DNA of 64,000 nt, taken from Dongia sedimenti (GTDB lineage Bacteria > Pseudomonadota > Alphaproteobacteria > Dongiales > Dongiaceae). Below the pieces are notes generated by a model. The model was given only the letters and a program-made list of their open reading frames with translations, made no database searches and was not told the origin of the DNA. Shown here piece after piece: positions 1 through 64,000 of this stretch. The stretch spans positions 1 through 64,000 of the forward strand of contig JAUYVI010000007.1 in the NCBI GenBank assembly GCA_030715195.1, in the 5' to 3' direction. Numbering within the stretch: the first letter of the stretch is position 1; each line of letters opens with the position of its first letter. The position numbers and the translations under genes are program-made.

Positions 1-86
1 TGCCGTCTTCACCCACGAAAACAAGTCTCAGGGCGTCAGTACCCTCTTCCTCCTGACACACAACAATTGACGTTACCGCGCGTGAA

Positions 87-1559
87 CTACAGCGCGGCTG
101 CGATGTATTTGGTTTCCAGGAATTCATAGATCCCCTCGGTGCCGCCCTCGCGGCCGAGACCGCTCTGCTTGACGCCGCCGAACGGCGCCGCCGGATCGGA
201 GACGAGTCCGCGGTTGAGCGCGATCATCCCGGATTCGATCCGCCGCGCCACCTTGAGGCCGCGCCCGATGTCGCGGGTGAAGATATAGGCGGAGAGGCCG
301 TATTCGGTGTCGTTGGCGCGGGCGATCGCCTCGTCGTCGGTGTCGAAGCGGCAGAGCGCCGCGACCGGGCCGAAGATCTCCTCACGGATCATCTCGGCTT
401 CGGCCGGTACTTCCGAGAGCACGGTCGGCGGATAGTAGAAGCCCTTCCGGTCTGGCCTTTGCCCACCGCAGAGCAGCTTGGCGCCGCGCGCCTTCGCGTC
501 CTCGACCAGGTGGCCGATCTTGGCGACTGCGGCGGCAGAGACCATCGGGCCGCATTCGGTTTCTGGCGCGGTCCCGGGTCCGACCGCGAGTGCCGCCATA
601 CGGCCGGTGAGCCGAGCCGCGAACGCGTCGTAGATCGCCGACTGCACATAGATGCGGTTGGCGGCGGTGCAGGCTTGCCCGGCATTGCGCATCTTGGCGA
701 GCATCACGCCCTCGATCGCGGTGTCGAGATCGGCATCGTCGAACACGATGACCGGCGCATTGCCGCCGAGCTCCATCGAGCAGCTGATCACGGTCTTCGC
801 CGCCTCGGCCAGCAAGGTGCGGCCGACGCCGGTCGAGCCGGTGAAGGACAGCTTGCGCACGCGCGGATCGGCCAGCATCGCGCCGATCACCGGGCCGGGC
901 TTGCGGGTGGTCAGCACGTTGATGACGCCCGCCGGCACGCCCGCCTCCTCGCAGAGCGCCGCCATGGCATAGGCGGTGAGGGGAGTCTCGGTCGCGGGCT
1001 TCAGGATCACCGTGCAGCCGGCGGCCAGCGCCGGGCCGATCTTCCGGGTCGCCATGGCGGCCGGGAAGTTCCAGGGCGTGATCAGCACGCAGATGCCGAT
1101 CGGCTGGTGGTCGACGATAATGCGGTTGGTGCCCGCGGGCGCGGTCATCAGGTCGCCGCGGATCCGCACCGCCTCCTCGGCGTTCCAGCGGAAGAACTCC
1201 GCCGCATAGGCGACCTCGCCGCGCGCATCGCGCAAGGCTTTGCCGTTCTCGAGCGAGATCAGCACCGCCAGTTCCTCGGCGCGCGCGGTCATCAGCTCGA
1301 AGCAGCGGCGCAGAATCTCCGAGCGCCGGCGCGGCGGGGTCGCGGCCCAGCCGGCCGCCGCCTGATCGGCGGCTTCGACCGCCGCGGCGGCGTCTTCCAG
1401 CGTCGCGTCCGGGACCTCGGCGAGCACGCCCTCGGTCGCCGGGTCGAGCACCGGGATCGTGCCGCCGCCGGTCGCGGCGCGCCAAGTGCCGCCGATGTAG
1501 AGGCCGCGCGCGGCCTTGAACGAATCCACCGGGTTGGTGGCCGGATTGCTGCGGTCCAT
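87..1559 (-). CDS. NAD(P)-dependent aldehyde dehydrogenase, succinate-semialdehyde dehydrogenase type
   Basis: Cytosolic aldehyde dehydrogenase of about 490 residues, the usual family length. It shows the catalytic-glutamate motif MELGGNAP, the catalytic-cysteine motif [12 protein letters not shown] (close to the GabD group) and the cofactor-loop motif FTGSTGVG. An upstream in-frame ATG at 1610 exists, but the ATG at 1559 is preferred: it follows an AGGAG box and lies 10 bases after the stop of the alcohol dehydrogenase, and the extra N-terminal 17 residues look non-coding. It is the second gene of a two-gene unit with the Fe-dependent alcohol dehydrogenase. Together they could oxidise a hydroxy acid to its semialdehyde and then to the acid, for example 4-hydroxybutyrate to succinate. 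The family is clear; the substrate is inference. Confidence 0.9.
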
Positions 1560-1569
1560 GATGGGCTCC

Positions 1570-2808
1570 TTACTGGGCGGCGGCGTTGAGATCGCCGCGA
1601 TAGGCGGCATCGAGGAAGTGCTTCATGCCGTCGAGATCGATCGGCCGCGGGTTGTTCTTGATCAGCCGGCCGATGCCGATCGCGGACTCCGCGGTCCAGG
1701 CGATCTTGTCTTCCGGCAGGCCCAGCGCGTTGAGATCGGCGGGAATGCCGATCGCCGCGAACAGCCGCGCGACTTCGCGGATCGCCATATGCGACAGCTC
1801 TTCGGTCGAATGGCGCGCCGGGTCGGCGCCGAGCGCCACCGCGACTTCCGCCATCTCGGCCATCGCCGGGACGCGGTTGTAGCTCATGGCATAGGGGAGG
1901 ATTGCCGCGACGCCGATGCCATGCGCGGTGTGGGTCAGGGCGCCGATCGGATATTGCACCGCATGGGCGAGCGAGGTTCCCGCGGTGCCGAAGGCGCAGC
2001 CGGCGGCCAGCGCGCCCTGCATCATGTCGGCGCGCGCCTGGCGATCGCCGCCATTCGCGCAGGCCTTCTCCAGGCTGCGGCCGATCAGCGTGATCGCGCG
2101 AAGGGCAAAGACGTCGCTGAAGCCGTTCTTGCCGACGAAGACGTGCTGCTGCGCCAGCGCGCCGTCGGGCACGCGGCGGAACGCGGTGAAAGCCTCGATC
2201 GCGTGGGTCAGCGCATCCGCGCCGGCGATGGCCGTCAGCTTCGGCGGGCAGGTCCAGGTCAGCACCGGATCGCAGATCGCCGCCGCCGGAATCATGTACG
2301 GGCTCGAGATGCCGACCTTCAGCGTGCGCTCGGAATCCGAGACCACCGCGACCGGCGTCACTTCGGATCCGGTGCCGGCCGTGGTGGGGATCGCGACCAC
2401 CGGCAGCATGCGCGACGGAATCTTGAACTCGCCGTAATAGTCTTCGAGTTTGCCGCCGTGGCTGAGGATCAGCGCGGCACATTTCGCGAGGTCGATGCAA
2501 CTGCCGCCGCCGATGCCGATGACCACCTCGGGCCCGAAACTGCGCGCGGCGTCGGTGCAGCGGTAGACGTTCGCGCTGGGCAGGTCCGGCTCGACGGCGT
2601 CGAACACCTCAACCGCCAGCCCGACACTCCGCAGATTCCGCAGGAGGGCGGAGAAATCCGCGGTGCCGGCCAGCCGCGCGTCGGTGCAGACCAGGGCCTT
2701 CGATCCCAGGCGCGCGGTGACCGCGCCGGCGGCCGCCAGTTGACCCTCGCCGAACAAAATCTCGCGCGGGAGCCGCATCACCGAAAAAGCGTCTATCGCC
2801 TGATCCAT
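1570..2808 (-). CDS. Iron-containing alcohol dehydrogenase (4-hydroxybutyrate dehydrogenase / maleylacetate reductase group)
   Basis: A 412-residue group III alcohol dehydrogenase. The N-terminal half has the NAD-binding GGGSCIDLAK motif. The C-terminal half carries the metal ligands in GADALTHAIEAF, LAHAVQYPIG and THTAHGIG (Asp and three His). The ATG at 2808 follows a GGGG box on the minus strand. It is first in a two-gene unit with the succinate-semialdehyde-type dehydrogenase and diverges from a GntR regulator across a palindromic operator, so it is probably controlled by that regulator. Fe-ADH plus SSADH is the usual pairing for 4-hydroxybutyrate, but other short hydroxy acids or alcohols are possible. 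Confidence 0.9.
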   Translation of the reverse strand: MDQAIDAFSVMRLPREILFGEGQLAAAGAVTARLGSKALVCTDARLAGTADFSALLRNLRSVGLAVEVFDAVEPDLPSANVYRCTDAARSFGPEVVIGIGGGSCIDLAKCAALILSHGGKLEDYYGEFKIPSRMLPVVAIPTTAGTGSEVTPVAVVSDSERTLKVGISSPYMIPAAAICDPVLTWTCPPKLTAIAGADALTHAIEAFTAFRRVPDGALAQQHVFVGKNGFSDVFALRAITLIGRSLEKACANGGDRQARADMMQGALAAGCAFGTAGTSLAHAVQYPIGALTHTAHGIGVAAILPYAMSYNRVPAMAEMAEVAVALGADPARHSTEELSHMAIREVARLFAAIGIPADLNALGLPEDKIAWTAESAIGIGRLIKNNPRPIDLDGMKHFLDAAYRGDLNAAAQ

Positions 2809-2863
2809 CTGATAATCCCCTGTTTTTGCACGGTAATACGCGATACCGTCGCTTGTTCTTGAG

Positions 2864-2887
2864 ATCGTATATATTATCGTATACGAT
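2864..2887. promoter_or_regulatory. Probable GntR operator between the divergent genes
   Basis: A perfect 12-bp palindrome ATCGTATACGAT lies at 2876-2887, and a second partial copy, ATCGTATA, starts at 2864. This GTATAC-centred form is typical of FadR/VanR-type GntR operators. It sits in the only AT-rich stretch of the divergent region, between the alcohol dehydrogenase and the GntR gene, where it could repress both. Confidence 0.65.
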
Positions 2888-2992
2888 ATAGCGTATAGGG
2901 GATCATATTTCTTTGTTGTGTCCCGCTGTCAAGTCATGACAAATCTGAGCCAGAAGCCGCCGGCAAAGGCGGCCGTTGCAAACGGGAGGATT

Positions 2993-3646
2993 ATGGCGAT
3001 CCAGCGCTACAAGGGTCTGGCGGACGACGTCTACGGGGCGATCTTCAACAAGTTGATGTCCCTCGAGATCGCGCCCGGTTCCCGGATCACCGTGGACGGT
3101 TTGGTGCGCGAGCTCGAAGTCTCGCACACGCCGATCCGCGAAGCGTTGGGCCGTCTGGAGGGCGAGGGCCTGGTCGTCAAGACGCATCTGGTCGGCTATA
3201 GCGCCGCGCCGCAGATCACCCGCCGGCATTTCGACGAGCTCTACGAGATGCGGCTGCTGCTGGAGCCGGACGCGGCGCGCCGCGCGGCGCGCCAGATCAG
3301 CGAAGGCAGCATGCGCAAGCTGACCGAGACGGCGGAGCAGATGCGCCGGCTCGACGGCGCCCGCGAGCGCCTGAGGTATTCGGGTTTCGCGCGGCTCGAC
3401 GCCGATCTGCACGATCAGATCCTGGAGATCGCCGGCAACGCGCTGGTCCGCGAGACGCTCGCGCATCTGCACACCCACTTTCACATCTTCCGGCTGATGT
3501 TTCATGCGCGCGTGACGGAAGAAGCGCTGAGCGAGCACGAATCGCTGCTGGTCGCTCTGTCTTCCGGCGATGAGCTGGGCGCGGAGCGCGCGATGCGCGA
3601 GCATATCGAACGCTCGCGCCAGCGCCTGCTGATGGCTTTTGTCTGA
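2993..3646 (+). CDS. GntR-family transcriptional regulator with FCD domain
   Basis: A 217-residue FadR-subfamily regulator. The N-terminal winged helix-turn-helix includes VRELEVSHTPIREALGRLEGEG. The all-helical FCD effector domain keeps the acidic and histidine residues (LDADLHDQI, HTHFH, EHESLL) that usually hold a metal and a small carboxylate. The ATG at 2993 follows GGGAGGA closely and gives the usual family length. A GTG at 2918 and an ATG at 2936 are in frame but would add a 19-25 residue unstructured tail. It diverges from the Fe-ADH/aldehyde dehydrogenase pair and is probably their repressor, responding to a pathway acid. Confidence 0.9.
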   Translation: MAIQRYKGLADDVYGAIFNKLMSLEIAPGSRITVDGLVRELEVSHTPIREALGRLEGEGLVVKTHLVGYSAAPQITRRHFDELYEMRLLLEPDAARRAARQISEGSMRKLTETAEQMRRLDGARERLRYSGFARLDADLHDQILEIAGNALVRETLAHLHTHFHIFRLMFHARVTEEALSEHESLLVALSSGDELGAERAMREHIERSRQRLLMAFV

Positions 3647-3978
3647 TGGGCGCCGCCATGCAGTTGTGCTCATCTTTGAGGCAAATGGCCCGATTTTCGT
3701 GGCCTTATGGCAACATCGGGCGATGTGATGCAAATTGGCCGTTGCAGGAAGTGAGTGATTTACACAAAAATTTCCGCGATACTCACAAGACGAGAAGGCC
3801 CGCCCGCAAGAGGGTAGGGCACGGGCGGGAGGAAGGCCGAAGCAGGCCAATGTTCTCGGGCGGAAGCCCGAAATCGGGAACGCTCCACGTCCATGAGAAT
3901 GATCGCCGTCGCGAGCCTGGGAGGCTCTTGTCGATGGCGGCCCGGCCGAAGTCGCCGGCGCAGTAACTGGGGGAGGCG
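3647..3978 (+). other. 333-bp structured leader upstream of the transporter operon
   Basis: No convincing gene. The stretch holds an 8-bp inverted repeat (CCCGCCCG at 3799-3806 with CGGGCGGG at 3822-3829) and a 6-bp stem (TCGGGC at 3856-3861, GCCCGA at 3866-3871) closed by a GGAA tetraloop of the GNRA type. A strong GGGAGG box precedes the ATPase start. The promoter of the eleven-gene operon should lie here, but I see no clear -35/-10 pair. The hairpins may be a structured 5' leader; they match no riboswitch family I recognise. Confidence 0.4.
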
Positions 3979-5070
3979 ATGGGTCAGGTCGAGAATACCG
4001 CGCTGAGTTTGGCCAATGTGAGCAAGGCCTATGGCCGCGTGCGCGCTCTCGAGAATCTTTCGTTCAACGTCGCCGAAGGCCGGTTCTTCGTGCTGTTCGG
4101 GCCGAGCTCGGTCGGCAAGACCACGACCTTGCGGACGATCGCCGGCCTGGTCACGCCGGATCGCGGCCGCGTGGAAATCTTCGGCAAGGACTGGACCAAT
4201 CAGCCGATCGCCGGGCGCGGCGTCTCCATGGTGTTCCAGTCCTTCGCGCTTTATCCGCATCTCACGGTCTATCAGAATTTCGCCTATCCGCTGGTCGAGG
4301 AGAAGGTCGCCAAGTCCGAGATCGACCGGCGTGTCCGGGAGACCGCGGCGATGCTGCGGCTCGACAAGAAGATCGACCGCAAGCCCAACACCCTCTCGGG
4401 CGGCGAGCAGCAGCGCGTGGCGCTCGGCCGCTCGCTGATCCGGCGCCCGAAGATCCTGCTGCTCGACGAGCCGCTCACCAATCTCGACGCCAAGCTGCGC
4501 CACGACATGCGCGCGGAACTGAAGCGCCTGCACCGGCAGTTCGGCCTGACCATCGTCTACGCGACGCCCGACGAGCTCGAGGCGCTGTCGATGGGCGAGG
4601 AGATCGCGGTGATGCGCGACGGCGCCATCGTCCAGATCGGCAGCCCGGATGAGCTCTACGAGGCGCCGCGCGATCTCTACGTCGCCGGCAAGATCGGCTC
4701 GCCGCACATGAACATCATCCAGGGCCGCCTCGCGGCGGACGGTGCCGCTTTGGAGACGTCGATCGGCGCGCTGCCTTTCGCGCGCCGCCTGCAGACCGCG
4801 CAGGCGGGCGAGGCGGCCCTCGTCGGCATCCGGCCGAACGACATCCGTTTCGCCGGCGGCGGCGAGCGGGGCTTGAGCGCCAGCATCGCCATGCTGGAGC
4901 CGTTGGGCGACGTGACCGTGGTGTCGGTCGAGACCGGCGGCCAGACCCTGCGCATGGTGCTGCCGGAATCGGCGGCCGCGGGCCTGCAGCCGGGCCAGCC
5001 CGCCGCGGTGGTGCTCGATCCAGCCAAGTTTCACATCTTCCGGGCTTCGAGCGGGCAGGTGATCGCCTGA
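3979..5070 (+). CDS. ABC importer ATPase 1 (CUT1 / GlpS-like), H-loop histidine absent
   Basis: A 363-residue MalK/UgpC-type ATPase with a C-terminal TOBE-like region (from about residue 240). Walker A is GPSSVGKT (residues 41-48), the signature LSGGE is canonical (139-143) and Walker B is ILLLDEP. The H-loop reads ATPDELEAL, so proline 197 stands where the catalytic switch histidine should be. The other ATPase of the operon keeps its histidine but has a damaged signature, so the pair probably forms a heterodimer with one working ATP site. The position next to binding protein, two permeases, second ATPase and small membrane protein resembles the glycerol GlpSTPQUV importer of rhizobia. Start supported by GGGAGG. 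Confidence 0.9.
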   Translation: MGQVENTALSLANVSKAYGRVRALENLSFNVAEGRFFVLFGPSSVGKTTTLRTIAGLVTPDRGRVEIFGKDWTNQPIAGRGVSMVFQSFALYPHLTVYQNFAYPLVEEKVAKSEIDRRVRETAAMLRLDKKIDRKPNTLSGGEQQRVALGRSLIRRPKILLLDEPLTNLDAKLRHDMRAELKRLHRQFGLTIVYATPDELEALSMGEEIAVMRDGAIVQIGSPDELYEAPRDLYVAGKIGSPHMNIIQGRLAADGAALETSIGALPFARRLQTAQAGEAALVGIRPNDIRFAGGGERGLSASIAMLEPLGDVTVVSVETGGQTLRMVLPESAAAGLQPGQPAAVVLDPAKFHIFRASSGQVIA

Positions 5071-5139
5071 CAGGGATCGTCTGACGCAAGGGGCCAAGAA
5101 GGAAAATCGGCAACAAATAACCTGGGAGGAAAGCCGAAG

Positions 5140-6573
5140 ATGAGTACAAGGACGAAGATCAAGGGCGCTTTGATGGCGGCGGGCGTTGCCGCGTCATTGG
5201 GGGTGGCCGATGTGTCGACCGCCCGCGCCGAGGAAGTGACGCTGACCATGGCGGTTCCGGATTGGCCGCCGACCCGCGTCATGAAGAAGTTCTTCGACGA
5301 GCAGTACAAGCCGAAGTCCGGCAACACCGTGAAGCTCGACGTTGACTTCATTCCGTGGCCCGACTTCTACACCCGCGTCAACGCTTCGCTGACCTCGGGC
5401 GAGAAGAAGTACAACTTCATCGTCTCGGACTCGCAGTGGCTGGGCGCCTTCGTCGAGGGCGGCTACTACCGCAAGATCAACGATCTCCTGGACGCCGATC
5501 CCGACTTCAAGAAGACGTTCATGTCGGTGCACGAGAATCCGCGGAACGCCTACTCGACCTATCCCTACAAGTCGGAGAACTACTACGGCTTCCCGCAGTT
5601 CCCCGACGTGCTGGTGAACTTCGCCCGCAAGGACGTGCTCTGCGACGCCACCGAGCAGAAGAACTTCCAGGCCAAGTACAACAAGAAGCTCCCCTGCACC
5701 GGCGAAGAGATCGACGCCATGACCTGGGACGACTTCAAGAACATCGGCGAGTTCTTCCGTCGCAAGAAGGGCGAGATGCTGATGGGCAAGCCGGCCGACG
5801 ATGACTTCTACGGCATCGCCTTCCAGGCCGGTAAGGGCTACGACTTCTCGTCGATGCAGATCAACGGCTTCATCTGGCAGATGGGCGGCGACGTCTGGGA
5901 CGAGACGAAGGTGCCGAACGGCCAGGCGGAAGGCGTGGTGAACTCGCCGGTCGCCGTCAAGGCGCTCGAGAAGTACCTCAGCATGATCGATTACATGCCG
6001 CCGGTGGCCAAGACCGGCACCATGGACATCTTCAAGTCGGACGAGTTGTTCCGCGAAGGCAAGGTGGCCATGAACATCGACTGGATCGGCGTGGGCGAAG
6101 CCTCGCTCGATCCGAAGACCTCGAAGGTCGTGGACAAGCTGGTGGTCGGTCTCGCTCCGGGAACCCCGGGCCCCGACGGCAAGCTGGTCCGCTGGTCCAA
6201 CATCGGCGGCCAGCCGTTCGTGCTGACCACCTGGACCACCGATGCGCAGATCAAGGAAGCCGTGGAGTTCGTGAAGTGGTGGCTGTCGGATGACATCCAG
6301 AACCAGTTCGCGGCCGCCGGCGGCCAATCCGCCGTCAAGTCGGTCTACGAGAACCCCAAGTACGTGACCTATCGCCCGTGGAACCGGGCCTGGGCCGCGT
6401 CGCTGGATTGGCAGAAGGACGTGTGGCACGTGCCGCAATTCTTCGAACTGCTGACCCAGCAGCAGGACCAGTTCGACCTCGCCATCACCGGCAAGCAGGA
6501 TGCGAAGACGACCTTGGACAATATCGCCAAGTTCCAGCAGAACCTGCTCACCGAGGCTGGACTGATCCAGTAA
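5140..6573 (+). CDS. Periplasmic solute-binding protein of a CUT1-type importer
   Basis: A 477-residue extracellular binding protein of the sugar/polyol class. A Sec signal peptide ends near ARA/EE around residue 30. The mature part begins with beta-strand VTLTMAVPDWPP and has typical features such as LFREGKVAMNIDW and GQPFVLTTW. It captures the substrate outside the membrane for the two permeases that follow. ATG preceded by GGGAGGAAA. A structured 190-bp gap follows before the first permease. Ligand unknown: sugar, polyol or glycerol-like compounds are all possible. Confidence 0.9.
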   Translation: MSTRTKIKGALMAAGVAASLGVADVSTARAEEVTLTMAVPDWPPTRVMKKFFDEQYKPKSGNTVKLDVDFIPWPDFYTRVNASLTSGEKKYNFIVSDSQWLGAFVEGGYYRKINDLLDADPDFKKTFMSVHENPRNAYSTYPYKSENYYGFPQFPDVLVNFARKDVLCDATEQKNFQAKYNKKLPCTGEEIDAMTWDDFKNIGEFFRRKKGEMLMGKPADDDFYGIAFQAGKGYDFSSMQINGFIWQMGGDVWDETKVPNGQAEGVVNSPVAVKALEKYLSMIDYMPPVAKTGTMDIFKSDELFREGKVAMNIDWIGVGEASLDPKTSKVVDKLVVGLAPGTPGPDGKLVRWSNIGGQPFVLTTWTTDAQIKEAVEFVKWWLSDDIQNQFAAAGGQSAVKSVYENPKYVTYRPWNRAWAASLDWQKDVWHVPQFFELLTQQQDQFDLAITGKQDAKTTLDNIAKFQQNLLTEAGLIQ

Positions 6574-6598
6574 CGACCTGACGGAACCTCGCCTGTCT

Positions 6599-6673
6599 CT
6601 CCCGTCGGGGGAGCGGGCGAGGGACCGGGCTGGTTCGGGGGAAAGCCGGCGATCGCAGGCTCTCCCCCGGTCC
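6599..6673 (+). promoter_or_regulatory. Structured spacer between binding protein and permease genes
   Basis: A short stem (CTCCC at 6599-6603 with GGGAG at 6609-6613) is followed by an 8-bp perfect inverted repeat (GGACCGGG at 6622-6629, CCCGGTCC at 6666-6673). No U-tract follows. Such elements usually stabilise the upstream binding-protein transcript or cause partial termination. Confidence 0.45.
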
Positions 6674-6765
6674 ATCCAACGAGAGCACGGCCGGTCGCTC
6701 CGCCTCGGCGGCGCCCGATCGTGTCCTGAACCGGATTGAAAAGTCACCGAGGCTTCTTGCGCACC

Positions 6766-7827
6766 ATGTCACTCACGCAGTCCGCCAGGCCAACGCCGAC
6801 CCTGTTCAACGTTTCCGCCGACAATTGGCGGCTGGCGATCGTCGTCGCCCTCGTCGTCTCGATCATTGCCGGGATCGTCCTGCCGGCCGCGGTGTCGTTC
6901 TGGCTGATCGGCGCGATGGTCGCGCTGGTGGCCGCCTCCTTCGTGGTGAACGCCTATCGCCGGCGCTATTACGGCGGCCTGCTGGTCGCTCCGGCGATCG
7001 CGGTGCTGTTCGTGATGAACATCTTTCCGCTGCTCTGGTCGCTGGGGCTGTCTTTCTTCGCCTACCAGTCGAACCAGCAGTCGATCCGTTTCGTGGGCCT
7101 CAACAACTACATCAAGGTCCTGACCAACGAGATCGCGGCGCCGGACAACTGGCATGCGCTCTCCAACACCGCCTTGTTCGTCGTGCTGACGGTCTCGGCG
7201 CAGATGATCGTCGGCTTCCTGCTGGCGATGCTGTTCGCCAAGCAGTTTCCGTTGCGGAAGTACCTGCTGATCCTGGTGCTGACGCCGATGATGCTGTCGG
7301 TCGTCGCATCCGGCGTGTTCTTCACCTACTACTACGATCCGACCTTCGGCATCCTGAGCTACGTCGTGAACGACGCGACCGACGGCCAGTTCATCCTGAT
7401 GTCCAGCAAGGCCGGCGCGGTCGCGGGCATCGTCTTCGCCGATGCCTGGATGTGGTCGCCCTTCGTCATGCTGCTGGTCCTGGCCGGCCTGGTCTCGGTG
7501 CCGAAATACCTCTACGAGGCGGCGGCGATCGACCGGGTCTCGGCCTGGCGGCGGTTCTGGAGCATCACCTTCCCCTATATCCGCGGCCTGCTGATGCTGG
7601 CGCTGCTGTTCCGCACCATCGAGGCCTTCAAGCTCGCCGATCTGGTGATCCTGCTCACCAAAGGCGGCAACGACACGATGACCATCTCCTATCACCTGAT
7701 CCGCATCGCCAACGAGCAGAACAAGACCAGCGAGGGCGCGGCGCTCTCCTACGTCATGCTGTTCATGGTGATCGTGCTGACCAATCTCTATCTCTATCTC
7801 GCCAACCGCCGGAACAAGGGGGGCTGA
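6766..7827 (+). CDS. ABC importer permease 1 (MalF-like)
   Basis: About 353 residues. Two N-terminal membrane segments near residues 20-65 precede the conserved MetI-type six-segment core. The EAA loop reads EAAAIDRVSAWRRFWSITFPYI and contacts an ATPase. I take the ATG at 6766 (MSLTQSAR); an in-frame TTG at 6736 would add ten polar residues without support. The ribosome-binding site is weak. Forms the translocation path with the next permease, four bases downstream. Confidence 0.88.
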   Translation: MSLTQSARPTPTLFNVSADNWRLAIVVALVVSIIAGIVLPAAVSFWLIGAMVALVAASFVVNAYRRRYYGGLLVAPAIAVLFVMNIFPLLWSLGLSFFAYQSNQQSIRFVGLNNYIKVLTNEIAAPDNWHALSNTALFVVLTVSAQMIVGFLLAMLFAKQFPLRKYLLILVLTPMMLSVVASGVFFTYYYDPTFGILSYVVNDATDGQFILMSSKAGAVAGIVFADAWMWSPFVMLLVLAGLVSVPKYLYEAAAIDRVSAWRRFWSITFPYIRGLLMLALLFRTIEAFKLADLVILLTKGGNDTMTISYHLIRIANEQNKTSEGAALSYVMLFMVIVLTNLYLYLANRRNKGG

Positions 7828-7831
7828 CGCC

Positions 7832-8776
7832 ATGGCATCCGGAGTCTCGTTCTGGGAGCGGATCGGCTTCCGCAGCGGCGGCGGCGTCGGCGATGCCGGC
7901 TGGGGTCGCACGCTTGGCGTGGCCATCGTCAGCCTGATCTACTTCCTGCCCGTGCTGTTCATCATCTTCACCGCGTTCAAGCCGCAAGAACTGGCGCTGT
8001 CGGTGCCGCCGACCCTGTCGCCGACCTCGTTCTTCGGCCTCATTCCCGACCAGTTCGTGTTCTCGCCGACCCTGGAGAATTTCGGCTCGGTGTTCTCCCG
8101 CGTCATGACCGCGGGCGGCGCGCCGGAGGCGACCGGCTTCGATCGCTTCTTCTTCAATTCGATCGTGATCGCCACCGTCTCCGTGCTGCTGGCGCTGGTG
8201 CTCGGCACGCTCGCCTCCTATGGCTTCTCGCGCTATCCGCTCAAGGGCAACGACACCTATCTGTTCATCATCTTGACCACCCGCATGCTGCCGGCGATCG
8301 TGGTGGTGATCCCGATCATCCTGATGTTCCGCGCCGTCGGCCTGGCCGGCTCCTATACCGGCATCATCCTGCTCTACACGGCCTTCAACCTGGCCTTCAC
8401 CATCTGGATGATGAAGAGCTTCTTCGACGAGCTCTCGACCGACGTCGAGGATGCCGCGCGCATCGACGGCTCGTCCGAGACCAAGGTGTTCCTGAAGATC
8501 TGCCTGCCGCAGGTCGTGGCCGGTTTGGCGGCGACCTTCGTGTTCGGCCTGATCCTCACCTGGAACGAGTTCCTGTTCGCGCTGCTGCTGACCGGCCCCG
8601 ACACGCGCACCGTGCCGGTGGCGATGAACCAGGCAGTCGCGTCCGGCGGACGCGGCACCGATTGGACCCTGCTGGCGGCGATCGAGACGCTGTTCCTGAT
8701 CCCGGTCTTCCTGGTCACGTTCTTCCTGCAGGATCACCTGCTGCGCGGCGTCACCTTCGGCACGGTGAAGAAGTAG
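7832..8776 (+). CDS. ABC importer permease 2 (MalG-like)
   Basis: A 314-residue inner-membrane permease with six predicted membrane segments and the EAA loop EDAARIDGSSETKVFLKICLPQ. A periplasmic insert lies between the first segments (about residues 55-110, containing FFGLIPDQFVFSPTLENFG). It pairs with permease 1; its gene ends two bases before the second ATPase. Confidence 0.9.
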   Translation: MASGVSFWERIGFRSGGGVGDAGWGRTLGVAIVSLIYFLPVLFIIFTAFKPQELALSVPPTLSPTSFFGLIPDQFVFSPTLENFGSVFSRVMTAGGAPEATGFDRFFFNSIVIATVSVLLALVLGTLASYGFSRYPLKGNDTYLFIILTTRMLPAIVVVIPIILMFRAVGLAGSYTGIILLYTAFNLAFTIWMMKSFFDELSTDVEDAARIDGSSETKVFLKICLPQVVAGLAATFVFGLILTWNEFLFALLLTGPDTRTVPVAMNQAVASGGRGTDWTLLAAIETLFLIPVFLVTFFLQDHLLRGVTFGTVKK

Positions 8777-8778
8777 TC

Positions 8779-9867
8779 ATGTCCACGATCGAAATCCGCA
8801 AGCTCACCAAGAAATTCGGCGACTTCGTCGCGGTCCGCGATGCCGACCTCTCGGTTGCCGCCGGCGAGGTCGTCTGCCTGCTCGGCCCGTCGGGCTGCGG
8901 CAAGACCACGACCCTGCGCATGATCGCCGGGCTGGAGCGCGCCACCGCCGGCGACGTGGTGATCGCCGGCCAGCGCATGAACGATCTCTCGCCGGAGAAG
9001 CGCAACATCGCCATGGTCTTCCAATTCTACGCCCTCTATCCGGCGCTGACGGTCGGCCAGAACATCGCCATGCCGCTGCATTACGAGAAGGTCGGCAAGG
9101 CGGAGATGGAGACCAGGGTCAACAAGGTCGCCGACATCCTGCATTTGCGCGAGGTGCTCGACCGCCTGCCGGGGCAGATTTCCGAAGGCGAGAAGCAGCG
9201 CATCGCGGTCGCGCGCGCCATCGTCCGCGATCCCAATTGCTTCCTGTTCGACGAACCCCTGTCGCGGCTCGACGTCGAGCTCCGGCATTCCATGCGCGGC
9301 CAGATCAAGGGCGTGCTGTCCAATCTTTCCAAGGCGACCGTCATCGTCACCCACGACCAGCTGGAAGCGCTGACCATGGCGGACCGCATCGCCATCATGC
9401 GCGACGGGCTGATCGAGCAGGTGGGCAGCCCGCACGAGGTCTTCGCCAAGCCGGCCAACGTCTTCGTCGCCAGCTTCATCGGCACGCCGCAGATGAACCT
9501 GATCGAGGCGCAGTTCAAGGGCTACAACAACGGCAAGGCCAAGGTCGTGTTCGACCAGCAGGACGTCGATCTCAGCGTCGATCCGGCGGTCGCCAACCTG
9601 GCGCCCGGCAAGGTGACGGTCGGCGTTCGGCCGCGCGCCTTCACCGTGGTTTCGCAGGATACCCAGGACACGATCGAGGCGCTGGCCGAGCTGATCGAGC
9701 CGATGGGCGCCGAGACCCTGATCCATGCGCGCACCAACACCGGCAGCGACATCCGTGTCGTCGTGGCGCGCCACAACCGGGTGAAGACCGGCGAAGTGCT
9801 GCATCTCATTCCGGATCGCGCCCAGACCCATGTCTTCGCCGAGGACGGAAGGGCGGTGCGGGCATGA
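8779..9867 (+). CDS. ABC importer ATPase 2 (GlpT/MalK-like), signature motif degenerate
   Basis: A 362-residue ATPase. Walker A GPSGCGKT (residues 36-43) and the H-loop VTHDQLEAL (His192) are intact, and Walker B is FLFDEPLSRLD. The LSGGQ signature has become ISEGEK (134-139). ATPase 1 of the operon shows the reverse pattern. In a head-to-tail dimer, the site made from its Walker A/H-loop and the ATPase 1 signature is complete, while the other site lacks both the histidine and the signature glycine-serine pair. The ATG at 8779 lies two bases after the permease stop; a longer upstream frame is a shadow of that permease. Confidence 0.9.
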   Translation: MSTIEIRKLTKKFGDFVAVRDADLSVAAGEVVCLLGPSGCGKTTTLRMIAGLERATAGDVVIAGQRMNDLSPEKRNIAMVFQFYALYPALTVGQNIAMPLHYEKVGKAEMETRVNKVADILHLREVLDRLPGQISEGEKQRIAVARAIVRDPNCFLFDEPLSRLDVELRHSMRGQIKGVLSNLSKATVIVTHDQLEALTMADRIAIMRDGLIEQVGSPHEVFAKPANVFVASFIGTPQMNLIEAQFKGYNNGKAKVVFDQQDVDLSVDPAVANLAPGKVTVGVRPRAFTVVSQDTQDTIEALAELIEPMGAETLIHARTNTGSDIRVVVARHNRVKTGEVLHLIPDRAQTHVFAEDGRAVRA

Positions 9868-10313
9868 GCGACGAAGTTCAGAACGGCCGCGGCATGTCGC
9901 CGGCGACCGCACAGAAGCTGGAATACGCCATCATCGGGATCGGCATTCTCGCCCTGGTGATGATCTTCCAGCCGTTCAGCATCGCACTCTTCACCGCCGG
10001 CAGCATCCTGGTGGTGCTGGCAGGCCTGATCAACAACCTGCTGCCGCTGGCACAGCCCGGCGTGCCGAAGCGCTCCGTCGTCAAGGCGGCGATGATCGTC
10101 GGCATGATCTTCTGCATCACCCTGCTGGTCGCGATCTTTGCCGCCAATCTCTACGGCGTCTTCTTCCTCAATCCGCCCGACCCGAACACGACGGCGGGCA
10201 AGGTGCAGCTCGCGGCCAAGCCCTGGTACATGCACAGCTTCACCTGGTCCGTCGCGATCGTGGCCTGCGTCCTCGCCGCGCTGATCGCGCTGCAGGGCCG
10301 TCGCCGCGGCTGA
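9864..10313 (+). CDS. Small integral membrane protein of the transporter operon
   Basis: A 149-residue hydrophobic protein with about four membrane segments (near residues 20-40, 42-60, 74-98 and 124-144) and a basic C-terminus QGRRRG. The start overlaps the ATPase 2 stop (ATGA), so translation is coupled. I do not recognise the family. Its place matches that of the small accessory membrane protein (GlpU, DUF2160) in the rhizobial glycerol importer operon, but I see no clear sequence similarity. It may be an accessory subunit of this importer. Confidence 0.8.
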   Translation: MSDEVQNGRGMSPATAQKLEYAIIGIGILALVMIFQPFSIALFTAGSILVVLAGLINNLLPLAQPGVPKRSVVKAAMIVGMIFCITLLVAIFAANLYGVFFLNPPDPNTTAGKVQLAAKPWYMHSFTWSVAIVACVLAALIALQGRRRG

Positions 10314-10349
10314 AATACTTCGAGAAACCTCCTCAAAGGAGCACGAGAA

Positions 10350-11096
10350 ATGAGCACCACAACCCAGGCCGGCCACGTCAACCGCATGCAGCAGTTGATG
10401 TCGACCTCTCCGGTTCCGTCGATTTCGACCGAGCTGCTGATCACCGCCGACGGCGAGCTCAACCGCGAGCTCAATGCCTTCCTGTGCGATCCGCCGTCCA
10501 ACCCGAATCTGCTGACCGGCAAGAAGATTGCGATCTGCTGCACCAACGGCGTCGAAGAGGTCGAGATCCTCGGGGCGCATCGCTGGCTGACCGAGCACGG
10601 CGCCACGGTCCATATCGTGTCGCCGCGGATCGGCGAGTTTCATCCGACGCTCGGCCTGCGCTTCCCGCCGCAAGCCGCAACCCATGTGCTTGCCATTCGC
10701 CTCATGGAGAATGCCGGCTGGCTGAAGATCGACAAGTACACCGACGAGGTGAAGGCTTCCGAGTATGACGCCGTCCTGCTGCCGGGCGGCTGCTGGAATC
10801 CGGATGCGCTCCGCATGGACCTGCCTTGCCGCAGCTTCGTGCAGGCGATGTATGAGGCCAAGAAGCCGACCACGGCGATCTGCCATGGCCAGTGGGTCAT
10901 GGTCTCGGCCGAGATCCTGAAGGGCAAGCGCGCCACTGCGGTCTGGAACATCCAGGTCGACCTCAAGAATGCCGGCGCCACCGTGCTCGACGAGCCCTGC
11001 GTGGTGGACGGCAACCTGATCACCGCCCGCTTCCCCTATGACCTGCCGCGTCTCATCCAGGCCATGGTGAAGCAACTCCTCGCCGGTAAGAACTAA
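10350..11096 (+). CDS. DJ-1/PfpI-family protein (class I glutamine-amidotransferase-like)
   Basis: A 248-residue protein with the family fold. The nucleophile elbow AICHGQWVM carries the reactive cysteine, and upstream lie the glutamate-bearing strand NGVEEVEILG and the DAVLLPGG segment. About 40 extra residues precede the usual domain start. Members act as glyoxalases/deglycases, chaperones, peptidases or hydratases, so the reaction here is open. A good AAAGGAG box lies eight bases before the ATG, 36 bases after the membrane protein gene. Its place inside a catabolic operon suggests a role on a pathway metabolite or reactive carbonyl by-product. Confidence 0.88.
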   Translation: MSTTTQAGHVNRMQQLMSTSPVPSISTELLITADGELNRELNAFLCDPPSNPNLLTGKKIAICCTNGVEEVEILGAHRWLTEHGATVHIVSPRIGEFHPTLGLRFPPQAATHVLAIRLMENAGWLKIDKYTDEVKASEYDAVLLPGGCWNPDALRMDLPCRSFVQAMYEAKKPTTAICHGQWVMVSAEILKGKRATAVWNIQVDLKNAGATVLDEPCVVDGNLITARFPYDLPRLIQAMVKQLLAGKN

Positions 11097-11117
11097 GCGC
11101 GGCGCGGAGGCGGGCAG

Positions 11118-11143
11118 GGGATCCGGACGGGGAGACGGATCCC
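11118..11143 (+). promoter_or_regulatory. Hairpin between DJ-1/PfpI and AraC genes
   Basis: Perfect 8-bp inverted repeat GGGATCCG (11118-11125) and CGGATCCC (11136-11143), loop 10 bases. It lies in the 58-bp gap at the border between the transporter half and the regulator/enzyme half of the operon, and may attenuate or terminate part of the transcription. No U-tract. Confidence 0.45.
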
Positions 11144-11154
11144 GCTCGGGCAAC

Positions 11155-11943
11155 ATGAACTTTGCGGGGCAGCAGAGGCAGGCACGCGACGAATCCCGAC
11201 GCAACGTTCGGGAGGCGGTGCCGCCCTGCAATCCCGACAACCTGCCCGAGATCCTCGATCATCTCGCTGACGTCTACTTCTATGTGAAGGACGTGAACAG
11301 TCGCTGGCAGGAATGCAACTCGGCGACGCTGACCCTGTTCAACGCCTCGCGCAAATCGGACGTCCTCGGCAAGACCGACTGGGACTTCTACCCGGAAGAG
11401 ATCGCGCGGGAGATCATCCAGGACGACCGCGCGGTGATCGAATCCGGCCGGCCGATCGTCAACAAGCTCGAGGTCATCGTCAACGAGGCCGGGCGCCTGC
11501 TCTGGGTGCTGACCACCAAGACGCCGGCCCGCAACCGCGACGGCCGGATCTGCGGCGTGATGGGCCTGACCCGCCCCGTCGGCACCACCGATCTGCTGCC
11601 CGAGGGCTATCGCCAGTTCTCGAAGGTGATCGCCCATGTCGAGGAGCGCTATCGCAGCTCACTCGAAGTCTCCGAGCTGGCGCGGATCGCCTGCCTCTCG
11701 GAAAGCCAGTTCCGCAAGCGCTTCGTGAAGCTGTTCAAGATCTCGCCGTCGAAGTTCATCAACCGGATCCGGGTCCAGACCGCGGCCAGGCTGCTGCTCT
11801 CCAGCAAGGAGCCGATCTCGGAGATCGCGCTGCAATGCGGCTTCTGCGACCAGAGCTACTTTACGCGGCAGTTCTCGCACTTCTTCGGCTTGACGCCGAA
11901 GCGCTATCGCGACCGGCTGGGCAAGCGCGGCCCGGCGGCATAG
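11155..11943 (+). CDS. AraC-family transcriptional activator with N-terminal PAS domain
   Basis: A 262-residue regulator. Residues about 30-140 form a PAS fold (ADVYFYVKDVNSRWQECN, then a DFYPEE segment and CGVMGLTRPV). Residues about 155-258 form the double helix-turn-helix, with ELARIACLSESQFRKRFVKLF and the AraC signature ISEIALQCGFCDQSYFTRQFSHFFGLTPKRYR region. The PAS domain probably binds the inducing compound. Located inside the operon, it is the obvious candidate to activate it. Confidence 0.92.
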   Translation: MNFAGQQRQARDESRRNVREAVPPCNPDNLPEILDHLADVYFYVKDVNSRWQECNSATLTLFNASRKSDVLGKTDWDFYPEEIAREIIQDDRAVIESGRPIVNKLEVIVNEAGRLLWVLTTKTPARNRDGRICGVMGLTRPVGTTDLLPEGYRQFSKVIAHVEERYRSSLEVSELARIACLSESQFRKRFVKLFKISPSKFINRIRVQTAARLLLSSKEPISEIALQCGFCDQSYFTRQFSHFFGLTPKRYRDRLGKRGPAA

Positions 11944-11953
11944 AGAGGGGCGA

Positions 11954-13150
11954 ATGCGCCGGATCTATGTCATCGGGACCTGTGACACCAAGGGGGATGA
12001 GCTGCACTTTGCCTGCGCCTGCATCGCCCGGGCCGGCGCGCAGGCCCTGCTGGTCGATGTTTCAACGGCGACACCCGACGCCAGTGCGGACGTCACGGCG
12101 GAAACGATCGCCGCGCATCACCCGCAAGGGCAGGGCGCGGTCCTCGGCCTGACCGATCGCGGCCAGGCTGTCTCCGCCATGGGCGTGGCGCTGACGCATT
12201 ACTTGCTGTCGCGCAAGGATATCGGCGCCGTCCTCGGCCTCGGCGGCTCCGGCAACACCGCGATCGTCACTCAGGCGATGCGGGCACTCCCGGTCGGTGT
12301 GCCGAAGGTCATGGTCTCGACCCTGGCCTCGGGCAATGTCGCGGGCTTCGTCGGCCCGACCGACATCATGATGCTGCATGCGGTGACCGACATCGCCGGC
12401 TTGAACGCCATCAGCCGCACGGTCATCGGCAACGCCGCCCATGCCGCCGCCGGCATGGTGCTCACACGCCTGCCCAAGGCGCGGAAGGCGAAGCGCAGCG
12501 TCGGCTACACCATGTTCGGCGTCACCACCGCCTGCGTGAACGAGATCCGCCGCCGCCTGGAGCCGGGTTGGGAAAGCTTTGTGTTCCACGCCACCGGCAC
12601 CGGCGGCCAGAGCTTCGAGAAGCTGGCCGAATCCGGGTTCTTCGACGGCGTGCTCGACATCACCACGACCGAGGTCGCCGACTATCTGGTCGGCGGCGTC
12701 CTGCCCTGCACGGCGGACCGCTTCGGCGCCTTCATCCGCCGCTCCATTCCGTATGTCGGCTCGGTCGGTGCCTGCGACATGGTGAATTTCGGGGCGCGCG
12801 ACACGGTGCCCGCGCAATTCTCCTCTCGCCAGTTCCACATCCACAACGCCCATGTCACCCTGATGCGCACCACGCCGGAGGAGAACGCCCAAATCGGCGC
12901 CTTCATCGTCGAGCGCGTCAACCGGATGCCCGGGCCGGTGCGCTTCCTGCTGCCGCTGCGGGGCGTCTCCGCCATCGATGCCGCGGGACAGCCGTTTCAC
13001 GATCCGGCCGCCGACGCGGCCCTGTTCGACGCGATACGCAAGGGCTGGCGCAGGGCGAAGACCCACAAGCTCATCGAACTCGACCTCGACATCAACGATC
13101 CGGCCTTTGCCGCCGCGGCGGTGAAGGCCTTCAAAGAAATCACGTCCTGA
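11954..13150 (+). CDS. UPF0261 / Tm-1-like ATP-binding domain protein
   Basis: A 398-residue protein with the family's N-terminal IGTCDTKGDEL motif, the glycine-rich GLGGSGNTAIVTQAM loop and the MVSTLASGNV segment. The N-terminal domain of this family binds ATP (known from the tomato Tm-1 protein), but no enzymatic reaction is established for the bacterial forms. The usual C-terminal TIM-barrel partner domain is not fused here. AGAGGGG precedes the ATG. It sits between the AraC regulator and the SRPBCC gene, which places it in the same pathway. Confidence 0.88.
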   Translation: MRRIYVIGTCDTKGDELHFACACIARAGAQALLVDVSTATPDASADVTAETIAAHHPQGQGAVLGLTDRGQAVSAMGVALTHYLLSRKDIGAVLGLGGSGNTAIVTQAMRALPVGVPKVMVSTLASGNVAGFVGPTDIMMLHAVTDIAGLNAISRTVIGNAAHAAAGMVLTRLPKARKAKRSVGYTMFGVTTACVNEIRRRLEPGWESFVFHATGTGGQSFEKLAESGFFDGVLDITTTEVADYLVGGVLPCTADRFGAFIRRSIPYVGSVGACDMVNFGARDTVPAQFSSRQFHIHNAHVTLMRTTPEENAQIGAFIVERVNRMPGPVRFLLPLRGVSAIDAAGQPFHDPAADAALFDAIRKGWRRAKTHKLIELDLDINDPAFAAAAVKAFKEITS

Positions 13151-13161
13151 CGGAGAACATC

Positions 13162-14085
13162 ATGGCCCGCGCCTATGCCTCGACCATCCTGAAAGCCCCG
13201 GTGGAAACCGTCTGGAGCCTGGTGCGCGACTTCAACGCCCTGCCAAAATGGGCGCCGGGGATCGTCAAATCGAAGATCGAGGACCGGCTCGATGCGGACG
13301 TGGTCGGCTGCGTGCGCTCGTTTCATACCCAGGATGGCGGCCATATCCGCGAGCGGCTGCTGATGCTGGACGATGCCAACCACGCCTTCACCTACAATTT
13401 CGAGAAGCCGGCCTTTCCGGTGAAGAACTACATTGCCACCCTGCGGCTCTATCCCGTCACACAGACCGACCAGACCTTCGCCGAATGGGAAGCGACCTTC
13501 GACGAGGCGCCGGGCGACGAGGGCAAGTACGAGAAGATCGTCTCGCGCGAGGTCTTCGCCGCGAACTGGGCCAACCTCGCCAAGATCATCGCCGCCAAGA
13601 AGCCGAAGAAGCCGGAGAGCGCGGTGCGCTGGAAGGGCTTCGCGCCGAACAAGGTGTGGACCTCGCGCGTGATGCGGGCGCCGGTCGAGCAGGTCTGGCG
13701 CGTGATCCGTGATTTCGCCGGCATGGGCGCCTGGCATGAAGACATCGCGAAGATGCACATGCTGGACGATGCCCGTCCGGACAAGGTTTCCGGTGTGCGC
13801 GACTTCTATTTCGGCACCGGCCACCTGCACGAAGAGCTGCTGCATCTCTGCGACATCACGCGCTCCTTCTCCTATCGCATCACCCAATCGCCGCTGCCCT
13901 GGATCAACTACGTCTCCGGCCCGCGGCTCTGGCCGGTCACCAGCAACAACACCACCTTCGGTGTCTGGACCGGCGACTGGGATGCCAGCCCCCAGGATGA
14001 CCTCACCCTCATTCCGAACACCGAGCAGAACGTCTACCAGAAGGCCTTCGCCACGGTCGAAAAGAACCTCGCCAGGAAGAAATAG
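13162..14085 (+). CDS. Tandem SRPBCC (START/Bet v1-like) domain protein
   Basis: A 307-residue protein made of two homologous SRPBCC domains, residues about 1-150 and 165-307. The repeat is visible: KAPVETVWSLVRDF matches RAPVEQVWRVIRDF, RLYPVTQTDQTFAEWEATFD matches RLWPVTSNNTTFGVWTGDWD, and each half ends in an alpha helix. Single-domain members bind hydrophobic ligands and include polyketide cyclases and aromatases. A soluble two-domain form in a transport/catabolic operon could bind or convert a bulky intermediate. GGAG lies six bases before the ATG at 13162; the long upstream open frame is a shadow of the UPF0261 gene. Confidence 0.88.
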   Translation: MARAYASTILKAPVETVWSLVRDFNALPKWAPGIVKSKIEDRLDADVVGCVRSFHTQDGGHIRERLLMLDDANHAFTYNFEKPAFPVKNYIATLRLYPVTQTDQTFAEWEATFDEAPGDEGKYEKIVSREVFAANWANLAKIIAAKKPKKPESAVRWKGFAPNKVWTSRVMRAPVEQVWRVIRDFAGMGAWHEDIAKMHMLDDARPDKVSGVRDFYFGTGHLHEELLHLCDITRSFSYRITQSPLPWINYVSGPRLWPVTSNNTTFGVWTGDWDASPQDDLTLIPNTEQNVYQKAFATVEKNLARKK

Positions 14086-14096
14086 GAAGCAGCACG

Positions 14097-14867
14097 ATGG
14101 CCGACTGGATCAAACGCTTCGCGCTCGACGGCAAGACCGCTCTGGTCACCGGCGCCACCAAGGGCATCGGTCTCGAAACCTGCAAGGTGCTGGCCGATGC
14201 CGGCGCTGACATCGCGGCGGTGGGCCGGGATCAACAAGGCCTCCGTGAAATCAAGGCGGCGGTCGAGGCGAAGGGCCGCCGCTGCGTCGCGATCGCCGCC
14301 GACATGGCGACGGCGGACGGTCCCGCGCAGGCGGCCAAGGAAGCGCTAGCCGCGTTCGGCACGGTCGACATCCTGGTCAACAATGCGGCGATCGCCTTGA
14401 TCGCGCCGCTGCTCGAAGCGACGGCGGCGGACTGGGATGCGACCATGGCGGTCAATCTCCGCGCCCCGTTCCTGCTGGCGCAGGCGTTGGCCCCGGCCAT
14501 GATCAAGAAGGGCGCCGGCAAGATCATCAACGTGTCCTCGCAGGCGGGTGTCATCGGCCAGGACAGCCACGCCGCCTACGGCGCTTCGAAAGGCGGACTC
14601 AACACGCTGACCAAGGTGATGTGCGTGGAATGGGCGAAGCACAACATCCAGGTCAACAGCGTCTGCCCGACCGTGATCCTGACGCCGATGGGCGAGGAGC
14701 ATTGGGGCAAGCCCGAGCGCGGCGATCCGATGAAGGCGAAAATCCCGGCCGGCCGCTTCGGCAAGCCGGTCGAGGTCGCCGACATGATCCTCTACCTCGC
14801 CTCATCGGCGTCGAACCTGGTCAACGGCCAGGACATGCTGATCGACGGCGGGTACACGGCCATTTAA
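14097..14867 (+). CDS. Short-chain dehydrogenase/reductase
   Basis: A classical 256-residue NAD(P)-dependent SDR: TGATKGIG cofactor loop, NNAAIA, serine in INVSSQAG, and YGASK catalytic Tyr/Lys. The C-terminus has the common LVNGQDMLIDGGYTAI end. It closes the eleven-gene operon, twelve bases after the SRPBCC gene, and probably oxidises or reduces a hydroxyl/keto group of the imported compound. Confidence 0.9.
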   Translation: MADWIKRFALDGKTALVTGATKGIGLETCKVLADAGADIAAVGRDQQGLREIKAAVEAKGRRCVAIAADMATADGPAQAAKEALAAFGTVDILVNNAAIALIAPLLEATAADWDATMAVNLRAPFLLAQALAPAMIKKGAGKIINVSSQAGVIGQDSHAAYGASKGGLNTLTKVMCVEWAKHNIQVNSVCPTVILTPMGEEHWGKPERGDPMKAKIPAGRFGKPVEVADMILYLASSASNLVNGQDMLIDGGYTAI

Positions 14868-15023
14868 GGCGAATTCTTCTACAGGCTGGTCTCGCTGGCC
14901 TGCCGCCTCCTCTCCATTGACGGCGGCGCTCCCACTCCCCACCTGGAAGTCTTGCGAATGCCGCCCGCCCGATCTTACGAGGACGGGCCGGCGCTCTAAG
15001 CTATGGATGGACTGGAGAGAGTC

Positions 15024-15227
15024 ATGGATAGCAATGATTTCGTCTTCAGCGACGATGTCGCGGAAAGCCTGGGCTTTCGCATGGATCAGACGGAGAACGA
15101 GCCGCTCACCACCGCTGACGCAGAAACCGCAGGCGGGTCTCTCAAGGCGTGCCTTGGTTCATTCGGCGCTGTCGGTCTCGGCGTTGTGAGCTTCCTGTCG
15201 GATCTGAGCACCAAAGCGCCGCTGTGA
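15024..15227 (+). CDS. Small ORF with acidic N-terminus and hydrophobic GG-preceded C-terminus
   Basis: A 67-residue ORF of unknown function, with GGAG six bases before the ATG at 15024 (an ATG at 15003 would add seven residues). The first 38 residues are acidic and polar. They end in ETAGG, followed by a cysteine-containing, glycine-rich hydrophobic tail of about 29 residues (SLKACLGSFGAVGLGVV). The layout recalls double-glycine leader peptides of secreted small peptides, but the usual hydrophobic positions of such leaders are missing and no processing enzyme is near. It could equally be a small membrane-interacting protein. Its stop codon lies inside the 18-bp palindrome at 15222-15239. Confidence 0.45.
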   Translation: MDSNDFVFSDDVAESLGFRMDQTENEPLTTADAETAGGSLKACLGSFGAVGLGVVSFLSDLSTKAPL

Positions 15228-15239
15228 CGGCCGTCACAG
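15222..15239. terminator. Perfect 18-bp palindrome between convergent genes
   Basis: CTGTGACGGCCGTCACAG is a perfect palindrome able to form a 7-bp stem with a GGCC loop on either strand. It covers the stop of the small ORF and lies ten bases from the stop of the convergent epimerase gene, so a bidirectional terminator is most likely, despite no U-tract. A protein-binding site is the alternative. Confidence 0.5.
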
Positions 15240-15249
15240 TTCGCTCTGC

Positions 15250-16176
15250 TTACGCTGCGCCCCGCAAGGTCGCCAGTGTGCGCACGAGGCCCGTCTCGAA
15301 CGCAGTCACTGCGCGATAGCCGAGCACCGCCTCGGCGCGGTCCTGGCTGAAGCCGCTGGGGCCGGATCCAGCGGCGGACAGCGTGTGGAAATCGATCCGC
15401 ACGCCCGGCGCGACCGCCCGAACCTGATCCAGGATTTCCGAGAGCGGCGTCCCCGCGCCCGCGGTGATGTTGAAGACGCGTTCACCCCTCAATGCGGCAA
15501 CGGTGGCGGCGCGCAGCAAGCCCTCGACCGCATCTTCGATGAAGAGATAATGCGTCATATCCGCCGGATGACCCTCGACCCGGGTGGGCGTCCCGCGTAG
15601 GGAATCGGCCAACAGCGCGGCAAGCGTGGTCGGCGTCTTCCGCCCCGGGCCATAGATCCAGGAAAAACGCAGGGCGACCGTGTCGAGCCCATGCTCGCCA
15701 TGATAGGCGAGGGCGGCCTGCTCGGCCGCCAGCTTGCTGGCGCCGTAGACCCCGTCCGGTTGCGGGCGGGTGGTTTCCGTGGCGACCCCGGTCACCGCTT
15801 CGCCGTAGACCTCGACCGTCGAGCAGACGACGACGCGGCCGGTTTCGGTCAACCGCGCCGCCTCGAGCAGATTGGCGGTGCCGGTCGCGTTGATGTTCCA
15901 GATGTCGAGCGGGCGATCGGCCATGACCATCGGGCCGGACACGGCGCCGCAATGGAACACCGTGTCGAACCGCGTGCGCTCCATGATGGCGCGGACCCCC
16001 GGTCCGTCGCGCACGTCAAGGACTTGCATGCCGCTCGGCAAGGGCGCGCTCCCGGCGACGTCGGTTGCGATGCAATCAACCTTCCGCTTGCCGAGTTCTG
16101 CCAGGAGGGCCGCACCGAGAAAGCCATTGGCACCCGTTACCAGGACCCGGCCGAGCTGACGCTGTTCGATCCCCAT
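15250..16176 (-). CDS. NAD-dependent epimerase/dehydratase
   Basis: A 308-residue extended SDR. It shows the N-terminal TGANGFLG nucleotide loop, catalytic YGASK (Tyr and Lys), the STVEVYGE strand and SWIYGPGR, all typical of nucleotide-sugar or sugar-acid epimerases and reductases. It is transcribed divergently from the Liv-type importer operon across an AT-rich region with a 16-bp direct repeat, so it may share that control. Substrate unknown. Confidence 0.88.
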   Translation of the reverse strand: MGIEQRQLGRVLVTGANGFLGAALLAELGKRKVDCIATDVAGSAPLPSGMQVLDVRDGPGVRAIMERTRFDTVFHCGAVSGPMVMADRPLDIWNINATGTANLLEAARLTETGRVVVCSTVEVYGEAVTGVATETTRPQPDGVYGASKLAAEQAALAYHGEHGLDTVALRFSWIYGPGRKTPTTLAALLADSLRGTPTRVEGHPADMTHYLFIEDAVEGLLRAATVAALRGERVFNITAGAGTPLSEILDQVRAVAPGVRIDFHTLSAAGSGPSGFSQDRAEAVLGYRAVTAFETGLVRTLATLRGAA

Positions 16177-16207
16177 GCTGCGAAACGCTAGTGCAGAATC
16201 GACCTTG

Positions 16208-16252
16208 TAACAAATGAAATATGCGTGCTAGTCATCTAACAAATGAAATATG
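16208..16252. promoter_or_regulatory. 16-bp direct repeat in the divergent epimerase/livG region
   Basis: TAACAAATGAAATATG occurs exactly twice, at 16208-16223 and 16237-16252 (29-bp period), in the one AT-rich stretch between the divergent genes. It is a probable operator pair, perhaps for the RpiR regulator encoded at the end of the importer genes. The second copy covers an in-frame ATG at 16250, which argues that livG starts further down. Confidence 0.55.
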
Positions 16253-16282
16253 ACCCGGCCAAGGCCAAGGGTTGAGCAGCAG

Positions 16283-17077
16283 ATGGGCGGCACGGCGATT
16301 CTCACGGTCAGCGATTTGAGCAAGCGCTTCGGCGGCGTGCGCGCGCTCGACGGCGTGAGCTTCGAGATCCGCGAAGGCGAGCTGGCCGGCCTGATCGGGC
16401 CGAACGGCTCCGGCAAGACGACCGCCTTCAATCTCATCACCGGCGTGTTCAAACCGACCGCCGGCACGATCACGTTCCGCGGCACGCGGGTGGACGGCAA
16501 CCCGCCGGATCGCAACGCGGCGCTCGGCATGTCGCGCACCTTTCAGAACATCCGTCTGTTCCGCGACCTTCCTGTCATCGACAATGTGATGGTCGGTCTG
16601 CATATGCGGCACGGCACCGGCTTCTGGCCGACCGTGCTGCGCCTCCCGGTCGCGCGGCGTTCGGAGGCAGAAATCCGCCGGCGCGCGCTCGAGAAGCTCG
16701 AGATGCTGGGCCTCGCCGCGCGCGCCGAGCAGATCGTCGGCAGCCTGCCTTACGGCGACCAGCGCAAGGTCGAGTTCGCCCGGGCGCTGGCGACCGAGCC
16801 CAGCCTGCTGCTGCTCGACGAGCCGACCGCCGGCATGAACCCCCAGGAAACCGCCGATCTCGGCCGCACCATCCAGCGCCTGCACCGGGAACTGAAGATC
16901 ACCACGTTGCTGGTCGAGCATGACATGAAGATGGTCATGGGCATCTGTGAGCGGCTGATCGTCGTCAACCAGGGCAGAATGCTGGCGTCCGGAGCGCCGG
17001 CCGAGATCAAGGCCGATCCCTCCGTCATCGAGGCCTATCTCGGACGACGGAGAAAGGACGGACATGCTGCGGCTTGA
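16283..17077 (+). CDS. livG: Branched-chain amino acid-type importer ATPase LivG
   Basis: A 264-residue HAAT-family ATPase: Walker A GPNGSGKT (residues 39-46), LivG-type signature LPYGDQRKVEFARAL, Walker B LLLLDEPTAGMNP, and H-loop LLVEHDMKMV. I chose the ATG at 16283 because it gives the usual LivG N-terminus. The in-frame ATG at 16250 falls inside the direct repeat. The end overlaps livF by 14 bases. The substrate may be an amide, amine or amino acid, judging from the enzymes downstream, rather than leucine. Confidence 0.9.
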   Translation: MGGTAILTVSDLSKRFGGVRALDGVSFEIREGELAGLIGPNGSGKTTAFNLITGVFKPTAGTITFRGTRVDGNPPDRNAALGMSRTFQNIRLFRDLPVIDNVMVGLHMRHGTGFWPTVLRLPVARRSEAEIRRRALEKLEMLGLAARAEQIVGSLPYGDQRKVEFARALATEPSLLLLDEPTAGMNPQETADLGRTIQRLHRELKITTLLVEHDMKMVMGICERLIVVNQGRMLASGAPAEIKADPSVIEAYLGRRRKDGHAAA

Positions 17078-17789
17078 GGACGTGCATGTCCGCCGCGGCG
17101 GCACCCACGCCCTGCGCGGCGTCAGCCTGGAGATTGAAGAGGGCGAGATCGTCGCTTTGATCGGCGCCAATGGTGCGGGCAAGACCACGACGCTCGCAAC
17201 GATCTCCGGCCTGCTGCGGCCGCAGAGCGGACGCATCCTGTTCGCGCCCGGCCGCGGCGAACCCGAACGCGACCTGACGAAGATGCGGGCCGAAGACATC
17301 GTCGCCGCCGGCATCTCGCATTGTCCGGAAGGCCGCCAGGTCTTCGCCAACCTCTCGGTCACCGAGAACCTGCGGATCGGCGCCTATCTCCGCAACGACA
17401 AGGCGGCGATCGAGAAGGACGTCGCGGATATCCAGGCGCAATTCCCGATCCTGCGCAGCCGCGCCCAGCTGCCCGGCGACCGGCTGTCCGGCGGCGAGCA
17501 GATGATGTTGGTGATCGGCCGCGCGCTGATGAGCAAGCCGCGCCTGCTGCTGCTCGACGAGCCTTCACTCGGGCTGGCGCCGCAGCTGGTGGAGCAGATC
17601 TTCGACATCCTGGCCGAGATCCGCCGCCAGGGCGTCACCGTGCTGCTGGTCGAGCAGAATGCCAGCATGGCGCTGGAGCTCGGCGACCGCGCCTATGTGC
17701 TGGAGGCCGGCAGCCTGGTCCTGCACGGCAGCGGCCGCGAACTGGCCGGCAATCCCGACATCCAGCGCGCCTATCTCGGAGGGGCATGA
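17064..17789 (+). CDS. livF: Branched-chain amino acid-type importer ATPase LivF
   Basis: A 241-residue ATPase with Walker A GANGAGKT, the LivF-type signature LSGGEQMMLVIGRAL, Walker B LLLLDEPSLGLAP and H-loop LLVEQNASMAL. Second ATPase of the HAAT importer. It overlaps livG at its start and the livH start at its end, indicating coupled translation. Confidence 0.92.
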   Translation: MLRLEDVHVRRGGTHALRGVSLEIEEGEIVALIGANGAGKTTTLATISGLLRPQSGRILFAPGRGEPERDLTKMRAEDIVAAGISHCPEGRQVFANLSVTENLRIGAYLRNDKAAIEKDVADIQAQFPILRSRAQLPGDRLSGGEQMMLVIGRALMSKPRLLLLDEPSLGLAPQLVEQIFDILAEIRRQGVTVLLVEQNASMALELGDRAYVLEAGSLVLHGSGRELAGNPDIQRAYLGGA

Positions 17790-18685
17790 TGAACGGCGCC
17801 TACCTGCTCTCGCAAGTCGCCAACGGCCTCATCCTCGGCAGCATGTACGCGCTGATCGCGATCGGCTTCTCGATGATCTACGGCATCGTGCGGCTGATCA
17901 ACTTCGCCCATGGCGACATCTTTACCATCGGCGCCTTCGCGACCCTGGCCAGCATCGCGGTCATCCAGGCGCCGTTCCCGGTCGTGCTGGCGATCGTGCT
18001 GGTGGTCGGCGCCGCCGTGGGGCTGCTGATCGAGCGCGCCGCCTTCCGCCCGATGCGCGGCGCGCCGCAGGTGACCGGCTTCATCGCCTCGCTGGCCGTC
18101 TCGATCATCATCGAGAACCTGGCGGTGCTGACGGTGAGCGCCCAGCCGCGCACCTTCGCCGTGCCGGCCTATCTCAACCGGCTGATCCCGCTGGGCGGGT
18201 TGAATGTGCGCATGATCGACATCGCGATCGTGCTCCTGGCGATCATCCTGATGATCGCCCTGGTGCTGTTCGTGCGCTTCACCAAGATCGGCGTCGCCAT
18301 GCGGGCGACCGCGGAGAATTACGACGTCGCGCGGCTGATGGGGATCAACATCAACCGCATGATCGGCATCGCCTTCGCCATCGGCAGCGCGCTCGCCGCC
18401 GTGGCCGGGCTGATGTGGGGCACCAAATACGGCCAGATCAGTCCGCTGATGGGCGTGCTGCCGGGGCTGAAGGCCTTCGTCGCCGCGGTCATCGGCGGGG
18501 TCGGCTCGATCACCGGCGCGGTGCTCGGCGGCTATGTCCTCGGCATGGCCGAGGTGTTGTTCGTCGGCCTGCTGCCGCCGGAATATTCCGGCTATCGCAA
18601 CGCCTTCGTGTTCGGCGCGCTGATCCTGGTCCTGCTGGTGATGCCGAACGGCATCCTCGGCCGCAGCACGGAGCAGCGGGCATGA
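17789..18685 (+). CDS. livH: Branched-chain amino acid-type importer permease LivH
   Basis: A 298-residue permease with about eight membrane segments. It has the LivH N-terminus (GLILGSMYALIAIGFSMIYG, then INFAHGD) and the C-terminal GVGSITGAVLGGYVLG loop. Two adjacent ATGs exist; the second (17789) has better spacing to GGAGGGG at 17778-17784. Partner of LivM. Confidence 0.92.
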   Translation: MNGAYLLSQVANGLILGSMYALIAIGFSMIYGIVRLINFAHGDIFTIGAFATLASIAVIQAPFPVVLAIVLVVGAAVGLLIERAAFRPMRGAPQVTGFIASLAVSIIIENLAVLTVSAQPRTFAVPAYLNRLIPLGGLNVRMIDIAIVLLAIILMIALVLFVRFTKIGVAMRATAENYDVARLMGININRMIGIAFAIGSALAAVAGLMWGTKYGQISPLMGVLPGLKAFVAAVIGGVGSITGAVLGGYVLGMAEVLFVGLLPPEYSGYRNAFVFGALILVLLVMPNGILGRSTEQRA

Positions 18686-19701
18686 GCGCGCCGCGCAACA
18701 CGTTCCTGCCGCGCTTCGCGATCGCGGCGCTGGTCGGCGCGGCGCTGGTCGCGCTCGCCGATGCCAATCTCAATCCGTATCTGCTCTCGATCATTCAGTT
18801 CATCGGCCTCAACATCATCCTGGCGGTCAGCCTCAACGTGACCAACGGCTTCATCGGGCTGTTCTCGCTCGGCCATCCGGCCTTCATGACCGTTGGCGGC
18901 TATGTCGCGGCGATCCTGGTGATTCCGCCCGAGCGCAAGGCCGCCTTGCTGCCGGACCTGCCGGCCTTTCTGGCGGCGCAGGAATGGTCGTTCCTGCCGG
19001 CACTCATCGCCGGCGGATCGGTCGCCGCCCTGGTGGCGCTGATCGTCGGCTTCCCGGTGTTGCGCCTGCGCGGCCATTACCTCGCCGTCGCCACGCTGGG
19101 CCTGATCTTCATCGTGCAGAGCTTTGCGGTGAATCTCCGGGGCGTCACGCGCGGCGCGCTGGGCCTGAGCGGCCTGCCCGAACTGACCAATCTCTGGTGG
19201 GTCTATCTGTTCTGCCTGGTGACGATCTATGTCTGCTGGCAGCTCAAGCATTCTTCGCTGGGCAGGACCATGCTGGCGATTCGGGAGAACGAGCTCGCGG
19301 CGTCCTGCCTCGGCGTCAAGGTCGCGCGGATGCGCATCCTCTCCTTCGTGCTCGGCGCCTTCCTGGCCGGCATCGCCGGCGGGCTCTGGGTCCATCTAGT
19401 CACCCTGATCAGCCCGAGCTCCTTCTCCTTCATCCTCGCCTTCGAAATCGTGGTGATGGTCGTGCTCGGCGGCACCGGGTCGATCACCGGGGCCGTGCTG
19501 GTGGCGGTGGTGCTCTCGGTGCTGACCCAACTGCTCCGCCCGGTCGAGGAGGCCGCCAATCTGTTCGGCGCGAGCCAGATGATCGTCGCCTTTGTCGTTC
19601 TGGTCGTCCTGATCACGCGGCCGAAGGGCCTGTTCGGGACGGCGGAGCCGGATCTTGTCGGCTGGTTGCTGCGGCCGTTTCGGAAGTCGAAAGCAGCATG
19701 A
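18682..19701 (+). CDS. livM: Branched-chain amino acid-type importer permease LivM
   Basis: A 339-residue permease with about nine membrane segments, the LivM motif GLFSLGHPAFMTVGGY and the C-terminal GGTGSITGAVL loop. The ATG overlaps the livH stop (ATGA). It forms the channel with LivH. Confidence 0.92.
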   Translation: MSAPRNTFLPRFAIAALVGAALVALADANLNPYLLSIIQFIGLNIILAVSLNVTNGFIGLFSLGHPAFMTVGGYVAAILVIPPERKAALLPDLPAFLAAQEWSFLPALIAGGSVAALVALIVGFPVLRLRGHYLAVATLGLIFIVQSFAVNLRGVTRGALGLSGLPELTNLWWVYLFCLVTIYVCWQLKHSSLGRTMLAIRENELAASCLGVKVARMRILSFVLGAFLAGIAGGLWVHLVTLISPSSFSFILAFEIVVMVVLGGTGSITGAVLVAVVLSVLTQLLRPVEEAANLFGASQMIVAFVVLVVLITRPKGLFGTAEPDLVGWLLRPFRKSKAA

Positions 19702-19730
19702 AGCGTGTTCTAACAGGGAAGGGAACTGCA

Positions 19731-20891
19731 ATGCAGAATACGATGAAAAGACTGGCCCTTGCGGCCGTCACGAGCCTCTCCGCGGCCTTCGCGCTGCCGG
19801 CGTTGGCGCAGGACATCAACATCGCGGCGCTCTACAACGTCTCCAGCGGCGGGCTGACCTCGCTCGACGTGCCCTCGCTCCAGGGTGCCCAGCTGAAGGC
19901 GAAGATGATCAACGATGCCGGCGGCCTGCTCGGCGGCCGCAAGATCGTCGTCACCGCCATCGACACCAAGAACGACACCGGCGAGACCGCGACCGCCGCC
20001 AAGCGCGCCGTCTCCATGCAAGGCCTGGTGGCGGGCATCGGCCAGAGCGACACGACCTTCGCCCTGGCAGCCGCTCCGCTATTCCAGACCGCGAAGATCC
20101 CATTCGTGACCTCCGGTGCGACCTCGCCGGATCTGCCGGGCATGGTGGGCGACGAGATGTTCCTCGTGCCGTTCGGCGATGACGTGCAGGCCCATGCCAT
20201 GGCGGAATATGCCTACAACACGCTCGGCATCAAGACCGTGGCGGTCTGGACCGACAATGCCATGGACTACACGACCGGCCTCTCCAAGTACTTCAAGGAA
20301 CGCTTCACCGCCTTGGGCGGCAAGGTCCTGATCGAGGACGTCTATACGACGACCGACCAGGACTTCTCGGCCCAGGTCGCGCGGCTGCAATCGACCGAAG
20401 GCGTCGGCGCGCTGTTCGCCTCGTCGGGTCCCGACACCGCCGGCATCATCATCAAGCAGGTGCGTGAAGCCGGCTTAAAGCTGCCGATCTTCGCCGGCGA
20501 CGGGTTCGACACCGACCTGATTGTGACCGTCCCGGGCAAGGAGCTTTCGGACAACGTCTACTTCACCACCCACGCCTATGTCGGCCTCGACACCGGCCCC
20601 GCCAACGAATTCCGTACCGCCTATAAGAAGGAATACGGCAAGGATCCGGAGAATGCCTTCGCGGCATTGGGCTATGACACGATGGGGCTGGTCGCCGATG
20701 CGATCACCCGGGCCGGTTCGACCGATCCCGTGGCGGTCACCAAGGCACTGGCCGAGACCCAGAAGTATGACGCGGTCACCGGCACGATCGCCTATCCCGC
20801 CGGCAAGCGGGTGCCGAGCAAGCCGGTCGCGATCATGCATGTCGAGAAGGGCACAGTGAAGCTCGACACCACCGTGACGCCGAAAGGCTGA
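19731..20891 (+). CDS. Branched-chain amino acid-type periplasmic binding protein
   Basis: A 386-residue LivJ/LivK-type (Peripla_BP_6) binding protein. A Sec signal peptide ends at PALA/QD. The mature start INIAALYNVSSGG and the GIGQSDTTFALAAAPLF and FVTSGATSPDLPG regions follow the family pattern. The ATG at 19731 has an AGGGA box at good spacing; an ATG at 19698 overlapping the livM stop would only lengthen the signal peptide. A strong hairpin follows the stop. Confidence 0.9.
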   Translation: MQNTMKRLALAAVTSLSAAFALPALAQDINIAALYNVSSGGLTSLDVPSLQGAQLKAKMINDAGGLLGGRKIVVTAIDTKNDTGETATAAKRAVSMQGLVAGIGQSDTTFALAAAPLFQTAKIPFVTSGATSPDLPGMVGDEMFLVPFGDDVQAHAMAEYAYNTLGIKTVAVWTDNAMDYTTGLSKYFKERFTALGGKVLIEDVYTTTDQDFSAQVARLQSTEGVGALFASSGPDTAGIIIKQVREAGLKLPIFAGDGFDTDLIVTVPGKELSDNVYFTTHAYVGLDTGPANEFRTAYKKEYGKDPENAFAALGYDTMGLVADAITRAGSTDPVAVTKALAETQKYDAVTGTIAYPAGKRVPSKPVAIMHVEKGTVKLDTTVTPKG

Positions 20892-20900
20892 TCTCTTGGA

Positions 20901-20932
20901 TTGCCCGGCCGCGAATCATCGCGGTCGGGCAA
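20901..20932 (+). promoter_or_regulatory. 14-bp hairpin after the Liv-type binding protein gene
   Basis: The arms at 20901-20914 and 20919-20932 pair over 14 positions, with 13 Watson-Crick pairs and one G-U wobble in RNA, and an ATCA loop. It starts nine bases after the binding-protein stop and is followed by AAACTC rather than a U-tract. It fits a 3'-end stabiliser or partial terminator inside the operon. Confidence 0.6.
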
Positions 20933-20958
20933 ACTCTCACCACAATGGAGATCGAGTC

Positions 20959-21750
20959 TTGACCGGGAATGCCACCCTCCTGCAGGCAGGCGATCCGTTG
21001 CCCGTCGGTCTGGAAAACCCCGCGGCAAAGTCACCCATTCTGTTCATCTCCGACCACGCCGGGCGGGCTTTCCCGCGGGCGCTCGGCACGCTCGGCCTTG
21101 ATGCGCCGGAGCTTTCCCGCCACATCGCCTGGGATATCGGCATCTATGGCGTGACGACGCATCTCGCCAAGATGCTCGACGCGACCTACCTGTTCCAGCC
21201 CTATTCCCGCCTGGTCATCGACTGCAACCGGCGCCCCCGGGATGCGCAATCCATTGCGACCGTGAGCGACGGCACGGTCGTCCCGGGCAACAGCAACCTC
21301 TCCGAGATCGAGCGCCGCATCCGCGAGCGCGAGATTCTCGAACCCTATCACCGGGAAATCGAGCGTGTCCTGGCCGACCGGGCCGCGCGGCGCCATTCGA
21401 CCGTCATCTTCGCCATGCACAGCTGCACCGACCGGCTGAAGCGGGACGCCGAGCCCCGGCCTTGGCATGTCGGGGTGATCGCCGACACCGATTGGCGGAT
21501 CGGCGACCGGCTGATCGAGCTGCTGGAGGCCGAGACCGAATACCGCATCGGGCGAAACCAGCCGTATAGCGTCAATATGGAAGCCGACTATACTGTCCCG
21601 ATCCATTGCGAGGCACGGGGGATCCCTTACGTGGAAATCGAGCTCCGACAGGATTTGATCGGCGACGCGAAGAGCCAGCTGGAATGGGCGACTCTGCTCG
21701 CCGGCATCCTCCCGCGCGCGGTCGAAAAATCGGACGTGCTCGCCGCCTGA
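20959..21750 (+). CDS. N-formylglutamate amidohydrolase-family protein
   Basis: About 263 residues. Family features: SDHAGRAFP near the N-terminus, AWDIG, YSRLVIDCNRRP and the MHSCTD strand that corresponds to the metal/catalytic HS motif. Characterised members hydrolyse N-formylglutamate or similar N-acylated glutamates to glutamate. I chose a TTG at 20959, eight bases after GGAG; an in-frame TTG at 20896 lies next to the hairpin. The stop overlaps the RpiR start. Beside a glutamine-synthetase-like ligase it may release glutamate from a gamma-glutamyl or N-acylglutamyl intermediate (inference). Confidence 0.82.
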   Translation: MTGNATLLQAGDPLPVGLENPAAKSPILFISDHAGRAFPRALGTLGLDAPELSRHIAWDIGIYGVTTHLAKMLDATYLFQPYSRLVIDCNRRPRDAQSIATVSDGTVVPGNSNLSEIERRIREREILEPYHREIERVLADRAARRHSTVIFAMHSCTDRLKRDAEPRPWHVGVIADTDWRIGDRLIELLEAETEYRIGRNQPYSVNMEADYTVPIHCEARGIPYVEIELRQDLIGDAKSQLEWATLLAGILPRAVEKSDVLAA

Positions 21751-22637
21751 TGCCGCGCCCCAAGAAAACCGCGAAGCCTGTTACGGAAACCGCCTCGATC
21801 CAGGATCGGGTGCGGCAGGCGCTGCAATCGTTCTCCGACGCCGAGCGCCGGGTGGCGCATGCGCTGCTGGGCGAATACCCGGTGGCGGGGCTCGAGACCG
21901 TGGCCAAGTTCGCCAAACGCGCGGGCACCAGCGGGCCGACCATCCTGCGCTTCATCGGCCGGCTGGGCTTTGCGAACTATGCCGAGTTCCAGGACGCGCT
22001 CCGCAGCGAGATCCATATCAGCCTGCAGGGCCCGCTGACCCGCTATCCCTCCATGCCGCGCGGCGAGCAATCGGGCATCTTCGAGGAGATCACCGACGCG
22101 ATCTGCAAGAGCGTGGCCGGTGCCGCGCAGAATGTGCGGCGCGGCGACTATGCGCAGATCGTCAGCCGGATCTGCGATCTCGACCGGGGCGTCTTCCTGC
22201 TCGGCGGGCGGTTCAGCTGGATGCTCGCCTCGTACTTCCACCACTATCTGCGGGAGCTGCGGCCCGGCGCGCGGATCGTGCGCGATTCCAGCGCAGCCTG
22301 GGCCGACTACCTGCTCGACGTGCGCAAGGGCGACCTGCTGATCGTGTTCGACTTCCGGCGCTACCAGAAGGACGTGCTCGAATTTGCCCGCGGCGCCCAT
22401 GCCCAGGGCGCGGAGGTCGTGCTGATCACCGACATCTGGTATTCGCCGATCGCGGCCTTCGCGAAATTCGTGCTGGCCTGTCCGGTCAGCGTGCCCAGCG
22501 CCTTCGACACCGGCGTGCCCGGCCTCGCCATGGTGGAGATCATCACCGCCGGCGTGGTCGAGAAGCTCGGCGGGCGCGCCAAGGACCGGATCGCCGGCCT
22601 CGAGACCCTGCGCCACAATTTCAAGCTCGGAGACTAG
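21750..22637 (+). CDS. RpiR-family transcriptional regulator
   Basis: A 295-residue regulator with the N-terminal RpiR helix-turn-helix (FSDAERRVAHALLGEYPVAGLETVAKFAKRAGTSGPTILRFIGRLGF region) and a C-terminal SIS domain (FLLGGRFSWMLASYFHHYL; GDLLIVFDFRRYQKD; GAEVVLITD). SIS domains bind phosphosugars or related ligands. The start overlaps the preceding stop. It is probably the regulator of this importer/enzyme cluster; the direct repeat at 16208-16252 is its candidate site. Confidence 0.9.
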   Translation: MPRPKKTAKPVTETASIQDRVRQALQSFSDAERRVAHALLGEYPVAGLETVAKFAKRAGTSGPTILRFIGRLGFANYAEFQDALRSEIHISLQGPLTRYPSMPRGEQSGIFEEITDAICKSVAGAAQNVRRGDYAQIVSRICDLDRGVFLLGGRFSWMLASYFHHYLRELRPGARIVRDSSAAWADYLLDVRKGDLLIVFDFRRYQKDVLEFARGAHAQGAEVVLITDIWYSPIAAFAKFVLACPVSVPSAFDTGVPGLAMVEIITAGVVEKLGGRAKDRIAGLETLRHNFKLGD

Positions 22638-22642
22638 AATCA

Positions 22643-24007
22643 ATGGCTGCCCGTCCCAAGAACGCGAAGCAACCCCCGGCGGAGGCGCCGACGCTGCGCG
22701 AGCCCCTGACCATGTTCTGCTACGCAGACCTGACCGGCGCGGTGCGCGGCAAAGGCTTCCCGACCCGCATGCTGGGGAAGAAGCTGAAGAGCGGCGTGGG
22801 CTGGACCCCGACCAACATCATGTTCACCGCGCTCGGCACCATCGCGCCCTCGCCCTGGGGACCGCATGGCGACTTGAGCCTGATGCCGGATCCCGCCACC
22901 AAGGTCGAGGTCGATTTCGGCGACGGCAGCGCCGCCGAGCGCTTCTTTCTCTGCGACGTGCGCAACACCGATGGCAGCGCATGGGATTGCTGCCCGCGCA
23001 CCTTCCTGAAGGATGCGGTCGCGGCGCTCGAGAAGGAAACCGGCCTGCATCTGATGGCGACCTTCGAGCAGGAGTTCGTCTATTCCGGTGCCAATGAACG
23101 GGTCGGCGACAATTACGCGCTCGACGCCATCCGCCGCCACGGCAATTTCGGCGAAACCTATCTCGGCGCATTGCGCGAGGCCGGAATCGAGCCTGACAGT
23201 TATCTCGCGGAGTACGCCGCGGGACAGTTCGAAGTCACGCTCCCGCCGCGCGACGCGCTGGCGGCCTGCGACACCGCGATCATCGTGCGGGAGCTGGCCC
23301 GCGCCACCGCCTGGCGGCTTGGCCATAGGGTGACGTTCTCGCCGCGCGTGACACCGGACGGGCTCGGCAGCGGCGTGCACATCCACTTCAGCCTCTGGGA
23401 CAAGAAGGGCAAGCCGGTCAGCCACGATCCCAAGGGCGAGCTCGGCATCAGCGAAAAGGCCGGGCAGTTCCTGGCCGGCGTGATCGAGCATATGCCGGCG
23501 CTCTGCGCCTTTACCGCGCCCACGCCGGTCTCTTACCTCCGGCTGAAGCCGCACACCTGGACCGGCGCCTGGTCCAACCTCGGCTATCGCGACCGCGAGG
23601 CCGGCATCCGCATCTGCCCGACCTTCGGCTCGGGCCCGGATGCCGTGGCGCGGCAGTTCAACTTCGAATACCGCGCCGCCGACGCGACCGCCAACGCCTA
23701 CCTGCAGCTCGGCATGATCATCCATGCCGGCCTCGCCGGCCTGAAGAAGCGCCTGCCGATGCCGAAGCCGACCAAGGACCAGGATCCGGAAACCATGTCC
23801 GAAGCCGAGCGGGCGAAGCACAAGATTCGCCGCCTGCCCGGTTCGACCACCGAAGCCTTCGCGGCCTTGAAGAGCGACAAGACCGTGCAGGCCTTCTTGC
23901 CCAAGCAGCTGCTGGAGATCTACATCGCCGGTCACGAGGCCGAGTTCGCGCTGTCCGAAGCTTGGTCGCCGGCGGAGATTTGCCGCCGCTATGTCGAGGT
24001 CTATTGA
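22643..24007 (+). CDS. Glutamine synthetase-family ligase (PuuA/GlnT-like)
   Basis: A 454-residue protein with glutamine-synthetase motifs: metal-binding FEQEFVYS and GQFEVTLPP, the GSGVHIHFSLWD segment and the substrate-side PTPVSYLRLKPHTWTGAW. No adenylylation-site region typical of GlnA-I is evident. Relatives in catabolic clusters join glutamate to amines (gamma-glutamyl-putrescine, -isopropylamide) at the cost of ATP. The gene lies five bases after the RpiR gene and overlaps the next SDR by one base. Gamma-glutamylation of an imported amine is likely; a nitrogen-assimilation role is less likely. Confidence 0.88.
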   Translation: MAARPKNAKQPPAEAPTLREPLTMFCYADLTGAVRGKGFPTRMLGKKLKSGVGWTPTNIMFTALGTIAPSPWGPHGDLSLMPDPATKVEVDFGDGSAAERFFLCDVRNTDGSAWDCCPRTFLKDAVAALEKETGLHLMATFEQEFVYSGANERVGDNYALDAIRRHGNFGETYLGALREAGIEPDSYLAEYAAGQFEVTLPPRDALAACDTAIIVRELARATAWRLGHRVTFSPRVTPDGLGSGVHIHFSLWDKKGKPVSHDPKGELGISEKAGQFLAGVIEHMPALCAFTAPTPVSYLRLKPHTWTGAWSNLGYRDREAGIRICPTFGSGPDAVARQFNFEYRAADATANAYLQLGMIIHAGLAGLKKRLPMPKPTKDQDPETMSEAERAKHKIRRLPGSTTEAFAALKSDKTVQAFLPKQLLEIYIAGHEAEFALSEAWSPAEICRRYVEVY

Positions 24008-24747
24008 TGGGCAAGCTTGACGGCAAGGTCGCGGTCGTCACCGGCGGCGCCACCGGCATCGGGCGCGGCATCGCCATGCTCTATGCCGCGGAAGGCTGCG
24101 AGCTCGCCGTGCTCGATCGGAACGGCGCGGGTGCGGAGAAAGTGGCCGCCGCGATCCGGCAGCTCGGCCGGCGCGCGATCGCGGTGCAGGCCGATGTCGG
24201 CAGCGAGGCGGAAATCGAGGCCGCCTTTGCCGCCATCCGAAAGGCGTTCGGCGATCCCGACATCCTGGTCAACAATGCCGGCATCGTCACGGTGGCGCAT
24301 CTCGAGACCATGCCGACCGCGCAGTTCGACGACATGATTCGCATCAACCTGAAGAGTGTCTTCCTCTGCACCCGCGCGGTGCTGCCGGGCATGCGCAGGA
24401 AACGCTACGGCCGCATCGTCAACATCTCGTCGCAGCTCGCCTATAAGGGCGGGGAGGGGATGGCGCATTACGCCGCCGCCAAGGCCGGCATTCTCGGCAT
24501 CACCCGCTCGCTGGCCTATGAGGTGACGGCGGACAACATCGCGGTCAACGCGATCTGCCCGGGGCCGATCGACACCGATATGAAGCTGCCGCCGGAATGG
24601 GCGTCGAAGAAGCAATCCGAGCTGGTGATCGGCCGCCAGGGCAAGGTCGAGGAGATCGCGCCGACGGCTTTGCTGCTCGCCTGCGAAGAGGCGGCCTTCT
24701 ATGTCGGCGCCACCTTCCATCCCAATGGCGGCGATATCATGGTTTGA
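24007..24747 (+). CDS. Short-chain dehydrogenase/reductase
   Basis: A 246-residue classical SDR: TGGATGIGRG, NNAGIV, INISSQ, and YAAAK catalytic Tyr/Lys. It shares a base with the stop of the glutamine-synthetase-like gene (TGATG), so it is cotranslated. It is likely to oxidise or reduce an alcohol/ketone group of the same substrate. Confidence 0.9.
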   Translation: MGKLDGKVAVVTGGATGIGRGIAMLYAAEGCELAVLDRNGAGAEKVAAAIRQLGRRAIAVQADVGSEAEIEAAFAAIRKAFGDPDILVNNAGIVTVAHLETMPTAQFDDMIRINLKSVFLCTRAVLPGMRRKRYGRIVNISSQLAYKGGEGMAHYAAAKAGILGITRSLAYEVTADNIAVNAICPGPIDTDMKLPPEWASKKQSELVIGRQGKVEEIAPTALLLACEEAAFYVGATFHPNGGDIMV

Positions 24748-24754
24748 GGACAGG

Positions 24755-26128
24755 ATGAGCAAAAACCCGATCACCAACAGCCTGCGCGCCCTTTCCGCCG
24801 ATCTCGCGGAGCGACGCATCACGGCGCAGGAGCTGCTGGCGCTGAGCCAGGCGGCGCATGACCCGGCGCTCAACGCCTATATCCACTGGGCGCCGGATTT
24901 CGCCCGGCGCCAGGCCGAGGCGGCCGACGCGGCTTTCGCCGCCGGCATCGTCGCCGGTCCGCTGCAGGGCATCCCGACCTCGGTCAAGGACATCTACGGC
25001 GTCGCCGGATTGCCGGTCTTCGCCGGCAGCCCACGCGAGCTGCCGAAGTCCTGGCAGCGGGAAGGTCCGGTCGTGCAGAAGCTCCGCAAGCAGCTACCGG
25101 TCATCCTCGGCAAGACCCACACCGTCGAGTTCGCCTTCGGCGGCCTCGGCGCCAATGCGCATTGGCCGGTGCCGTGGAACCCGCGCGACCGCAAGACGCA
25201 CCGGGCACCCGGCGGCTCCAGCAGCGGCGCTGGCGTTTCCCTGGTGGAAGGCACGGCCTTGCTGGCCTTCGGCACCGACACGGCCGGCTCGGTGCGCATA
25301 CCGGCGAGCTTCACCGGCACGGTCGGGCTCAAGACCACCTTGGGCCGCTGGTCCGCCGACGGCATCGTGCCGCTCAGCTTCAGCCTCGACACGCCCGGCA
25401 TTCTCACCCGCAGCGTTGCGGATGCGGCCTTTGCCTTCACCGCGCTGGATGGCGCGACCGTGCCCGCACTGGACGGCCTGGCCGGCTGCCGCATCGGCGT
25501 CGGCAAGAGCTTCTTCTTCGACGATCTCGGGCCGGGCCTCGGCGCCACGGTCGACACGGCGCTGAACGCTCTGACCAAAGCCGGCGCGCGGCTCACCGAC
25601 CTCGCGCTGCCGGGCGCCCAGGAGGTCTATGAGATCTATTTCCGCGGCGGCATCGTCTCTCCGGAGCTCTATCAGTTCCTGAAGCGCGAGCTGCCGGAAT
25701 GGCTGGAGACGCTCGATCCCAAGGTGAAGCGTCGGGTCGATTTTGCGCGCGATCTCGAAGCCTGGGAATACATCGACCGCAAGGCCGTCTATGCCGCCCA
25801 GAGCCGGCTGGCCGTCGCGGCGCTGCAGGATGTCGATGTCCTGGTCGGTCCGACGACGCCGATCACCGCGCCGGCGCTGACCGAGTTCGCCGATGACGAA
25901 AGCTACGGCAAGCTCAACATGCGGGCGTTGAAGAACACCGCGGTGGTGAGTTTCCTCGGCCTCTGCGCGCTGAGCCTGCCGATCGGCCATGATGCCGCCG
26001 GCATGCCGGTCGGATTGCAGCTGATCGCGCCGCCGATGGGCGAGGCGAAGCTTCTGGCCGTCGCGGCCGCCTTCGAACGGGCATTCGCGCAGGCCGATCT
26101 CTGGACGCCGCCGGCGTCCCTGGAATGA
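24755..26128 (+). CDS. Amidase (amidase signature family)
   Basis: A 457-residue amidase with the full catalytic triad: Lys78 (TSVKDIYG), cis-Ser155 (APGGSSSGAG) and nucleophile Ser179 (DTAGSVRIPA); the spacings match those of the family. It hydrolyses an amide to acid and ammonia or amine in the cytosol; relatives include indoleacetamide, aryl-amide and allophanate hydrolases. Located between an SDR and a cysteine hydrolase in the gamma-glutamylation cluster. Confidence 0.92.
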   Translation: MSKNPITNSLRALSADLAERRITAQELLALSQAAHDPALNAYIHWAPDFARRQAEAADAAFAAGIVAGPLQGIPTSVKDIYGVAGLPVFAGSPRELPKSWQREGPVVQKLRKQLPVILGKTHTVEFAFGGLGANAHWPVPWNPRDRKTHRAPGGSSSGAGVSLVEGTALLAFGTDTAGSVRIPASFTGTVGLKTTLGRWSADGIVPLSFSLDTPGILTRSVADAAFAFTALDGATVPALDGLAGCRIGVGKSFFFDDLGPGLGATVDTALNALTKAGARLTDLALPGAQEVYEIYFRGGIVSPELYQFLKRELPEWLETLDPKVKRRVDFARDLEAWEYIDRKAVYAAQSRLAVAALQDVDVLVGPTTPITAPALTEFADDESYGKLNMRALKNTAVVSFLGLCALSLPIGHDAAGMPVGLQLIAPPMGEAKLLAVAAAFERAFAQADLWTPPASLE

Positions 26129-26144
26129 CACGGGAGTCTCTGCG

Positions 26145-26792
26145 ATGAACCAGCCCCTCGCGATGCAGCGGGCCGAGGATGCCAAGCTCACCCGCGACCG
26201 CCCGTTCGACCCGAAGCGCACCTGCCTGCTGCTGGTCGATACCCAGAACATCGTCTGGAATCCGGAAGTCGCGCAGCGCCACCCCTATTTCGACGAACGG
26301 CTCCGCAGCACCGTGGTGCCCAATCTGCGGCGGCTGATCGACGGCTTCCGGGCGGCCGGCGCCGAGATCCTGTACACGGTGATGGAGAACCTGACCCGCG
26401 ACGGGCGCGACCGCAGCCTCGATTACAAGCTCTCGAACTTCTTCGTGCCCAAGGATTCCTGGGAAGCCAAGGTGCTCGACGATCTCACGCCCGGCGACGA
26501 CGACATCGTGCTGAAGAAGACCTCGTCGGGACTCTTCAACTCCACCAATGTGGAATACCTGCTCCGCAACATCGGCATCGACACGCTGATCGTGACCGGC
26601 TTCCTCACCGATCAATGCGTCGATCACACCCTGCGCGACGCCGCCGACCGGGGCTTCTATCCGGTCTGCATCTCCGACGGCTGCGCCACGCATACCGAGG
26701 GGCGGCACCAGAACGCGCTCAAGGCCTTCGCCGGCTATTGCCGGACGCTGACGACGGACCAGGCCTTGCAGATTCTGGCGGCGGGGCGGTAG
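26145..26792 (+). CDS. Isochorismatase-like cysteine hydrolase
   Basis: A 215-residue cysteine hydrolase with the family triad Asp32 (LLVDTQN), Lys124 or Lys125 (IVLKKTSSG) and Cys158 (TDQCVDHT). Relatives hydrolyse carbamates, ureido acids, nicotinamide or N-acyl amides (biuret hydrolase, N-carbamoylsarcosine amidase). It closes the Liv/glutamine-synthetase-like cluster. With the amidase it suggests a substrate with two amide- or ureide-type bonds. Confidence 0.9.
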   Translation: MNQPLAMQRAEDAKLTRDRPFDPKRTCLLLVDTQNIVWNPEVAQRHPYFDERLRSTVVPNLRRLIDGFRAAGAEILYTVMENLTRDGRDRSLDYKLSNFFVPKDSWEAKVLDDLTPGDDDIVLKKTSSGLFNSTNVEYLLRNIGIDTLIVTGFLTDQCVDHTLRDAADRGFYPVCISDGCATHTEGRHQNALKAFAGYCRTLTTDQALQILAAGR

Positions 26793-26845
26793 TCCGTTCG
26801 CCCGAAACCGGCCTATCTCACGACAAATAAAAGCCCCGGGTGGCG

Positions 26846-26855
26846 ATTTTCCGAT
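26846..26855. promoter_or_regulatory. Candidate XRE-cupin operator, copy 1
   Basis: The decamer ATTTTCCGAT lies 73 bases upstream of the XRE-cupin gene and recurs exactly upstream of the FAD oxidoreductase gene (27605-27614), the two likely promoters of this cluster. A short shared word, so only suggestive. Confidence 0.3.
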
Positions 26856-26927
26856 CCGCTAACTTGTTTGGCGGCGAAAAATTGGCTAGGGCTTAGGCCG
26901 TCATTCCCGCACAGGGCGAGTTCTTCC

Positions 26928-27545
26928 ATGTCACATCCGAAATTGGGCGACAATCTCAAATCCCTCCGCCAGAGGAATGGCTGGACGCTGCAACAGGTCA
27001 GCAGCCAGACCGGCGTCGCCGTCTCGACGCTCTCCAAGGTCGAGAACGACCAGATGTCCCTGACCTACGACAAGCTGCTGCAGATCAGCGAGGGGCTCGG
27101 TCTCAGCCTGGCGGAGTTTCTGGCCTCCGACGAATCCGAGGTGGTCGGATTGGCGCGGCGCTCGGTCAACCACAGGGAAGACGGATTGCGCCAGACCACG
27201 CCGAACTACGACTATCTCTATCTCAGCACGGATATCACCCGGAAGCGCATGATTCCTGTGCTGACGCGGGTTCGCGCGCGCTCGCTGGAGGATTTCGGCC
27301 CCCTGCTGAAGCATTCCGGCGAGGAGTTCATCTTCGTCCTCGAAGGCGCGATCGAGGTGCACACCGAGCACTATCAGCCGATCCGCCTCAAGAGCGGCGA
27401 AAGCACCTATATCGACAGCGACATGGGACATGCCTATATCGCCGTCGGCCGGAGAGATGCGCTGGTGCTGGGTGTCTGCTCGAGCCCGCATCCGAACCTG
27501 CAGGACAAATTGCTCACCTTGCACGCGCAGACCGAACTCGTTTGA
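26928..27545 (+). CDS. XRE-family regulator with C-terminal cupin domain
   Basis: A 205-residue regulator. The N-terminal helix-turn-helix (LGDNLKSLRQRNGWTLQQVSSQTGVAVSTLSKVEN region) is followed by a cupin (HSGEEFIFVLEGAIEVHTEHY, then GESTYIDSDMGHAYIAVG). Such PuuR-like proteins commonly control amino acid, polyamine or peptide catabolism. The ATG at 26928 gives the standard start; 20 upstream in-frame residues look non-coding. It probably controls the FAD oxidoreductase/Dpp operon downstream. Confidence 0.9.
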   Translation: MSHPKLGDNLKSLRQRNGWTLQQVSSQTGVAVSTLSKVENDQMSLTYDKLLQISEGLGLSLAEFLASDESEVVGLARRSVNHREDGLRQTTPNYDYLYLSTDITRKRMIPVLTRVRARSLEDFGPLLKHSGEEFIFVLEGAIEVHTEHYQPIRLKSGESTYIDSDMGHAYIAVGRRDALVLGVCSSPHPNLQDKLLTLHAQTELV

Positions 27546-27604
27546 GAGGCCTGCACGTTAAGCGCGTTCCGGAATGGAGCTGCGTCTGAGGACGGTTGTG
27601 GCGC

Positions 27605-27614
27605 ATTTTCCGAT
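27605..27614. promoter_or_regulatory. Candidate XRE-cupin operator, copy 2
   Basis: Second exact copy of ATTTTCCGAT. Here it begins the near-palindrome TTTCCGATATGAAA, in the AT-richer part of the gap before the FAD oxidoreductase gene. Confidence 0.3.
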
Positions 27615-27683
27615 ATGAAATTTTGTTGACCGTAAGGAAACGCCCGTGCAATCCTTGAGCAATTGCAGCATGGGGATGGTGCG

Positions 27684-28838
27684 GTGGATTTCGACGTCGC
27701 GGTCATTGGCGGTGGAATAGCCGGCGCATCCGTCGCCGCGCATCTCGTCCCGACTGCGTCGGTCGTGGTCATCGAGCGTGAGTCGCAGCCCGGCTATCAC
27801 GCGACCGGCCGTTCGGCGGCTTTGTTCTCGGAAATCTATGGCAACGCGGCCGTGCGCGCGCTCTCGCGTGCCAGCCGCGCCTTCCTGCAATCGCCGCCGG
27901 CGGATTTCGCCGGCGCGCCGATCCTCGGTCCGCGCGGCGCGCTCCATATCGGCGGGCGCGACGATGTCAATCTGCTCGACCTCGCCTTCGAAACCGGGCA
28001 CCGGCTGGTCCCTTCCGTGGCGCGGATCACGGCTGCCCAAGTCCTCGACAAGGTGCCGGCGATGCGGCCCGAAGCCGTCGCCGGCGGCGGCGTCTTCGAA
28101 CCGGATGCACGCGACATCGACACCAACGGCCTGTTGCAGGGGTTTCTGCGGCGGGTTCGCAATGGCGGCGGCAAGATCCTGCTGGATGCGCCGGTTGCGG
28201 GTCTGGAGCGCGACGGAAACGGCTGGCGCATCCTGGCCGGCGGCCAGGAAATCCGTGCCGGCGTCGTCGTCGATGCCGCCGGAGCTTGGGGCGATTCCAT
28301 CGCGGCACTGGCCGGAGCCGGTCCGGTCGGCCTTGCACCGAAGCGCCGCACCGCCTTCCTGATCGCGCCGCCGAACGGGATGGAGACGCGCGACTGGCCG
28401 CTCACCATCGGCGCCCGTGAGGATCTCTACTTCAAGCCGGATGCGGGAAAGCTGCTGGTCTCGCCGGCGGACGAGACCCCGAGCGAACCGGTCGATGCGC
28501 AGCCGGATGAATTGGATATCGCGATCGCCGCCGATCGTCTGGCCGAGCGCACCACCATCGAGGTCCGGCGCATCGAGCACAAATGGGCCGGCCTGCGCAC
28601 CTTCGCCCCGGACAAGACGCCGGTGGTCGGCTTCGATCCCGCCGTCGCCGGCTTCTTCTGGCTGGTGGGACAGGGCGGCTATGGGTTCCAGACCGCACCG
28701 GCGATGGCGCGGCTCGCCGCGGCGCTGGTCTCCGGCAAGGGCATTCCCGCGGAGATTCAGGACCAGGGCATCACCACGGATCAACTTTCTCCCGCGCGGT
28801 TTGCGACCCGCCGGATGCGCGCCGCGCGGCCGAACTAG
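27684..28838 (+). CDS. FAD-dependent oxidoreductase of the DAO family
   Basis: About 384 residues. The N-terminal dinucleotide-binding fold has GGGIAGASVA and the acidic strand end VVVIERE; HATGRSAALF follows, typical of D-amino-acid-oxidase/GlpD-like proteins. The C-terminal FAD-contact segment is LVGQGGYGFQTAPAMA. The start is uncertain: GTG 27684 follows GGGGA, and a TTG at 27663 is in frame. It heads the Dpp-type transporter operon with D-peptide hydrolases, so oxidation of a D-amino acid to its keto acid is the leading guess; L-hydroxy-acid oxidation cannot be ruled out. Confidence 0.85.
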   Translation: MDFDVAVIGGGIAGASVAAHLVPTASVVVIERESQPGYHATGRSAALFSEIYGNAAVRALSRASRAFLQSPPADFAGAPILGPRGALHIGGRDDVNLLDLAFETGHRLVPSVARITAAQVLDKVPAMRPEAVAGGGVFEPDARDIDTNGLLQGFLRRVRNGGGKILLDAPVAGLERDGNGWRILAGGQEIRAGVVVDAAGAWGDSIAALAGAGPVGLAPKRRTAFLIAPPNGMETRDWPLTIGAREDLYFKPDAGKLLVSPADETPSEPVDAQPDELDIAIAADRLAERTTIEVRRIEHKWAGLRTFAPDKTPVVGFDPAVAGFFWLVGQGGYGFQTAPAMARLAAALVSGKGIPAEIQDQGITTDQLSPARFATRRMRAARPN

Positions 28839-28877
28839 ACCACGATTCAACAAAAAACAGACAGAAGGGTGGCTTGC

Positions 28878-30425
28878 ATGCTGGACAAACGGAGACTGAT
28901 CTTCGCCGCACTGGTGCTGAGCACGGCGCTCGGCGGCGCTTCAATTGCGGCATCGGCCGAGGATGTGAAACGCGGCGGAACCTTGACCGTGGCGCGGCCG
29001 GAGGAGGCGCTGACCTTCGAGCCCTTCACGCCTTCCGACAACGGCTCGATCTACAACATCATGCAGATCTGCGAGCCGCTGATCGTCGCCGACGCAACCG
29101 GCAAGGGCCTCGAGCCCAGCCTCGCCGAATCCTGGACCGCTTCGGCCGACGGCCTCACCTATGATTTCAAGCTCCGGCCCGGCGTGAGATTCAGCAACGG
29201 CAAGCCGCTCACGGTGGAAGATGCGATCTTCTCCCTGCAGAAGGTCGCCGATCCGAAGGCCTCGTTCGGCTTCGCCTTCGACGCTGTGAAGGCGTTCGAC
29301 AAGGTCGACGATTCGACGCTCCGCATCACCATGAAGCGGCCTTATGCGACCCTGGAATCGGCGCTCTCGCTGTTCGCCGCATCGATCGTCTCCAAAGCGG
29401 ACTACGAAAAGGATCCGGCCGCGTTCGGACAGAAGCCGGTCTGCACCGGCGCTTTCCAGGTGGAGAGCTATGAGCGCGGGACCCAGGTCGTGCTGGTGCC
29501 GAACCCGAACTACTGGCGCAAGGGCGTCGACGGCAAGCCGCTGCCCTATCTCGACAAGGTCGTGCTGAAATACGTGCCGGAGAGCAATTCCCGTGTGCTC
29601 GGCCTGCAGAACGGCGACTTCGACGTGGCCCTGGTCGTGCCGCTGAACCAGGCCAATTCGGTCAAGGCGATGGATGGCGTTTCACTCGAGGTCTCGCCCT
29701 CCTACCGCCTCGACTACGTCTTTCTCAACCATGGCAAGAAGCCGTTCGACGACAAGCGCATGCGCATGGCCGTCAACTACGCCGCTAACCGCGACGCCAT
29801 CATGAAGGCGGTCTATTTCGGCTTCGGCGAGCAGCCGAACTCCTACATGCCGAAGGTGAACTTCTGGTCCGACAAGGTCGCGAAGATTCCCTACGATATC
29901 GAGAAAGCCAAGGCACTGGTCAAGGAAGCCGGTTATGACGGCACGCCGATCCAGTTGATGGTCGATACCGGCAACGCGCCGTTCCGGACCGCGGCCACCA
30001 TCCTGCAGCAAGGCTGGCAGCAGGCCGGGCTGAAGGTCGAGATCGTCGAGTATGACAGCGGCACGGCCTTCAGCATGGCGCAGAAGGGCGAGTACCAGGC
30101 CTATGTCAGCTACATCACCTCGGACATCAACGACGATGACGAGCTGGCCAGCATCCAGGCCGACGGTACCGGGCCGACTGCGGCCTTCTTCTCGAACTAC
30201 AAGAACGAGGAGGTCACCAAGCTGCTGGCCCAGGCCCGCGAGGTCGGCGACAAGGCCAAGCGCGCCGAGCTCTACGGCAAGGTGCAGGATATCGTTTACA
30301 ACGATGCCTACAGCGTGCCGCTGAACTTCCTTCCCTACGTGAACGGCTACAACAACAAGGTGAAGAACTGGCACACCATCACCGTCGGCTGGTGGTGGCT
30401 GCGCGACGTCTGGCTCGACAAGTAG
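28878..30425 (+). CDS. Peptide-type (family 5) periplasmic binding protein
   Basis: A 515-residue DppA/OppA-type binding protein. The Sec signal peptide ends near ASAE. The mature start KRGGTLTVARPEE and the LAESWTASADGLTYDFKLRPGVRFSNG region are diagnostic of the family. ATG at 28878 with AGAAGGG eight bases upstream. It feeds the DppBC-type permeases; a hairpin follows its stop. Confidence 0.93.
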   Translation: MLDKRRLIFAALVLSTALGGASIAASAEDVKRGGTLTVARPEEALTFEPFTPSDNGSIYNIMQICEPLIVADATGKGLEPSLAESWTASADGLTYDFKLRPGVRFSNGKPLTVEDAIFSLQKVADPKASFGFAFDAVKAFDKVDDSTLRITMKRPYATLESALSLFAASIVSKADYEKDPAAFGQKPVCTGAFQVESYERGTQVVLVPNPNYWRKGVDGKPLPYLDKVVLKYVPESNSRVLGLQNGDFDVALVVPLNQANSVKAMDGVSLEVSPSYRLDYVFLNHGKKPFDDKRMRMAVNYAANRDAIMKAVYFGFGEQPNSYMPKVNFWSDKVAKIPYDIEKAKALVKEAGYDGTPIQLMVDTGNAPFRTAATILQQGWQQAGLKVEIVEYDSGTAFSMAQKGEYQAYVSYITSDINDDDELASIQADGTGPTAAFFSNYKNEEVTKLLAQAREVGDKAKRAELYGKVQDIVYNDAYSVPLNFLPYVNGYNNKVKNWHTITVGWWWLRDVWLDK

Positions 30426-30438
30426 GTCCGTGAACCGC

Positions 30439-30467
30439 GGCGGCCCTGGCGCTGAGCCCGGGCCGCC
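30439..30467 (+). promoter_or_regulatory. GC hairpin between peptide-binding protein and permease genes
   Basis: Perfect 8-bp inverted repeat GGCGGCCC (30439-30446) and GGGCCGCC (30460-30467), loop 13 bases, in the 79-bp gap. No U-tract; likely protects or partly terminates the binding-protein transcript. Confidence 0.5.
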
Positions 30468-30504
30468 ACTGCTTGCCGGCCGTCCTTAAGTTTCCCCAGG
30501 GGCC

Positions 30505-31446
30505 ATGCAGATATTCCGCTACATCGTCGCGCGTTGCCTCCACGCCGTTCCGGTCCTGCTCGGCGTGACCATCGTCGTGTTCCTGTCGATTCACCTGGTG
30601 CCGGGCGATCCGATCCGGATCATGATGCATGGCCGCATCGCCGACAGCGAGGTGGCGAAGATCTATCACGATCTCGGCATGGACCGGCCGATCCTGCTGC
30701 AATATGTCGTCTTCCTGAAGAACGCGCTGGTCGGCGATCTCGGCATGAGCCTGATCCAGAAGGCGCCGGTCGCCGTGCTGGTGGTCGAGAAGCTGTGGCC
30801 GACCTTGATGCTGCTCGCGTTCAGCACGGCGCTCTCGATCCTGATCGCCGTGCCGCTCTCGCTGCTGGCCGCATTCCGCCGCAACACCTGGCTCGACACC
30901 GCGATCCGGCTCGGCAGCATCTTCGGCTTCGCCATGCCGTCCTACTGGATCGGCCTGCTGCTGATGCTGTTCTTCGGCCTGCTGCTCGGCTGGCTGCCGA
31001 TTTCCGGGCTCGGCGACACGCCGCTCGACCAGCTGCGCCACCTCTTCATGCCGTCGCTGACCATCGCCTTCTTCCTGGCGCCGATCCTGCTGCAGTCGCT
31101 GCGCTCGGCCATGCTGGACGTGCTGACCTCGGAGCATATCGAGGTGGCCCGCGCCAAGGGCCTGTCGGAATGGCGGATCCTGATCAAGCACGTGCTGCGC
31201 AACGCCATGATTCCGGTGATCACCGTGCTCGCCGTCAACATCAGCTGGCTGCTGAGCGGCGCGGTGGTGGTCGAGTACGTGTTCGGCCTGCCCGGGCTCG
31301 GCTCGCTGCTGGTGCGCTCGGTCGGCTATCGCGACTACCCGCTGATCCAGGGCCTGGCCTTCGTGTTCGGCGTCCTGGTGGTCATCGTCAACCTGCTGGC
31401 CGATCTCAGCTACATGCTGATCGATCGCCGTGTGCTGAGGAGCTGA
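30505..31446 (+). CDS. dppB: Peptide ABC importer permease, DppB-type
   Basis: A 313-residue permease with six membrane segments. The DppB N-terminal region ends in IHLVPGDPIRIMMH, the coupling loop is HIEVARAKGLSEWRILIKHVLRNAMIPVI-like, and the C-terminal part has YVFGLPGLGSLLVRSV. Partner of the DppC-type permease three bases downstream. Confidence 0.93.
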   Translation: MQIFRYIVARCLHAVPVLLGVTIVVFLSIHLVPGDPIRIMMHGRIADSEVAKIYHDLGMDRPILLQYVVFLKNALVGDLGMSLIQKAPVAVLVVEKLWPTLMLLAFSTALSILIAVPLSLLAAFRRNTWLDTAIRLGSIFGFAMPSYWIGLLLMLFFGLLLGWLPISGLGDTPLDQLRHLFMPSLTIAFFLAPILLQSLRSAMLDVLTSEHIEVARAKGLSEWRILIKHVLRNAMIPVITVLAVNISWLLSGAVVVEYVFGLPGLGSLLVRSVGYRDYPLIQGLAFVFGVLVVIVNLLADLSYMLIDRRVLRS

Positions 31447-31449
31447 GCC

Positions 31450-32325
31450 TTGGCCGCAGTCGCCGAAGAGAGGCAAACCACCCGCCGCAACCCGCTCCTG
31501 CGCGAGCTCGGGTCCTGGAGTTCCTCGCTGAAGTGCGGCGCGGCGATCACCCTGCTGATCGTGCTGGCGGCTGTGTTCGCGCCCTGGATCGCGCCCTACG
31601 ACCCCAATGCCCAGGATTTCGAGGCGCTGCTGATGCCGCCGGGGTGGCCGCACCTGTTCGGCACCGACAGTCTCGGCCGCGATATCTTTTCCCGCGTGCT
31701 GTACGGCGCGCGGATCGACCTCGTGATCGGCTTCTTCACCACCTACGTGCCGATGACCTACGGCGTGGTTCTCGGCGCCTATGCCGGCTACAAGGGCGGC
31801 TGGTTCGACGCGGTGCTGATGCGGATCATCGACGTCGCCATGGCGTTTCCGTTCCTGGTGCTGATCATCGTGATCCTGGCGATCCTCGGTCCCGGCATCC
31901 AGAACATCTATATCTCGGTCTTCATCCTGGCCTGGACCATGTACGCGCGGCTGGCCCGCGCCGAGATGCTGGTCGAGCGCACCAAGGACTACATGACCGC
32001 GGTCAAGGTGCTGGGCTTTCCGCAGCGGCGGATCATCCTGCGCCACGGCCTGCCGAACGTGATCAATTCCTCGATCGTGTTCTCCGCCTCGGACTTCGTC
32101 CTCAACATCCTGCTGGTCTCCGGCCTGAGCTTCCTCGGCCTGGGCGTCCAGCCGCCGCTGCCCGAATGGGGCGCGATGATCGCCGAAGGCCGGGACTTCA
32201 TCCGCGACGCCTGGTGGATGGCCACCATGCCCGGCTTCGCCATCCTGGCGACCGGCGTCGGACTGGCGCTGATCGGCGACGGCCTGGCCCAGCGGCTGGG
32301 CGAACGTCACCACACCACGGTCTGA
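31450..32325 (+). CDS. dppC: Peptide ABC importer permease, DppC-type
   Basis: A 291-residue permease with the family motifs HLFGTDSLGRDIFSRVLYGAR and GLSFLGLGVQPPLPEWGAMI. Starts at TTG directly after the DppB-type gene. It forms the peptide channel in the inner membrane. Confidence 0.92.
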   Translation: MAAVAEERQTTRRNPLLRELGSWSSSLKCGAAITLLIVLAAVFAPWIAPYDPNAQDFEALLMPPGWPHLFGTDSLGRDIFSRVLYGARIDLVIGFFTTYVPMTYGVVLGAYAGYKGGWFDAVLMRIIDVAMAFPFLVLIIVILAILGPGIQNIYISVFILAWTMYARLARAEMLVERTKDYMTAVKVLGFPQRRIILRHGLPNVINSSIVFSASDFVLNILLVSGLSFLGLGVQPPLPEWGAMIAEGRDFIRDAWWMATMPGFAILATGVGLALIGDGLAQRLGERHHTTV

Positions 32326-32329
32326 TCCG

Positions 32330-33331
32330 ATGACCCAGCCATTGCTCGCCATCGAGGACCTGACCGTCGGCTTCCACACGCCGCACGGCTCCGTGCTCGC
32401 CAACAAGCACCTCACGCTGACGGTCGCCGCGGGCGAGACGCTGGGCATCGTCGGCGAATCCGGCAGCGGCAAGTCGGTGCTCTGCCGGGCCATCCTGCGC
32501 CTGCTGCCGTCCCCGCCGGCCGAGATCACCGCCAAGTCCCTGGCCTTCGCCGGCCGGGACCTGCTGAAGCTGAAGCCGGCAGAGATGCGCAAGATCCGCG
32601 GCCAGGACATCGCCATGGTGTTCCAAAATCCGATGACCAGCCTCAATCCGGTCTGGCCGATCGGCGACCAGGTCTCGGAGGGATTGCGGATCCATCGCGG
32701 CCTCGGCCGCGCCGCCGCACGCCAGGTGGCGATCGACATCCTGAAGCGCGTCGGCATTCCCAGCGCCGCGCTCCGGGTGGACGACTATCCCTATCAGTGG
32801 TCCGGCGGGATGATGCAGCGTGCCGTCATCGCCATGGCGATGACCGGCCAGCCGAAGCTCCTACTCGCCGACGAGCCGACCACTGCGCTCGACGTCACCA
32901 TCCAGGACCAGATTCTCTCGCTGCTGATGGAGCTGCAGCGCGAGACCGGCATGGCGATCATCCTGGTCTCGCATGATATGAGCGTCGTTTCCGAGACCTG
33001 TGACCGGGTTGCCGTCATGTATGCGGGCTCGATCGTCGAGCTCGGTGTGGCGGCCGACATCCTGAGCGCGCCGCTGCACCCCTATACCTGGAGCCTGTTG
33101 CGCTCGATCCCGCATCTCGATGCGCCGACCGGCCGGTTGGCGACGATCGGCGGCCAGCCGCCGGATCTGGCGCGGCTAGAGCCCGGCTGTCCCTTCGCGC
33201 CGCGCTGCCCGGTCGCCAGCGCCGAATGCCGGGCATTGCCGATCGCGCTGAAGACGCTGCCGGGCGACCGCGCCACCGCCTGCCACTTCCCGGAGCGTGT
33301 CGCTCAGCTCGACCAGCGGGCGGCATCATGA
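32330..33331 (+). CDS. dppD: Peptide ABC importer ATPase, DppD-type
   Basis: A 333-residue ATPase with Walker A GESGSGKS, signature WSGGMMQRAVIAMAM, Walker B LLLADEPTTALD and H-loop LVSHDMSVV. The C-terminus carries the Opp/Dpp cysteine motif GCPFAPRCPVASAEC, which in some relatives binds an Fe-S cluster. The stop overlaps the DppF-type start. Confidence 0.92.
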   Translation: MTQPLLAIEDLTVGFHTPHGSVLANKHLTLTVAAGETLGIVGESGSGKSVLCRAILRLLPSPPAEITAKSLAFAGRDLLKLKPAEMRKIRGQDIAMVFQNPMTSLNPVWPIGDQVSEGLRIHRGLGRAAARQVAIDILKRVGIPSAALRVDDYPYQWSGGMMQRAVIAMAMTGQPKLLLADEPTTALDVTIQDQILSLLMELQRETGMAIILVSHDMSVVSETCDRVAVMYAGSIVELGVAADILSAPLHPYTWSLLRSIPHLDAPTGRLATIGGQPPDLARLEPGCPFAPRCPVASAECRALPIALKTLPGDRATACHFPERVAQLDQRAAS

Positions 33332-34323
33332 GCGCGGCGCCGAGCCTGGTGGTCGAAGACCTGGTCGTCGAGTTCGCCAAACCGCGTTCGCTGGCAGACA
33401 TGGTCACCGGCACGCACCCGCCGACGGTCCGCGCCGTGGACGGGGTCTCGCTGACGGTCGCGGCCGGGCAGACGCTCGGCCTGGTCGGGGAAAGCGGCAG
33501 CGGCAAGTCCACCATCGGCAAGGCGATCCTCGGGCTCAACCGGCCGGCGCGCGGCAGCATCCGCTTCGAGGGCAAGGCCTTCGCCGAGCGCGACCCGGCC
33601 GGGCAGGCGGAATTCCGGCGCCGCGTGCAGATGGTGTTCCAGGATCCCTATTCCTCGCTCAATCCGCGCCTGAGGATCGGCAGCGCCATCGCCGAGGTGC
33701 TGCGCTTTCACGGCATTGTGCCGGAGCAGGAGATCGCCGGCGAGGTGCTGCGTTTGCTGTCGCTGGTCGGCCTGCCCGGCGCCATGGTGGAGCGCCGGCC
33801 GCGCGAGCTCAGCGGCGGCCAGCGCCAGCGTGCCGGGCTGGCCCGTGCGCTGGCGGTGCGGCCGACGTTCCTGGTGCTCGACGAGCCGGTGGCGGCGCTC
33901 GACGTCTCGATCCAGGCCCAGGTGCTGAACCTGCTCGGCGATCTGCGGCGGGAGCTCGGGCTCACCATGCTGTTCGTCGCCCATGAGCTCGGCGTGGTGC
34001 GCCACATGTCCGACCGGCTCGCCGTGATGTATCTCGGCCAGATCATGGAGAGCGGGCCTTCGGATGCAGTGTTCCGCGATCCGCGCCACCCCTATACCCG
34101 CGCGCTGCTGAGCGCGGTGCCGAAGATGACCACGGTCAAGCGCCAGCGCGCCGCCGTGACCCAGGGCGAGATTCCGAGCCCGCTCAACATTCCGAGCGGC
34201 TGCCGTTTCCGGACGCGGTGTCCGATGGCGCAGCCGGTCTGCGAAACCGTGCCGCCCGAGGTCACCGTCGGACCCGGGCATGTCGCGCGCTGCCACTTCG
34301 CGGCGACGCCGATCAATCCATAA
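33328..34323 (+). CDS. dppF: Peptide ABC importer ATPase, DppF-type
   Basis: A 331-residue ATPase: Walker A GESGSGKS, signature LSGGQRQRAGLARAL, Walker B LVLDEPVAALD, H-loop FVAHELGVV, and the C-terminal cysteine motif GCRFRTRCPMAQPVC. A loop of about 15 residues (LADMVTGTHPPTV) sits between the first strands. The ATG overlaps the DppD-type stop. Confidence 0.92.
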   Translation: MSAAPSLVVEDLVVEFAKPRSLADMVTGTHPPTVRAVDGVSLTVAAGQTLGLVGESGSGKSTIGKAILGLNRPARGSIRFEGKAFAERDPAGQAEFRRRVQMVFQDPYSSLNPRLRIGSAIAEVLRFHGIVPEQEIAGEVLRLLSLVGLPGAMVERRPRELSGGQRQRAGLARALAVRPTFLVLDEPVAALDVSIQAQVLNLLGDLRRELGLTMLFVAHELGVVRHMSDRLAVMYLGQIMESGPSDAVFRDPRHPYTRALLSAVPKMTTVKRQRAAVTQGEIPSPLNIPSGCRFRTRCPMAQPVCETVPPEVTVGPGHVARCHFAATPINP

Positions 34324-34337
34324 GCAGGGAGGAAAAA

Positions 34338-35426
34338 ATGAGCGCACCCAACAAGAAGATCCAGGACATCCTCGACCGGCATGTCGCCCGGGGCGTGGTC
34401 GGCTGCTCGCTGGCGATCAGCATCCCGGGCCAGGGCTTAGCCACCTATACCAGCGGCCTGGCCGACAAGTTCAAGCAGACGCCGATGCGGCCGGACCACA
34501 TCTTCCGCATCGCCAGCTGCACCAAGACTTATATCGCCACCGGGCTGCATCTGCTGGTCGATGACGGCAAGGTGAGCCTGGACGAGCCGATCGCGCGCTG
34601 GTTTCCCGAGATCCCGAAGGCGAAGGAGATGCCGGTGCGCATCCTCCTCAACCACCGCAGCGGCCTGCCGGATTTCGAGACTTCGATGCCGATGATCTCC
34701 GACAAGGTCTGGACCGGCGAGGAGATCGTGAAGTTCGCGTTCGAGCATGGCGTGCGCAAGGAGCCCTGGCACGGCATGGAATACTCCAACACCGGCTACA
34801 TCCTCTCCGGCCTGATCATCGAGCGCGAGACCGGCAAGCCCTATGCCGACCACCTGCGCAAGCGCATCTTTGAGCCCTTGGGCATGAAGGACACCTGGGT
34901 CGGCACCTATGAGGATTTTCCGCTGGCGCGCGAGGCCCGTGGCTACATGCATGTCGAGGATGACGGGAAGCCGCAATGGGACGTCAGTGGCGCCGGCGAC
35001 CCGGTGGACGGCGTCTGGGATTCGACCGAGTGGTTCCCGCTCTCGGGCGCCAATGCCGCCGGCGACATGCTGTCCACGCCGACCGATTGCGTCACCTTCC
35101 TCAACGCGCTGTTCGACGGCAAGGTGGTCAGCCAGAAGCAGTTGACCGAGATGAAGGACAAGACCGATTCCGCGCAGTTCCCCGGATCGAACCTGGTCGC
35201 CAACGGCCACGGCATGCTGGTCTCGCGCTACGGCGATATCGACGTCAAGGGCCATCTTGGCCAGATCCCGGGCCATACCAGCATGATGGGCCGCGACGAG
35301 AAGACCGGGGTCACCGCCATGCTGATCCAGAACTCCGGCGCCGCCGATTTCGAATCCTTCTACCTGAAGGGCATCAACGAGCCGACCGGCGAGATCTTCC
35401 ACGCCGCGCGCGCGTCCATGAGATAA
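34338..35426 (+). CDS. Serine hydrolase of the beta-lactamase class C / D-aminopeptidase family
   Basis: A 362-residue cytosolic serine hydrolase without signal peptide. It has the SxxK motif Ser60-Cys-Thr-Lys63, the YxN motif Tyr149-Ser-Asn151 and a third motif HTS at His313 (family HTG/KTG). The lack of export argues against a beta-lactamase or cell-wall carboxypeptidase; D-aminopeptidase, D-amino-acid amidase or esterase fit better, and the neighbours (peptide importer, C69 and M55 peptidases) favour D-peptide cleavage. GGGAGGAAAAA precedes the ATG. Confidence 0.87.
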   Translation: MSAPNKKIQDILDRHVARGVVGCSLAISIPGQGLATYTSGLADKFKQTPMRPDHIFRIASCTKTYIATGLHLLVDDGKVSLDEPIARWFPEIPKAKEMPVRILLNHRSGLPDFETSMPMISDKVWTGEEIVKFAFEHGVRKEPWHGMEYSNTGYILSGLIIERETGKPYADHLRKRIFEPLGMKDTWVGTYEDFPLAREARGYMHVEDDGKPQWDVSGAGDPVDGVWDSTEWFPLSGANAAGDMLSTPTDCVTFLNALFDGKVVSQKQLTEMKDKTDSAQFPGSNLVANGHGMLVSRYGDIDVKGHLGQIPGHTSMMGRDEKTGVTAMLIQNSGAADFESFYLKGINEPTGEIFHAARASMR

Positions 35427-35439
35427 CGCGGAGGCAACC

Positions 35440-36726
35440 ATGTGCGACACTTTCGTAGCCCTCGCCGACACCACCGCCAACCGCTCGGTCCTGCTGGCCA
35501 AGAGCGCCGACACCGAGGTCAACGAGGCGCAGCATTTCCTGGGCCTCCCAGCGCGCGACTATCCGGAGGGCGCCCAGGTCCGGGTGACCCATCGCGTGAT
35601 CCCGCAGGCGCGGCACACCTATGAGGCGCTGATCGACAAGTCGTTCTGGCTCTATGGCGGCGAGATCGGCGTCAACGAGCACGGGGTCGCGGTCGGCAAC
35701 GAGGCGGTGTTCTCCAAGATCGGCTCTGAGGGCGACGGCGTGGTGCTGATCGATCTGCTGCGGCTGATCCTGGAGCGCAGCGCGACGCGGCACGAAGCGG
35801 TCGACCTGGTGGCGCAGCTGCTGGCCGCGTTCGGCCAGGGCGGCAATTGCGAGCTGCGCGGCAACAGCCATTTCGACGGCAGCTTCATCGTCTCCGACCA
35901 GACCGGCGCCGTCGTCATCGAGACCGCTGGCCCGCAATGGGCGGCGCGCGAGGTCAAGGGGTTTGGTTCGATCTCCAACGGCTACACGATCGGCGTCGAC
36001 TGGGATCGGAGCTCGCTGGCGACCACCAATGGCACCAAGGCGGACTTCGCAGAGCTGGTGGGGGACCCGGAGAAGACGCGCTGCGTCGCCGCAGTCGAGC
36101 GCCAGAAGGCCTCCTACGATTTCCTGGCGAAGCATGCCGGCAAGATCACCGTGCGGACTATGGCGGACCTGCTGCGCTACACCGGTCCCGGCGCCTATTC
36201 GCCGCTCGACGGCGAGGCTCCGACCCGCATCTGCATGCACGCCGCCCCTTACGACTTCCGGCTCTGGCAGGCGACCGGCGCGCTGATCGCCGACACCCGC
36301 GGCAGTGACGTGATGGCCTGGGTCACCGCGACCTCGGGCACCGACGTCTCCATCTTCAAGCCGGCCTTCCTAGGCATCGATCTTCCGGATCTCGGGCCGA
36401 TGCCGCGCGAGTATTTCACGCCCGGCGCCTATTGGTGGAAGCACGAATTCCTCCACCGGCGCGCGATGGCGGATTACGACCAGCTGATGCCGGAAATCCG
36501 TGGCGCATTCGAAGCCCTTGAGGACGAGTTCTTCCGCGATTCCGAAACCGTGCGCCGCGGCGGCAAGGCCGAGAAGGCCGACTTCGTTGCGGATTGCTGG
36601 CGGCGGGCCGATGCGGCGCGCGACCGCTGGATCGAGAAGCTGGAAGCGAAGAACTATTTCATCGAGAACGCCGCCTATCGCGCCATGTGGGACGGCTTCA
36701 ACCGCGCCGCGTCCCTGCCGCTTTAA
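35440..36726 (+). CDS. C69-family dipeptidase / N-terminal-nucleophile hydrolase
   Basis: A 428-residue protein starting Met-Cys-Asp-Thr. Removal of Met exposes Cys2 as the N-terminal nucleophile, as in PepD/secernin peptidases. KSADTEVNE, GGEIGVNEHGVAVGNEAVF and the SNGYTIG segment fit this family. It cleaves dipeptides in the cytosol. GGAGG precedes the ATG. Between a D-aminopeptidase-like serine hydrolase and an M55 peptidase, it completes a set for peptide breakdown after import. Confidence 0.9.
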   Translation: MCDTFVALADTTANRSVLLAKSADTEVNEAQHFLGLPARDYPEGAQVRVTHRVIPQARHTYEALIDKSFWLYGGEIGVNEHGVAVGNEAVFSKIGSEGDGVVLIDLLRLILERSATRHEAVDLVAQLLAAFGQGGNCELRGNSHFDGSFIVSDQTGAVVIETAGPQWAAREVKGFGSISNGYTIGVDWDRSSLATTNGTKADFAELVGDPEKTRCVAAVERQKASYDFLAKHAGKITVRTMADLLRYTGPGAYSPLDGEAPTRICMHAAPYDFRLWQATGALIADTRGSDVMAWVTATSGTDVSIFKPAFLGIDLPDLGPMPREYFTPGAYWWKHEFLHRRAMADYDQLMPEIRGAFEALEDEFFRDSETVRRGGKAEKADFVADCWRRADAARDRWIEKLEAKNYFIENAAYRAMWDGFNRAASLPL

Positions 36727-36739
36727 TGAATGGATCGTC

Positions 36740-37537
36740 ATGAAAGTCTTCATCAGCGCCGATATCGAGGGCACGACCGGCATCACCAACTGGGAAGAGG
36801 CGGATAAGACCCATCCGACCTACCAAGAGTTCCGCGAGCGGATGACCGACGAGGTCGTCGCCGCCTGCGAGGGTGCGATCGAAGCCGGCGCCAAGGAGAT
36901 CGTGATCAAGGACGCCCACGGCTCCGGCCGCAACATCATCGCCGCGCGCCTGCCGGATTGCGTCCAGCTGATCCGCGGCTGGAGCGGTCATCCGTTCTGC
37001 ATGGTGCAGGAGCTCGATGAGAGCTTCGATGCCCTGCTGTTCGTCGGCTACCACGCCAAGGCCGGCAGTGACGACAATCCGCTGGCGCATACCCTGCGCC
37101 TGCGCGTCGCGCATCTGATGATCAATGGCGAGATCGCCTCGGAATTCCACATGCACGCGCTCGCCGCAGCCACGGTCAAGGTGCCCAGCGTGTTTCTTTC
37201 GGGCGATGCCGGCATCTGTGCCGATGCCCGGCGCATCGTCCCCGGCATCGTGACCGTTCCGGTCAGCCGCGGCATCGGCCCTTCCACCATGAGCATCGCG
37301 CCGAATCTCGCGAAGAAGCAGATCCAGGCCGGGGTGGCCAATGCCCTGCGCGGCGATTTCGCCGCGCGCCGGCTAACCCTGCCGCAGCATTTCACGCTGG
37401 AGATCAAGTACACGACGCCGGTCGATGCTTACCGCGCCTCCTGGTACCCCGGGGCGAAGCTCGCCGCGCCGCGTACGGTGCAATTCGCAGCCAATGACTA
37501 TTTCGAGATCCTGCGCGGTATTAACTTCATGGCTTAG
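36740..37537 (+). CDS. M55-family D-aminopeptidase
   Basis: A 265-residue homologue of Bacillus subtilis D-aminopeptidase DppA, a zinc enzyme that removes D-Ala from short peptides. Conserved Asp8 and Glu10 (SADIEGTTG), His60 (DAHGSGRN) and His105 (GYHAKAG) match the metal/catalytic residues, and NGEIASE carries the later glutamates. It closes the Dpp operon, 13 bases after the C69 gene. Confidence 0.92.
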   Translation: MKVFISADIEGTTGITNWEEADKTHPTYQEFRERMTDEVVAACEGAIEAGAKEIVIKDAHGSGRNIIAARLPDCVQLIRGWSGHPFCMVQELDESFDALLFVGYHAKAGSDDNPLAHTLRLRVAHLMINGEIASEFHMHALAAATVKVPSVFLSGDAGICADARRIVPGIVTVPVSRGIGPSTMSIAPNLAKKQIQAGVANALRGDFAARRLTLPQHFTLEIKYTTPVDAYRASWYPGAKLAAPRTVQFAANDYFEILRGINFMA

Positions 37538-37538
37538 A

Positions 37539-37568
37539 ACGGGGATCGCCCAGGAATCGAGACCCCGT
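37539..37568. terminator. Possible terminator between convergent peptidase and IclR genes
   Basis: Inverted repeat ACGGGG (37539-37544) and CCCCGT (37563-37568), with an inner TCG/CGA pairing, starts right after the M55 peptidase stop and faces the convergent IclR gene. Weak and without U-tract. Confidence 0.35.
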
Positions 37569-37655
37569 CAGGTCGCCGCGCATGCCGACGCGCCCCGCAC
37601 ATGTGACGAACGGCGACATCGTCGTCATGCTCGAGGACTCGACCTCTAAGGCATT

Positions 37656-38456
37656 CTAGGTTGCCTGACGCAGCGCCGAGGAGATCGCCGCGCAGGCAGC
37701 GAGCAGCGCTCGTGCGATGTCTTCGTGTCGATCCACGCTCTTGGTGCGCTTCAGGCAGGGGATGACGATCCCCGCGAGCGCGCGTTCCGACTGGTCGAGA
37801 ATCGGCGCGCAGATGTCGGTGATGCCCGCGATGTCATGGCTCGGTGCGATCAGGTATCCGGTCTCCCGGATTCGCCTCAGCCGCTGGGCGAGCTTCTTCT
37901 CGTCCACCGCGTCCTCGGCCAAGGGCCGGCTCTCCGCGATCAGGCGCTGCTGCGTTTCGGCCGGCTGGAAGGCGATGATCGTCTGGCCGGAGCTCGAGTC
38001 GATCGCCGGCCGTCGGTAGCCGAGCCGCAGCGTGAAGCCCACGTCGGCGCCGCCCGCCGCCGTTGCGATCACGACGGTCTCGCCGCGATTGACCACGACC
38101 AGATGGGTCGAATGGCCGATCTTCTCGCTGAGGCTTTCCATGGCGGGAATGGCCACCTCGGTGAGCTGGCGTGCGCGCGGCGTGCGCAACCCCATCTGGA
38201 ACAGGCGATTGCTCAGGCTGAGCAGATCGGTCGCCGGATCACGGGTCAAATAATTGCGGTCTTCCAGCACGAAGACCATGCGGAAGATCTCGTTCTTCGA
38301 GCGCCCCAGAGCGTCCGCGATCTGACCGGTCGTCAGCGCATGATCGCTGCCCGCCAGCAACTCGAGGATGTCCAAGCCCTTTTCCAGCGCCGGCGCGGCA
38401 TAGGCGGCGCGCCGGGCCTCCGGAGGATCGCGGTCATCGGTGTCGGTCATGGCCAT
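37656..38456 (-). CDS. IclR-family transcriptional regulator
   Basis: A 266-residue regulator. The N-terminal winged helix (LEKGLDILELLAGSDHALTTGQIADALGRSKNEIFRMVFVLE region) is followed by the IclR effector domain (HSTHLVVVNRGETVVIATAAG; IAPSHDIAGITDICAPI). It is divergent from the Pot-type importer cluster across a 232-bp region with a repeated TTCATATAC element, so it is very probably its regulator. A second ATG six bases inside is an alternative start. Confidence 0.92.
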   Translation of the reverse strand: MAMTDTDDRDPPEARRAAYAAPALEKGLDILELLAGSDHALTTGQIADALGRSKNEIFRMVFVLEDRNYLTRDPATDLLSLSNRLFQMGLRTPRARQLTEVAIPAMESLSEKIGHSTHLVVVNRGETVVIATAAGGADVGFTLRLGYRRPAIDSSSGQTIIAFQPAETQQRLIAESRPLAEDAVDEKKLAQRLRRIRETGYLIAPSHDIAGITDICAPILDQSERALAGIVIPCLKRTKSVDRHEDIARALLAACAAISSALRQAT

Positions 38457-38460
38457 GCCG

Positions 38461-38506
38461 TTTCATATACAGTACTTGACTTCATATACGAAACTCCGAT
38501 TATAAA
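38461..38506 (+). promoter_or_regulatory. Candidate IclR operator and promoter
   Basis: TTCATATAC occurs at 38462-38470 and again at 38481-38489. The second copy continues to TTCATATACGAA, a near-palindrome. A -35-like TTGACT (38476-38481) and a -10-like TATAAA (38501-38506, spacing 19) overlap the repeats, so bound regulator would block the promoter of the binding-protein gene. It also covers the start region of iclR. Confidence 0.5.
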
Positions 38507-38688
38507 AGCCAGGGAGGCGTTGCCGCGCGCCGGCGGAGGACCGGTCGAGGCCAGACGCCGGTTGAGGTGTCATTTGTCGCTGCCTGCGCATCGAAACTCC
38601 TCTGCCTTGTGCGGATTAAGGACGGCCTGCGCCGGCCACGAAGTGTCGCGTCAATAAGAACAGTTCCCAGCAAAACAGGAGGCTTCCG

Positions 38689-39849
38689 ATGAACGATCTG
38701 CTGAAACATGTCCTCGATACCAGACTGAACCGGCCCATGCATCGCCGCCGCTTCATCCAGGGAGCGGCCGGCCTCGCAACGCTCACCGTGCTCGGCGCGG
38801 GCGGCAGCGCCTTCGGCGAGGAGAAGCTGGGCGGCCCGCTCAACTTCTTCGGCTATGACGGAGAGCAGGGCGCCAATGTCGCCAAGGATTTCCTGGAGAA
38901 GAACGACATCCAGCTGAACGCCGCCTTTGCCGGCGCCGCGGACGAGACCTTGACCCGCTTCAAGACCGGCGGCCGCGGGTCGATGGACATCATGACCATG
39001 AACAAGGACTTCCAGCGCTCGGTCATCGACGCCAAGGTGGAGCTGTTCCAGCCGCTCGACCTAGCCCGCATTCCCAATGCGGCCGGCCTGTTTGCCGGTT
39101 TCAAGGACGCAAACTGGCTGGTCCGCGACGGCAAGACCTACGGCGTGCCGATGATCTGGGGTGACGAGCCCTGCATCTGGAATCCGACCAAGTGGCAGGG
39201 CGTGCCGGACCGCTACACCGATTTCGCCGACCCGAAGTACAAAGGCGAGATCGTGCTGCTCGACGATCCGTTCGGCAACATCTGGCTGTTCGCGAAATCG
39301 GTCGGCGTCAAAGATCCGAGCCGGCTGACCAAGGCCGAACTCGACAAGGCGGTCGCGGCGATGATGACCATCAAGCCGAACGTGGCGGCGATCGGCGCAT
39401 CGCTCGGCGACATGGCGGATATCATGATTCGCGGCGATGCCTCCATGGGGCTCGGCGGCTGGGCCTATCAGACCATCATCGCCAAGCAGAAGGGCGTCAC
39501 CCTGGTGGTCGGCTCGCCGGCGGTCGATGACCGTTTCTTCTGGTCCGACGCGTATGCGATCGCGATCGACGCCCCGAATCTCGCAAATGCTTATGGCCTC
39601 ATCAACTTCATCACATCTCCGGAGGCGAACGCGACCCTGGCGACCGAACTCGGCTCCGGCTGCACGGTCGAGAAGGCCTATGACCTGCTCAGCGACGACA
39701 TGAAGAAGCTCTATGACTACTCGCATGTCCGCGCGCCTGGAGCCGGCATCCTCGGGGCCCAGACCGTCGTGCCGAAGCAGGAGCCCGAGGGCGATATCGT
39801 CGGCGCGCAGGCCTGGGTCGAGGCCTGGCAGGCGTTCAAGGTCGCCTGA
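38689..39849 (+). CDS. Polyamine/opine-type (PotD-like) periplasmic binding protein, Tat signal
   Basis: A 386-residue binding protein. The twin-arginine signal MHRRRFIQGAAG (near residue 17) indicates export in folded form. Mature features include LNFFGYDGEQGANVAKDF and the PotD-like MIWGDEPCIWN and GLINFITSPEANA. AGGAGG six bases before the ATG. The first permease starts six bases after the stop, with no hairpin, unlike the other binding-protein genes here. The ligand is probably a cationic or amine compound. Confidence 0.9.
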   Translation: MNDLLKHVLDTRLNRPMHRRRFIQGAAGLATLTVLGAGGSAFGEEKLGGPLNFFGYDGEQGANVAKDFLEKNDIQLNAAFAGAADETLTRFKTGGRGSMDIMTMNKDFQRSVIDAKVELFQPLDLARIPNAAGLFAGFKDANWLVRDGKTYGVPMIWGDEPCIWNPTKWQGVPDRYTDFADPKYKGEIVLLDDPFGNIWLFAKSVGVKDPSRLTKAELDKAVAAMMTIKPNVAAIGASLGDMADIMIRGDASMGLGGWAYQTIIAKQKGVTLVVGSPAVDDRFFWSDAYAIAIDAPNLANAYGLINFITSPEANATLATELGSGCTVEKAYDLLSDDMKKLYDYSHVRAPGAGILGAQTVVPKQEPEGDIVGAQAWVEAWQAFKVA

Positions 39850-39855
39850 CCCTCC

Positions 39856-40749
39856 ATGTCATCGGCCGACGCCGTAGCCAGCATGAGCACACCGCCGCGG
39901 TCGTCGGGCCGCGGCGGCGTGCCGCTGATGCTGGCGCCGGTCGGCGGCTTCTACCTGCTCTTCTTCGTCATCCCGATGTGCAGCCTGTTCGTGCTGAGCT
40001 TCTGGCGCGCCCAGGGTTTCGACATCGTTCCCACCTTCACGCTGGACAGCTACGCGAAGATCGCGTCCTCGCCGCTCTATCGCATCATCCTGCTGCGCAC
40101 GATCGGCGTCGGCCTGGTCACTGCCGCGATCACCGTGCCGATCGCCTTCGCGCTCTCCTACCTGATGCGGTTCGTGTTCGAGCGGCGGGCGCAACTGATC
40201 CTGCAGCTGCTGCTGATATCGCTGTTCAGCGGTTACCTGGTGCGGATCTATGCCTGGCGGACCATCCTGGGGAAGCAGGGCCTGCTCAATTCGACCTTCA
40301 CCTGGCTCGGGCTGATCGATGCGCCGATCGAGTTTCTCATCTACAGCCGCTTCGCGGTCATCGTGACGCTGGTCGGGCTGCTGCTGCCGCTGGCGGTACT
40401 GCCGATCTACTCGGCGATGTCGAACATCTCGCGCGACCATCTGGAGATCGCGTCCGATCTCGGATCCCGCCGCCTCTATCTGGTGCGCACCATCCTGATC
40501 CCGATGGCGCTGCCCGGGGTCAACACCGCCTTTGCCTTCACATTCCTGCTGGCGGCCGGCGATTTCGTGACGCCCAATCTGGTCGGCGGCAGCCAGGGCA
40601 TCATGATCGGCAATGTCATTGCCGACCAGTTCCGCGGCACCGGCGCCAACTGGCCGCTCGGCGCGGCCCTGGCCTTCGTCACGGTCAGCTGCGTCATGCT
40701 GATCGTCTGGGCGATCAACCGTGTCATCCGTTGGGTGACGCGATGGTGA
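39856..40749 (+). CDS. PotB-type ABC permease
   Basis: A 297-residue permease with six membrane segments, RLQ-like start of the core at PLMLAPVGGFYLLFFVIPM, and the EAA loop EIASDLGSRRLYLVRTILIPMALPG. The first 20 residues are polar and an internal ATG at 39883 is possible as start. It overlaps the PotC-type gene. Confidence 0.9.
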   Translation: MSSADAVASMSTPPRSSGRGGVPLMLAPVGGFYLLFFVIPMCSLFVLSFWRAQGFDIVPTFTLDSYAKIASSPLYRIILLRTIGVGLVTAAITVPIAFALSYLMRFVFERRAQLILQLLLISLFSGYLVRIYAWRTILGKQGLLNSTFTWLGLIDAPIEFLIYSRFAVIVTLVGLLLPLAVLPIYSAMSNISRDHLEIASDLGSRRLYLVRTILIPMALPGVNTAFAFTFLLAAGDFVTPNLVGGSQGIMIGNVIADQFRGTGANWPLGAALAFVTVSCVMLIVWAINRVIRWVTRW

Positions 40750-41534
40750 CCTCCGGCCAGCGCCGGCACTACGGGGCCGGAATCTTCGTCCTTGCGGTGC
40801 TGCTCTATCTCTACGCGCCGGTCGTGGTGACGGTCCTGTTCTCCTTCGCCGATTCGCCGCGCCTCAGCCTGCCGATCCAGGGCCTCACCCTCGACTGGTA
40901 TGCGAGCGCGCTCGCCAACCCGTTGATCGTGACGGCGCTGCGCAACACGCTGATCCTGGCGGCGATCTCGGCCGTGGGCGGCTGTCTTGCGGGCACGGCT
41001 TTCGCGTTCGGTGTCCTGAAACTGCAGGGCTTGCGCCTGCGCCAGGCGCTGCTGACCGCGAGCCTGCTGCCCGCGGTGGTGCCACTGCTGGTGATCGGCA
41101 TCGCACTTGCGGTGTTCTTCCGCTTCCTGGGATCGCAGCCGGGTCTGCTCAACGCTGCCATCGGACACATTCTGGTCAGTCTGCCCTTCGTGATCCTCAG
41201 TCTCAACGCTAGGCTCGAGACTTTCGACTTCTCGGTGGTCGAAGCGGCCCGCGATCTCGGGGCGCCGCCGATGCGCGCTTTTCTCGACATCACCTTGCCG
41301 CTGATCCGGCCCTCCGTGGTCGGTGCCGGGTTGCTGGCGGCCGCGCTGTCGCTGGACGAGTTCATCGTCACCTGGTTCAACGTCGGAACGCAGCTGACCG
41401 CCCCGGTCCTGGTCTGGGGACTGATGCGCCGCGGCGTCGATCCTTCCATCAACGCCCTCGCGACCCTGTTCCTCATGGCGCTTCTCATTCTGATCATCGC
41501 TTCCTCGCAGCTCGGCCGGAGAAAGTCGGCATGA
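40743..41534 (+). CDS. PotC-type ABC permease
   Basis: A 263-residue permease, six membrane segments, with LYAPVVVTVLFSFADSPRLS at the start of the core and EAA loop EAARDLGAPPMRAFLDITLPLIRPS. Starts seven bases before the PotB-type stop and overlaps the ATPase start at its end. Confidence 0.92.
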   Translation: MVTSGQRRHYGAGIFVLAVLLYLYAPVVVTVLFSFADSPRLSLPIQGLTLDWYASALANPLIVTALRNTLILAAISAVGGCLAGTAFAFGVLKLQGLRLRQALLTASLLPAVVPLLVIGIALAVFFRFLGSQPGLLNAAIGHILVSLPFVILSLNARLETFDFSVVEAARDLGAPPMRAFLDITLPLIRPSVVGAGLLAAALSLDEFIVTWFNVGTQLTAPVLVWGLMRRGVDPSINALATLFLMALLILIIASSQLGRRKSA

Positions 41535-42604
41535 TTCCGGCGGTAGAGATCAGCGGAGTCCGCAAGTCATTCGGCGACTTCACCGCTCTGCACGAGATCG
41601 ACCTCGCGATCGCGCAGCAATCCTTCGTCTCCCTGCTCGGGGCAAGCGGCTGCGGCAAAACCACCTTGCTGCGGATCGTCGCCGGATTCGAATCGGCCAG
41701 CAGCGGCACGGTGCGGATCGCGGGCGAGGACATCACCGGTGTCCCGCCCCATGCGCGGCCGACCAACATCGTCTTCCAACGCGGCGCGCTCTTTCCGCAC
41801 ATGAGCGTCCGCGAGAATGTCGGCTACAGCCTGAAGCTGCGCAAATGGCCGAAGCAGAAGATCGACGCCCAGGTCGACCGCATGCTGGCGCTGGTCCGAC
41901 TGGAGGGTTTCGGCGACCGCGACCCGGCGAAGCTGAGCGGCGGGCAGGTGCAGCGCGTGGCGCTGGCGCGCGCCCTGGCCAGCGAGCCGCGCGTGCTGCT
42001 GCTGGACGAGCCGCTCTCCGCGCTCGATCTCAAGCTGCGCCAGCAGATGCAGCTCGAGCTGCGCGGCCTGCAACGGTCGCTCGGCGCCACCTTCGTCTTT
42101 GTCACCCACGATCAAACCGAGGCGCTGGTAATGTCCGACCGGATCGCCATCATGAACGCCGGCCGCATCGTCCAGTTCGGCACGCCGCAGGAGATCTACA
42201 CCCGGCCGTCCTCGATCTTCGTGTCGGATTTCATCGGCCAGACCAACCTGCTGCCCGGAGAGGTCGTCGCGGCCGATGCCGCAAGCGTCCAATTCCGGCT
42301 GCGCACCGGTGATGTCGTCAAGGCCGGCGCGCCGATGCCGCTGGCCGCGGGGACGAAGGCGGTTCTGTCGGTGCGGCCGGAGAATATCCGCCTGGCGAAA
42401 GGCGCCGATGGGGGCTTGCGCGGCACGGTCCGGGAATCGGTCTATCTGGGCTCCAGCGTCCGGGTGGCGGTCGGCCTGGATGACGCCGCCCTGATCTGGG
42501 CGGAGTTGCGCGAGAACGAGGCGGCCGGCCTCGCCATAGGTGACGCAGTCGCCGTCAGCTGGCCGGACAACGGCGCATTGGTCCTGGGGGAGGGATCCAC
42601 TTGA
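41531..42604 (+). CDS. PotA-type ABC ATPase
   Basis: A 357-residue ATPase with all motifs intact: Walker A GASGCGKT, LSGGQVQRVALARAL, LLLDEPLSALD, FVTHDQTEAL. A TOBE domain occupies the C-terminal 110 residues. Stop overlaps the amidohydrolase start (TGATG). It drives the Pot-type importer. Confidence 0.93.
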   Translation: MIPAVEISGVRKSFGDFTALHEIDLAIAQQSFVSLLGASGCGKTTLLRIVAGFESASSGTVRIAGEDITGVPPHARPTNIVFQRGALFPHMSVRENVGYSLKLRKWPKQKIDAQVDRMLALVRLEGFGDRDPAKLSGGQVQRVALARALASEPRVLLLDEPLSALDLKLRQQMQLELRGLQRSLGATFVFVTHDQTEALVMSDRIAIMNAGRIVQFGTPQEIYTRPSSIFVSDFIGQTNLLPGEVVAADAASVQFRLRTGDVVKAGAPMPLAAGTKAVLSVRPENIRLAKGADGGLRGTVRESVYLGSSVRVAVGLDDAALIWAELRENEAAGLAIGDAVAVSWPDNGALVLGEGST

Positions 42605-44121
42605 TGCTCGAAGCACAGACACATGGCGGCCGCATCCCGGTCGATCTCCTGGTCCGGCATGGCTACCTGATCACCATGGATGCCGATCGGCGCCTGATAC
42701 CGGACGGGGCAATCGCCATTCGCGGCAAGCGCATTCTCGCCGTGGGTCCCGATCACGAGATCGCCGCGCGGCACACCGCGGCGCGGGAGATCGACGCGGC
42801 CGGCGCGCCGGTGCATCCCGGCTTCATCGAATGCCACATGCATGCCTCGTTTCAGCTCTATCGCGGCGCGCTGCCGGACCATCTTGCGGAGGGCGATGCC
42901 TTCGACAGCGTCGAGGCGCATTTCTACAACAATGTCACCGACGAAGAGGAATACCTCTCCGTCCTGCTCTCCGCGATCGAAATGGTGCGGAACGGCACGA
43001 CCTGCTTTCTCGAGGCTGGCACGATTCTGACGCCGGATGCGGCGGCAAGGGCCGCGGAATTCGTCGGTATCCGCGCCATCCTCGCCGACCCGTTCATCTG
43101 GGACCAACCCCAGGGCTTCGCGCAAGGCAAGGTGGAGGTATCGCAGGATTGCGCCGCCTGCGCCTCGCACGGCCGCGTGAAGCAAGAGTTGAAGCGCGCG
43201 CCCAAGACCAAGGCTGAAGCCCTCGCCCGTCTTGGCCAGGAGATCAAGCGCAATGCCACGGCCGATGCGCTCGTCACCGGCCATGTCGCGATTCTCGGTC
43301 TCGGCACCGCGACCGAGGATCTGATGATGCAGGCGAAGAGCTGCGCCGACCGGGCCGGCGTCGTCCTCAACCTGCATCAATCCTACAGTGCGGCCGATAC
43401 CGAAGCGGACCGCAGCCGTTTTGGCAAGGATCCGCTGCTGCATCTGGCGGAGATCGGCTTCCTCGACCGCAACATCACCTTCGGCCACGGCAACCACTTC
43501 ACCGATGCGGAATGCGAGGTCTTCATCGATCGCGGCGCCAGCATCGCCTGGGCGCCGGCCGCATCCATGATGTGGGGCCATGGCAGCACGGTGCACGGCC
43601 GGCACGCCGAGCTCTACCGCCGCGGCGGCAACATCGCCCTGGGCTCGGACTCGGCGAACTGGTCGAACGATTTCGACCTCTGGCGCCAGGCCAGCCTCGC
43701 GGTGATGAGTGCGCGCGAAGCGCACGAGGACCGCACCTACCTGGTGGCGGAGGACGGGATCGAGATGGCCACGCTCGGCGGGGCGCGGGCGACCGGCATG
43801 CCGGACCGCATCGGCTCTCTCGAGCCGGGCAAATATGCCGACCTGGTGATCCATACCCTGGACCGGCCGGAGCTCGTCCCGGTCACCGACATGATCCGCG
43901 GGCTGTTCTATGCCGCGCGTTCGAAATCGGTCCATACCGTCATCATCAACGGCAAGGTGGTGCTCGATGCCGGTGTCTTCCCCGCCTTCCGCGAGCGCGA
44001 GCTGCTGCGCGAGATCGGCAAGGCCTCAGCCGCGCTGCTGAAGCGCATGGGCGTAACGCCGGAGCCGAACCGCATTGCCAGGCCCGGTTGCGCCCCCGGC
44101 GCGAAGTCCAGCCATGTCTGA
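42604..44121 (+). CDS. Metal-dependent amidohydrolase of the AtzA/TrzA-guanine deaminase group
   Basis: A 505-residue amidohydrolase. Metal ligands are His78-Met-His80 (GFIECHMHASF), a histidine in NLHQSY, a histidine in FGHGNHF and an aspartate in GSDSANWSND; the C-terminal GSLEPGKYADLV is typical. These enzymes deaminate or dechlorinate amines and N-heterocycles in the cytosol. ATG at 42604 overlaps the ATPase stop; a TTG just upstream is in frame. Probably the first enzyme acting on the imported compound. Confidence 0.9.
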   Translation: MLEAQTHGGRIPVDLLVRHGYLITMDADRRLIPDGAIAIRGKRILAVGPDHEIAARHTAAREIDAAGAPVHPGFIECHMHASFQLYRGALPDHLAEGDAFDSVEAHFYNNVTDEEEYLSVLLSAIEMVRNGTTCFLEAGTILTPDAAARAAEFVGIRAILADPFIWDQPQGFAQGKVEVSQDCAACASHGRVKQELKRAPKTKAEALARLGQEIKRNATADALVTGHVAILGLGTATEDLMMQAKSCADRAGVVLNLHQSYSAADTEADRSRFGKDPLLHLAEIGFLDRNITFGHGNHFTDAECEVFIDRGASIAWAPAASMMWGHGSTVHGRHAELYRRGGNIALGSDSANWSNDFDLWRQASLAVMSAREAHEDRTYLVAEDGIEMATLGGARATGMPDRIGSLEPGKYADLVIHTLDRPELVPVTDMIRGLFYAARSKSVHTVIINGKVVLDAGVFPAFRERELLREIGKASAALLKRMGVTPEPNRIARPGCAPGAKSSHV

Positions 44122-45217
44122 CGCGATCGAGATCGACCTCTGCGCGGTCCGGTTCGAGGCGCAACCGGTGATCCTGCTGCGCCTGCACGGTATCGAGGTG
44201 CGCACCTTCCGCTATTCCACCGGCATCGCCGGGCTGACCGTCACGACGCCGGTCGGCGAAGTCACCGCTCTGCCGTTCAAGGGCCAGCAGGTCTGGCGCG
44301 CCGCATTCAACGGAAGACCGCTCACCATGCGCTCGATGTTCGACGAGCCGCAGCCGACGACGGACTATCTCGCGACCTATGGCGCCTTTCTGATCCATTG
44401 CGGCATCAGCGCGATGGGCGGACCGGGTCCGGAGGATAGCCATCCGCTGCACGGTGAAATGCCGAATGCGCGGTTCGAAACCGCGCGACTGCTGGCCGGC
44501 AGCGACGCCGGTGGTCCTTTCCTCACGCTGTCGGGTGAATGCACGCAGGCGCGGGCATTCAGTCATCACTACCGCTTCCAGTCGGCGATCACCCTGCGTC
44601 CGACGGCGACCCGTCTCGATGTCGCGGTGACCGTCGAGAATCTGCGTCCGGTGCCGCTGGAGCTGATGTATCTCGCGCATGTGAATTTCCGGCCGGTCGA
44701 TGACGGGCGGCTCCTCGACACCGTCTCCGATGATCGGGCCGGGATCGCCCTCCGCGCCGGCGCCCCCGCCGGACTGCAGATTCCGGAGACGCAGCGCCGC
44801 ATGATGGCGAACTGGGCCGCCGATCCGGCCCGCCACCGCCATCTCCTGCCGGGCAATCGGATCGATCCCGAGGCGGTGCTCTTCCTGGAGTGCCGGGCGG
44901 ATGCCGAGGGCTGGGCGCACGGCATGCAGCTGCATCCGGACGGGCAGGCCGACTTCATCAGCTATCGTGCCGCCGAGCTGCCTGTCGCCGTCCGCTGGAT
45001 CTCGCGGCTCGGCGACCAGGATGCGCTGGGACTGATCCTGCCGGCCACTGCCGGCGTGGATGGCTTCACGGCGGAAAAGGCGAAAGGTCGTGTCGTGAGT
45101 GTGCCGCCGGGCGGGAGTTATGCTTGTCGCTACCGCTGCGGTGCGCTCGATGCGGCCGGCGCGCGGTCCCTCGCGCGCCATATCGAATTGACCGGACGCG
45201 CGACGCCGGGCTCCTAG
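44114..45217 (+). CDS. DUF4432 / aldose 1-epimerase-like protein
   Basis: A 367-residue protein with the galactose-mutarotase-like fold. HPLHGEMPNARFET is the family's catalytic-histidine segment, and MYLAHVNFRP and the C-terminal PATAGVDGF follow the DUF4432 pattern. The substrate in such clusters is rarely known. It overlaps the amidohydrolase gene by eight bases. The presence of a sugar-type epimerase in an amine/amide cluster suggests a glycosylated or sugar-derived substrate. Confidence 0.78.
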   Translation: MSDAIEIDLCAVRFEAQPVILLRLHGIEVRTFRYSTGIAGLTVTTPVGEVTALPFKGQQVWRAAFNGRPLTMRSMFDEPQPTTDYLATYGAFLIHCGISAMGGPGPEDSHPLHGEMPNARFETARLLAGSDAGGPFLTLSGECTQARAFSHHYRFQSAITLRPTATRLDVAVTVENLRPVPLELMYLAHVNFRPVDDGRLLDTVSDDRAGIALRAGAPAGLQIPETQRRMMANWAADPARHRHLLPGNRIDPEAVLFLECRADAEGWAHGMQLHPDGQADFISYRAAELPVAVRWISRLGDQDALGLILPATAGVDGFTAEKAKGRVVSVPPGGSYACRYRCGALDAAGARSLARHIELTGRATPGS

Positions 45218-45240
45218 GATCGACGTTCAGGAAATTCATC

Positions 45241-46257
45241 ATGACCAAGACCACGGACAAGCGGCCGACCTCGGCCTTCACGGCGATCGACTTCGATCGT
45301 CCGGGCCGGCAGATCGGGCACGTCATGTTCCCGCATTCGCCTCATGAGGATGCCTGGGGCGTGACACCGGTGCCGATCGCCGTCATTGCAAACGGGACCG
45401 GTCCGACCGTGATCCTCGAGGGCGGCAATCACGGCGACGAATACGAAGGCCCGATCGTGATCGGCGAGCTCACGCGCGAGCTCGACCCCAAGGAGATCCA
45501 GGGCCGGTTGATCCTGATGCCGTCCAACAACGTTCATGCCGCCCGTGCGGCGCAACGGACCTCGCCGGTCGATGGCCTCAATTACAATCGCACATTTCCC
45601 GGAGATCCCTATGGCTCGATCACCGAGCAGATCTCGGCTTACATCACCGATTACATCTTTCCATTGGGGGACGCCTTCCTGGATCTGCATTCCGGCGGTT
45701 CGTCGCTCGATATCCTGCCGAGCGCCATCATCGAGCCGACCCTCGACGCGGCACTTGCCGCGCGCAACACGGCGGCCGCCCGAGCCTTCGATTCGCCGAA
45801 CACTGTCGTGATCGGCAATCTGGGCGACCCGCGCACCGCGACCGCCACCGCCTGTCGCGCCGGGCTGACGACGATCGGCACCGAGATGGGCGGCGGCGGC
45901 CGGGTTTCGATCGACGCGTTGGCGCTCTGCCGGCGGGGGGTGCGCAACGTGTTGGCGCATCTCGGGGTGATCGACCCAAAGCATCGCACGGTGGAAAACC
46001 CCGAGGGACGCACCTTCGAGCTCAAGGGAACCGCGGCCTATGTCTATGCCGGCACCGACGGCATCTTCGAGCCGTTTCACAAGCTCGGGGCGCGGGTTTC
46101 CGTCGGGCAGCCGGCCGGTCGCGTCCATGCCATCTGGAAACCAAGCGAGGCGCCTGAAGTGGTGCACTATGGTTGCGACGGCATCGTCTTTGCGCATCGG
46201 CAGCCCGGGCGGGTCGAGCCCGGCAATTGCTGCGCCGTCGTCGCGGCGCCGATATGA
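45241..46257 (+). CDS. Succinylglutamate desuccinylase/aspartoacylase-family deacylase (DoeB-like)
   Basis: A 338-residue zinc hydrolase. GGNHGDEYEGP carries the zinc His and Glu, DLHSGG the third ligand, and NRTFPG the substrate arginine. Closest characterised type by motif is N-acetyl-diaminobutyrate deacetylase of ectoine breakdown (DoeB/EutE). It removes an acyl group from an N-acyl amino acid. The next gene is a threonine-dehydratase-like PLP enzyme, as in ectoine clusters, but the ectoine hydrolase itself is absent. Confidence 0.88.
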   Translation: MTKTTDKRPTSAFTAIDFDRPGRQIGHVMFPHSPHEDAWGVTPVPIAVIANGTGPTVILEGGNHGDEYEGPIVIGELTRELDPKEIQGRLILMPSNNVHAARAAQRTSPVDGLNYNRTFPGDPYGSITEQISAYITDYIFPLGDAFLDLHSGGSSLDILPSAIIEPTLDAALAARNTAAARAFDSPNTVVIGNLGDPRTATATACRAGLTTIGTEMGGGGRVSIDALALCRRGVRNVLAHLGVIDPKHRTVENPEGRTFELKGTAAYVYAGTDGIFEPFHKLGARVSVGQPAGRVHAIWKPSEAPEVVHYGCDGIVFAHRQPGRVEPGNCCAVVAAPI

Positions 46258-46270
46258 TCGGGCCGGTCCG

Positions 46271-47215
46271 ATGATCACCCTGGCCGATGTCACCGCCGCG
46301 CGTTCGCGCATCGCCCCTTATACCCGCCGGACACCCGTCATGGCGGCAACCGCCATGCGCGATCCGCTGCCATTCGAGGCCGAGCTGGTCCTGAAGCTGG
46401 AGCTGTTCCAGGTGACCGGCTCGTTCAAGGCCCGCGGCGCCATGAATCGCTATCTGGCGGATCGCGCCGGCATTCCGCCGGCCGGCATCGTCACCGCTTC
46501 CGGCGGCAATCACGGCCTCGCCGTCGCGCGCACCGCCCATGCGGCGGGAGCGCGCGCCACGATCTTCGTGCCGAGCGCCGTGCGGCCGGAGAAGGTCGAG
46601 AAGATGCGCGGCTGGAATGCCGAGGTCCGGATCGTCGGCGACGAATGGAGCGTGTCGAACGAGGCCGCGCTTGCCTTCGCCGCGGAAACCGGCGCCAGCT
46701 ATTTCCATCCCTTCGCCGACCCTCTGGTCGTGGCGGGGCAGGGCACGCTCGGTCTTGAGATCCTGGAACAGATCGACGGGCTCGACGCCTTGGTGGTCGC
46801 GATCGGCGGGGGTGGGCTGATTTCCGGCCTCGCCACCGCGATCAAGGCGCAACGCCCGGATGTCCGGATCATCGGCGTGGAACCCGAGGGCTCGCCCACC
46901 CTGGCGGCCTCGCTGCAGGCGGGGCGCAAGATACGCCTCGATGCAGTGACGTCGCGCGTCGCCACCATGTCCTGTCGCGAGACCGACGAGCGCATCTTCC
47001 GGATCGTGCAGCAGGCCGTGGACGAGGTGGTGTTGGTGTCCGACGACGATATGCTTCATGCGAGCCGCTGGCTCTGGTCGGAGTTCGGCATCGCCGCCGA
47101 TCTCTCCGGCGCCGCCTCGATCGCCGCCCTGCGACGCTGGCCGGATCGCGTGCGTGGGGCGAAGCGGGTCTGCGCGCTGGTCTGCGGCGCGGGCCCCGAC
47201 GGGATCGGAGGCTGA
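46271..47215 (+). CDS. PLP-dependent threonine ammonia-lyase-like enzyme (EutB-like)
   Basis: A 314-residue fold-type II PLP enzyme. Lys53 in TGSFKARGA forms the Schiff base, SGGNHG binds the substrate carboxylate and GGGGLISG the cofactor phosphate. The regulatory ACT domain of biosynthetic threonine deaminase is absent, so it is catabolic: a dehydratase, ammonia-lyase or racemase on a hydroxy- or diamino acid. It starts 14 bases after the DoeB-like gene. Confidence 0.9.
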   Translation: MITLADVTAARSRIAPYTRRTPVMAATAMRDPLPFEAELVLKLELFQVTGSFKARGAMNRYLADRAGIPPAGIVTASGGNHGLAVARTAHAAGARATIFVPSAVRPEKVEKMRGWNAEVRIVGDEWSVSNEAALAFAAETGASYFHPFADPLVVAGQGTLGLEILEQIDGLDALVVAIGGGGLISGLATAIKAQRPDVRIIGVEPEGSPTLAASLQAGRKIRLDAVTSRVATMSCRETDERIFRIVQQAVDEVVLVSDDDMLHASRWLWSEFGIAADLSGAASIAALRRWPDRVRGAKRVCALVCGAGPDGIGG

Positions 47216-47217
47216 TT

Positions 47218-48195
47218 GTGGCCGAAGCATCCGCGCCGTTGCGCATCCTGGTGGCGGGGGCCGGCCTGTTCGGCCGCGAGCATCTGGACCGGTTGATCAA
47301 ACGCGACGACGTGCGGATCGCCGGTATCGCCGATCCGAACCCGGCGGCGTGCGACCTGGCACGGGCGCGCTACCGGGTCGCGGATCTCTTCACCGATCCT
47401 CTCGAGATGATCGCGCGCGTCCCGGCCGATGGCGTGATCGTCGCGACGCCGTCTTCGACTCATGTCGAGATCGCGCTGCGGGCCATCGGGCACGGCAGGG
47501 CGGTGTTGCTGGAAAAGCCGGTCGCCCCCAGCGCCGACTTGGCGCTACGCATCGCCGAGACCGCGGAGAGCGCCGGCGTGATGGTTCTTCCGGGCCATGT
47601 GCTGCGGCACGACCGGAACCATCAGCGCCTGGTGGAGATCGTAAAGTCGGGCGGGGTCGGCAGCCCGCTCTACGTGAACGCACGCCGCTACCGCGATGAC
47701 AGCCACGTCGCTCGTTACAGCGACATCGACCCGGTGCTGATGACCCTCATCCATGACATCGACCTGGCGCTCTGGGTGGCCGGGGCGCCGTTTCGCGCGG
47801 CTCGGGCCTGGCGTAACCCAGCCGTTGGCTTCCGCTCGATGACCGCGACCACATGCATCACGACCACCGGGGTGATCTGCGATCTGCGCACCGCCTGGAC
47901 TTTCGCGGCGGGCGATCTCCCCGCCGATCGGCTCGAGGTGGTCGGCGATCGGGGCAGCGTCGAGCTCGAAGTGGGCCGTACGCTCCATCACTATGCCGAG
48001 GGCAACTGCCGGGGGCTCGATCTGGTCGCCCCGGACGATGCACTGGCCAACGAGCTGGATCACTTCCTGGGCTGCCTGCGCGATCCACAGCGGAAGCCGG
48101 CATTGACGCTGCGCGATGCGGCCGCCGGCCTGAATCTGGCCGGCGGCCTGCTGCGATCTCTGGAATCAGGGGGCACGCAGGAGGTGATGGCGTGA
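47218..48195 (+). CDS. Gfo/Idh/MocA-family oxidoreductase
   Basis: A 325-residue NAD(P)-dependent dehydrogenase with VAGAGLFGREH cofactor loop, VIVATPSSTH and the diagnostic EKPVAPS. GTG start after ATCGGAGG, two bases downstream of the PLP enzyme. Members act mostly on sugars, inositols or imino acids. Its stop overlaps the next start (GTGA). Confidence 0.9.
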   Translation: MAEASAPLRILVAGAGLFGREHLDRLIKRDDVRIAGIADPNPAACDLARARYRVADLFTDPLEMIARVPADGVIVATPSSTHVEIALRAIGHGRAVLLEKPVAPSADLALRIAETAESAGVMVLPGHVLRHDRNHQRLVEIVKSGGVGSPLYVNARRYRDDSHVARYSDIDPVLMTLIHDIDLALWVAGAPFRAARAWRNPAVGFRSMTATTCITTTGVICDLRTAWTFAAGDLPADRLEVVGDRGSVELEVGRTLHHYAEGNCRGLDLVAPDDALANELDHFLGCLRDPQRKPALTLRDAAAGLNLAGGLLRSLESGGTQEVMA

Positions 48196-49022
48196 GGCTG
48201 GCGGACGCACATATGCACCTGTTCCAGGATGGCTACCGTCGCGAGGGGCATCGCTCTTTGTTCGGGCGCGGCGAGTTCGAGGCTTACTGTGCGCTCCGTG
48301 CGAACCACGGCATCGCGCTCGCTTTGGCGATCGGTTACGAGGCCGACGGCATCGATCCTCAGAACAACGCTTACTTGCGACGCTTGGCGGCGGATAACGA
48401 CTGGTTGCGGACCCTGGCCTATGTCGAGCCGGAGTCTGCCGCCGGGCCGGATGCGATCCGCGCGCTGATGCAACAGGGGCACAGCGGCTTGGCGCTGTAC
48501 GCCACCGACGTCGATCGGGCGCGGACCTTGCTGTCCTGGCCCCGGGCGGCGTGGGATGTGCTGCGCGAGCGCGGAGCTCTGGTCTCTCTTAAGGCGCGCC
48601 CCGAGGGGATTGCAGTGCTGGAGGCCCTGGTCCGCAGCCTCCCCGAGGTGCGCTTCCTCTTTTCGCATCTGGGCTTGCCGGGGGCTCTGCCGGCGACGGG
48701 GGACGAGGCGACGCTGCAGGCCCGCTTGGCGCCGCTGTTGCGGCTGGCCGATGCCGGCAACGTCTTCGTGAAGCTCTCCGGCCTCTATGCGACGAGCGAT
48801 CCGGCCCATGCCTATCCTCACGCCGGTGGCGCGCGCTTGGTGAAATCAATCCTCGAGGCTTTCGGCCCCGCGCGCTGTGTCTGGGGCTCGGATTTCGCGC
48901 CGGCGCTGGAATTCGTCTCCTTCGCACAGGCCGTCGATGTCCCCGGTCTCGACGGACTCACCTCCGCCGAACGTGCGAACGTCTTCTCCGGCAACCTGGT
49001 CTCGCTGTTGGGACGATGCTGA
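48192..49022 (+). CDS. Amidohydrolase-2 family (TIM-barrel metal-dependent) hydrolase
   Basis: A 276-residue protein with the N-terminal metal motif DAHMHLF, histidine in FLFSHLGLPG and late aspartate in WGSDFAPAL. Family members are lactonases and non-hydrolytic decarboxylases. The GTG start overlaps the Gfo/Idh stop; the long upstream frame is a shadow. A dehydrogenase followed by such a lactonase would fit oxidation of a cyclic sugar-like compound and ring opening (inference). Confidence 0.85.
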   Translation: MRLADAHMHLFQDGYRREGHRSLFGRGEFEAYCALRANHGIALALAIGYEADGIDPQNNAYLRRLAADNDWLRTLAYVEPESAAGPDAIRALMQQGHSGLALYATDVDRARTLLSWPRAAWDVLRERGALVSLKARPEGIAVLEALVRSLPEVRFLFSHLGLPGALPATGDEATLQARLAPLLRLADAGNVFVKLSGLYATSDPAHAYPHAGGARLVKSILEAFGPARCVWGSDFAPALEFVSFAQAVDVPGLDGLTSAERANVFSGNLVSLLGRC

Positions 49023-49067
49023 CCGGAGCCGCGCCGCCGATCTGCCGGAGCTAACAAGCGACGGTAT

Positions 49068-49106
49068 CCTCGTCTACTATCGATCTGAACACCGATCGTG
49101 ACGAGG
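49068..49106 (+). promoter_or_regulatory. Nested hairpin covering the NADAR gene ribosome-binding region
   Basis: CCTCGTC (49068-49074) pairs with GACGAGG (49100-49106), and inside it CGATC (49081-49085) pairs with GATCG (49094-49098). The outer right arm includes part of the GAGGGA ribosome-binding sequence just before the ATG at 49112, so folding could lower translation. Confidence 0.4.
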
Positions 49107-49111
49107 GACGA

Positions 49112-49624
49112 ATGGACAACGAGATCCGCTTCTTCGATCCGCGCAACGAAACCCATAGTGGGCTGAGCAATCTCTTCGAACGGCCGATCGAACTCGACGG
49201 GATCCCCTATCTGACCGCCGAGCACGCCTATCAGGCGGCGAAGGCGCGCGATCCGCAGATACGCGCCTGGTTGATGGCCGCACCCACGCCAGAGCTTTCC
49301 GCGATCGTCGGCGATTCGCTGACGGCGGAACAGACCGTGCCGGGATGGAACGACCGCCACGTCGATCTGATGTCGCGCATCCTGCGCGCCAAATACGATC
49401 AGCACGCCGATCTCCAGGCGCTGCTGCTTTCGACCGGCGACGCGAAGCTGGTCGAGTGGGCGCCGGAGGATGGCGCGGTCGCGCGCTTCTGGGGCGAGTT
49501 CCAGGGCCGAGGCGAGAACACGCTCGGCAAGATGCTCATGGGCCTGCGCGCCGTCTACCGACACGCCGACCGGCAAGGCGAGCCAGGCGACCAGGCGCTG
49601 CCTAAGCCAGGAAGCGGTCCTTGA
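49112..49624 (+). CDS. NADAR-family (YbiA-like) N-glycosidase
   Basis: A 170-residue protein of the YbiA/DUF1768 group: the family starts with IRFFDP and SGLSNLFERPIEL, then AEHAYQAAKA and, near the end, FWGEFQGRGENTLGKMLMGLR. Members cleave N-glycosidic bonds, of riboflavin-pathway intermediates or ADP-ribosylated targets. It is not an obvious part of the transport modules on either side. Its last 23 bases overlap the end of the convergent FAD oxidoreductase gene. Confidence 0.9.
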   Translation: MDNEIRFFDPRNETHSGLSNLFERPIELDGIPYLTAEHAYQAAKARDPQIRAWLMAAPTPELSAIVGDSLTAEQTVPGWNDRHVDLMSRILRAKYDQHADLQALLLSTGDAKLVEWAPEDGAVARFWGEFQGRGENTLGKMLMGLRAVYRHADRQGEPGDQALPKPGSGP

Positions 49625-50903
49625 ACTTGTAGTACATCAGCGTCGGCGCCAGGAACCACGGCTTGCCATAGTAGAGGGGCCGGGTCTGGAATTTGTGGTT
49701 CTGGAAGATGCTGCGCCCGTCGGCACGCTGCATGATCTGGTTGGCGAGCTTGTGTCCGAGATATGTGGCCAGCGGGACGCCGTTGCCGCAATACCCCATG
49801 GCGAAGTGAATGCCGTCATGGACGCCGATATGCGGCAGATGATCGAAGGTGAACGCAACGAAACCCATCCAGGAATGGGTGATCTTGACGCTCCGCAGTT
49901 CCGGGAAGACGCGGCTCATGGCCGCGTGGAGGCGCGGCGCGCTGACGCGCGGATCGGTCTCATAGAGGGCGACTCGGCCGCCGAACAGGATGCGCTTTCC
50001 GTCCGGCGAGGGCCGGTAGTAGTAGACGACCCGCCGGGTCTCGTTCATCTGATATCCGTTCGGGCAGAGCCGTTCCATCTGGCCCGGTGCCAGCGCTTCG
50101 GTGGCGATGATGTAGCTGCCGATCGGGATGATGCGCCGGCGCCACCAGGGCGTCGCGGTCCCGGTGTAGCCATTGGTCGCCACGACGACGTCCCGGGTCG
50201 CGACCGGACCGCGCGGCGTAGTCACCGTGAATCGGCCGGCGCTGCCCTCTATGCCGGTCGCGGGTGTCTGCCCGAACACCCGGACGCCGGCCTGTCTTAC
50301 CCGGTCCATCAGGCCCTGGTGATAGAGCTTGGGATCGAGGCCGCCGCAATTCGGATAGACCAGCGCGCCATGAAAGGCGTCGGTCCCGACCTCGCGGCGC
50401 ACGTCCTTCTTCTCGACCACGCGGATCTCCTCGAACTCGCGGGGCTCGCTGTCGGCCATAGCGCGGAGACGATCGAAGGAACGCGGTGTGTGGGCGCCGA
50501 CGAAATGCCCGCGGCGGACGAAGCGGCAGTCGATGCCCTCGCGTTCGATGAGATCGGTGGTGAACTTGTAGGCGTCATGCCCCTCTTTCTTGAGGGCATA
50601 CGCCTCATCCTTACCGAATGCCGCCGAGAGATCGGCGTAGGAATTGCGGATCCCGGGGCCAAGATGGCCGCCGTTGCGTGTGCTGCAACCAAAGCCCGGC
50701 CGATCCGTTTCGAGCACGGCCACATCGCGTCCGGCGCGGGCCAGGGTCAGAGCGGCGGAAAGGCCGGTAAAGCCCGAACCGATAACGACGACATCCGCCT
50801 TGCTGGGAAGGGCGGCCGGCGCGACCGGCGGCTCGGCGTGGCCGTCCCACCAATAAGGCATCGCCTTGAAGTTGCTGGCGAATAAACCGTCGCTCATAGT
50901 CAT
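49602..50903 (-). CDS. FAD-dependent oxidoreductase, PuuB/OrdL-like
   Basis: A 433-residue DAO-family flavoprotein. An N-terminal tail with MPYWWDG precedes the FAD loop VIGSGFTGLSAALTLARAG; STRNGGHLGPG and the C-terminal FAFTFDHLPHIG, GYCGNGV segments match gamma-glutamylputrescine oxidase and related amine oxidases. AAGGAG precedes the ATG at 50903. It follows the second Pot-type importer on the same strand and probably oxidises the imported amine or its derivative. Confidence 0.88.
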   Translation of the reverse strand: MTMSDGLFASNFKAMPYWWDGHAEPPVAPAALPSKADVVVIGSGFTGLSAALTLARAGRDVAVLETDRPGFGCSTRNGGHLGPGIRNSYADLSAAFGKDEAYALKKEGHDAYKFTTDLIEREGIDCRFVRRGHFVGAHTPRSFDRLRAMADSEPREFEEIRVVEKKDVRREVGTDAFHGALVYPNCGGLDPKLYHQGLMDRVRQAGVRVFGQTPATGIEGSAGRFTVTTPRGPVATRDVVVATNGYTGTATPWWRRRIIPIGSYIIATEALAPGQMERLCPNGYQMNETRRVVYYYRPSPDGKRILFGGRVALYETDPRVSAPRLHAAMSRVFPELRSVKITHSWMGFVAFTFDHLPHIGVHDGIHFAMGYCGNGVPLATYLGHKLANQIMQRADGRSIFQNHKFQTRPLYYGKPWFLAPTLMYYKFKDRFLA

Positions 50904-50933
50904 GGTGCTCCTTGAGGGTCTTGAGCCGATTGG

Positions 50934-51740
50934 CTAGATGTTTTCTTCGCGCCGCCGGTTGTCGCGCTGTACGGCGAGCATGAAGACGCCGACGGCAATG
51001 ACCGAGACGACAATCAGCAAGGTTGAAATGGCGGCGATGGTCGGGTCGACCTGATCGCGGAGCGCGAGGAACATCTTTCGCGTCAGGACGGTGTTGTCGC
51101 CGCCGGCGATGAACAGGCTGACGACGACCTCATCGAGCGATGTCACGAACGCAAAGATCGCCCCGGCGAACAGCGAAAGCCGAATCTGCGGCAGCATGAC
51201 GTCGAAGATTGCGCGAAAGCGCGAGGCGCCGAGGCTGCGGGCCGCCTGGTCGAGGCTGAAATCGAATCGCTTGAGGCCGGCGGAGACAGTCGTCACCACA
51301 AATGGCACGGCAAGGGCGGTGTGCGCGAGAACGATGCCGAGGAAGGAATCGACGATGCGCAGGCGGATATAGATGAAGAAGACGCCGATCGCGAGCAGGA
51401 TGACGGGTACGACCTGCGGCAGAAGCAGGAAGCCGAACAGCACGGCCGCGGCCTTGCCGCGCATGTTGCGGATCGCGAAGGCGGAAAGAAATCCGATCGG
51501 CGTTGCCAGCAGCACAGTGCAGGATGCCGCGAGCAACGAGGTCCGCGTCGCCGCCATCCATTCCGCGGCGTCGAAATAGGAGTGGTACCAGCGCAAGGAC
51601 CAGACCTGCGGCGGGAACTGGAGATAGTTGGAGTCCGAGAAGCTCATCGGGATGACGACGAACACCGGAGCCAGCAGGAAGAGAACCACCAGTATCGCGA
51701 AGGGGGTCAGCCAGAGATTGCCGATGGCCGGGCGTCTCAT
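50934..51740 (-). CDS. PotC-type ABC permease (second Pot-type importer)
   Basis: A 268-residue permease, six membrane segments, EAA loop QAARSLGASRFRAIFDVMLPQIRLS and FVTSLDEVVVSLFIAG. ATG at 51740 overlaps the PotB-type stop; the longer upstream frame is a shadow of that gene. Confidence 0.92.
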   Translation of the reverse strand: MRRPAIGNLWLTPFAILVVLFLLAPVFVVIPMSFSDSNYLQFPPQVWSLRWYHSYFDAAEWMAATRTSLLAASCTVLLATPIGFLSAFAIRNMRGKAAAVLFGFLLLPQVVPVILLAIGVFFIYIRLRIVDSFLGIVLAHTALAVPFVVTTVSAGLKRFDFSLDQAARSLGASRFRAIFDVMLPQIRLSLFAGAIFAFVTSLDEVVVSLFIAGGDNTVLTRKMFLALRDQVDPTIAAISTLLIVVSVIAVGVFMLAVQRDNRRREENI

Positions 51741-52573
51741 TGTGCGCCGAGCCTCGCTCCGAGCCTGCTCGCGCCGAACAGCAGTACGCCGACGATGACG
51801 AGCAGCACCACGCCGAGCGCGCTGGCGGCGCCCCAATCGCTGTAGTTCGTGATATTCTCCTGGATCTTCATCGAAATCACGGTCACGTTGCCGCCGCCCA
51901 GGAGCTGCGGGGTGACGTAAAAGCCGAGGCAAAGCACGAAGGTGAGCAGGCTGCCGGCGAAGAGTCCCGGCCCGGACAGCGGCACGAAGATCTGCCAGAA
52001 CGCGTTGGTCCGGCTGGCGCCCAGGCCGCGCGCGGCGCGCACCAGATCCATGTCGATCTGCTTCATCGCGGAGTAGAGCGGAAATATGAAGAAGGGCAGC
52101 ATGATATGGATCATACCGACGCTGGTGCCGAGGAAGCTGTTGGAGAGCCGGAGCGGCCGCTCGATCAGTCCGAGATCCTGCAGCCATCCGTTCACGATAC
52201 CGTTGCGCTGCAGGATCACCATCCAGGCATAGGTGCGCACGAGCAGCGATGTCCAGAACGGGATGGCGACGCAGCCGAGGAGGAATGTGGCGGCGATCCG
52301 CGAGCGGGTGTTGATATAGTAGGCGGTGGGATAGCCGATGACGATCACCACCAGCGTCACGATTGCACTGAGCTGCAACGTTCGCAGGATGATCGCCTGG
52401 TAGCTGGAATTCTCGATCATGCGCGTGTAGTTGGCGAGTGATATCTCCCCGCCGGCGATGAAGGACAGGCCGCCGAGCCACAGAAAGGGCAGGACCACGA
52501 ACGAGACCAGCGCGATGCCGGGAGCGGCAAGCGGCCAGATGCGAACGCCGTGGGACTTGCCTGCGATTGCCAT
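51737..52573 (-). CDS. PotB-type ABC permease (second Pot-type importer)
   Basis: A 278-residue permease with six membrane segments and the coupling loop RAARGLGASRTNAFWQIFVPLSGPG. ATG at 52573 overlaps the ATPase stop (TGATG); a GTG three bases upstream is the alternative. Confidence 0.9.
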   Translation of the reverse strand: MAIAGKSHGVRIWPLAAPGIALVSFVVLPFLWLGGLSFIAGGEISLANYTRMIENSSYQAIILRTLQLSAIVTLVVIVIGYPTAYYINTRSRIAATFLLGCVAIPFWTSLLVRTYAWMVILQRNGIVNGWLQDLGLIERPLRLSNSFLGTSVGMIHIMLPFFIFPLYSAMKQIDMDLVRAARGLGASRTNAFWQIFVPLSGPGLFAGSLLTFVLCLGFYVTPQLLGGGNVTVISMKIQENITNYSDWGAASALGVVLLVIVGVLLFGASRLGARLGAQ

Positions 52574-53655
52574 CACGAAGCCAGCGGCGCCACGCCAGCC
52601 CGGTCGTCAGTCACGAGGCTCGTATCGCTTTGGTGCAAGGCGAGGCGCATTGGCGATCCGCCGCGTGGCAGGGCTTGCAGGGTGGCGAACCGGCTGTCCC
52701 GCCGGACCACGATATCCTCGCCGGATTTCAGACGCGCATAAACCATGACGATATCGCCCTGGTAGACGACGTCCTTGACCTCCGAAGTGAAATAGAAGTG
52801 CCCGGGCTGCCGGTGATCCTCGGAGACGATGTCGAGTTTCTCCGGGCGGACCACCAGCAGGGCGTAGGGATTGTCGGCGAGCGCGCCGAGTTGGCTCTTG
52901 TCGACAGAAGAGGAGTCGCTGCGGGCAATCGGAAGCAGCAGCGAGTACCCGATGAAATCCGCGACGAAGGCGCTGGCCGGATGCTCGTACATCTCCTGCG
53001 GCTTGGCGATCTGCACGATCTGGCCGCGATTCATGACGGCGATCCGGTCGGAGAGCGTCAGCGCCTCCTTCTGATCATGGGTGACATAGATGATCGTGCT
53101 GCCGAGCCGGCGATGCAGATGCTTCAGCTCGATCTGCAACTCCTCCCGCAGCTTCTTGTCGAGCGCGGAAAGCGGCTCATCCATCAGAATAATATCGGGT
53201 TCGAAAACGATCGCGCGGGCGACGGCGACGCGCTGACGCTGACCCCCGGAAAGCTGGTCGATGCGACGATTTTCATAGCCCGGCATCTGCACGGCGGAGA
53301 GCACGCGGCGGCTGCGGTCCTCCCGATCGGCGCGCCCGACGCCGCGCAGCTTGAGCGGATAGGCGACGTTCTCGCCGACCGTCATATGCGGGAAAAGAGC
53401 ATAGCTTTGGAATACCATGCCGATGTTCCGCTTGTGCGGCTCGACCCCCATGATCTCGCGGTCGCCGATTCGGATGCTGCCGGAATCCGGGTCGGCGAAG
53501 CCGGCCAGGCTCATCAGCAGGGTGGTCTTTCCGGAGCCGGACGGGCCAAGCAAGGTGAGAAACTCGCCGGCGCCGACTGTCAGGGAGACATCGCTGAGCG
53601 CGGTGAACGCGCCGTATTTCTTCACGAGATGGCTGATGGTGACAACGGCTGCCAA
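52573..53655 (-). CDS. PotA-type ABC ATPase (second Pot-type importer)
   Basis: A PotA-like ATPase with intact GPSGSGKT, LSGGQRQRVAVARAI, ILMDEPLSALD and YVTHDQKEAL, and a C-terminal TOBE domain. The frame is open to an ATG at 53709, but that codon lies at the edge of a strong hairpin and its 18 extra residues are unlike the family. A TTG at 53655, preceded by GAGGG, gives the normal start (360 residues). The start is therefore a judgement. Confidence 0.88.
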   Translation of the reverse strand: MAAVVTISHLVKKYGAFTALSDVSLTVGAGEFLTLLGPSGSGKTTLLMSLAGFADPDSGSIRIGDREIMGVEPHKRNIGMVFQSYALFPHMTVGENVAYPLKLRGVGRADREDRSRRVLSAVQMPGYENRRIDQLSGGQRQRVAVARAIVFEPDIILMDEPLSALDKKLREELQIELKHLHRRLGSTIIYVTHDQKEALTLSDRIAVMNRGQIVQIAKPQEMYEHPASAFVADFIGYSLLLPIARSDSSSVDKSQLGALADNPYALLVVRPEKLDIVSEDHRQPGHFYFTSEVKDVVYQGDIVMVYARLKSGEDIVVRRDSRFATLQALPRGGSPMRLALHQSDTSLVTDDRAGVAPLAS

Positions 53656-53695
53656 GTCCCGGCCCTCTGCAAGTCTACCGTTGATTCCGGTCGAG

Positions 53696-53726
53696 CGGGC
53701 GGCCGGCATCTCGCGCCGGCCGCCCG
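53696..53726 (-). promoter_or_regulatory. 12-bp perfect hairpin between binding protein and ATPase genes
   Basis: The arms CGGGCGGCCGGC (53696-53707) and GCCGGCCGCCCG (53715-53726) are perfectly complementary with a 7-base loop. It starts 15 bases after the binding-protein stop on the minus strand. The strongest such element in the window; probably limits read-through into the ATPase/permease genes or protects the binding-protein mRNA. Confidence 0.65.
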
Positions 53727-53740
53727 TTGCTTTGTCCGCG

Positions 53741-54778
53741 TTACTGCTGCTTGAAGTTCTGCCAGCGTTCGATCATCTCGGTGCCGTGCTCGCCCCACCA
53801 TTCGTCGCTCACCATGACCTGCGACTTGGCGTTCTCGGGCGATGAGTTGACGCGCTTGCGGTCCGCATCGTCGAGGATTCCGGTCTCGAACGCCTTGGCG
53901 TTGACCGGGCCGTAGTCGATGTGCTTCGCGAAGGTGGCCTGCTGCTCCGGGGACATGAACATCGCCAGTGCTTTCATCGCCAGATCCTTGTGCGGCGCGC
54001 CCTTCGGGATCAGGAAACAGTCGGCCATCAGCAGACCCTGATTGTAGGTGAACTCAGCCTTGGCGCCGTCGCGCATCGCCGCGGCAAGGCGGCCGTTCCA
54101 GATCTGGATGAAATCCGCCTCGCCGTCCTTGATGAGCTGCGCGGATTGTGCGCCTGAATTCCACCAGATGCCGATCGACGGCTTGAGGGTCGCCAGTTTC
54201 TTGAAGGCGCGATCCACGTCGAGCGGATAGAGCTTGGCGGGATCGACGCCGTCCGCCAGCAGGGCGATCTCGAGGTTGCCGCGCGGGTGGTCGTACACCG
54301 AGCGCGTGCCGGGGAACTTCTCGACGTCGTAGAAGTCGGCCCAGTCTTTCGGCTTCACACCGTTCTTGCCCACGGTGTCGGTGTTCCATGCCATGACCGT
54401 CGAGTAGTAGAATTGGCCGATCCAATCTTTGTGCACCATGGACGGATCGATGCCGTCCGCCTTCACGATGTTGTAGTCGATTGGCTCGAACAGGCCCTGC
54501 TTGCTGCCAATGGCGCATTCCTCGGCCGAAATATCGACGATGTCCCAGGAGACCGAGCCGCTATCCACCTGCACGCGGACGTCCTGCAATCCAGTCGCCG
54601 TGGATTCGTTGATCTTGATGTTCAGAGCTTTCTCGGTCGGCTTGAAGAAAGCCTCGCGCTGGGCGTCCTGCAGTGCTCCACCACCGGAAGAAACTAGGAT
54701 TTCGTCCGCCTGCGCGGCGGACGCAAGCTGGACGGTGGCGAGGAATATCGCCGTGGATAGGGTGAAGGGACGTTTCAT
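53741..54778 (-). CDS. PotD-type periplasmic binding protein (second Pot-type importer)
   Basis: A 345-residue binding protein. The Sec signal peptide ends at AAQA/DEI. The mature start ILVSSGGGALQDAQREAFFKP and the PKDWADFYDVEKFPGTR region are typical of the PotD/IdiA-like group. First gene of the minus-strand operon, under the 31-bp LacI-type operator at 54846-54876. Confidence 0.92.
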   Translation of the reverse strand: MKRPFTLSTAIFLATVQLASAAQADEILVSSGGGALQDAQREAFFKPTEKALNIKINESTATGLQDVRVQVDSGSVSWDIVDISAEECAIGSKQGLFEPIDYNIVKADGIDPSMVHKDWIGQFYYSTVMAWNTDTVGKNGVKPKDWADFYDVEKFPGTRSVYDHPRGNLEIALLADGVDPAKLYPLDVDRAFKKLATLKPSIGIWWNSGAQSAQLIKDGEADFIQIWNGRLAAAMRDGAKAEFTYNQGLLMADCFLIPKGAPHKDLAMKALAMFMSPEQQATFAKHIDYGPVNAKAFETGILDDADRKRVNSSPENAKSQVMVSDEWWGEHGTEMIERWQNFKQQ

Positions 54779-54845
54779 GGCTGCCTCCTTGGCTTGGTTG
54801 TTGTTATCCCAGTTTCCGGCATCGCCACGGGTTTGCGCCCGGGCC

Positions 54846-54876
54846 TATGTAATCGATTTATGAAATCGATTACATA
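54846..54876. promoter_or_regulatory. LacI-type operator 1
   Basis: A perfect inverted repeat with 14-bp arms and an ATG centre; the core is TGTAATCGATT, five bases, AATCGATTACA. Each arm has an AATCGATT core with a central CG, as in LacI-family sites, and the two CG centres are 13 bp apart. It lies between the binding-protein gene (minus strand) and the lacI-type gene (plus strand), so it can control both. Confidence 0.8.
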
Positions 54877-55017
54877 TTGAACCATCGCCCGGCGTCAAGC
54901 CATATTCCGGTCGTGAAGCGAAACACCAACTCTGCCAATGATCCCTCACTTCCCGCAGCGCCTTTCCGGCCGAGCTTGCTCTGGTCTTCGCCGGATTCGT
55001 CTGGTAGTTGCTGAGGC

Positions 55018-56097
55018 ATGGCAAGGCGATCAACCCAGAGCGCCGGAGTGAAGGCGGCCGCTGGCGCGGAATGGCGCAAGCGGCCGACCATGGACGACGT
55101 CGCGAAGGCGGCGGGCGTCTCCAAGGCGACCATCTCGCGCGTGCTGTCGGGTGTCCCCGGGGTCTGCTCGCCGGCGACGGCGGATCTCGTGCGGGAGACA
55201 GCGGCTCGGCTGGGCTATGTCGTCAACTCGGTCGCGGCCAGTCTGCGCAATCGGCAGACCTTCACCGTCGGCCTGGTGATCGCTGATGTCTCTAACCCGT
55301 TCTTCGGCGGCATCGCGAGCGGAGTCGAGGCCAGTCTCACGGGCGCCGGGTACAGCCTGATCCTTGCCAATTCCGGAAACACCGTCGCCCGGGAGCGAGA
55401 TCTGGTGCGGGTCCTGGTGGAGAAGCAGATCGACGGTATGATCGTCGCGTCATCCGCGTCGGCCGGCGATCATATCCTGGCCGCCCAGGAGCGCGGCCTT
55501 GCCGTCATCCTGGTGGATTCCGAGATCCCCAGTCTCCGCGCCGACTCCGTGGTCATCGACAATCGGGGGGCCGCCATGATGGCGGTTCAGCATCTGGTCG
55601 AACGCGGCCACCGTCGGATCGGCATCGTGACCGGGCCGTTGCTCGCCGCCTTCGACACGCAGCGCCTCGAGGGGTATCGCGCCGCCCTGGTCGCGGCGGG
55701 CCTTGAGCTTCGGGACGATTTTGTCTTCAAGGAGGATCTGCTCGCCCATGGCGGCGAGAAGGCGATCGAGGAGCTCGCACGTCTCCCCGTGCGGCCGACG
55801 GCCCTGTTCGTCGCCAACAATATGATGACCCTGGGAACCCTGGTGGGCTTGAAGAAAGCCGGGTTGACCGTGCCCGGCGACATCTCGCTGATCGCCTTCG
55901 ACGATCAGGAGTGGTACTCGGTCTCGCAGCCGCCGATTACCGGCATCGTAAATCCCGCCTATGAAATGGGGCGCACCGCCGGAGACCGGATGCTGCTGCG
56001 GCTCGATCGTGGGCGGGCGGATCTCAAGGTCGAACGCCTCGTTCTCGAAACCCGCTTGGTCGAGCGCGAGAGCATCCGCAAGCTGCGCCGTCCGTAA
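55018..56097 (+). CDS. LacI-family transcriptional regulator
   Basis: A 359-residue regulator. The DNA-binding helix-turn-helix and hinge (TMDDVAKAAGVSKATISRVLSG, then NSVAASLRNRQT) start about 24 residues later than usual because of a basic N-terminal tail. The periplasmic-binding-protein-like effector domain follows (VGLVIADVSNPFFGGIA; VVIDNRGAAMMAVQHLVERGHRRIG). The gene is flanked by two operators of the same design, so it probably controls itself, the second Pot-type importer and the SDR. Confidence 0.93.
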   Translation: MARRSTQSAGVKAAAGAEWRKRPTMDDVAKAAGVSKATISRVLSGVPGVCSPATADLVRETAARLGYVVNSVAASLRNRQTFTVGLVIADVSNPFFGGIASGVEASLTGAGYSLILANSGNTVARERDLVRVLVEKQIDGMIVASSASAGDHILAAQERGLAVILVDSEIPSLRADSVVIDNRGAAMMAVQHLVERGHRRIGIVTGPLLAAFDTQRLEGYRAALVAAGLELRDDFVFKEDLLAHGGEKAIEELARLPVRPTALFVANNMMTLGTLVGLKKAGLTVPGDISLIAFDDQEWYSVSQPPITGIVNPAYEMGRTAGDRMLLRLDRGRADLKVERLVLETRLVERESIRKLRRP

Positions 56098-56174
56098 CAC
56101 ATGCGGCGACCCGCGCGGCGGCGGATCGCCTCCCAAGCCATTCATGAAGTTTCGGGGGCGCAATCGATCCTGCG

Positions 56175-56222
56175 TTGACAGTCACTCGCACATATGTAAT
56201 CGATTTCAGCAATCGATTACAT
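56175..56222 (+). promoter_or_regulatory. Promoter element and LacI-type operator 2
   Basis: ATGTAATCGATT (56194-56205), five bases, then AATCGATTACAT (56211-56222) repeats operator 1 with the same 13-bp distance between CG centres but a different centre (TCAGC). A perfect -35 hexamer TTGACA lies at 56175-56180, so the operator covers the -10 region of the SDR gene. Confidence 0.8.
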
Positions 56223-56237
56223 CAATGGAGAGTATGC

Positions 56238-57023
56238 ATGACTGCCCGCCTAAGCGGCCGCACCGCAGTTCTGATCGGTGGCGCCGTCGGCATCGGTCGC
56301 GGTATAGCGCAACGCCTGCTCGAGGAGGGCGCCCAGCTGATCGTCGGCGACGTGAACGACACCGCGGGGTTCGACTTGATGCGTAGCCTCGGCCTCGATC
56401 AGGGGCAGTTCCTGAAGGTCGATGTTTCATCCGCCGCCGACTGCAAGGCGCTGGCGGATCTGGCCGTTTCCCGCTTCGGTAAGCTCGACATCCTGGTGCA
56501 GAACGCCGGCATCTATCCAGTGGCATTGATTGACGAAGCGACGGTAGAGCATTGGGATCACGTCATGGCGGTGAACCTTCGCGGTGCCTTCGTCTCGACC
56601 AAGGCCTGCGTGCCGCTGATGCGCGCCAATGGCTGGGGTCGTGTCGTCTTCACGTCTTCGATCACCGGTCCCCGCGTGGTCAGCCACGGGCTGGCCGCTT
56701 ATGCGGCGACCAAAGCCGGCATCAACGGCTTCATCAAGGTAGCCGCCCTTGAGCTTGCAACGGCCGGGATCACCGTCAACGGCGTCGAGCCGGGCAACAT
56801 CCTTACCGAAGGCCTGCAATCCGGCCGCTCGACGCAGTTCATCCAGAGCATGGAACGCTCCATTCCCATGGGGCGTCTCGGAACGCCGCGGGACATTGCA
56901 AACGCCGTCTGTTTCCTGGCTTCCGATGACGCGGCGTACATCACCGGCACCACGATCGTCGTGGATGGTGGCCAGACGCTGCCGGAGAACAAAGACTTCG
57001 TCGATCCCTCCACTTGGAGCTGA
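56238..57023 (+). CDS. Short-chain dehydrogenase/reductase under LacI operator control
   Basis: A 261-residue SDR with GGAVGIGRG cofactor loop (the usual leading Thr is Ile here), QNAGIYPV, TSSITG and YAATK catalytic Tyr/Lys. ATG at 56238 with GGAG seven bases upstream; an earlier in-frame start would lie inside the operator region. Operator 2 places it in the same regulon as the Pot-type importer and FAD oxidoreductase. Likely a sugar- or polyol-type dehydrogenase. Confidence 0.9.
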   Translation: MTARLSGRTAVLIGGAVGIGRGIAQRLLEEGAQLIVGDVNDTAGFDLMRSLGLDQGQFLKVDVSSAADCKALADLAVSRFGKLDILVQNAGIYPVALIDEATVEHWDHVMAVNLRGAFVSTKACVPLMRANGWGRVVFTSSITGPRVVSHGLAAYAATKAGINGFIKVAALELATAGITVNGVEPGNILTEGLQSGRSTQFIQSMERSIPMGRLGTPRDIANAVCFLASDDAAYITGTTIVVDGGQTLPENKDFVDPSTWS

Positions 57024-57494
57024 TGCAGGACCAGGATGCCGCGACCGCGCCGATTTCGGCCCGTGCCAGGCATGTTCAAAGGGTCGAAGCACTCGCTCCC
57101 TCGCCCGGACGCCGGCGACAGCTTCTGGCGCATTGTATGGTCCGGCCGTGCGTCGCAAGGATGTTTCGTCGATTTGGCGGTGATGGTCTTGCATCAATGT
57201 ATCCGGCCTCTGATTGAAGCTGTTGCTTCGGGCCATCATGGATATCAGCGCGCCGACGATCTCATTAGCGGAAAGGCCTCAGCGGGCCATAAGCGCCACC
57301 AGACTGCGTAGGCGTCGGGAAGACCGAACCTCCATCTCGTCTCACACTCTCGCAGACCTCGGCGGGGAACCCTGATCGAACGGATAATCGCCCTTTTCGA
57401 AGCGCTGCGCATACGTAGGGATGGCAGAAGGTGCTTTTCAGCAGGTCGTTCGAGCACCGCTGCCTGTTCGCCCGGTTCGTCGGAACGACTTCGC
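57024..57494. other. 471-bp gap without a convincing gene
   Basis: Only short overlapping open frames on both strands, none with a recognisable motif, ribosome-binding site or normal residue composition. It separates the SDR from the convergent HIBADH-like gene. It may be a decayed gene or mobile-element remnant, but I see no inverted ends or transposase motif. Confidence 0.4.
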
Positions 57495-58427
57495 TTACGA
57501 GTCGGCAGACGGGTCGACGTTTGCGTCACCCTCGGTAGAGCCGACTTCGACGTGAGCCCAACCTTCTATGGTCTTCACAATGCATGTGAAGTCCGAATCC
57601 GGACCTTGCAGCTGGTTCGTCATGCTCAGTAGCTGGCGAACGGCGCTGCCGACCACCATCGGGACCCCGCTCGCTTCCGCCTCATCGAGGCAAAGGCGCA
57701 CGTCTTTGAGCAAGAGTCCGGTCGCAAAGCCGAAGTCGAAGGTGCGGGGTAGAACTGCCTTCGGGAATTTGTCCTGGGTGGCGCTGTTTCTTCCCGTGGA
57801 GGTATTGATGACGTCGAGCATGACCTTCGGATCGAGCCCCGCCTTGACGCCCATCACGATGGCCTCGGATGAGATCGCCAACGAACAGGCGTTGATCAGG
57901 TTGTTCGCGAGCTTCATGGTCTGAGCGGCTCCCTGGACATCGCCCAGGTAGAAGATCTTTCCAAAATTCTCTATCACCGGTTGGACTTTTTCAAAGGCGG
58001 TCCGCTGCCCTGAAGCCATCACGGCGAGCGTGCCATCGCGCGCGCCCTTCAATCCGCCGCTGACCGGTGCGTCGATCATGGCGATATTGCTCTCCGCGAG
58101 CCGTGCGGCGATCGCGGCGGCCGCGCGCGCGCCAGTCGTTGATAGGTCGACCAGGATGCGCACCGATTTACCACCGGCTATTCCGTCGGGACCGAGCGCT
58201 GCGGTCTCGAGAATCTGCGGACTGGGCAGGCTGACGAGCACGATCTCGGCGGCGTCGCCCACCTCCCGCGGACTGGCCGCCGCTTTCGCGCCTTGGGCCA
58301 CCAACGCCGCGACGGACGTAGCGGCGGGATCGAACACGGTCACCTCATAGCCGGCCTTCAGCAGGCGCGCCGCCATCGAGCCGCCCATCTTGCCGACGCC
58401 GACAAATCCGGCTTTCAAGCCTGCCAT
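57495..58427 (-). CDS. 3-hydroxyisobutyrate dehydrogenase-family NAD(P)-dependent oxidoreductase
   Basis: A 310-residue beta-hydroxyacid dehydrogenase: GFVGVGKMGGSMA cofactor loop, substrate-binding DAPVSGG and catalytic lysine in MKLANNL. Family substrates include 3-hydroxyisobutyrate, tartronate semialdehyde and related C3-C4 acids. GAGGAGG precedes the ATG at 58427. Last gene of the etfBA/Fe-S oxidoreductase unit, 18 bases after it. Confidence 0.9.
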   Translation of the reverse strand: MAGLKAGFVGVGKMGGSMAARLLKAGYEVTVFDPAATSVAALVAQGAKAAASPREVGDAAEIVLVSLPSPQILETAALGPDGIAGGKSVRILVDLSTTGARAAAAIAARLAESNIAMIDAPVSGGLKGARDGTLAVMASGQRTAFEKVQPVIENFGKIFYLGDVQGAAQTMKLANNLINACSLAISSEAIVMGVKAGLDPKVMLDVINTSTGRNSATQDKFPKAVLPRTFDFGFATGLLLKDVRLCLDEAEASGVPMVVGSAVRQLLSMTNQLQGPDSDFTCIVKTIEGWAHVEVGSTEGDANVDPSADS

Positions 58428-58445
58428 CGTTGCGTCCTCCTCGTA

Positions 58446-60383
58446 CTATGCCGCCGCCTCAGGCCCGGCGCGGACGGTGATCAGCTCGGCGATGTCCAGG
58501 ACCTGCATCTTCCCCGCGAGCCCCAGCGCATCGACGGCGGCGGTGTACATCACCTTGTCCTTTGGGCAGGCCACGATGAAACGCTCGATATCGCCGAGGC
58601 TCAGCGCCTCGCGGATGCGGTTCTCGCTCGGCCGTTCGGTGACCCCCTCGTCGCTCTGCCAGATCCGGCCGCCGCCGGCACCGCAGCAGAACGACTTGTC
58701 GCGGCAACGCGGCATGTCGTGCAGTGCGTATCCGGCCGCACGGATCAGATCCCGCGGCGCGTCGAACACGCCGTTGTAGCGTCCGAGATAGCAGGGATCG
58801 TGGTAGGTGACCCGGCCGCCGTCGGCCGGCGCGATCTGCAGCTTGCCGGCGGCGACGAGTTCGGCCAGCAAAGTCGTGTGATGCACGATATCGAATGCCG
58901 CACCCAGGCTCGGATACTCGTTCTTCAGCGCATTTAGGCTGTGCGGATCGGTGGTCATGATCCGGTTGAAGGTGCAGGCCTGGATGGCGTCGATATTCGG
59001 CTGGGCCAGCGATTGGAACAAGCCTTCCTCGCCGGCGCGGCGCACGTCGTTGCCGCTGTTGCGCTCGGCATCGAACAGGATGCCGAAATCGACACCCGCC
59101 GCGGTCAGCAGCTCGGCGACCTTGCGCGTCACCGCCTGGACGCGCGGGTCGTAGGAGGCGTAGTCGCCGACGAACCAGAGAATATCGACCGGCTCGTTGC
59201 GCGCATCCTTCACGGGCACGCCGAGCTCCTTGGTCCAGCGGGCCCGCATCTTCGATGGCTTGCCCATGGAATTGCCGAGCCGCGTCAGGTTGGAAAGGGC
59301 GTCCTGCAGCCCTGGGCTGACGCTGCCATTGTCGATCAGATGCCGACGCATCTCGATGATCTTTGGCAGGTGCTCGATCTCGACTGGGCATTCCTCCATG
59401 CAGGCGCGGCAGGTGGTACAGGCCCAGAGCGTCGCCTCGGCGATCACATTGCCGACCAAGGGCTCGCGCGTCCGGCCCGCGGTGATCGCATCGCGCATGT
59501 CGGTGATCAGTAGCTTCGGGCTGAGCGGCAGGCCGGCGGCATAGGCCGGACAGACCGATTGGCAGCGTCCGCATTCGGTGCAGGTGAGGAGATCGAGCTG
59601 CTGTTTCCAGTCGAAGTCGTCCAGGCGGTCGAGCCCGGTATTCTCGCGGCTCTCCGGCACCGGTGGGGCAGCGCCGCGGGGGCCGAGATTGCGGAAATAG
59701 ATGTTGGGGGCGGCCAGAAACATGTGCCGGTGCTTGGAGCCCGGTATATAGACCAGGAATGCTAAAATCGCACAGACATGGATCCAGTAGAACACCTGCT
59801 CCATCGCCGGGCCGGGGGCATGCACCGCGAGCAGCAGTCGCGCTAGCAGCGATGCCACAGGCCGCCAGTCGCCATTCGCTCCTTGGACTATACGCGCCGC
59901 TGCCTCCAGTAGCAGCGCCCCCACGATCAGGAAGATCAGCACATAGATGAAGGCGGCATCGCTGGCGCTCGAGCCCTTGAATCGCGCCGGCTTCAGCACA
60001 TAGCGCTGATAGACTGCGAGCCCCAGCCCGGTGAGCATTAGTAGTGAGAAGACGTCTTGCGCGAGGGCGATCACCGGATGATCGCCGACCGGAGCGATGG
60101 CCAAGCCCGGGAACAGGCCCGAGCCAAAGGACTCGATCGTGGTGAGGAAGAGAACAAAGAACGAGATGAAGATGGTCGCGTGCAGAATGCCGGATAGCGG
60201 CCGGCGCAGCATCCTACGGTGCAGCCCGACGGCAACGGCGACGCCGCTCAGGCGCTGCAGTGGATGATCGAAGCGCCCGGCGCCGCGCGCGCGCGCTAGC
60301 AGGGCCACATAACGGCGCGCGCGCCAGCCGGTTGCCGTGATCGCGGCCAGTACCAGGAGCCAAAGCGCGAGTGTTCCTGCCAT
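58446..60383 (-). CDS. Membrane Fe-S oxidoreductase (DgcB / EtfQO-like)
   Basis: A 645-residue protein. The N-terminal 250 residues contain about five membrane segments. Two 4Fe-4S motifs follow (CTECGRCQSVCP and CTTCRACMEECP). Of the two C-terminal heterodisulfide-reductase-type domains, the second has cysteines (CYLGRYN, CCGAGGG), while the first (FVGDYASYDP, DAERNSGNDV) lacks them. Next to etfA it should pass electrons from ETF to quinone, as proposed for DgcB in dimethylglycine breakdown. The primary flavin dehydrogenase is not in the window. Confidence 0.88.
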   Translation of the reverse strand: MAGTLALWLLVLAAITATGWRARRYVALLARARGAGRFDHPLQRLSGVAVAVGLHRRMLRRPLSGILHATIFISFFVLFLTTIESFGSGLFPGLAIAPVGDHPVIALAQDVFSLLMLTGLGLAVYQRYVLKPARFKGSSASDAAFIYVLIFLIVGALLLEAAARIVQGANGDWRPVASLLARLLLAVHAPGPAMEQVFYWIHVCAILAFLVYIPGSKHRHMFLAAPNIYFRNLGPRGAAPPVPESRENTGLDRLDDFDWKQQLDLLTCTECGRCQSVCPAYAAGLPLSPKLLITDMRDAITAGRTREPLVGNVIAEATLWACTTCRACMEECPVEIEHLPKIIEMRRHLIDNGSVSPGLQDALSNLTRLGNSMGKPSKMRARWTKELGVPVKDARNEPVDILWFVGDYASYDPRVQAVTRKVAELLTAAGVDFGILFDAERNSGNDVRRAGEEGLFQSLAQPNIDAIQACTFNRIMTTDPHSLNALKNEYPSLGAAFDIVHHTTLLAELVAAGKLQIAPADGGRVTYHDPCYLGRYNGVFDAPRDLIRAAGYALHDMPRCRDKSFCCGAGGGRIWQSDEGVTERPSENRIREALSLGDIERFIVACPKDKVMYTAAVDALGLAGKMQVLDIAELITVRAGPEAAA

Positions 60384-60384
60384 G

Positions 60385-61350
60385 TCAGCCGCTGGCTGCT
60401 TGCAGCTTCTCGGTCAGCGTTTCAACGAGTTCGGAGAGGTCGCAGGTGACGCCATAGTGTGCGACGTTAAAGATAGGGGCGTTGGCGTCGGTGTTGACCG
60501 CCACGATGACGCCGGCTTGTGCCATGCCTTCGAGATGCTCCGGCGCGCCCGAGACGCCGAGCGCGAAATAAAGCTTCGGCTTCACCTTGCGTCCCGACTT
60601 GCCGACCTGGCGCGCCCTCGGCAGCCAGCCGCTGTCGACCACCGGACGGCTGCCGGCGATTTCCGCATTCAGCAAGGCCGCGAGGTTGCGGACCGGATCG
60701 ATGTTGCCTGCATCGCCGACGCCACGGCCGACACAGACGATGCGCTCGGCCGTGGCAAGATCGACGTCGGCGGGGTCGGGCAGCTCGACGGCGACCAGCT
60801 TAACCTTGCCGTTGCGAACATGGCCTGAAGCGTCGATCTCGCGCACCTTATTCGCCGCAAGGGCGGCGGGCACGGCTTCGGCAAAGGCGCCCGGATTGAC
60901 CATCAGGACCGCCGGCAGCGTCACCTGGCACTCAGCCAGCAGCTTGCCGCCATACATTTGGGCGGTGGCGCGGATACCGTCGGCATCATGCGTTACCGCG
61001 TTCACGTAGGCGACGAGCGGCCAACCCTTTCGTGCAGCGACCTCGGCGGCGATATCCAGGCCGCTTGCCGAGTAGGGAACGAGGACAAGCGCCGCATCCT
61101 CCGCGGCGATCACTTCGCGCAAAATCCGTGCATAGCTCTCGGCGGGAACGAGCTCAGCTTCGTCGGAATGGGCCGCGACTAACCGGTCCGCCGCCCCGAA
61201 AGCGACCGCCGCATCGGCGGCAGGTTTGCCCGCGAAGAAGACGATGACTTCATCGCCGTCGCCGGCGAGCGACCGCGCAGCCTCGATCATCTCGAAGGAC
61301 ACGGGCTCGATGCGGTCGGCGCGTGCTTCGGCGCAGGCAATGATCTTCAT
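60385..61350 (-). CDS. etfA: Electron transfer flavoprotein alpha subunit
   Basis: A 321-residue EtfA. The C-terminal FAD domain carries DSGWLPRARQVGKSGRKVKPKLYFALGVSGAPEHLEGM and the family's NTDANAPIFNVAHYGV. The N-terminal domain is a nucleotide-fold without ligand. It starts after EtfB with a four-base gap and a GAAGGG box. It accepts electrons from a dehydrogenase and delivers them to the Fe-S oxidoreductase. Confidence 0.93.
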   Translation of the reverse strand: MKIIACAEARADRIEPVSFEMIEAARSLAGDGDEVIVFFAGKPAADAAVAFGAADRLVAAHSDEAELVPAESYARILREVIAAEDAALVLVPYSASGLDIAAEVAARKGWPLVAYVNAVTHDADGIRATAQMYGGKLLAECQVTLPAVLMVNPGAFAEAVPAALAANKVREIDASGHVRNGKVKLVAVELPDPADVDLATAERIVCVGRGVGDAGNIDPVRNLAALLNAEIAGSRPVVDSGWLPRARQVGKSGRKVKPKLYFALGVSGAPEHLEGMAQAGVIVAVNTDANAPIFNVAHYGVTCDLSELVETLTEKLQAASG

Positions 61351-61353
61351 GCT

Positions 61354-62118
61354 TCAGCCCTTCAAAAAGCCGTTGGCGGCGAAGACAGCCATCAACCGGT
61401 CGGCGGCCTGACCGGCATCGTCGCCCAGCATCTCGCCGGTGCTGCCTCTGGCGGGTGGGCTGAGTTTGACGAGCATAGCGGCGCGCTCGAAAGCGCTTGG
61501 TTGCAGTGTGGCGCGAGCGATCGGCGTTTTCGCCGCCTCGCGCAGCTTGCTGCCGGAGACATAGCGTGGCGCCTTGGACGCGGTCTGGACGCCGATCACC
61601 GCCGGCAAGGCGACCTCATAGGTCAGGGCCACCCCGGCGCCGCGCTCCTGCGAGACCGTCAGCTTGTCCCGCGCGGACGTCACCCGGCCGGTGCCGGAGA
61701 TGTGCGGCCAGTCGAGCAGGGCGCCGACATAGGGCACGAGCTGGCCGAAGACGTCTTCGCCGGATTGAACCCCGCACAACACGATGTCGGCGGCCTTGTC
61801 CCGCGCGACGGCCGCGATCGTCGCCGCGATGTCGCGCGGCGATATCAGCCCGCCTTCCTCTGCGTCCAAGGCGATCGCTTCATCGGCGCCGCGCGCGGCC
61901 GCCATCTGCAAGACACGGTTGGCGCCCTCGCCGATGGCGATTGCGGTCACGTGCGCGCCCGTCGCTTCCTTGATCAGGACGGCTTCTTCCAGCGCATGGT
62001 CGTCGAAGTCGTTCAGCTGGAAATCCAGCCATTCCCGATCGATTGCGATGCCGCCCTCGTTGGGCTGCAGCTCGCTGGCGGCGTCCGGCATCATGCGCAG
62101 GATGACCAGGATATTCAC
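61354..62118 (-). CDS. etfB: Electron transfer flavoprotein beta subunit
   Basis: A 254-residue EtfB with the nucleotide-binding region LNDFDDHALEEAVLIKE, VTAIAIGEGANRVLQMAAARGADEAI and DIVLCGVQSGED. First gene of the minus-strand etfBA/Fe-S/HIBADH unit. Its partner dehydrogenase probably lies elsewhere. Confidence 0.93.
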   Translation of the reverse strand: MNILVILRMMPDAASELQPNEGGIAIDREWLDFQLNDFDDHALEEAVLIKEATGAHVTAIAIGEGANRVLQMAAARGADEAIALDAEEGGLISPRDIAATIAAVARDKAADIVLCGVQSGEDVFGQLVPYVGALLDWPHISGTGRVTSARDKLTVSQERGAGVALTYEVALPAVIGVQTASKAPRYVSGSKLREAAKTPIARATLQPSAFERAAMLVKLSPPARGSTGEMLGDDAGQAADRLMAVFAANGFLKG

Positions 62119-62443
62119 GGCAACTCCACTGTCGCTAGATCTCCAAAGCGCAACGGCGCGCGGGAGAGTAATCGGTGCATCTCGTTACATAGATCGCATT
62201 CTACGTCGCGCCCAACGGTCAAAAGGGACATAGCAGTTATTGCAAGACAGTTGATTGACGCTTCAGGCCAACCGGCGGCTAACTGACTATAGGGGATGCC
62301 CGACTGGCGATTCCTGTGCGCCAGGAACCGCCTTGCCATCTAAGTGGGCAAAGGGCACAGCGCGCTGCAACATCGCTCACGATCATGTTGCGGTGCCAAA
62401 AATTCGGAACGCGTTCATGGAACGTCTGGGAGGAGAAAAGACA
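62119..62443. other. Divergent regulatory region between etfB and the ribose-type importer
   Basis: No gene. An inverted repeat GCAACAT (62367-62373) and ATGTTGC (62385-62391), extended by a wobble and a G-C pair, lies about 50 bases before the binding-protein start and could be an operator or leader hairpin. Short stems CTGGCG/CGCCAG (62304-62324) and TTGCC/GGCAA (62333-62351) precede it. No clear promoter hexamers. Confidence 0.4.
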
Positions 62444-63649
62444 ATGTCCGCAGAGAGCATTCTGAGTCGAAAGATTTCCCGAAAAACCCTGTTACGAAAC
62501 GTCCCCGCCGCTGCGGCGGCGGTCGGGGCGGCAGGGGCGCTGCAATTCGCCACGCCGACCCCGGCTTTGGCAGCGGACGAGAAGCCCGGCTATTATGGCG
62601 TGCCGCGCACCTGGGTCTGGAACCCGAACGGCAACACCATGGTCGACACGTCGAAGTGGAAGAAGGATGGGCCGTACACCATCGGTTTCTCCAATGCGTC
62701 GATCTCCAATGCCTGGCGTGTCGCCTTCCAGCACGGCGTGCTGTGGTCGGCCGGACAACACAAGGATGAAATCGCGCATCTCAAGGTCACCGACGCCAAT
62801 GACGATCCGTCAAAGCAGATCGCCGATATCCAGGATCTGATCAGCCAGGGCGTCGATATCCTCCTGATCGCCGCGGCGACGGAGGATGCACTCGACCCGG
62901 TGGTCGGGCGCGCCATGCAGCAGGGCGTCCCGGTCGTCATGGTCGATCGGCGTGTCAAGACCGCTGAGAACTACATTACCTATGTCACCTCGTCCGATTG
63001 GGCGCTCGGCCGCCTGGAGGCGTTGTGGCTTGCCGAGACGCTCGACGGCAAGGGCAACATCGTGATGCTTCCGGGTATCGCCGGCTCGAGCGTTGCCGAA
63101 ATCCGGATCAAGGCGAACCAAGAGGTGCTCTCCAATTTCCCGGACATCAAGGTGATCGAGAAGCAGTATTGCGACTGGAACCCGGCCACCGGCAAGTCGG
63201 TGATGGCAGCGCTGATCCAGAAGCACGGCAAAGAGATCAACGGCGTACTGGCCGACAGCGCGCTGCAGGGCTCGGGCGCCATCCAGGCCTATCTCGATGC
63301 CGGATACAAGGACGGCGAGATTCCCCCGATGACCGGCGGCGACATCGCGCTGATGTACCAGCTGGCCAGCCAGCACAATATCAAGATGGTGGGCATCGAC
63401 TACCCGACCTCGATGGGCATTACGGGCATCGAAACCGCTCTCAATGTGCTGAAAGGCATTCCGGTCCCCGACAAGGTCGAAGTGAGCTTCCAGGTCGTGA
63501 CCTCGCCCGGCGCCGATACGACTTCGGTGAAGGGTGACCGGCATCTGCTCGACCATGTCAGCATGGAAGATCCGGGCGATCTTTCGCCGAGCCATGGCCT
63601 GCCTGCCGGCTACAATCCGGCGACGTTCAATCCGGAATATCCAAAGTAG
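62444..63649 (+). CDS. Ribose/sugar-type periplasmic binding protein
   Basis: A 401-residue Peripla_BP_4 (RbsB-like) binding protein with a long mature N-terminus. The signal has SRKTLLRN, an RK variant of the twin-arginine motif, before a hydrophobic alanine-rich stretch ending ALAAD. YTIGFSNASISNAWRVAFQHGV, DVLLIAAAT-like and VVMVDRR segments follow the family. ATG at 62444 after GGGAGGAGA; an upstream in-frame extension to 62255 is unlikely. It feeds the RbsA-type ATPase next to it. Confidence 0.9.
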   Translation: MSAESILSRKISRKTLLRNVPAAAAAVGAAGALQFATPTPALAADEKPGYYGVPRTWVWNPNGNTMVDTSKWKKDGPYTIGFSNASISNAWRVAFQHGVLWSAGQHKDEIAHLKVTDANDDPSKQIADIQDLISQGVDILLIAAATEDALDPVVGRAMQQGVPVVMVDRRVKTAENYITYVTSSDWALGRLEALWLAETLDGKGNIVMLPGIAGSSVAEIRIKANQEVLSNFPDIKVIEKQYCDWNPATGKSVMAALIQKHGKEINGVLADSALQGSGAIQAYLDAGYKDGEIPPMTGGDIALMYQLASQHNIKMVGIDYPTSMGITGIETALNVLKGIPVPDKVEVSFQVVTSPGADTTSVKGDRHLLDHVSMEDPGDLSPSHGLPAGYNPATFNPEYPK

Positions 63650-63663
63650 TCACCTCCCGGACT

Positions 63664-63694
63664 GGGTGCGCGCTTCCGAATGGGGCGCGCACCC
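63664..63694 (+). promoter_or_regulatory. 10-bp hairpin between sugar-binding protein and ATPase genes
   Basis: GGGTGCGCGC (63664-63673) and GCGCGCACCC (63685-63694) are perfectly complementary with an 11-base loop, 15 bases after the stop. The same placement as the hairpins after four other binding-protein genes in this window. Confidence 0.6.
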
Positions 63695-63721
63695 CCTGCC
63701 TGGCGGGAATGAGCATCGGGA

Positions 63722-64000
63722 ATGTCCAGCTCAGTCATTGAGCTCAGTCAGATCGTGAAGGAGTATCCGGGGGTCCGTCCTCTGGATCGGGTCGATTTCG
63801 CCGTGCGTCCCGGCGAGATTCACGCGCTGCTCGGCGAAAACGGCGCCGGCAAGTCCACGCTCATCCGCGTGATGGGCGGCGCCGTGGCGCCGAACTCGGG
63901 ATCGATCACTTATCTGGGAAAGTCGGTCTCATGGCGCTCGCCGAAAGAGGCGCGAACCGCTGGGATCCACGTCATTTACCAGGAATTGGCACTCTTTCCA
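63722..64000 (+). CDS. Ribose-type importer ATPase (RbsA-like), N-terminal part
   Basis: First 93 codons of a sugar importer ATPase, cut by the window end. It shows the RbsA start IELSQIVKEYPGVRPLDRVDF, Walker A GENGAGKS and the Q-loop IYQELALFP. The full protein should be about 500 residues with two ATPase halves. Partner of the binding protein upstream. Confidence 0.9.
   Translation, partial: MSSSVIELSQIVKEYPGVRPLDRVDFAVRPGEIHALLGENGAGKSTLIRVMGGAVAPNSGSITYLGKSVSWRSPKEARTAGIHVIYQELALFP

Follow-up and report, generated by a model that had tools for sequence, protein, structure and literature searches.

What does the eleven-gene cluster near the start of contig JAUYVI010000007.1 of Dongia sedimenti, a soil-type bacterium, take up and transform? 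Within the window, i.e. the whole 64,000-nucleotide stretch of DNA analysed here, genes for an ABC importer with two different ATPases are followed in the same direction by genes for a DJ-1/PfpI protein, a regulator, a UPF0261 protein, a tandem SRPBCC protein and a dehydrogenase, as follows:

87..1610, - strand: aldehyde dehydrogenase (Pfam Aldedh), a possible accessory gene of the system
1570..2808, - strand: iron-containing alcohol dehydrogenase (Pfam Fe-ADH), possibly an accessory gene
2918..3646, + strand: GntR/FCD-type regulator (Pfam GntR and FCD)
3979..5070, + strand: ABC ATPase 1; signature LSGGE (canonical), with proline at residue 197 in place of the H-loop histidine
5140..6573, + strand: solute-binding protein of the CUT1 carbohydrate type (Pfam SBP_bac_1; model pLDDT 89.5; Foldseek)
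6766..7827, + strand: permease A (Pfam BPD_transp_1, longer form scanned; alternative start TTG at 6736 possible)
7832..8776, + strand: permease B (Pfam BPD_transp_1)
8779..9867, + strand: ABC ATPase 2; degenerate signature ISEGE, H-loop histidine present
9864..10313, + strand: small membrane protein of 149 aa, directly after ATPase 2; importer-associated
10350..11096, + strand: DJ-1/PfpI protein (Pfam DJ-1_PfpI; CHG cysteine motif)
11155..11943, + strand: PAS-AraC regulator (Pfam PAS_4 and HTH_18)
11954..13150, + strand: UPF0261 protein with both Pfam domains of the family, on its Tm-1 side; probable small-molecule kinase
13162..14085, + strand: tandem SRPBCC (START-like) protein with two domains (Pfam Polyketide_cyc2, two stretches)
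14097..14867, + strand: SDR dehydrogenase (Pfam adh_short_C2)

Pfam domain calls bore out the gene set of the original prediction, eleven co-directional and tightly spaced genes at 3979-14867, all on the + strand. The intergenic gaps from ATPase 1 to the SDR gene are 69, 192, 4, 2, -4, 36, 58, 10, 11 and 11 bases, and the eleven genes form one predicted operon whose weak spot is the 192-base gap between the binding protein and permease A. Outside this span lie the co-directional GntR/FCD gene (2918-3646) and the divergent aldehyde and alcohol dehydrogenase genes (87-2808).

The importer has the components of the CUT1 type, i.e. a MalK-type ATPase with a TOBE/OB domain, two BPD permeases and an SBP_bac_1 protein; its assignment to this type, and with it carbohydrate transport, is a prediction. 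Homologous importers were found in at least 79 loci (53-88% identity, with a patchy spread), drawn from the best 80 of 84 importer matches, and 51 of these 79 listed loci have full context, with at least 7.5 kb on either side of the importer. Among called genes of more than 330 aa and more than 330 bits from the 79 listed loci and the window, the H-loop histidine is missing from ATPase 1 in 72 of 72 sequences, and the signature of ATPase 2 is degenerate in 74 of 74. As a pair, the two ATPases would have one ATP site that is complete and one that is degenerate. Degenerate ATP sites have been studied mostly in exporters, and the asymmetric pair, with a similar one in a glycerol-type importer, lends itself, as a simple system, to the question of why an importer retains such a site. 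The small membrane protein matched no Pfam family and is present in 44 of the 51 listed full-context loci.

All 51 listed full-context loci contain the five core importer genes. Gene order as in the window is kept in Dongia deserti and a Rhodospirillum MAG, with two genes added, a PF09370 barrel and an epimerase-like barrel, both of which the window operon lacks. Within the window's family, the importer occurs at 87% identity or more in 4 of 17 genomes, its own included, and the remaining matches are at 35% or less. Genes in the fetched loci were called with a simple in-house caller, and since this misses genes in GC-rich DNA, presence was counted by tblastn (E 1e-8, at least half of the query covered). 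Locus counts are not independent, because loci share descent and two of them (L103 and L129) come from the same genome; L151, L152 and L153, which represent the genomes of L052, L061 and L053, were counted once.

It had been proposed that the set matches no known pathway, with conserved co-occurrence of the UPF0261, tandem SRPBCC and DJ-1 genes in other genomes as a check. Each of the three genes is found near the importer above chance, as judged from their presence in 29/51, 15/51 and 14/51 listed full-context loci, respectively (13 of the last at 70% identity or more), set against 289 genomes sampled from the class, just 33 of which have a UPF0261 match of any kind. However, just 4 of the 79 listed loci (L052, L053, L061 and L079, the last with a DJ-1 gene interrupted by the locus end) combine all three, and the PAS-AraC gene is in 2 of 79, which counts against broad conservation of the whole set. 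What stands is a gene set shared by close relatives, together with the apparent novelty of the system, no description of which, as a whole or as a pathway, was found in the open-access literature. The presumed accessory genes are rare companions: an aldehyde dehydrogenase gene lies close to the importer in 4/51 listed full-context loci (tblastn), and an Fe-ADH gene in 5/51 (7/79 listed loci overall). The top NCBIfam match of the window's aldehyde dehydrogenase is succinate-semialdehyde dehydrogenase, at 572.9 bits and below the cut-off of 646.35.

Clues to the substrate come from the binding protein and from the importer's neighbours in other genomes. With the predicted model of the binding protein, the top Foldseek match was 5iai, with MalE-type proteins next; all 50 listed matches are ABC-importer binding proteins, and nearly all of their titles, some of them incomplete, name a sugar, a sugar derivative or a sugar transporter. 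The fold thus looks like that of a carbohydrate binder, and the closest relative in the plasmid collection is about 30% identical. In other genomes the importer is accompanied, judged by homology, by sugar genes, among them the hydratase of the 3-keto-glucoside route. A ketose 3-epimerase-like barrel occurs in 39 of the 79 listed loci (36 at 48% identity or more), PfkB in 31, a relative of the 2-hydroxy-3-keto-glucal hydratase 8ro4 in 17, and mutarotases of the FucU and RhaM types beside the importer in 14 and 13, respectively. A Gfo enzyme like levoglucosan dehydrogenase is present at 60% or more in 34/79 listed loci and DhaK in 23/79, only 6 at 60% or more, the tblastn counts for Gfo and DhaK, like those for SDR and GntR, containing weak cross-family matches. 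Twelve of the 79 listed loci, three of them with full context, lack UPF0261, Gfo, epimerase-like, hydratase-like and PfkB genes altogether. The window genome has a single epimerase-like match, on another contig (56% identity), and carries hydratase-like and Gfo-like genes on contig 26.

These genes on contig 26, and their relatives adjoining the same importer elsewhere, also fit uptake and degradation of a phenolic glycoside, whose sugar would be processed by a non-hydrolytic 3-keto route with enzymes encoded elsewhere in the genome, and whose aromatic part by the UPF0261 and SRPBCC proteins. AtOGE indeed frees phloretin from a 3-keto-glucoside (PMC10628242), and a UPF0261 relative has been solved with an aromatic compound (see below). 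Nevertheless, no eliminase was identified within the window operon, and the mutarotase, epimerase-like and kinase neighbours require a sugar only, and we give this explanation little credence.

The UPF0261 protein is the key to the enzymatic part. Both UPF0261 Pfam domains score far above their cut-offs (198.5 and 295.2 bits against 27 each), and in Foldseek searches its model (pLDDT 88.5) matched Tm-1 and 9mpy, with 41% identity and a TM score of 0.88 to Tm-1, and 32% identity and TM scores of 0.61-0.63 to Saro_1862. H212, G215, G217, G218, D235 and R256 are identical across the window protein, Tm-1 and Saro_1862 (row L163, which is long-branched, was excluded when residues were counted). The family had been considered to have no established bacterial reaction, a view at odds with Saro_1862, which was solved with acetovanillone and is probably MarK, a kinase from the same species. 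From its fold and conserved residues, the window protein is probably a small-molecule kinase as well. Acetovanillone, an aromatic ketone and not a sugar, speaks against a carbohydrate as the phosphorylated compound, and fits the substrate originally envisaged, a bulky or reactive carbonyl or aromatic compound catabolised with no sugar part. SRPBCC, DJ-1 and PAS domains are also frequent binders of such ligands. The carbohydrate-type binding protein and the sugar genes around the importer argue the other way, and the analysis leaves this substrate class without support and, in our estimate, improbable.

UPF0261 proteins (Tm-1) are reported from bacteria, fungi and plants, with a TIM-barrel domain fused in plant Tm-1 (PMC5028733). 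A PF09370 gene lies within 6 kb in 26 of 41 sampled UPF0261 places. We take PF09370 to be the barrel fused in Tm-1. This usual, though not universal, adjacent partner is absent at the window's locus; the genome's single PF09370 match lies on contig 12, in a different cluster. UPF0261 makes up a set with the PF09370 barrel and this SRPBCC subfamily, a portable one that accompanies several importer types. In a UPF0261 tree of 61 rows (19 of the 34 listed UPF0261-bearing importer loci, the window, class and plasmid loci, and two PDB chains), importer-adjacent genes fall in three separate parts; Saro_1862 and five other rows are long-branched and their placement is unsure.

The importer and the UPF0261-SRPBCC genes could accordingly be two modules that share an operon and serve separate pathways, UPF0261 acting on a general metabolite in repair or detoxification, as its company with unrelated importer types and its absence from 22/51 listed full-context importer loci would suggest. 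Since importer-adjacent UPF0261 genes come from three distinct regions of the tree, and the window operon's final six genes are only 10-58 bases apart, we consider this unlikely. In a further reading, itself doubtful, UPF0261, usually with PF09370 and often with SRPBCC, constitutes a portable small-molecule phosphorylation module for importers of different classes, joined here to an asymmetric carbohydrate importer; it would phosphorylate a phenolic aglycone or a keto-sugar, and such a step in catabolism has yet to be described for carbohydrates. PfkB and UPF0261 are both present in 15 of the 51 listed full-context loci, so that UPF0261 does not simply serve as the pathway's sugar kinase. The pairing of UPF0261 with a sugar-type importer provides a short list of testable substrates for a broadly distributed family.

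Our preferred reading, quite possible though short of probable, is that the operon serves to take up and break down a carbohydrate-type compound (a sugar, a polyol or a small glycoside), with UPF0261 as kinase. The binding protein's Foldseek matches and the sugar-enzyme neighbours in listed loci support the carbohydrate part, and similarity to Tm-1 and Saro_1862, together with MarK being a kinase of the same species, supports the kinase part. The first six genes would encode the CUT1-type importer, with two different ATPases driving uptake, and UPF0261 would add a phosphate to the compound taken up or to one of its early products. The tandem SRPBCC protein may bind a pathway intermediate and act together with the SDR. 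Such a partnership with a dehydrogenase is supported by 8 of 48 SRPBCC proteins of listed loci, in which SRPBCC and a zinc-ADH-like half are fused (Pfam-confirmed for one). The SDR, whose best NCBIfam match is the GolD/DthD polyol dehydrogenase family (PRK06841; 267.3 bits, below the cut-off of 286), would oxidise or reduce a hydroxyl or keto group. The DJ-1 protein might deal with a dicarbonyl side product; it has the Pfam domain and the CHG cysteine motif, which 14 of 16 listed relatives share (the remaining two sequences are incomplete), and falls below the PfpI subfamily cut-off (125.5 vs 139.05). Regulation would be by the GntR and PAS-AraC proteins. Against this carbohydrate-kinase reading stand, besides acetovanillone, the window operon's lack of the epimerase-like barrel and PF09370, the listed loci without UPF0261, those with both PfkB and UPF0261, the twelve with none of the sugar-related genes or UPF0261, and the distance of the binding protein from its best relative in the plasmid collection.

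How does the locus compare with known systems? An apiose/apionate pathway was set aside, no cluster having been found for comparison. A molybdenum-hydroxylase-linked system was rejected, with no such gene among the annotated window genes; elsewhere, SRPBCC genes lie near molybdenum-hydroxylase-like genes in L038 and L042 (by eye) and L051 (by annotation). The importer resembles that on plasmid pRL9 of R. johnstonii 3841, which we take to be the glycerol importer GlpSTPQUV, in its consecutive run of genes for two different ATPases, two permeases, one binding protein and a small membrane protein, and in the similar asymmetry of its ATPases, one without the H-loop histidine and the other with a degenerate signature. 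In contrast, the permeases are only 27-28% identical and the binding proteins 24% over 268 residues, and the window's small membrane protein is not recognisably related to its pRL9 counterpart; DUF2160, expected of this protein in a rhizobial glycerol importer, is absent among the window protein's matches to E 10 (weak matches may be filtered). The pRL9 importer sits between glpD and glpK, neither of which is among the annotated window genes near the importer; a glycerol importer was rejected on account of the different membrane protein and the absence of these glp genes. Levoglucosan degradation as such was also rejected, the Gfo neighbour scoring 348.8 bits against a cut-off of 650, and none of the 3-dehydrogenase, eliminase, hydratase and reductase of the non-hydrolytic 3-keto-glycoside route is among the annotated window genes. 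Homologues of this route (levoglucosan LgdA-LgdC; AtOGE/AtHYD) nevertheless occur in related loci, where Gfo enzymes and PF01261 barrels adjoin the importer, and in part on contig 26 of the window genome, and the UPF0261 protein shares its two Pfam domains with Tm-1 and Saro_1862. The components are thus of known kinds, and it is their combination that appears to be new.

Domain searches recovered all eleven genes on the + strand of the window at 3979-14867 (ABC ATPase 1, binding protein, permeases A and B, ABC ATPase 2, small membrane protein, DJ-1/PfpI, PAS-AraC, UPF0261, tandem SRPBCC and SDR), with intergenic gaps of 69, 192, 4, 2, -4, 36, 58, 10, 11 and 11 bases in gene order, which bears out the original prediction of a co-directional, tightly spaced set. 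The GC content of this stretch, 64.7%, differs little from the 65.6% of the remainder of the window. Its surroundings are as follows:

Upstream of the eleven genes: GntR/FCD regulator
Upstream, divergent from the eleven genes: Fe-type alcohol dehydrogenase and aldehyde dehydrogenase genes
Downstream, 17064-19701: ABC ATPase and branched-chain-amino-acid-type permease, probably a second importer

With the binding protein as query against genome contigs, 79 distinct loci were obtained at 53-88% identity (best 80 of 84), the nearest importer relatives among the matches listed including Dongia genomes. Fifty-one of these loci have at least 7.5 kb on each side. Among the matches listed, the five core importer genes occur in 51/51 such full-context loci, the small membrane protein in 44, UPF0261 in 29, PF09370 in 21, tandem SRPBCC in 15, DJ-1 in 14 and PAS-AraC in 2. 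Conserved co-occurrence, proposed earlier as a check, holds in part: the gene order is kept in Dongia deserti and a Rhodospirillum MAG, and the distribution is otherwise patchy. Within the family sample, 4 of the 17 genomes (the window's own counted) carry the binding protein at 87% identity or more, the remaining matches being at most 35%. One locus, in a record titled Mycobacterium sp. KBS0706, has an importer 86% identical to alphaproteobacterial ones; the record is possibly mislabelled.

The D. deserti and Rhodospirillum clusters contain two extra genes: one for a PF09370 barrel, which follows the membrane protein gene and precedes DJ-1, and one for a ketose 3-epimerase-like barrel, which lies ahead of UPF0261. 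Both barrels are absent from the window operon, where the genes flanking those places lie 36 and 10 bases apart. The window's own genome has one match to each, PF09370 in a different cluster and the epimerase-like barrel on contig 26 (56% identity).

The predicted model of the binding protein (pLDDT 89.5) matches carbohydrate-type binding proteins, with 5iai first, which we take to hold ribitol, followed by MalE-type and oligosaccharide binders. Among the matches listed, genes near the importer in the 79 loci include the epimerase-like barrel (39 loci, 36 at 48% identity or more), UPF0261 (34), a Gfo-type oxidoreductase at 60% or more (34), PfkB (31), DhaK (23, 6 of them at 60% or more), PF09370 (22), tandem SRPBCC (17), a hydratase-like barrel (17), DJ-1 (16, 15 at 70% or more) and FucU-type (14) and RhaM-type (13) mutarotases; UPF0261, Gfo, epimerase-like, hydratase-like and PfkB genes are all missing from 12, 3 of these with full context. 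The top NCBIfam match of the Gfo enzyme is levoglucosan dehydrogenase, under its cut-off, and its top PDB matches are 4h3v and 6a3f; 6A3I, a sister entry of the latter, is named in excerpts of PMC10066097, which fits 6a3f being levoglucosan dehydrogenase. The hydratase-like protein matches 8ro4, a 2-hydroxy-3-keto-glucal hydratase, at 536.5 bits. A published route of the 3-keto type cleaves 3-keto-glucosides, a flavonoid's included (excerpts of PMC10628242), and a route of the same type covers levoglucosan (PMC10066097, likewise in excerpt). The importer neighbours elsewhere are carbohydrate genes and so speak against a substrate that is solely aromatic or carbonyl, and the substrate originally suggested needs revising toward a predicted carbohydrate-type one. 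Contig 26 of the window's own genome (183000-202999) holds another cluster with a sugar-type importer, in which hydratase-like and Gfo-like genes, an epimerase-like barrel, DhaL and DhaK are also found.

UPF0261 had been regarded as without an established bacterial reaction. Its predicted model (pLDDT 88.5) matches the plant protein Tm-1 at TM 0.88 and 41% identity, and more weakly 9mpy (TM 0.61-0.63, 32% identity), titled as Saro_1862, a UPF0261 domain protein of Novosphingobium aromaticivorans with acetovanillone bound. We infer that Saro_1862 is MarK, a kinase of the same species; given these fold matches, UPF0261 is therefore probably a small-molecule kinase, and the earlier view should be revised toward this predicted role. 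The HpeHI two-component kinase belongs to a separate family (excerpts of PMC12167813). In a 61-row tree, the window protein groups with Dongia genes, Tm-1 and most PF09370-partnered genes, and Saro_1862 falls outside this group on a long branch of unsure placement. UPF0261 genes adjacent to the window-type importer occupy three separate places in the tree (Dongia/Hyphomicrobiales; Mesorhizobium; Rhodobacterales/Afifella/Granulosicoccus). Four loci (L154, L155, L156 and L161) have UPF0261 of a more distant branch beside genes resembling, by eye, a tripartite tricarboxylate transporter; in none of the four does a PF09370 match lie within 6 kb of the UPF0261 gene. The Brucella UPF0261 gene BAB2_1127 reportedly comes from a signature-tagged mutagenesis screen for infection-required genes (excerpts of PMC2364660).

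UPF0261, PF09370 and SRPBCC form a portable set. Comparison of 289 genomes of the class gave 41 UPF0261 (the window's counted), 33 PF09370 and 57 SRPBCC places, excluding one below-cut-off UPF0261 match, one second UPF0261 gene fragment and four below-cut-off PF09370 matches. PF09370 lies within 6 kb of UPF0261 at 26/41 places, SRPBCC within 8 kb at 18/41, and both at 17/41. Conversely, UPF0261 is within 6 kb of 27/33 PF09370 places, and within 8 kb of 29/32 of the strongest SRPBCC places versus 1/25 weaker ones. Co-evolution of UPF0261 with the TIM-barrel domain, i.e. the PF09370 link, has been published (PMC5028733, in excerpt); no report of the UPF0261-SRPBCC link was found in the open-access literature searched. 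The set occurs with Liv-type importers (by eye) and with a sugar-type and a BMP-type importer (by annotation). SRPBCC is fused to a zinc-ADH-like half in 8 of the 48 SRPBCC proteins of the loci (Pfam-confirmed for one), which suggests a dehydrogenase as its working partner; the window's SDR gene adjoins the SRPBCC gene. On contig 12 of the window's own genome, a cluster resembling a Liv-type importer (L033) has UPF0261 fused behind an ABC ATPase (10353-12572), together with an SRPBCC-zinc alcohol dehydrogenase fusion and a flotillin/SPFH protein adjoining the SRPBCC pair (5706-7187 and 7786-9474); long proteins like this ATPase-UPF0261 fusion (729-813 aa) occur in further genomes. The window's PAS-AraC regulator has a relative (L167, 5115-5873; 249 bits) whose neighbours are UPF0261, SDRs and a distant PF09370 barrel.

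The two importer ATPases differ in their motifs. In ATPase 1 the H-loop histidine is replaced by proline and the signature is SGGE in 72/72 called sequences; in ATPase 2 the histidine is kept and the signature is EGE instead of GGE in 74/74. Since one lacks the H-loop histidine and the other has an altered signature, the pair would combine a complete ATP site with a degenerate one. Both motifs are canonical in a lone ATPase encoded on contig 26 of the window's own genome. Asymmetric pairs, one ATPase without the H-loop histidine and the other with a degenerate signature, are found at:

Window, 3979-5070 and 8779-9867, + strand: ATPases of the eleven-gene set
L174, 10753-12909: ATPases of a rhizobial glycerol-type importer

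In R. johnstonii the glycerol-type importer has an asymmetry similar to that of the window, with different residues; the dual-ATPase layout is thus of a known kind, but the window's importer belongs to a family separate from that of the glycerol importer.
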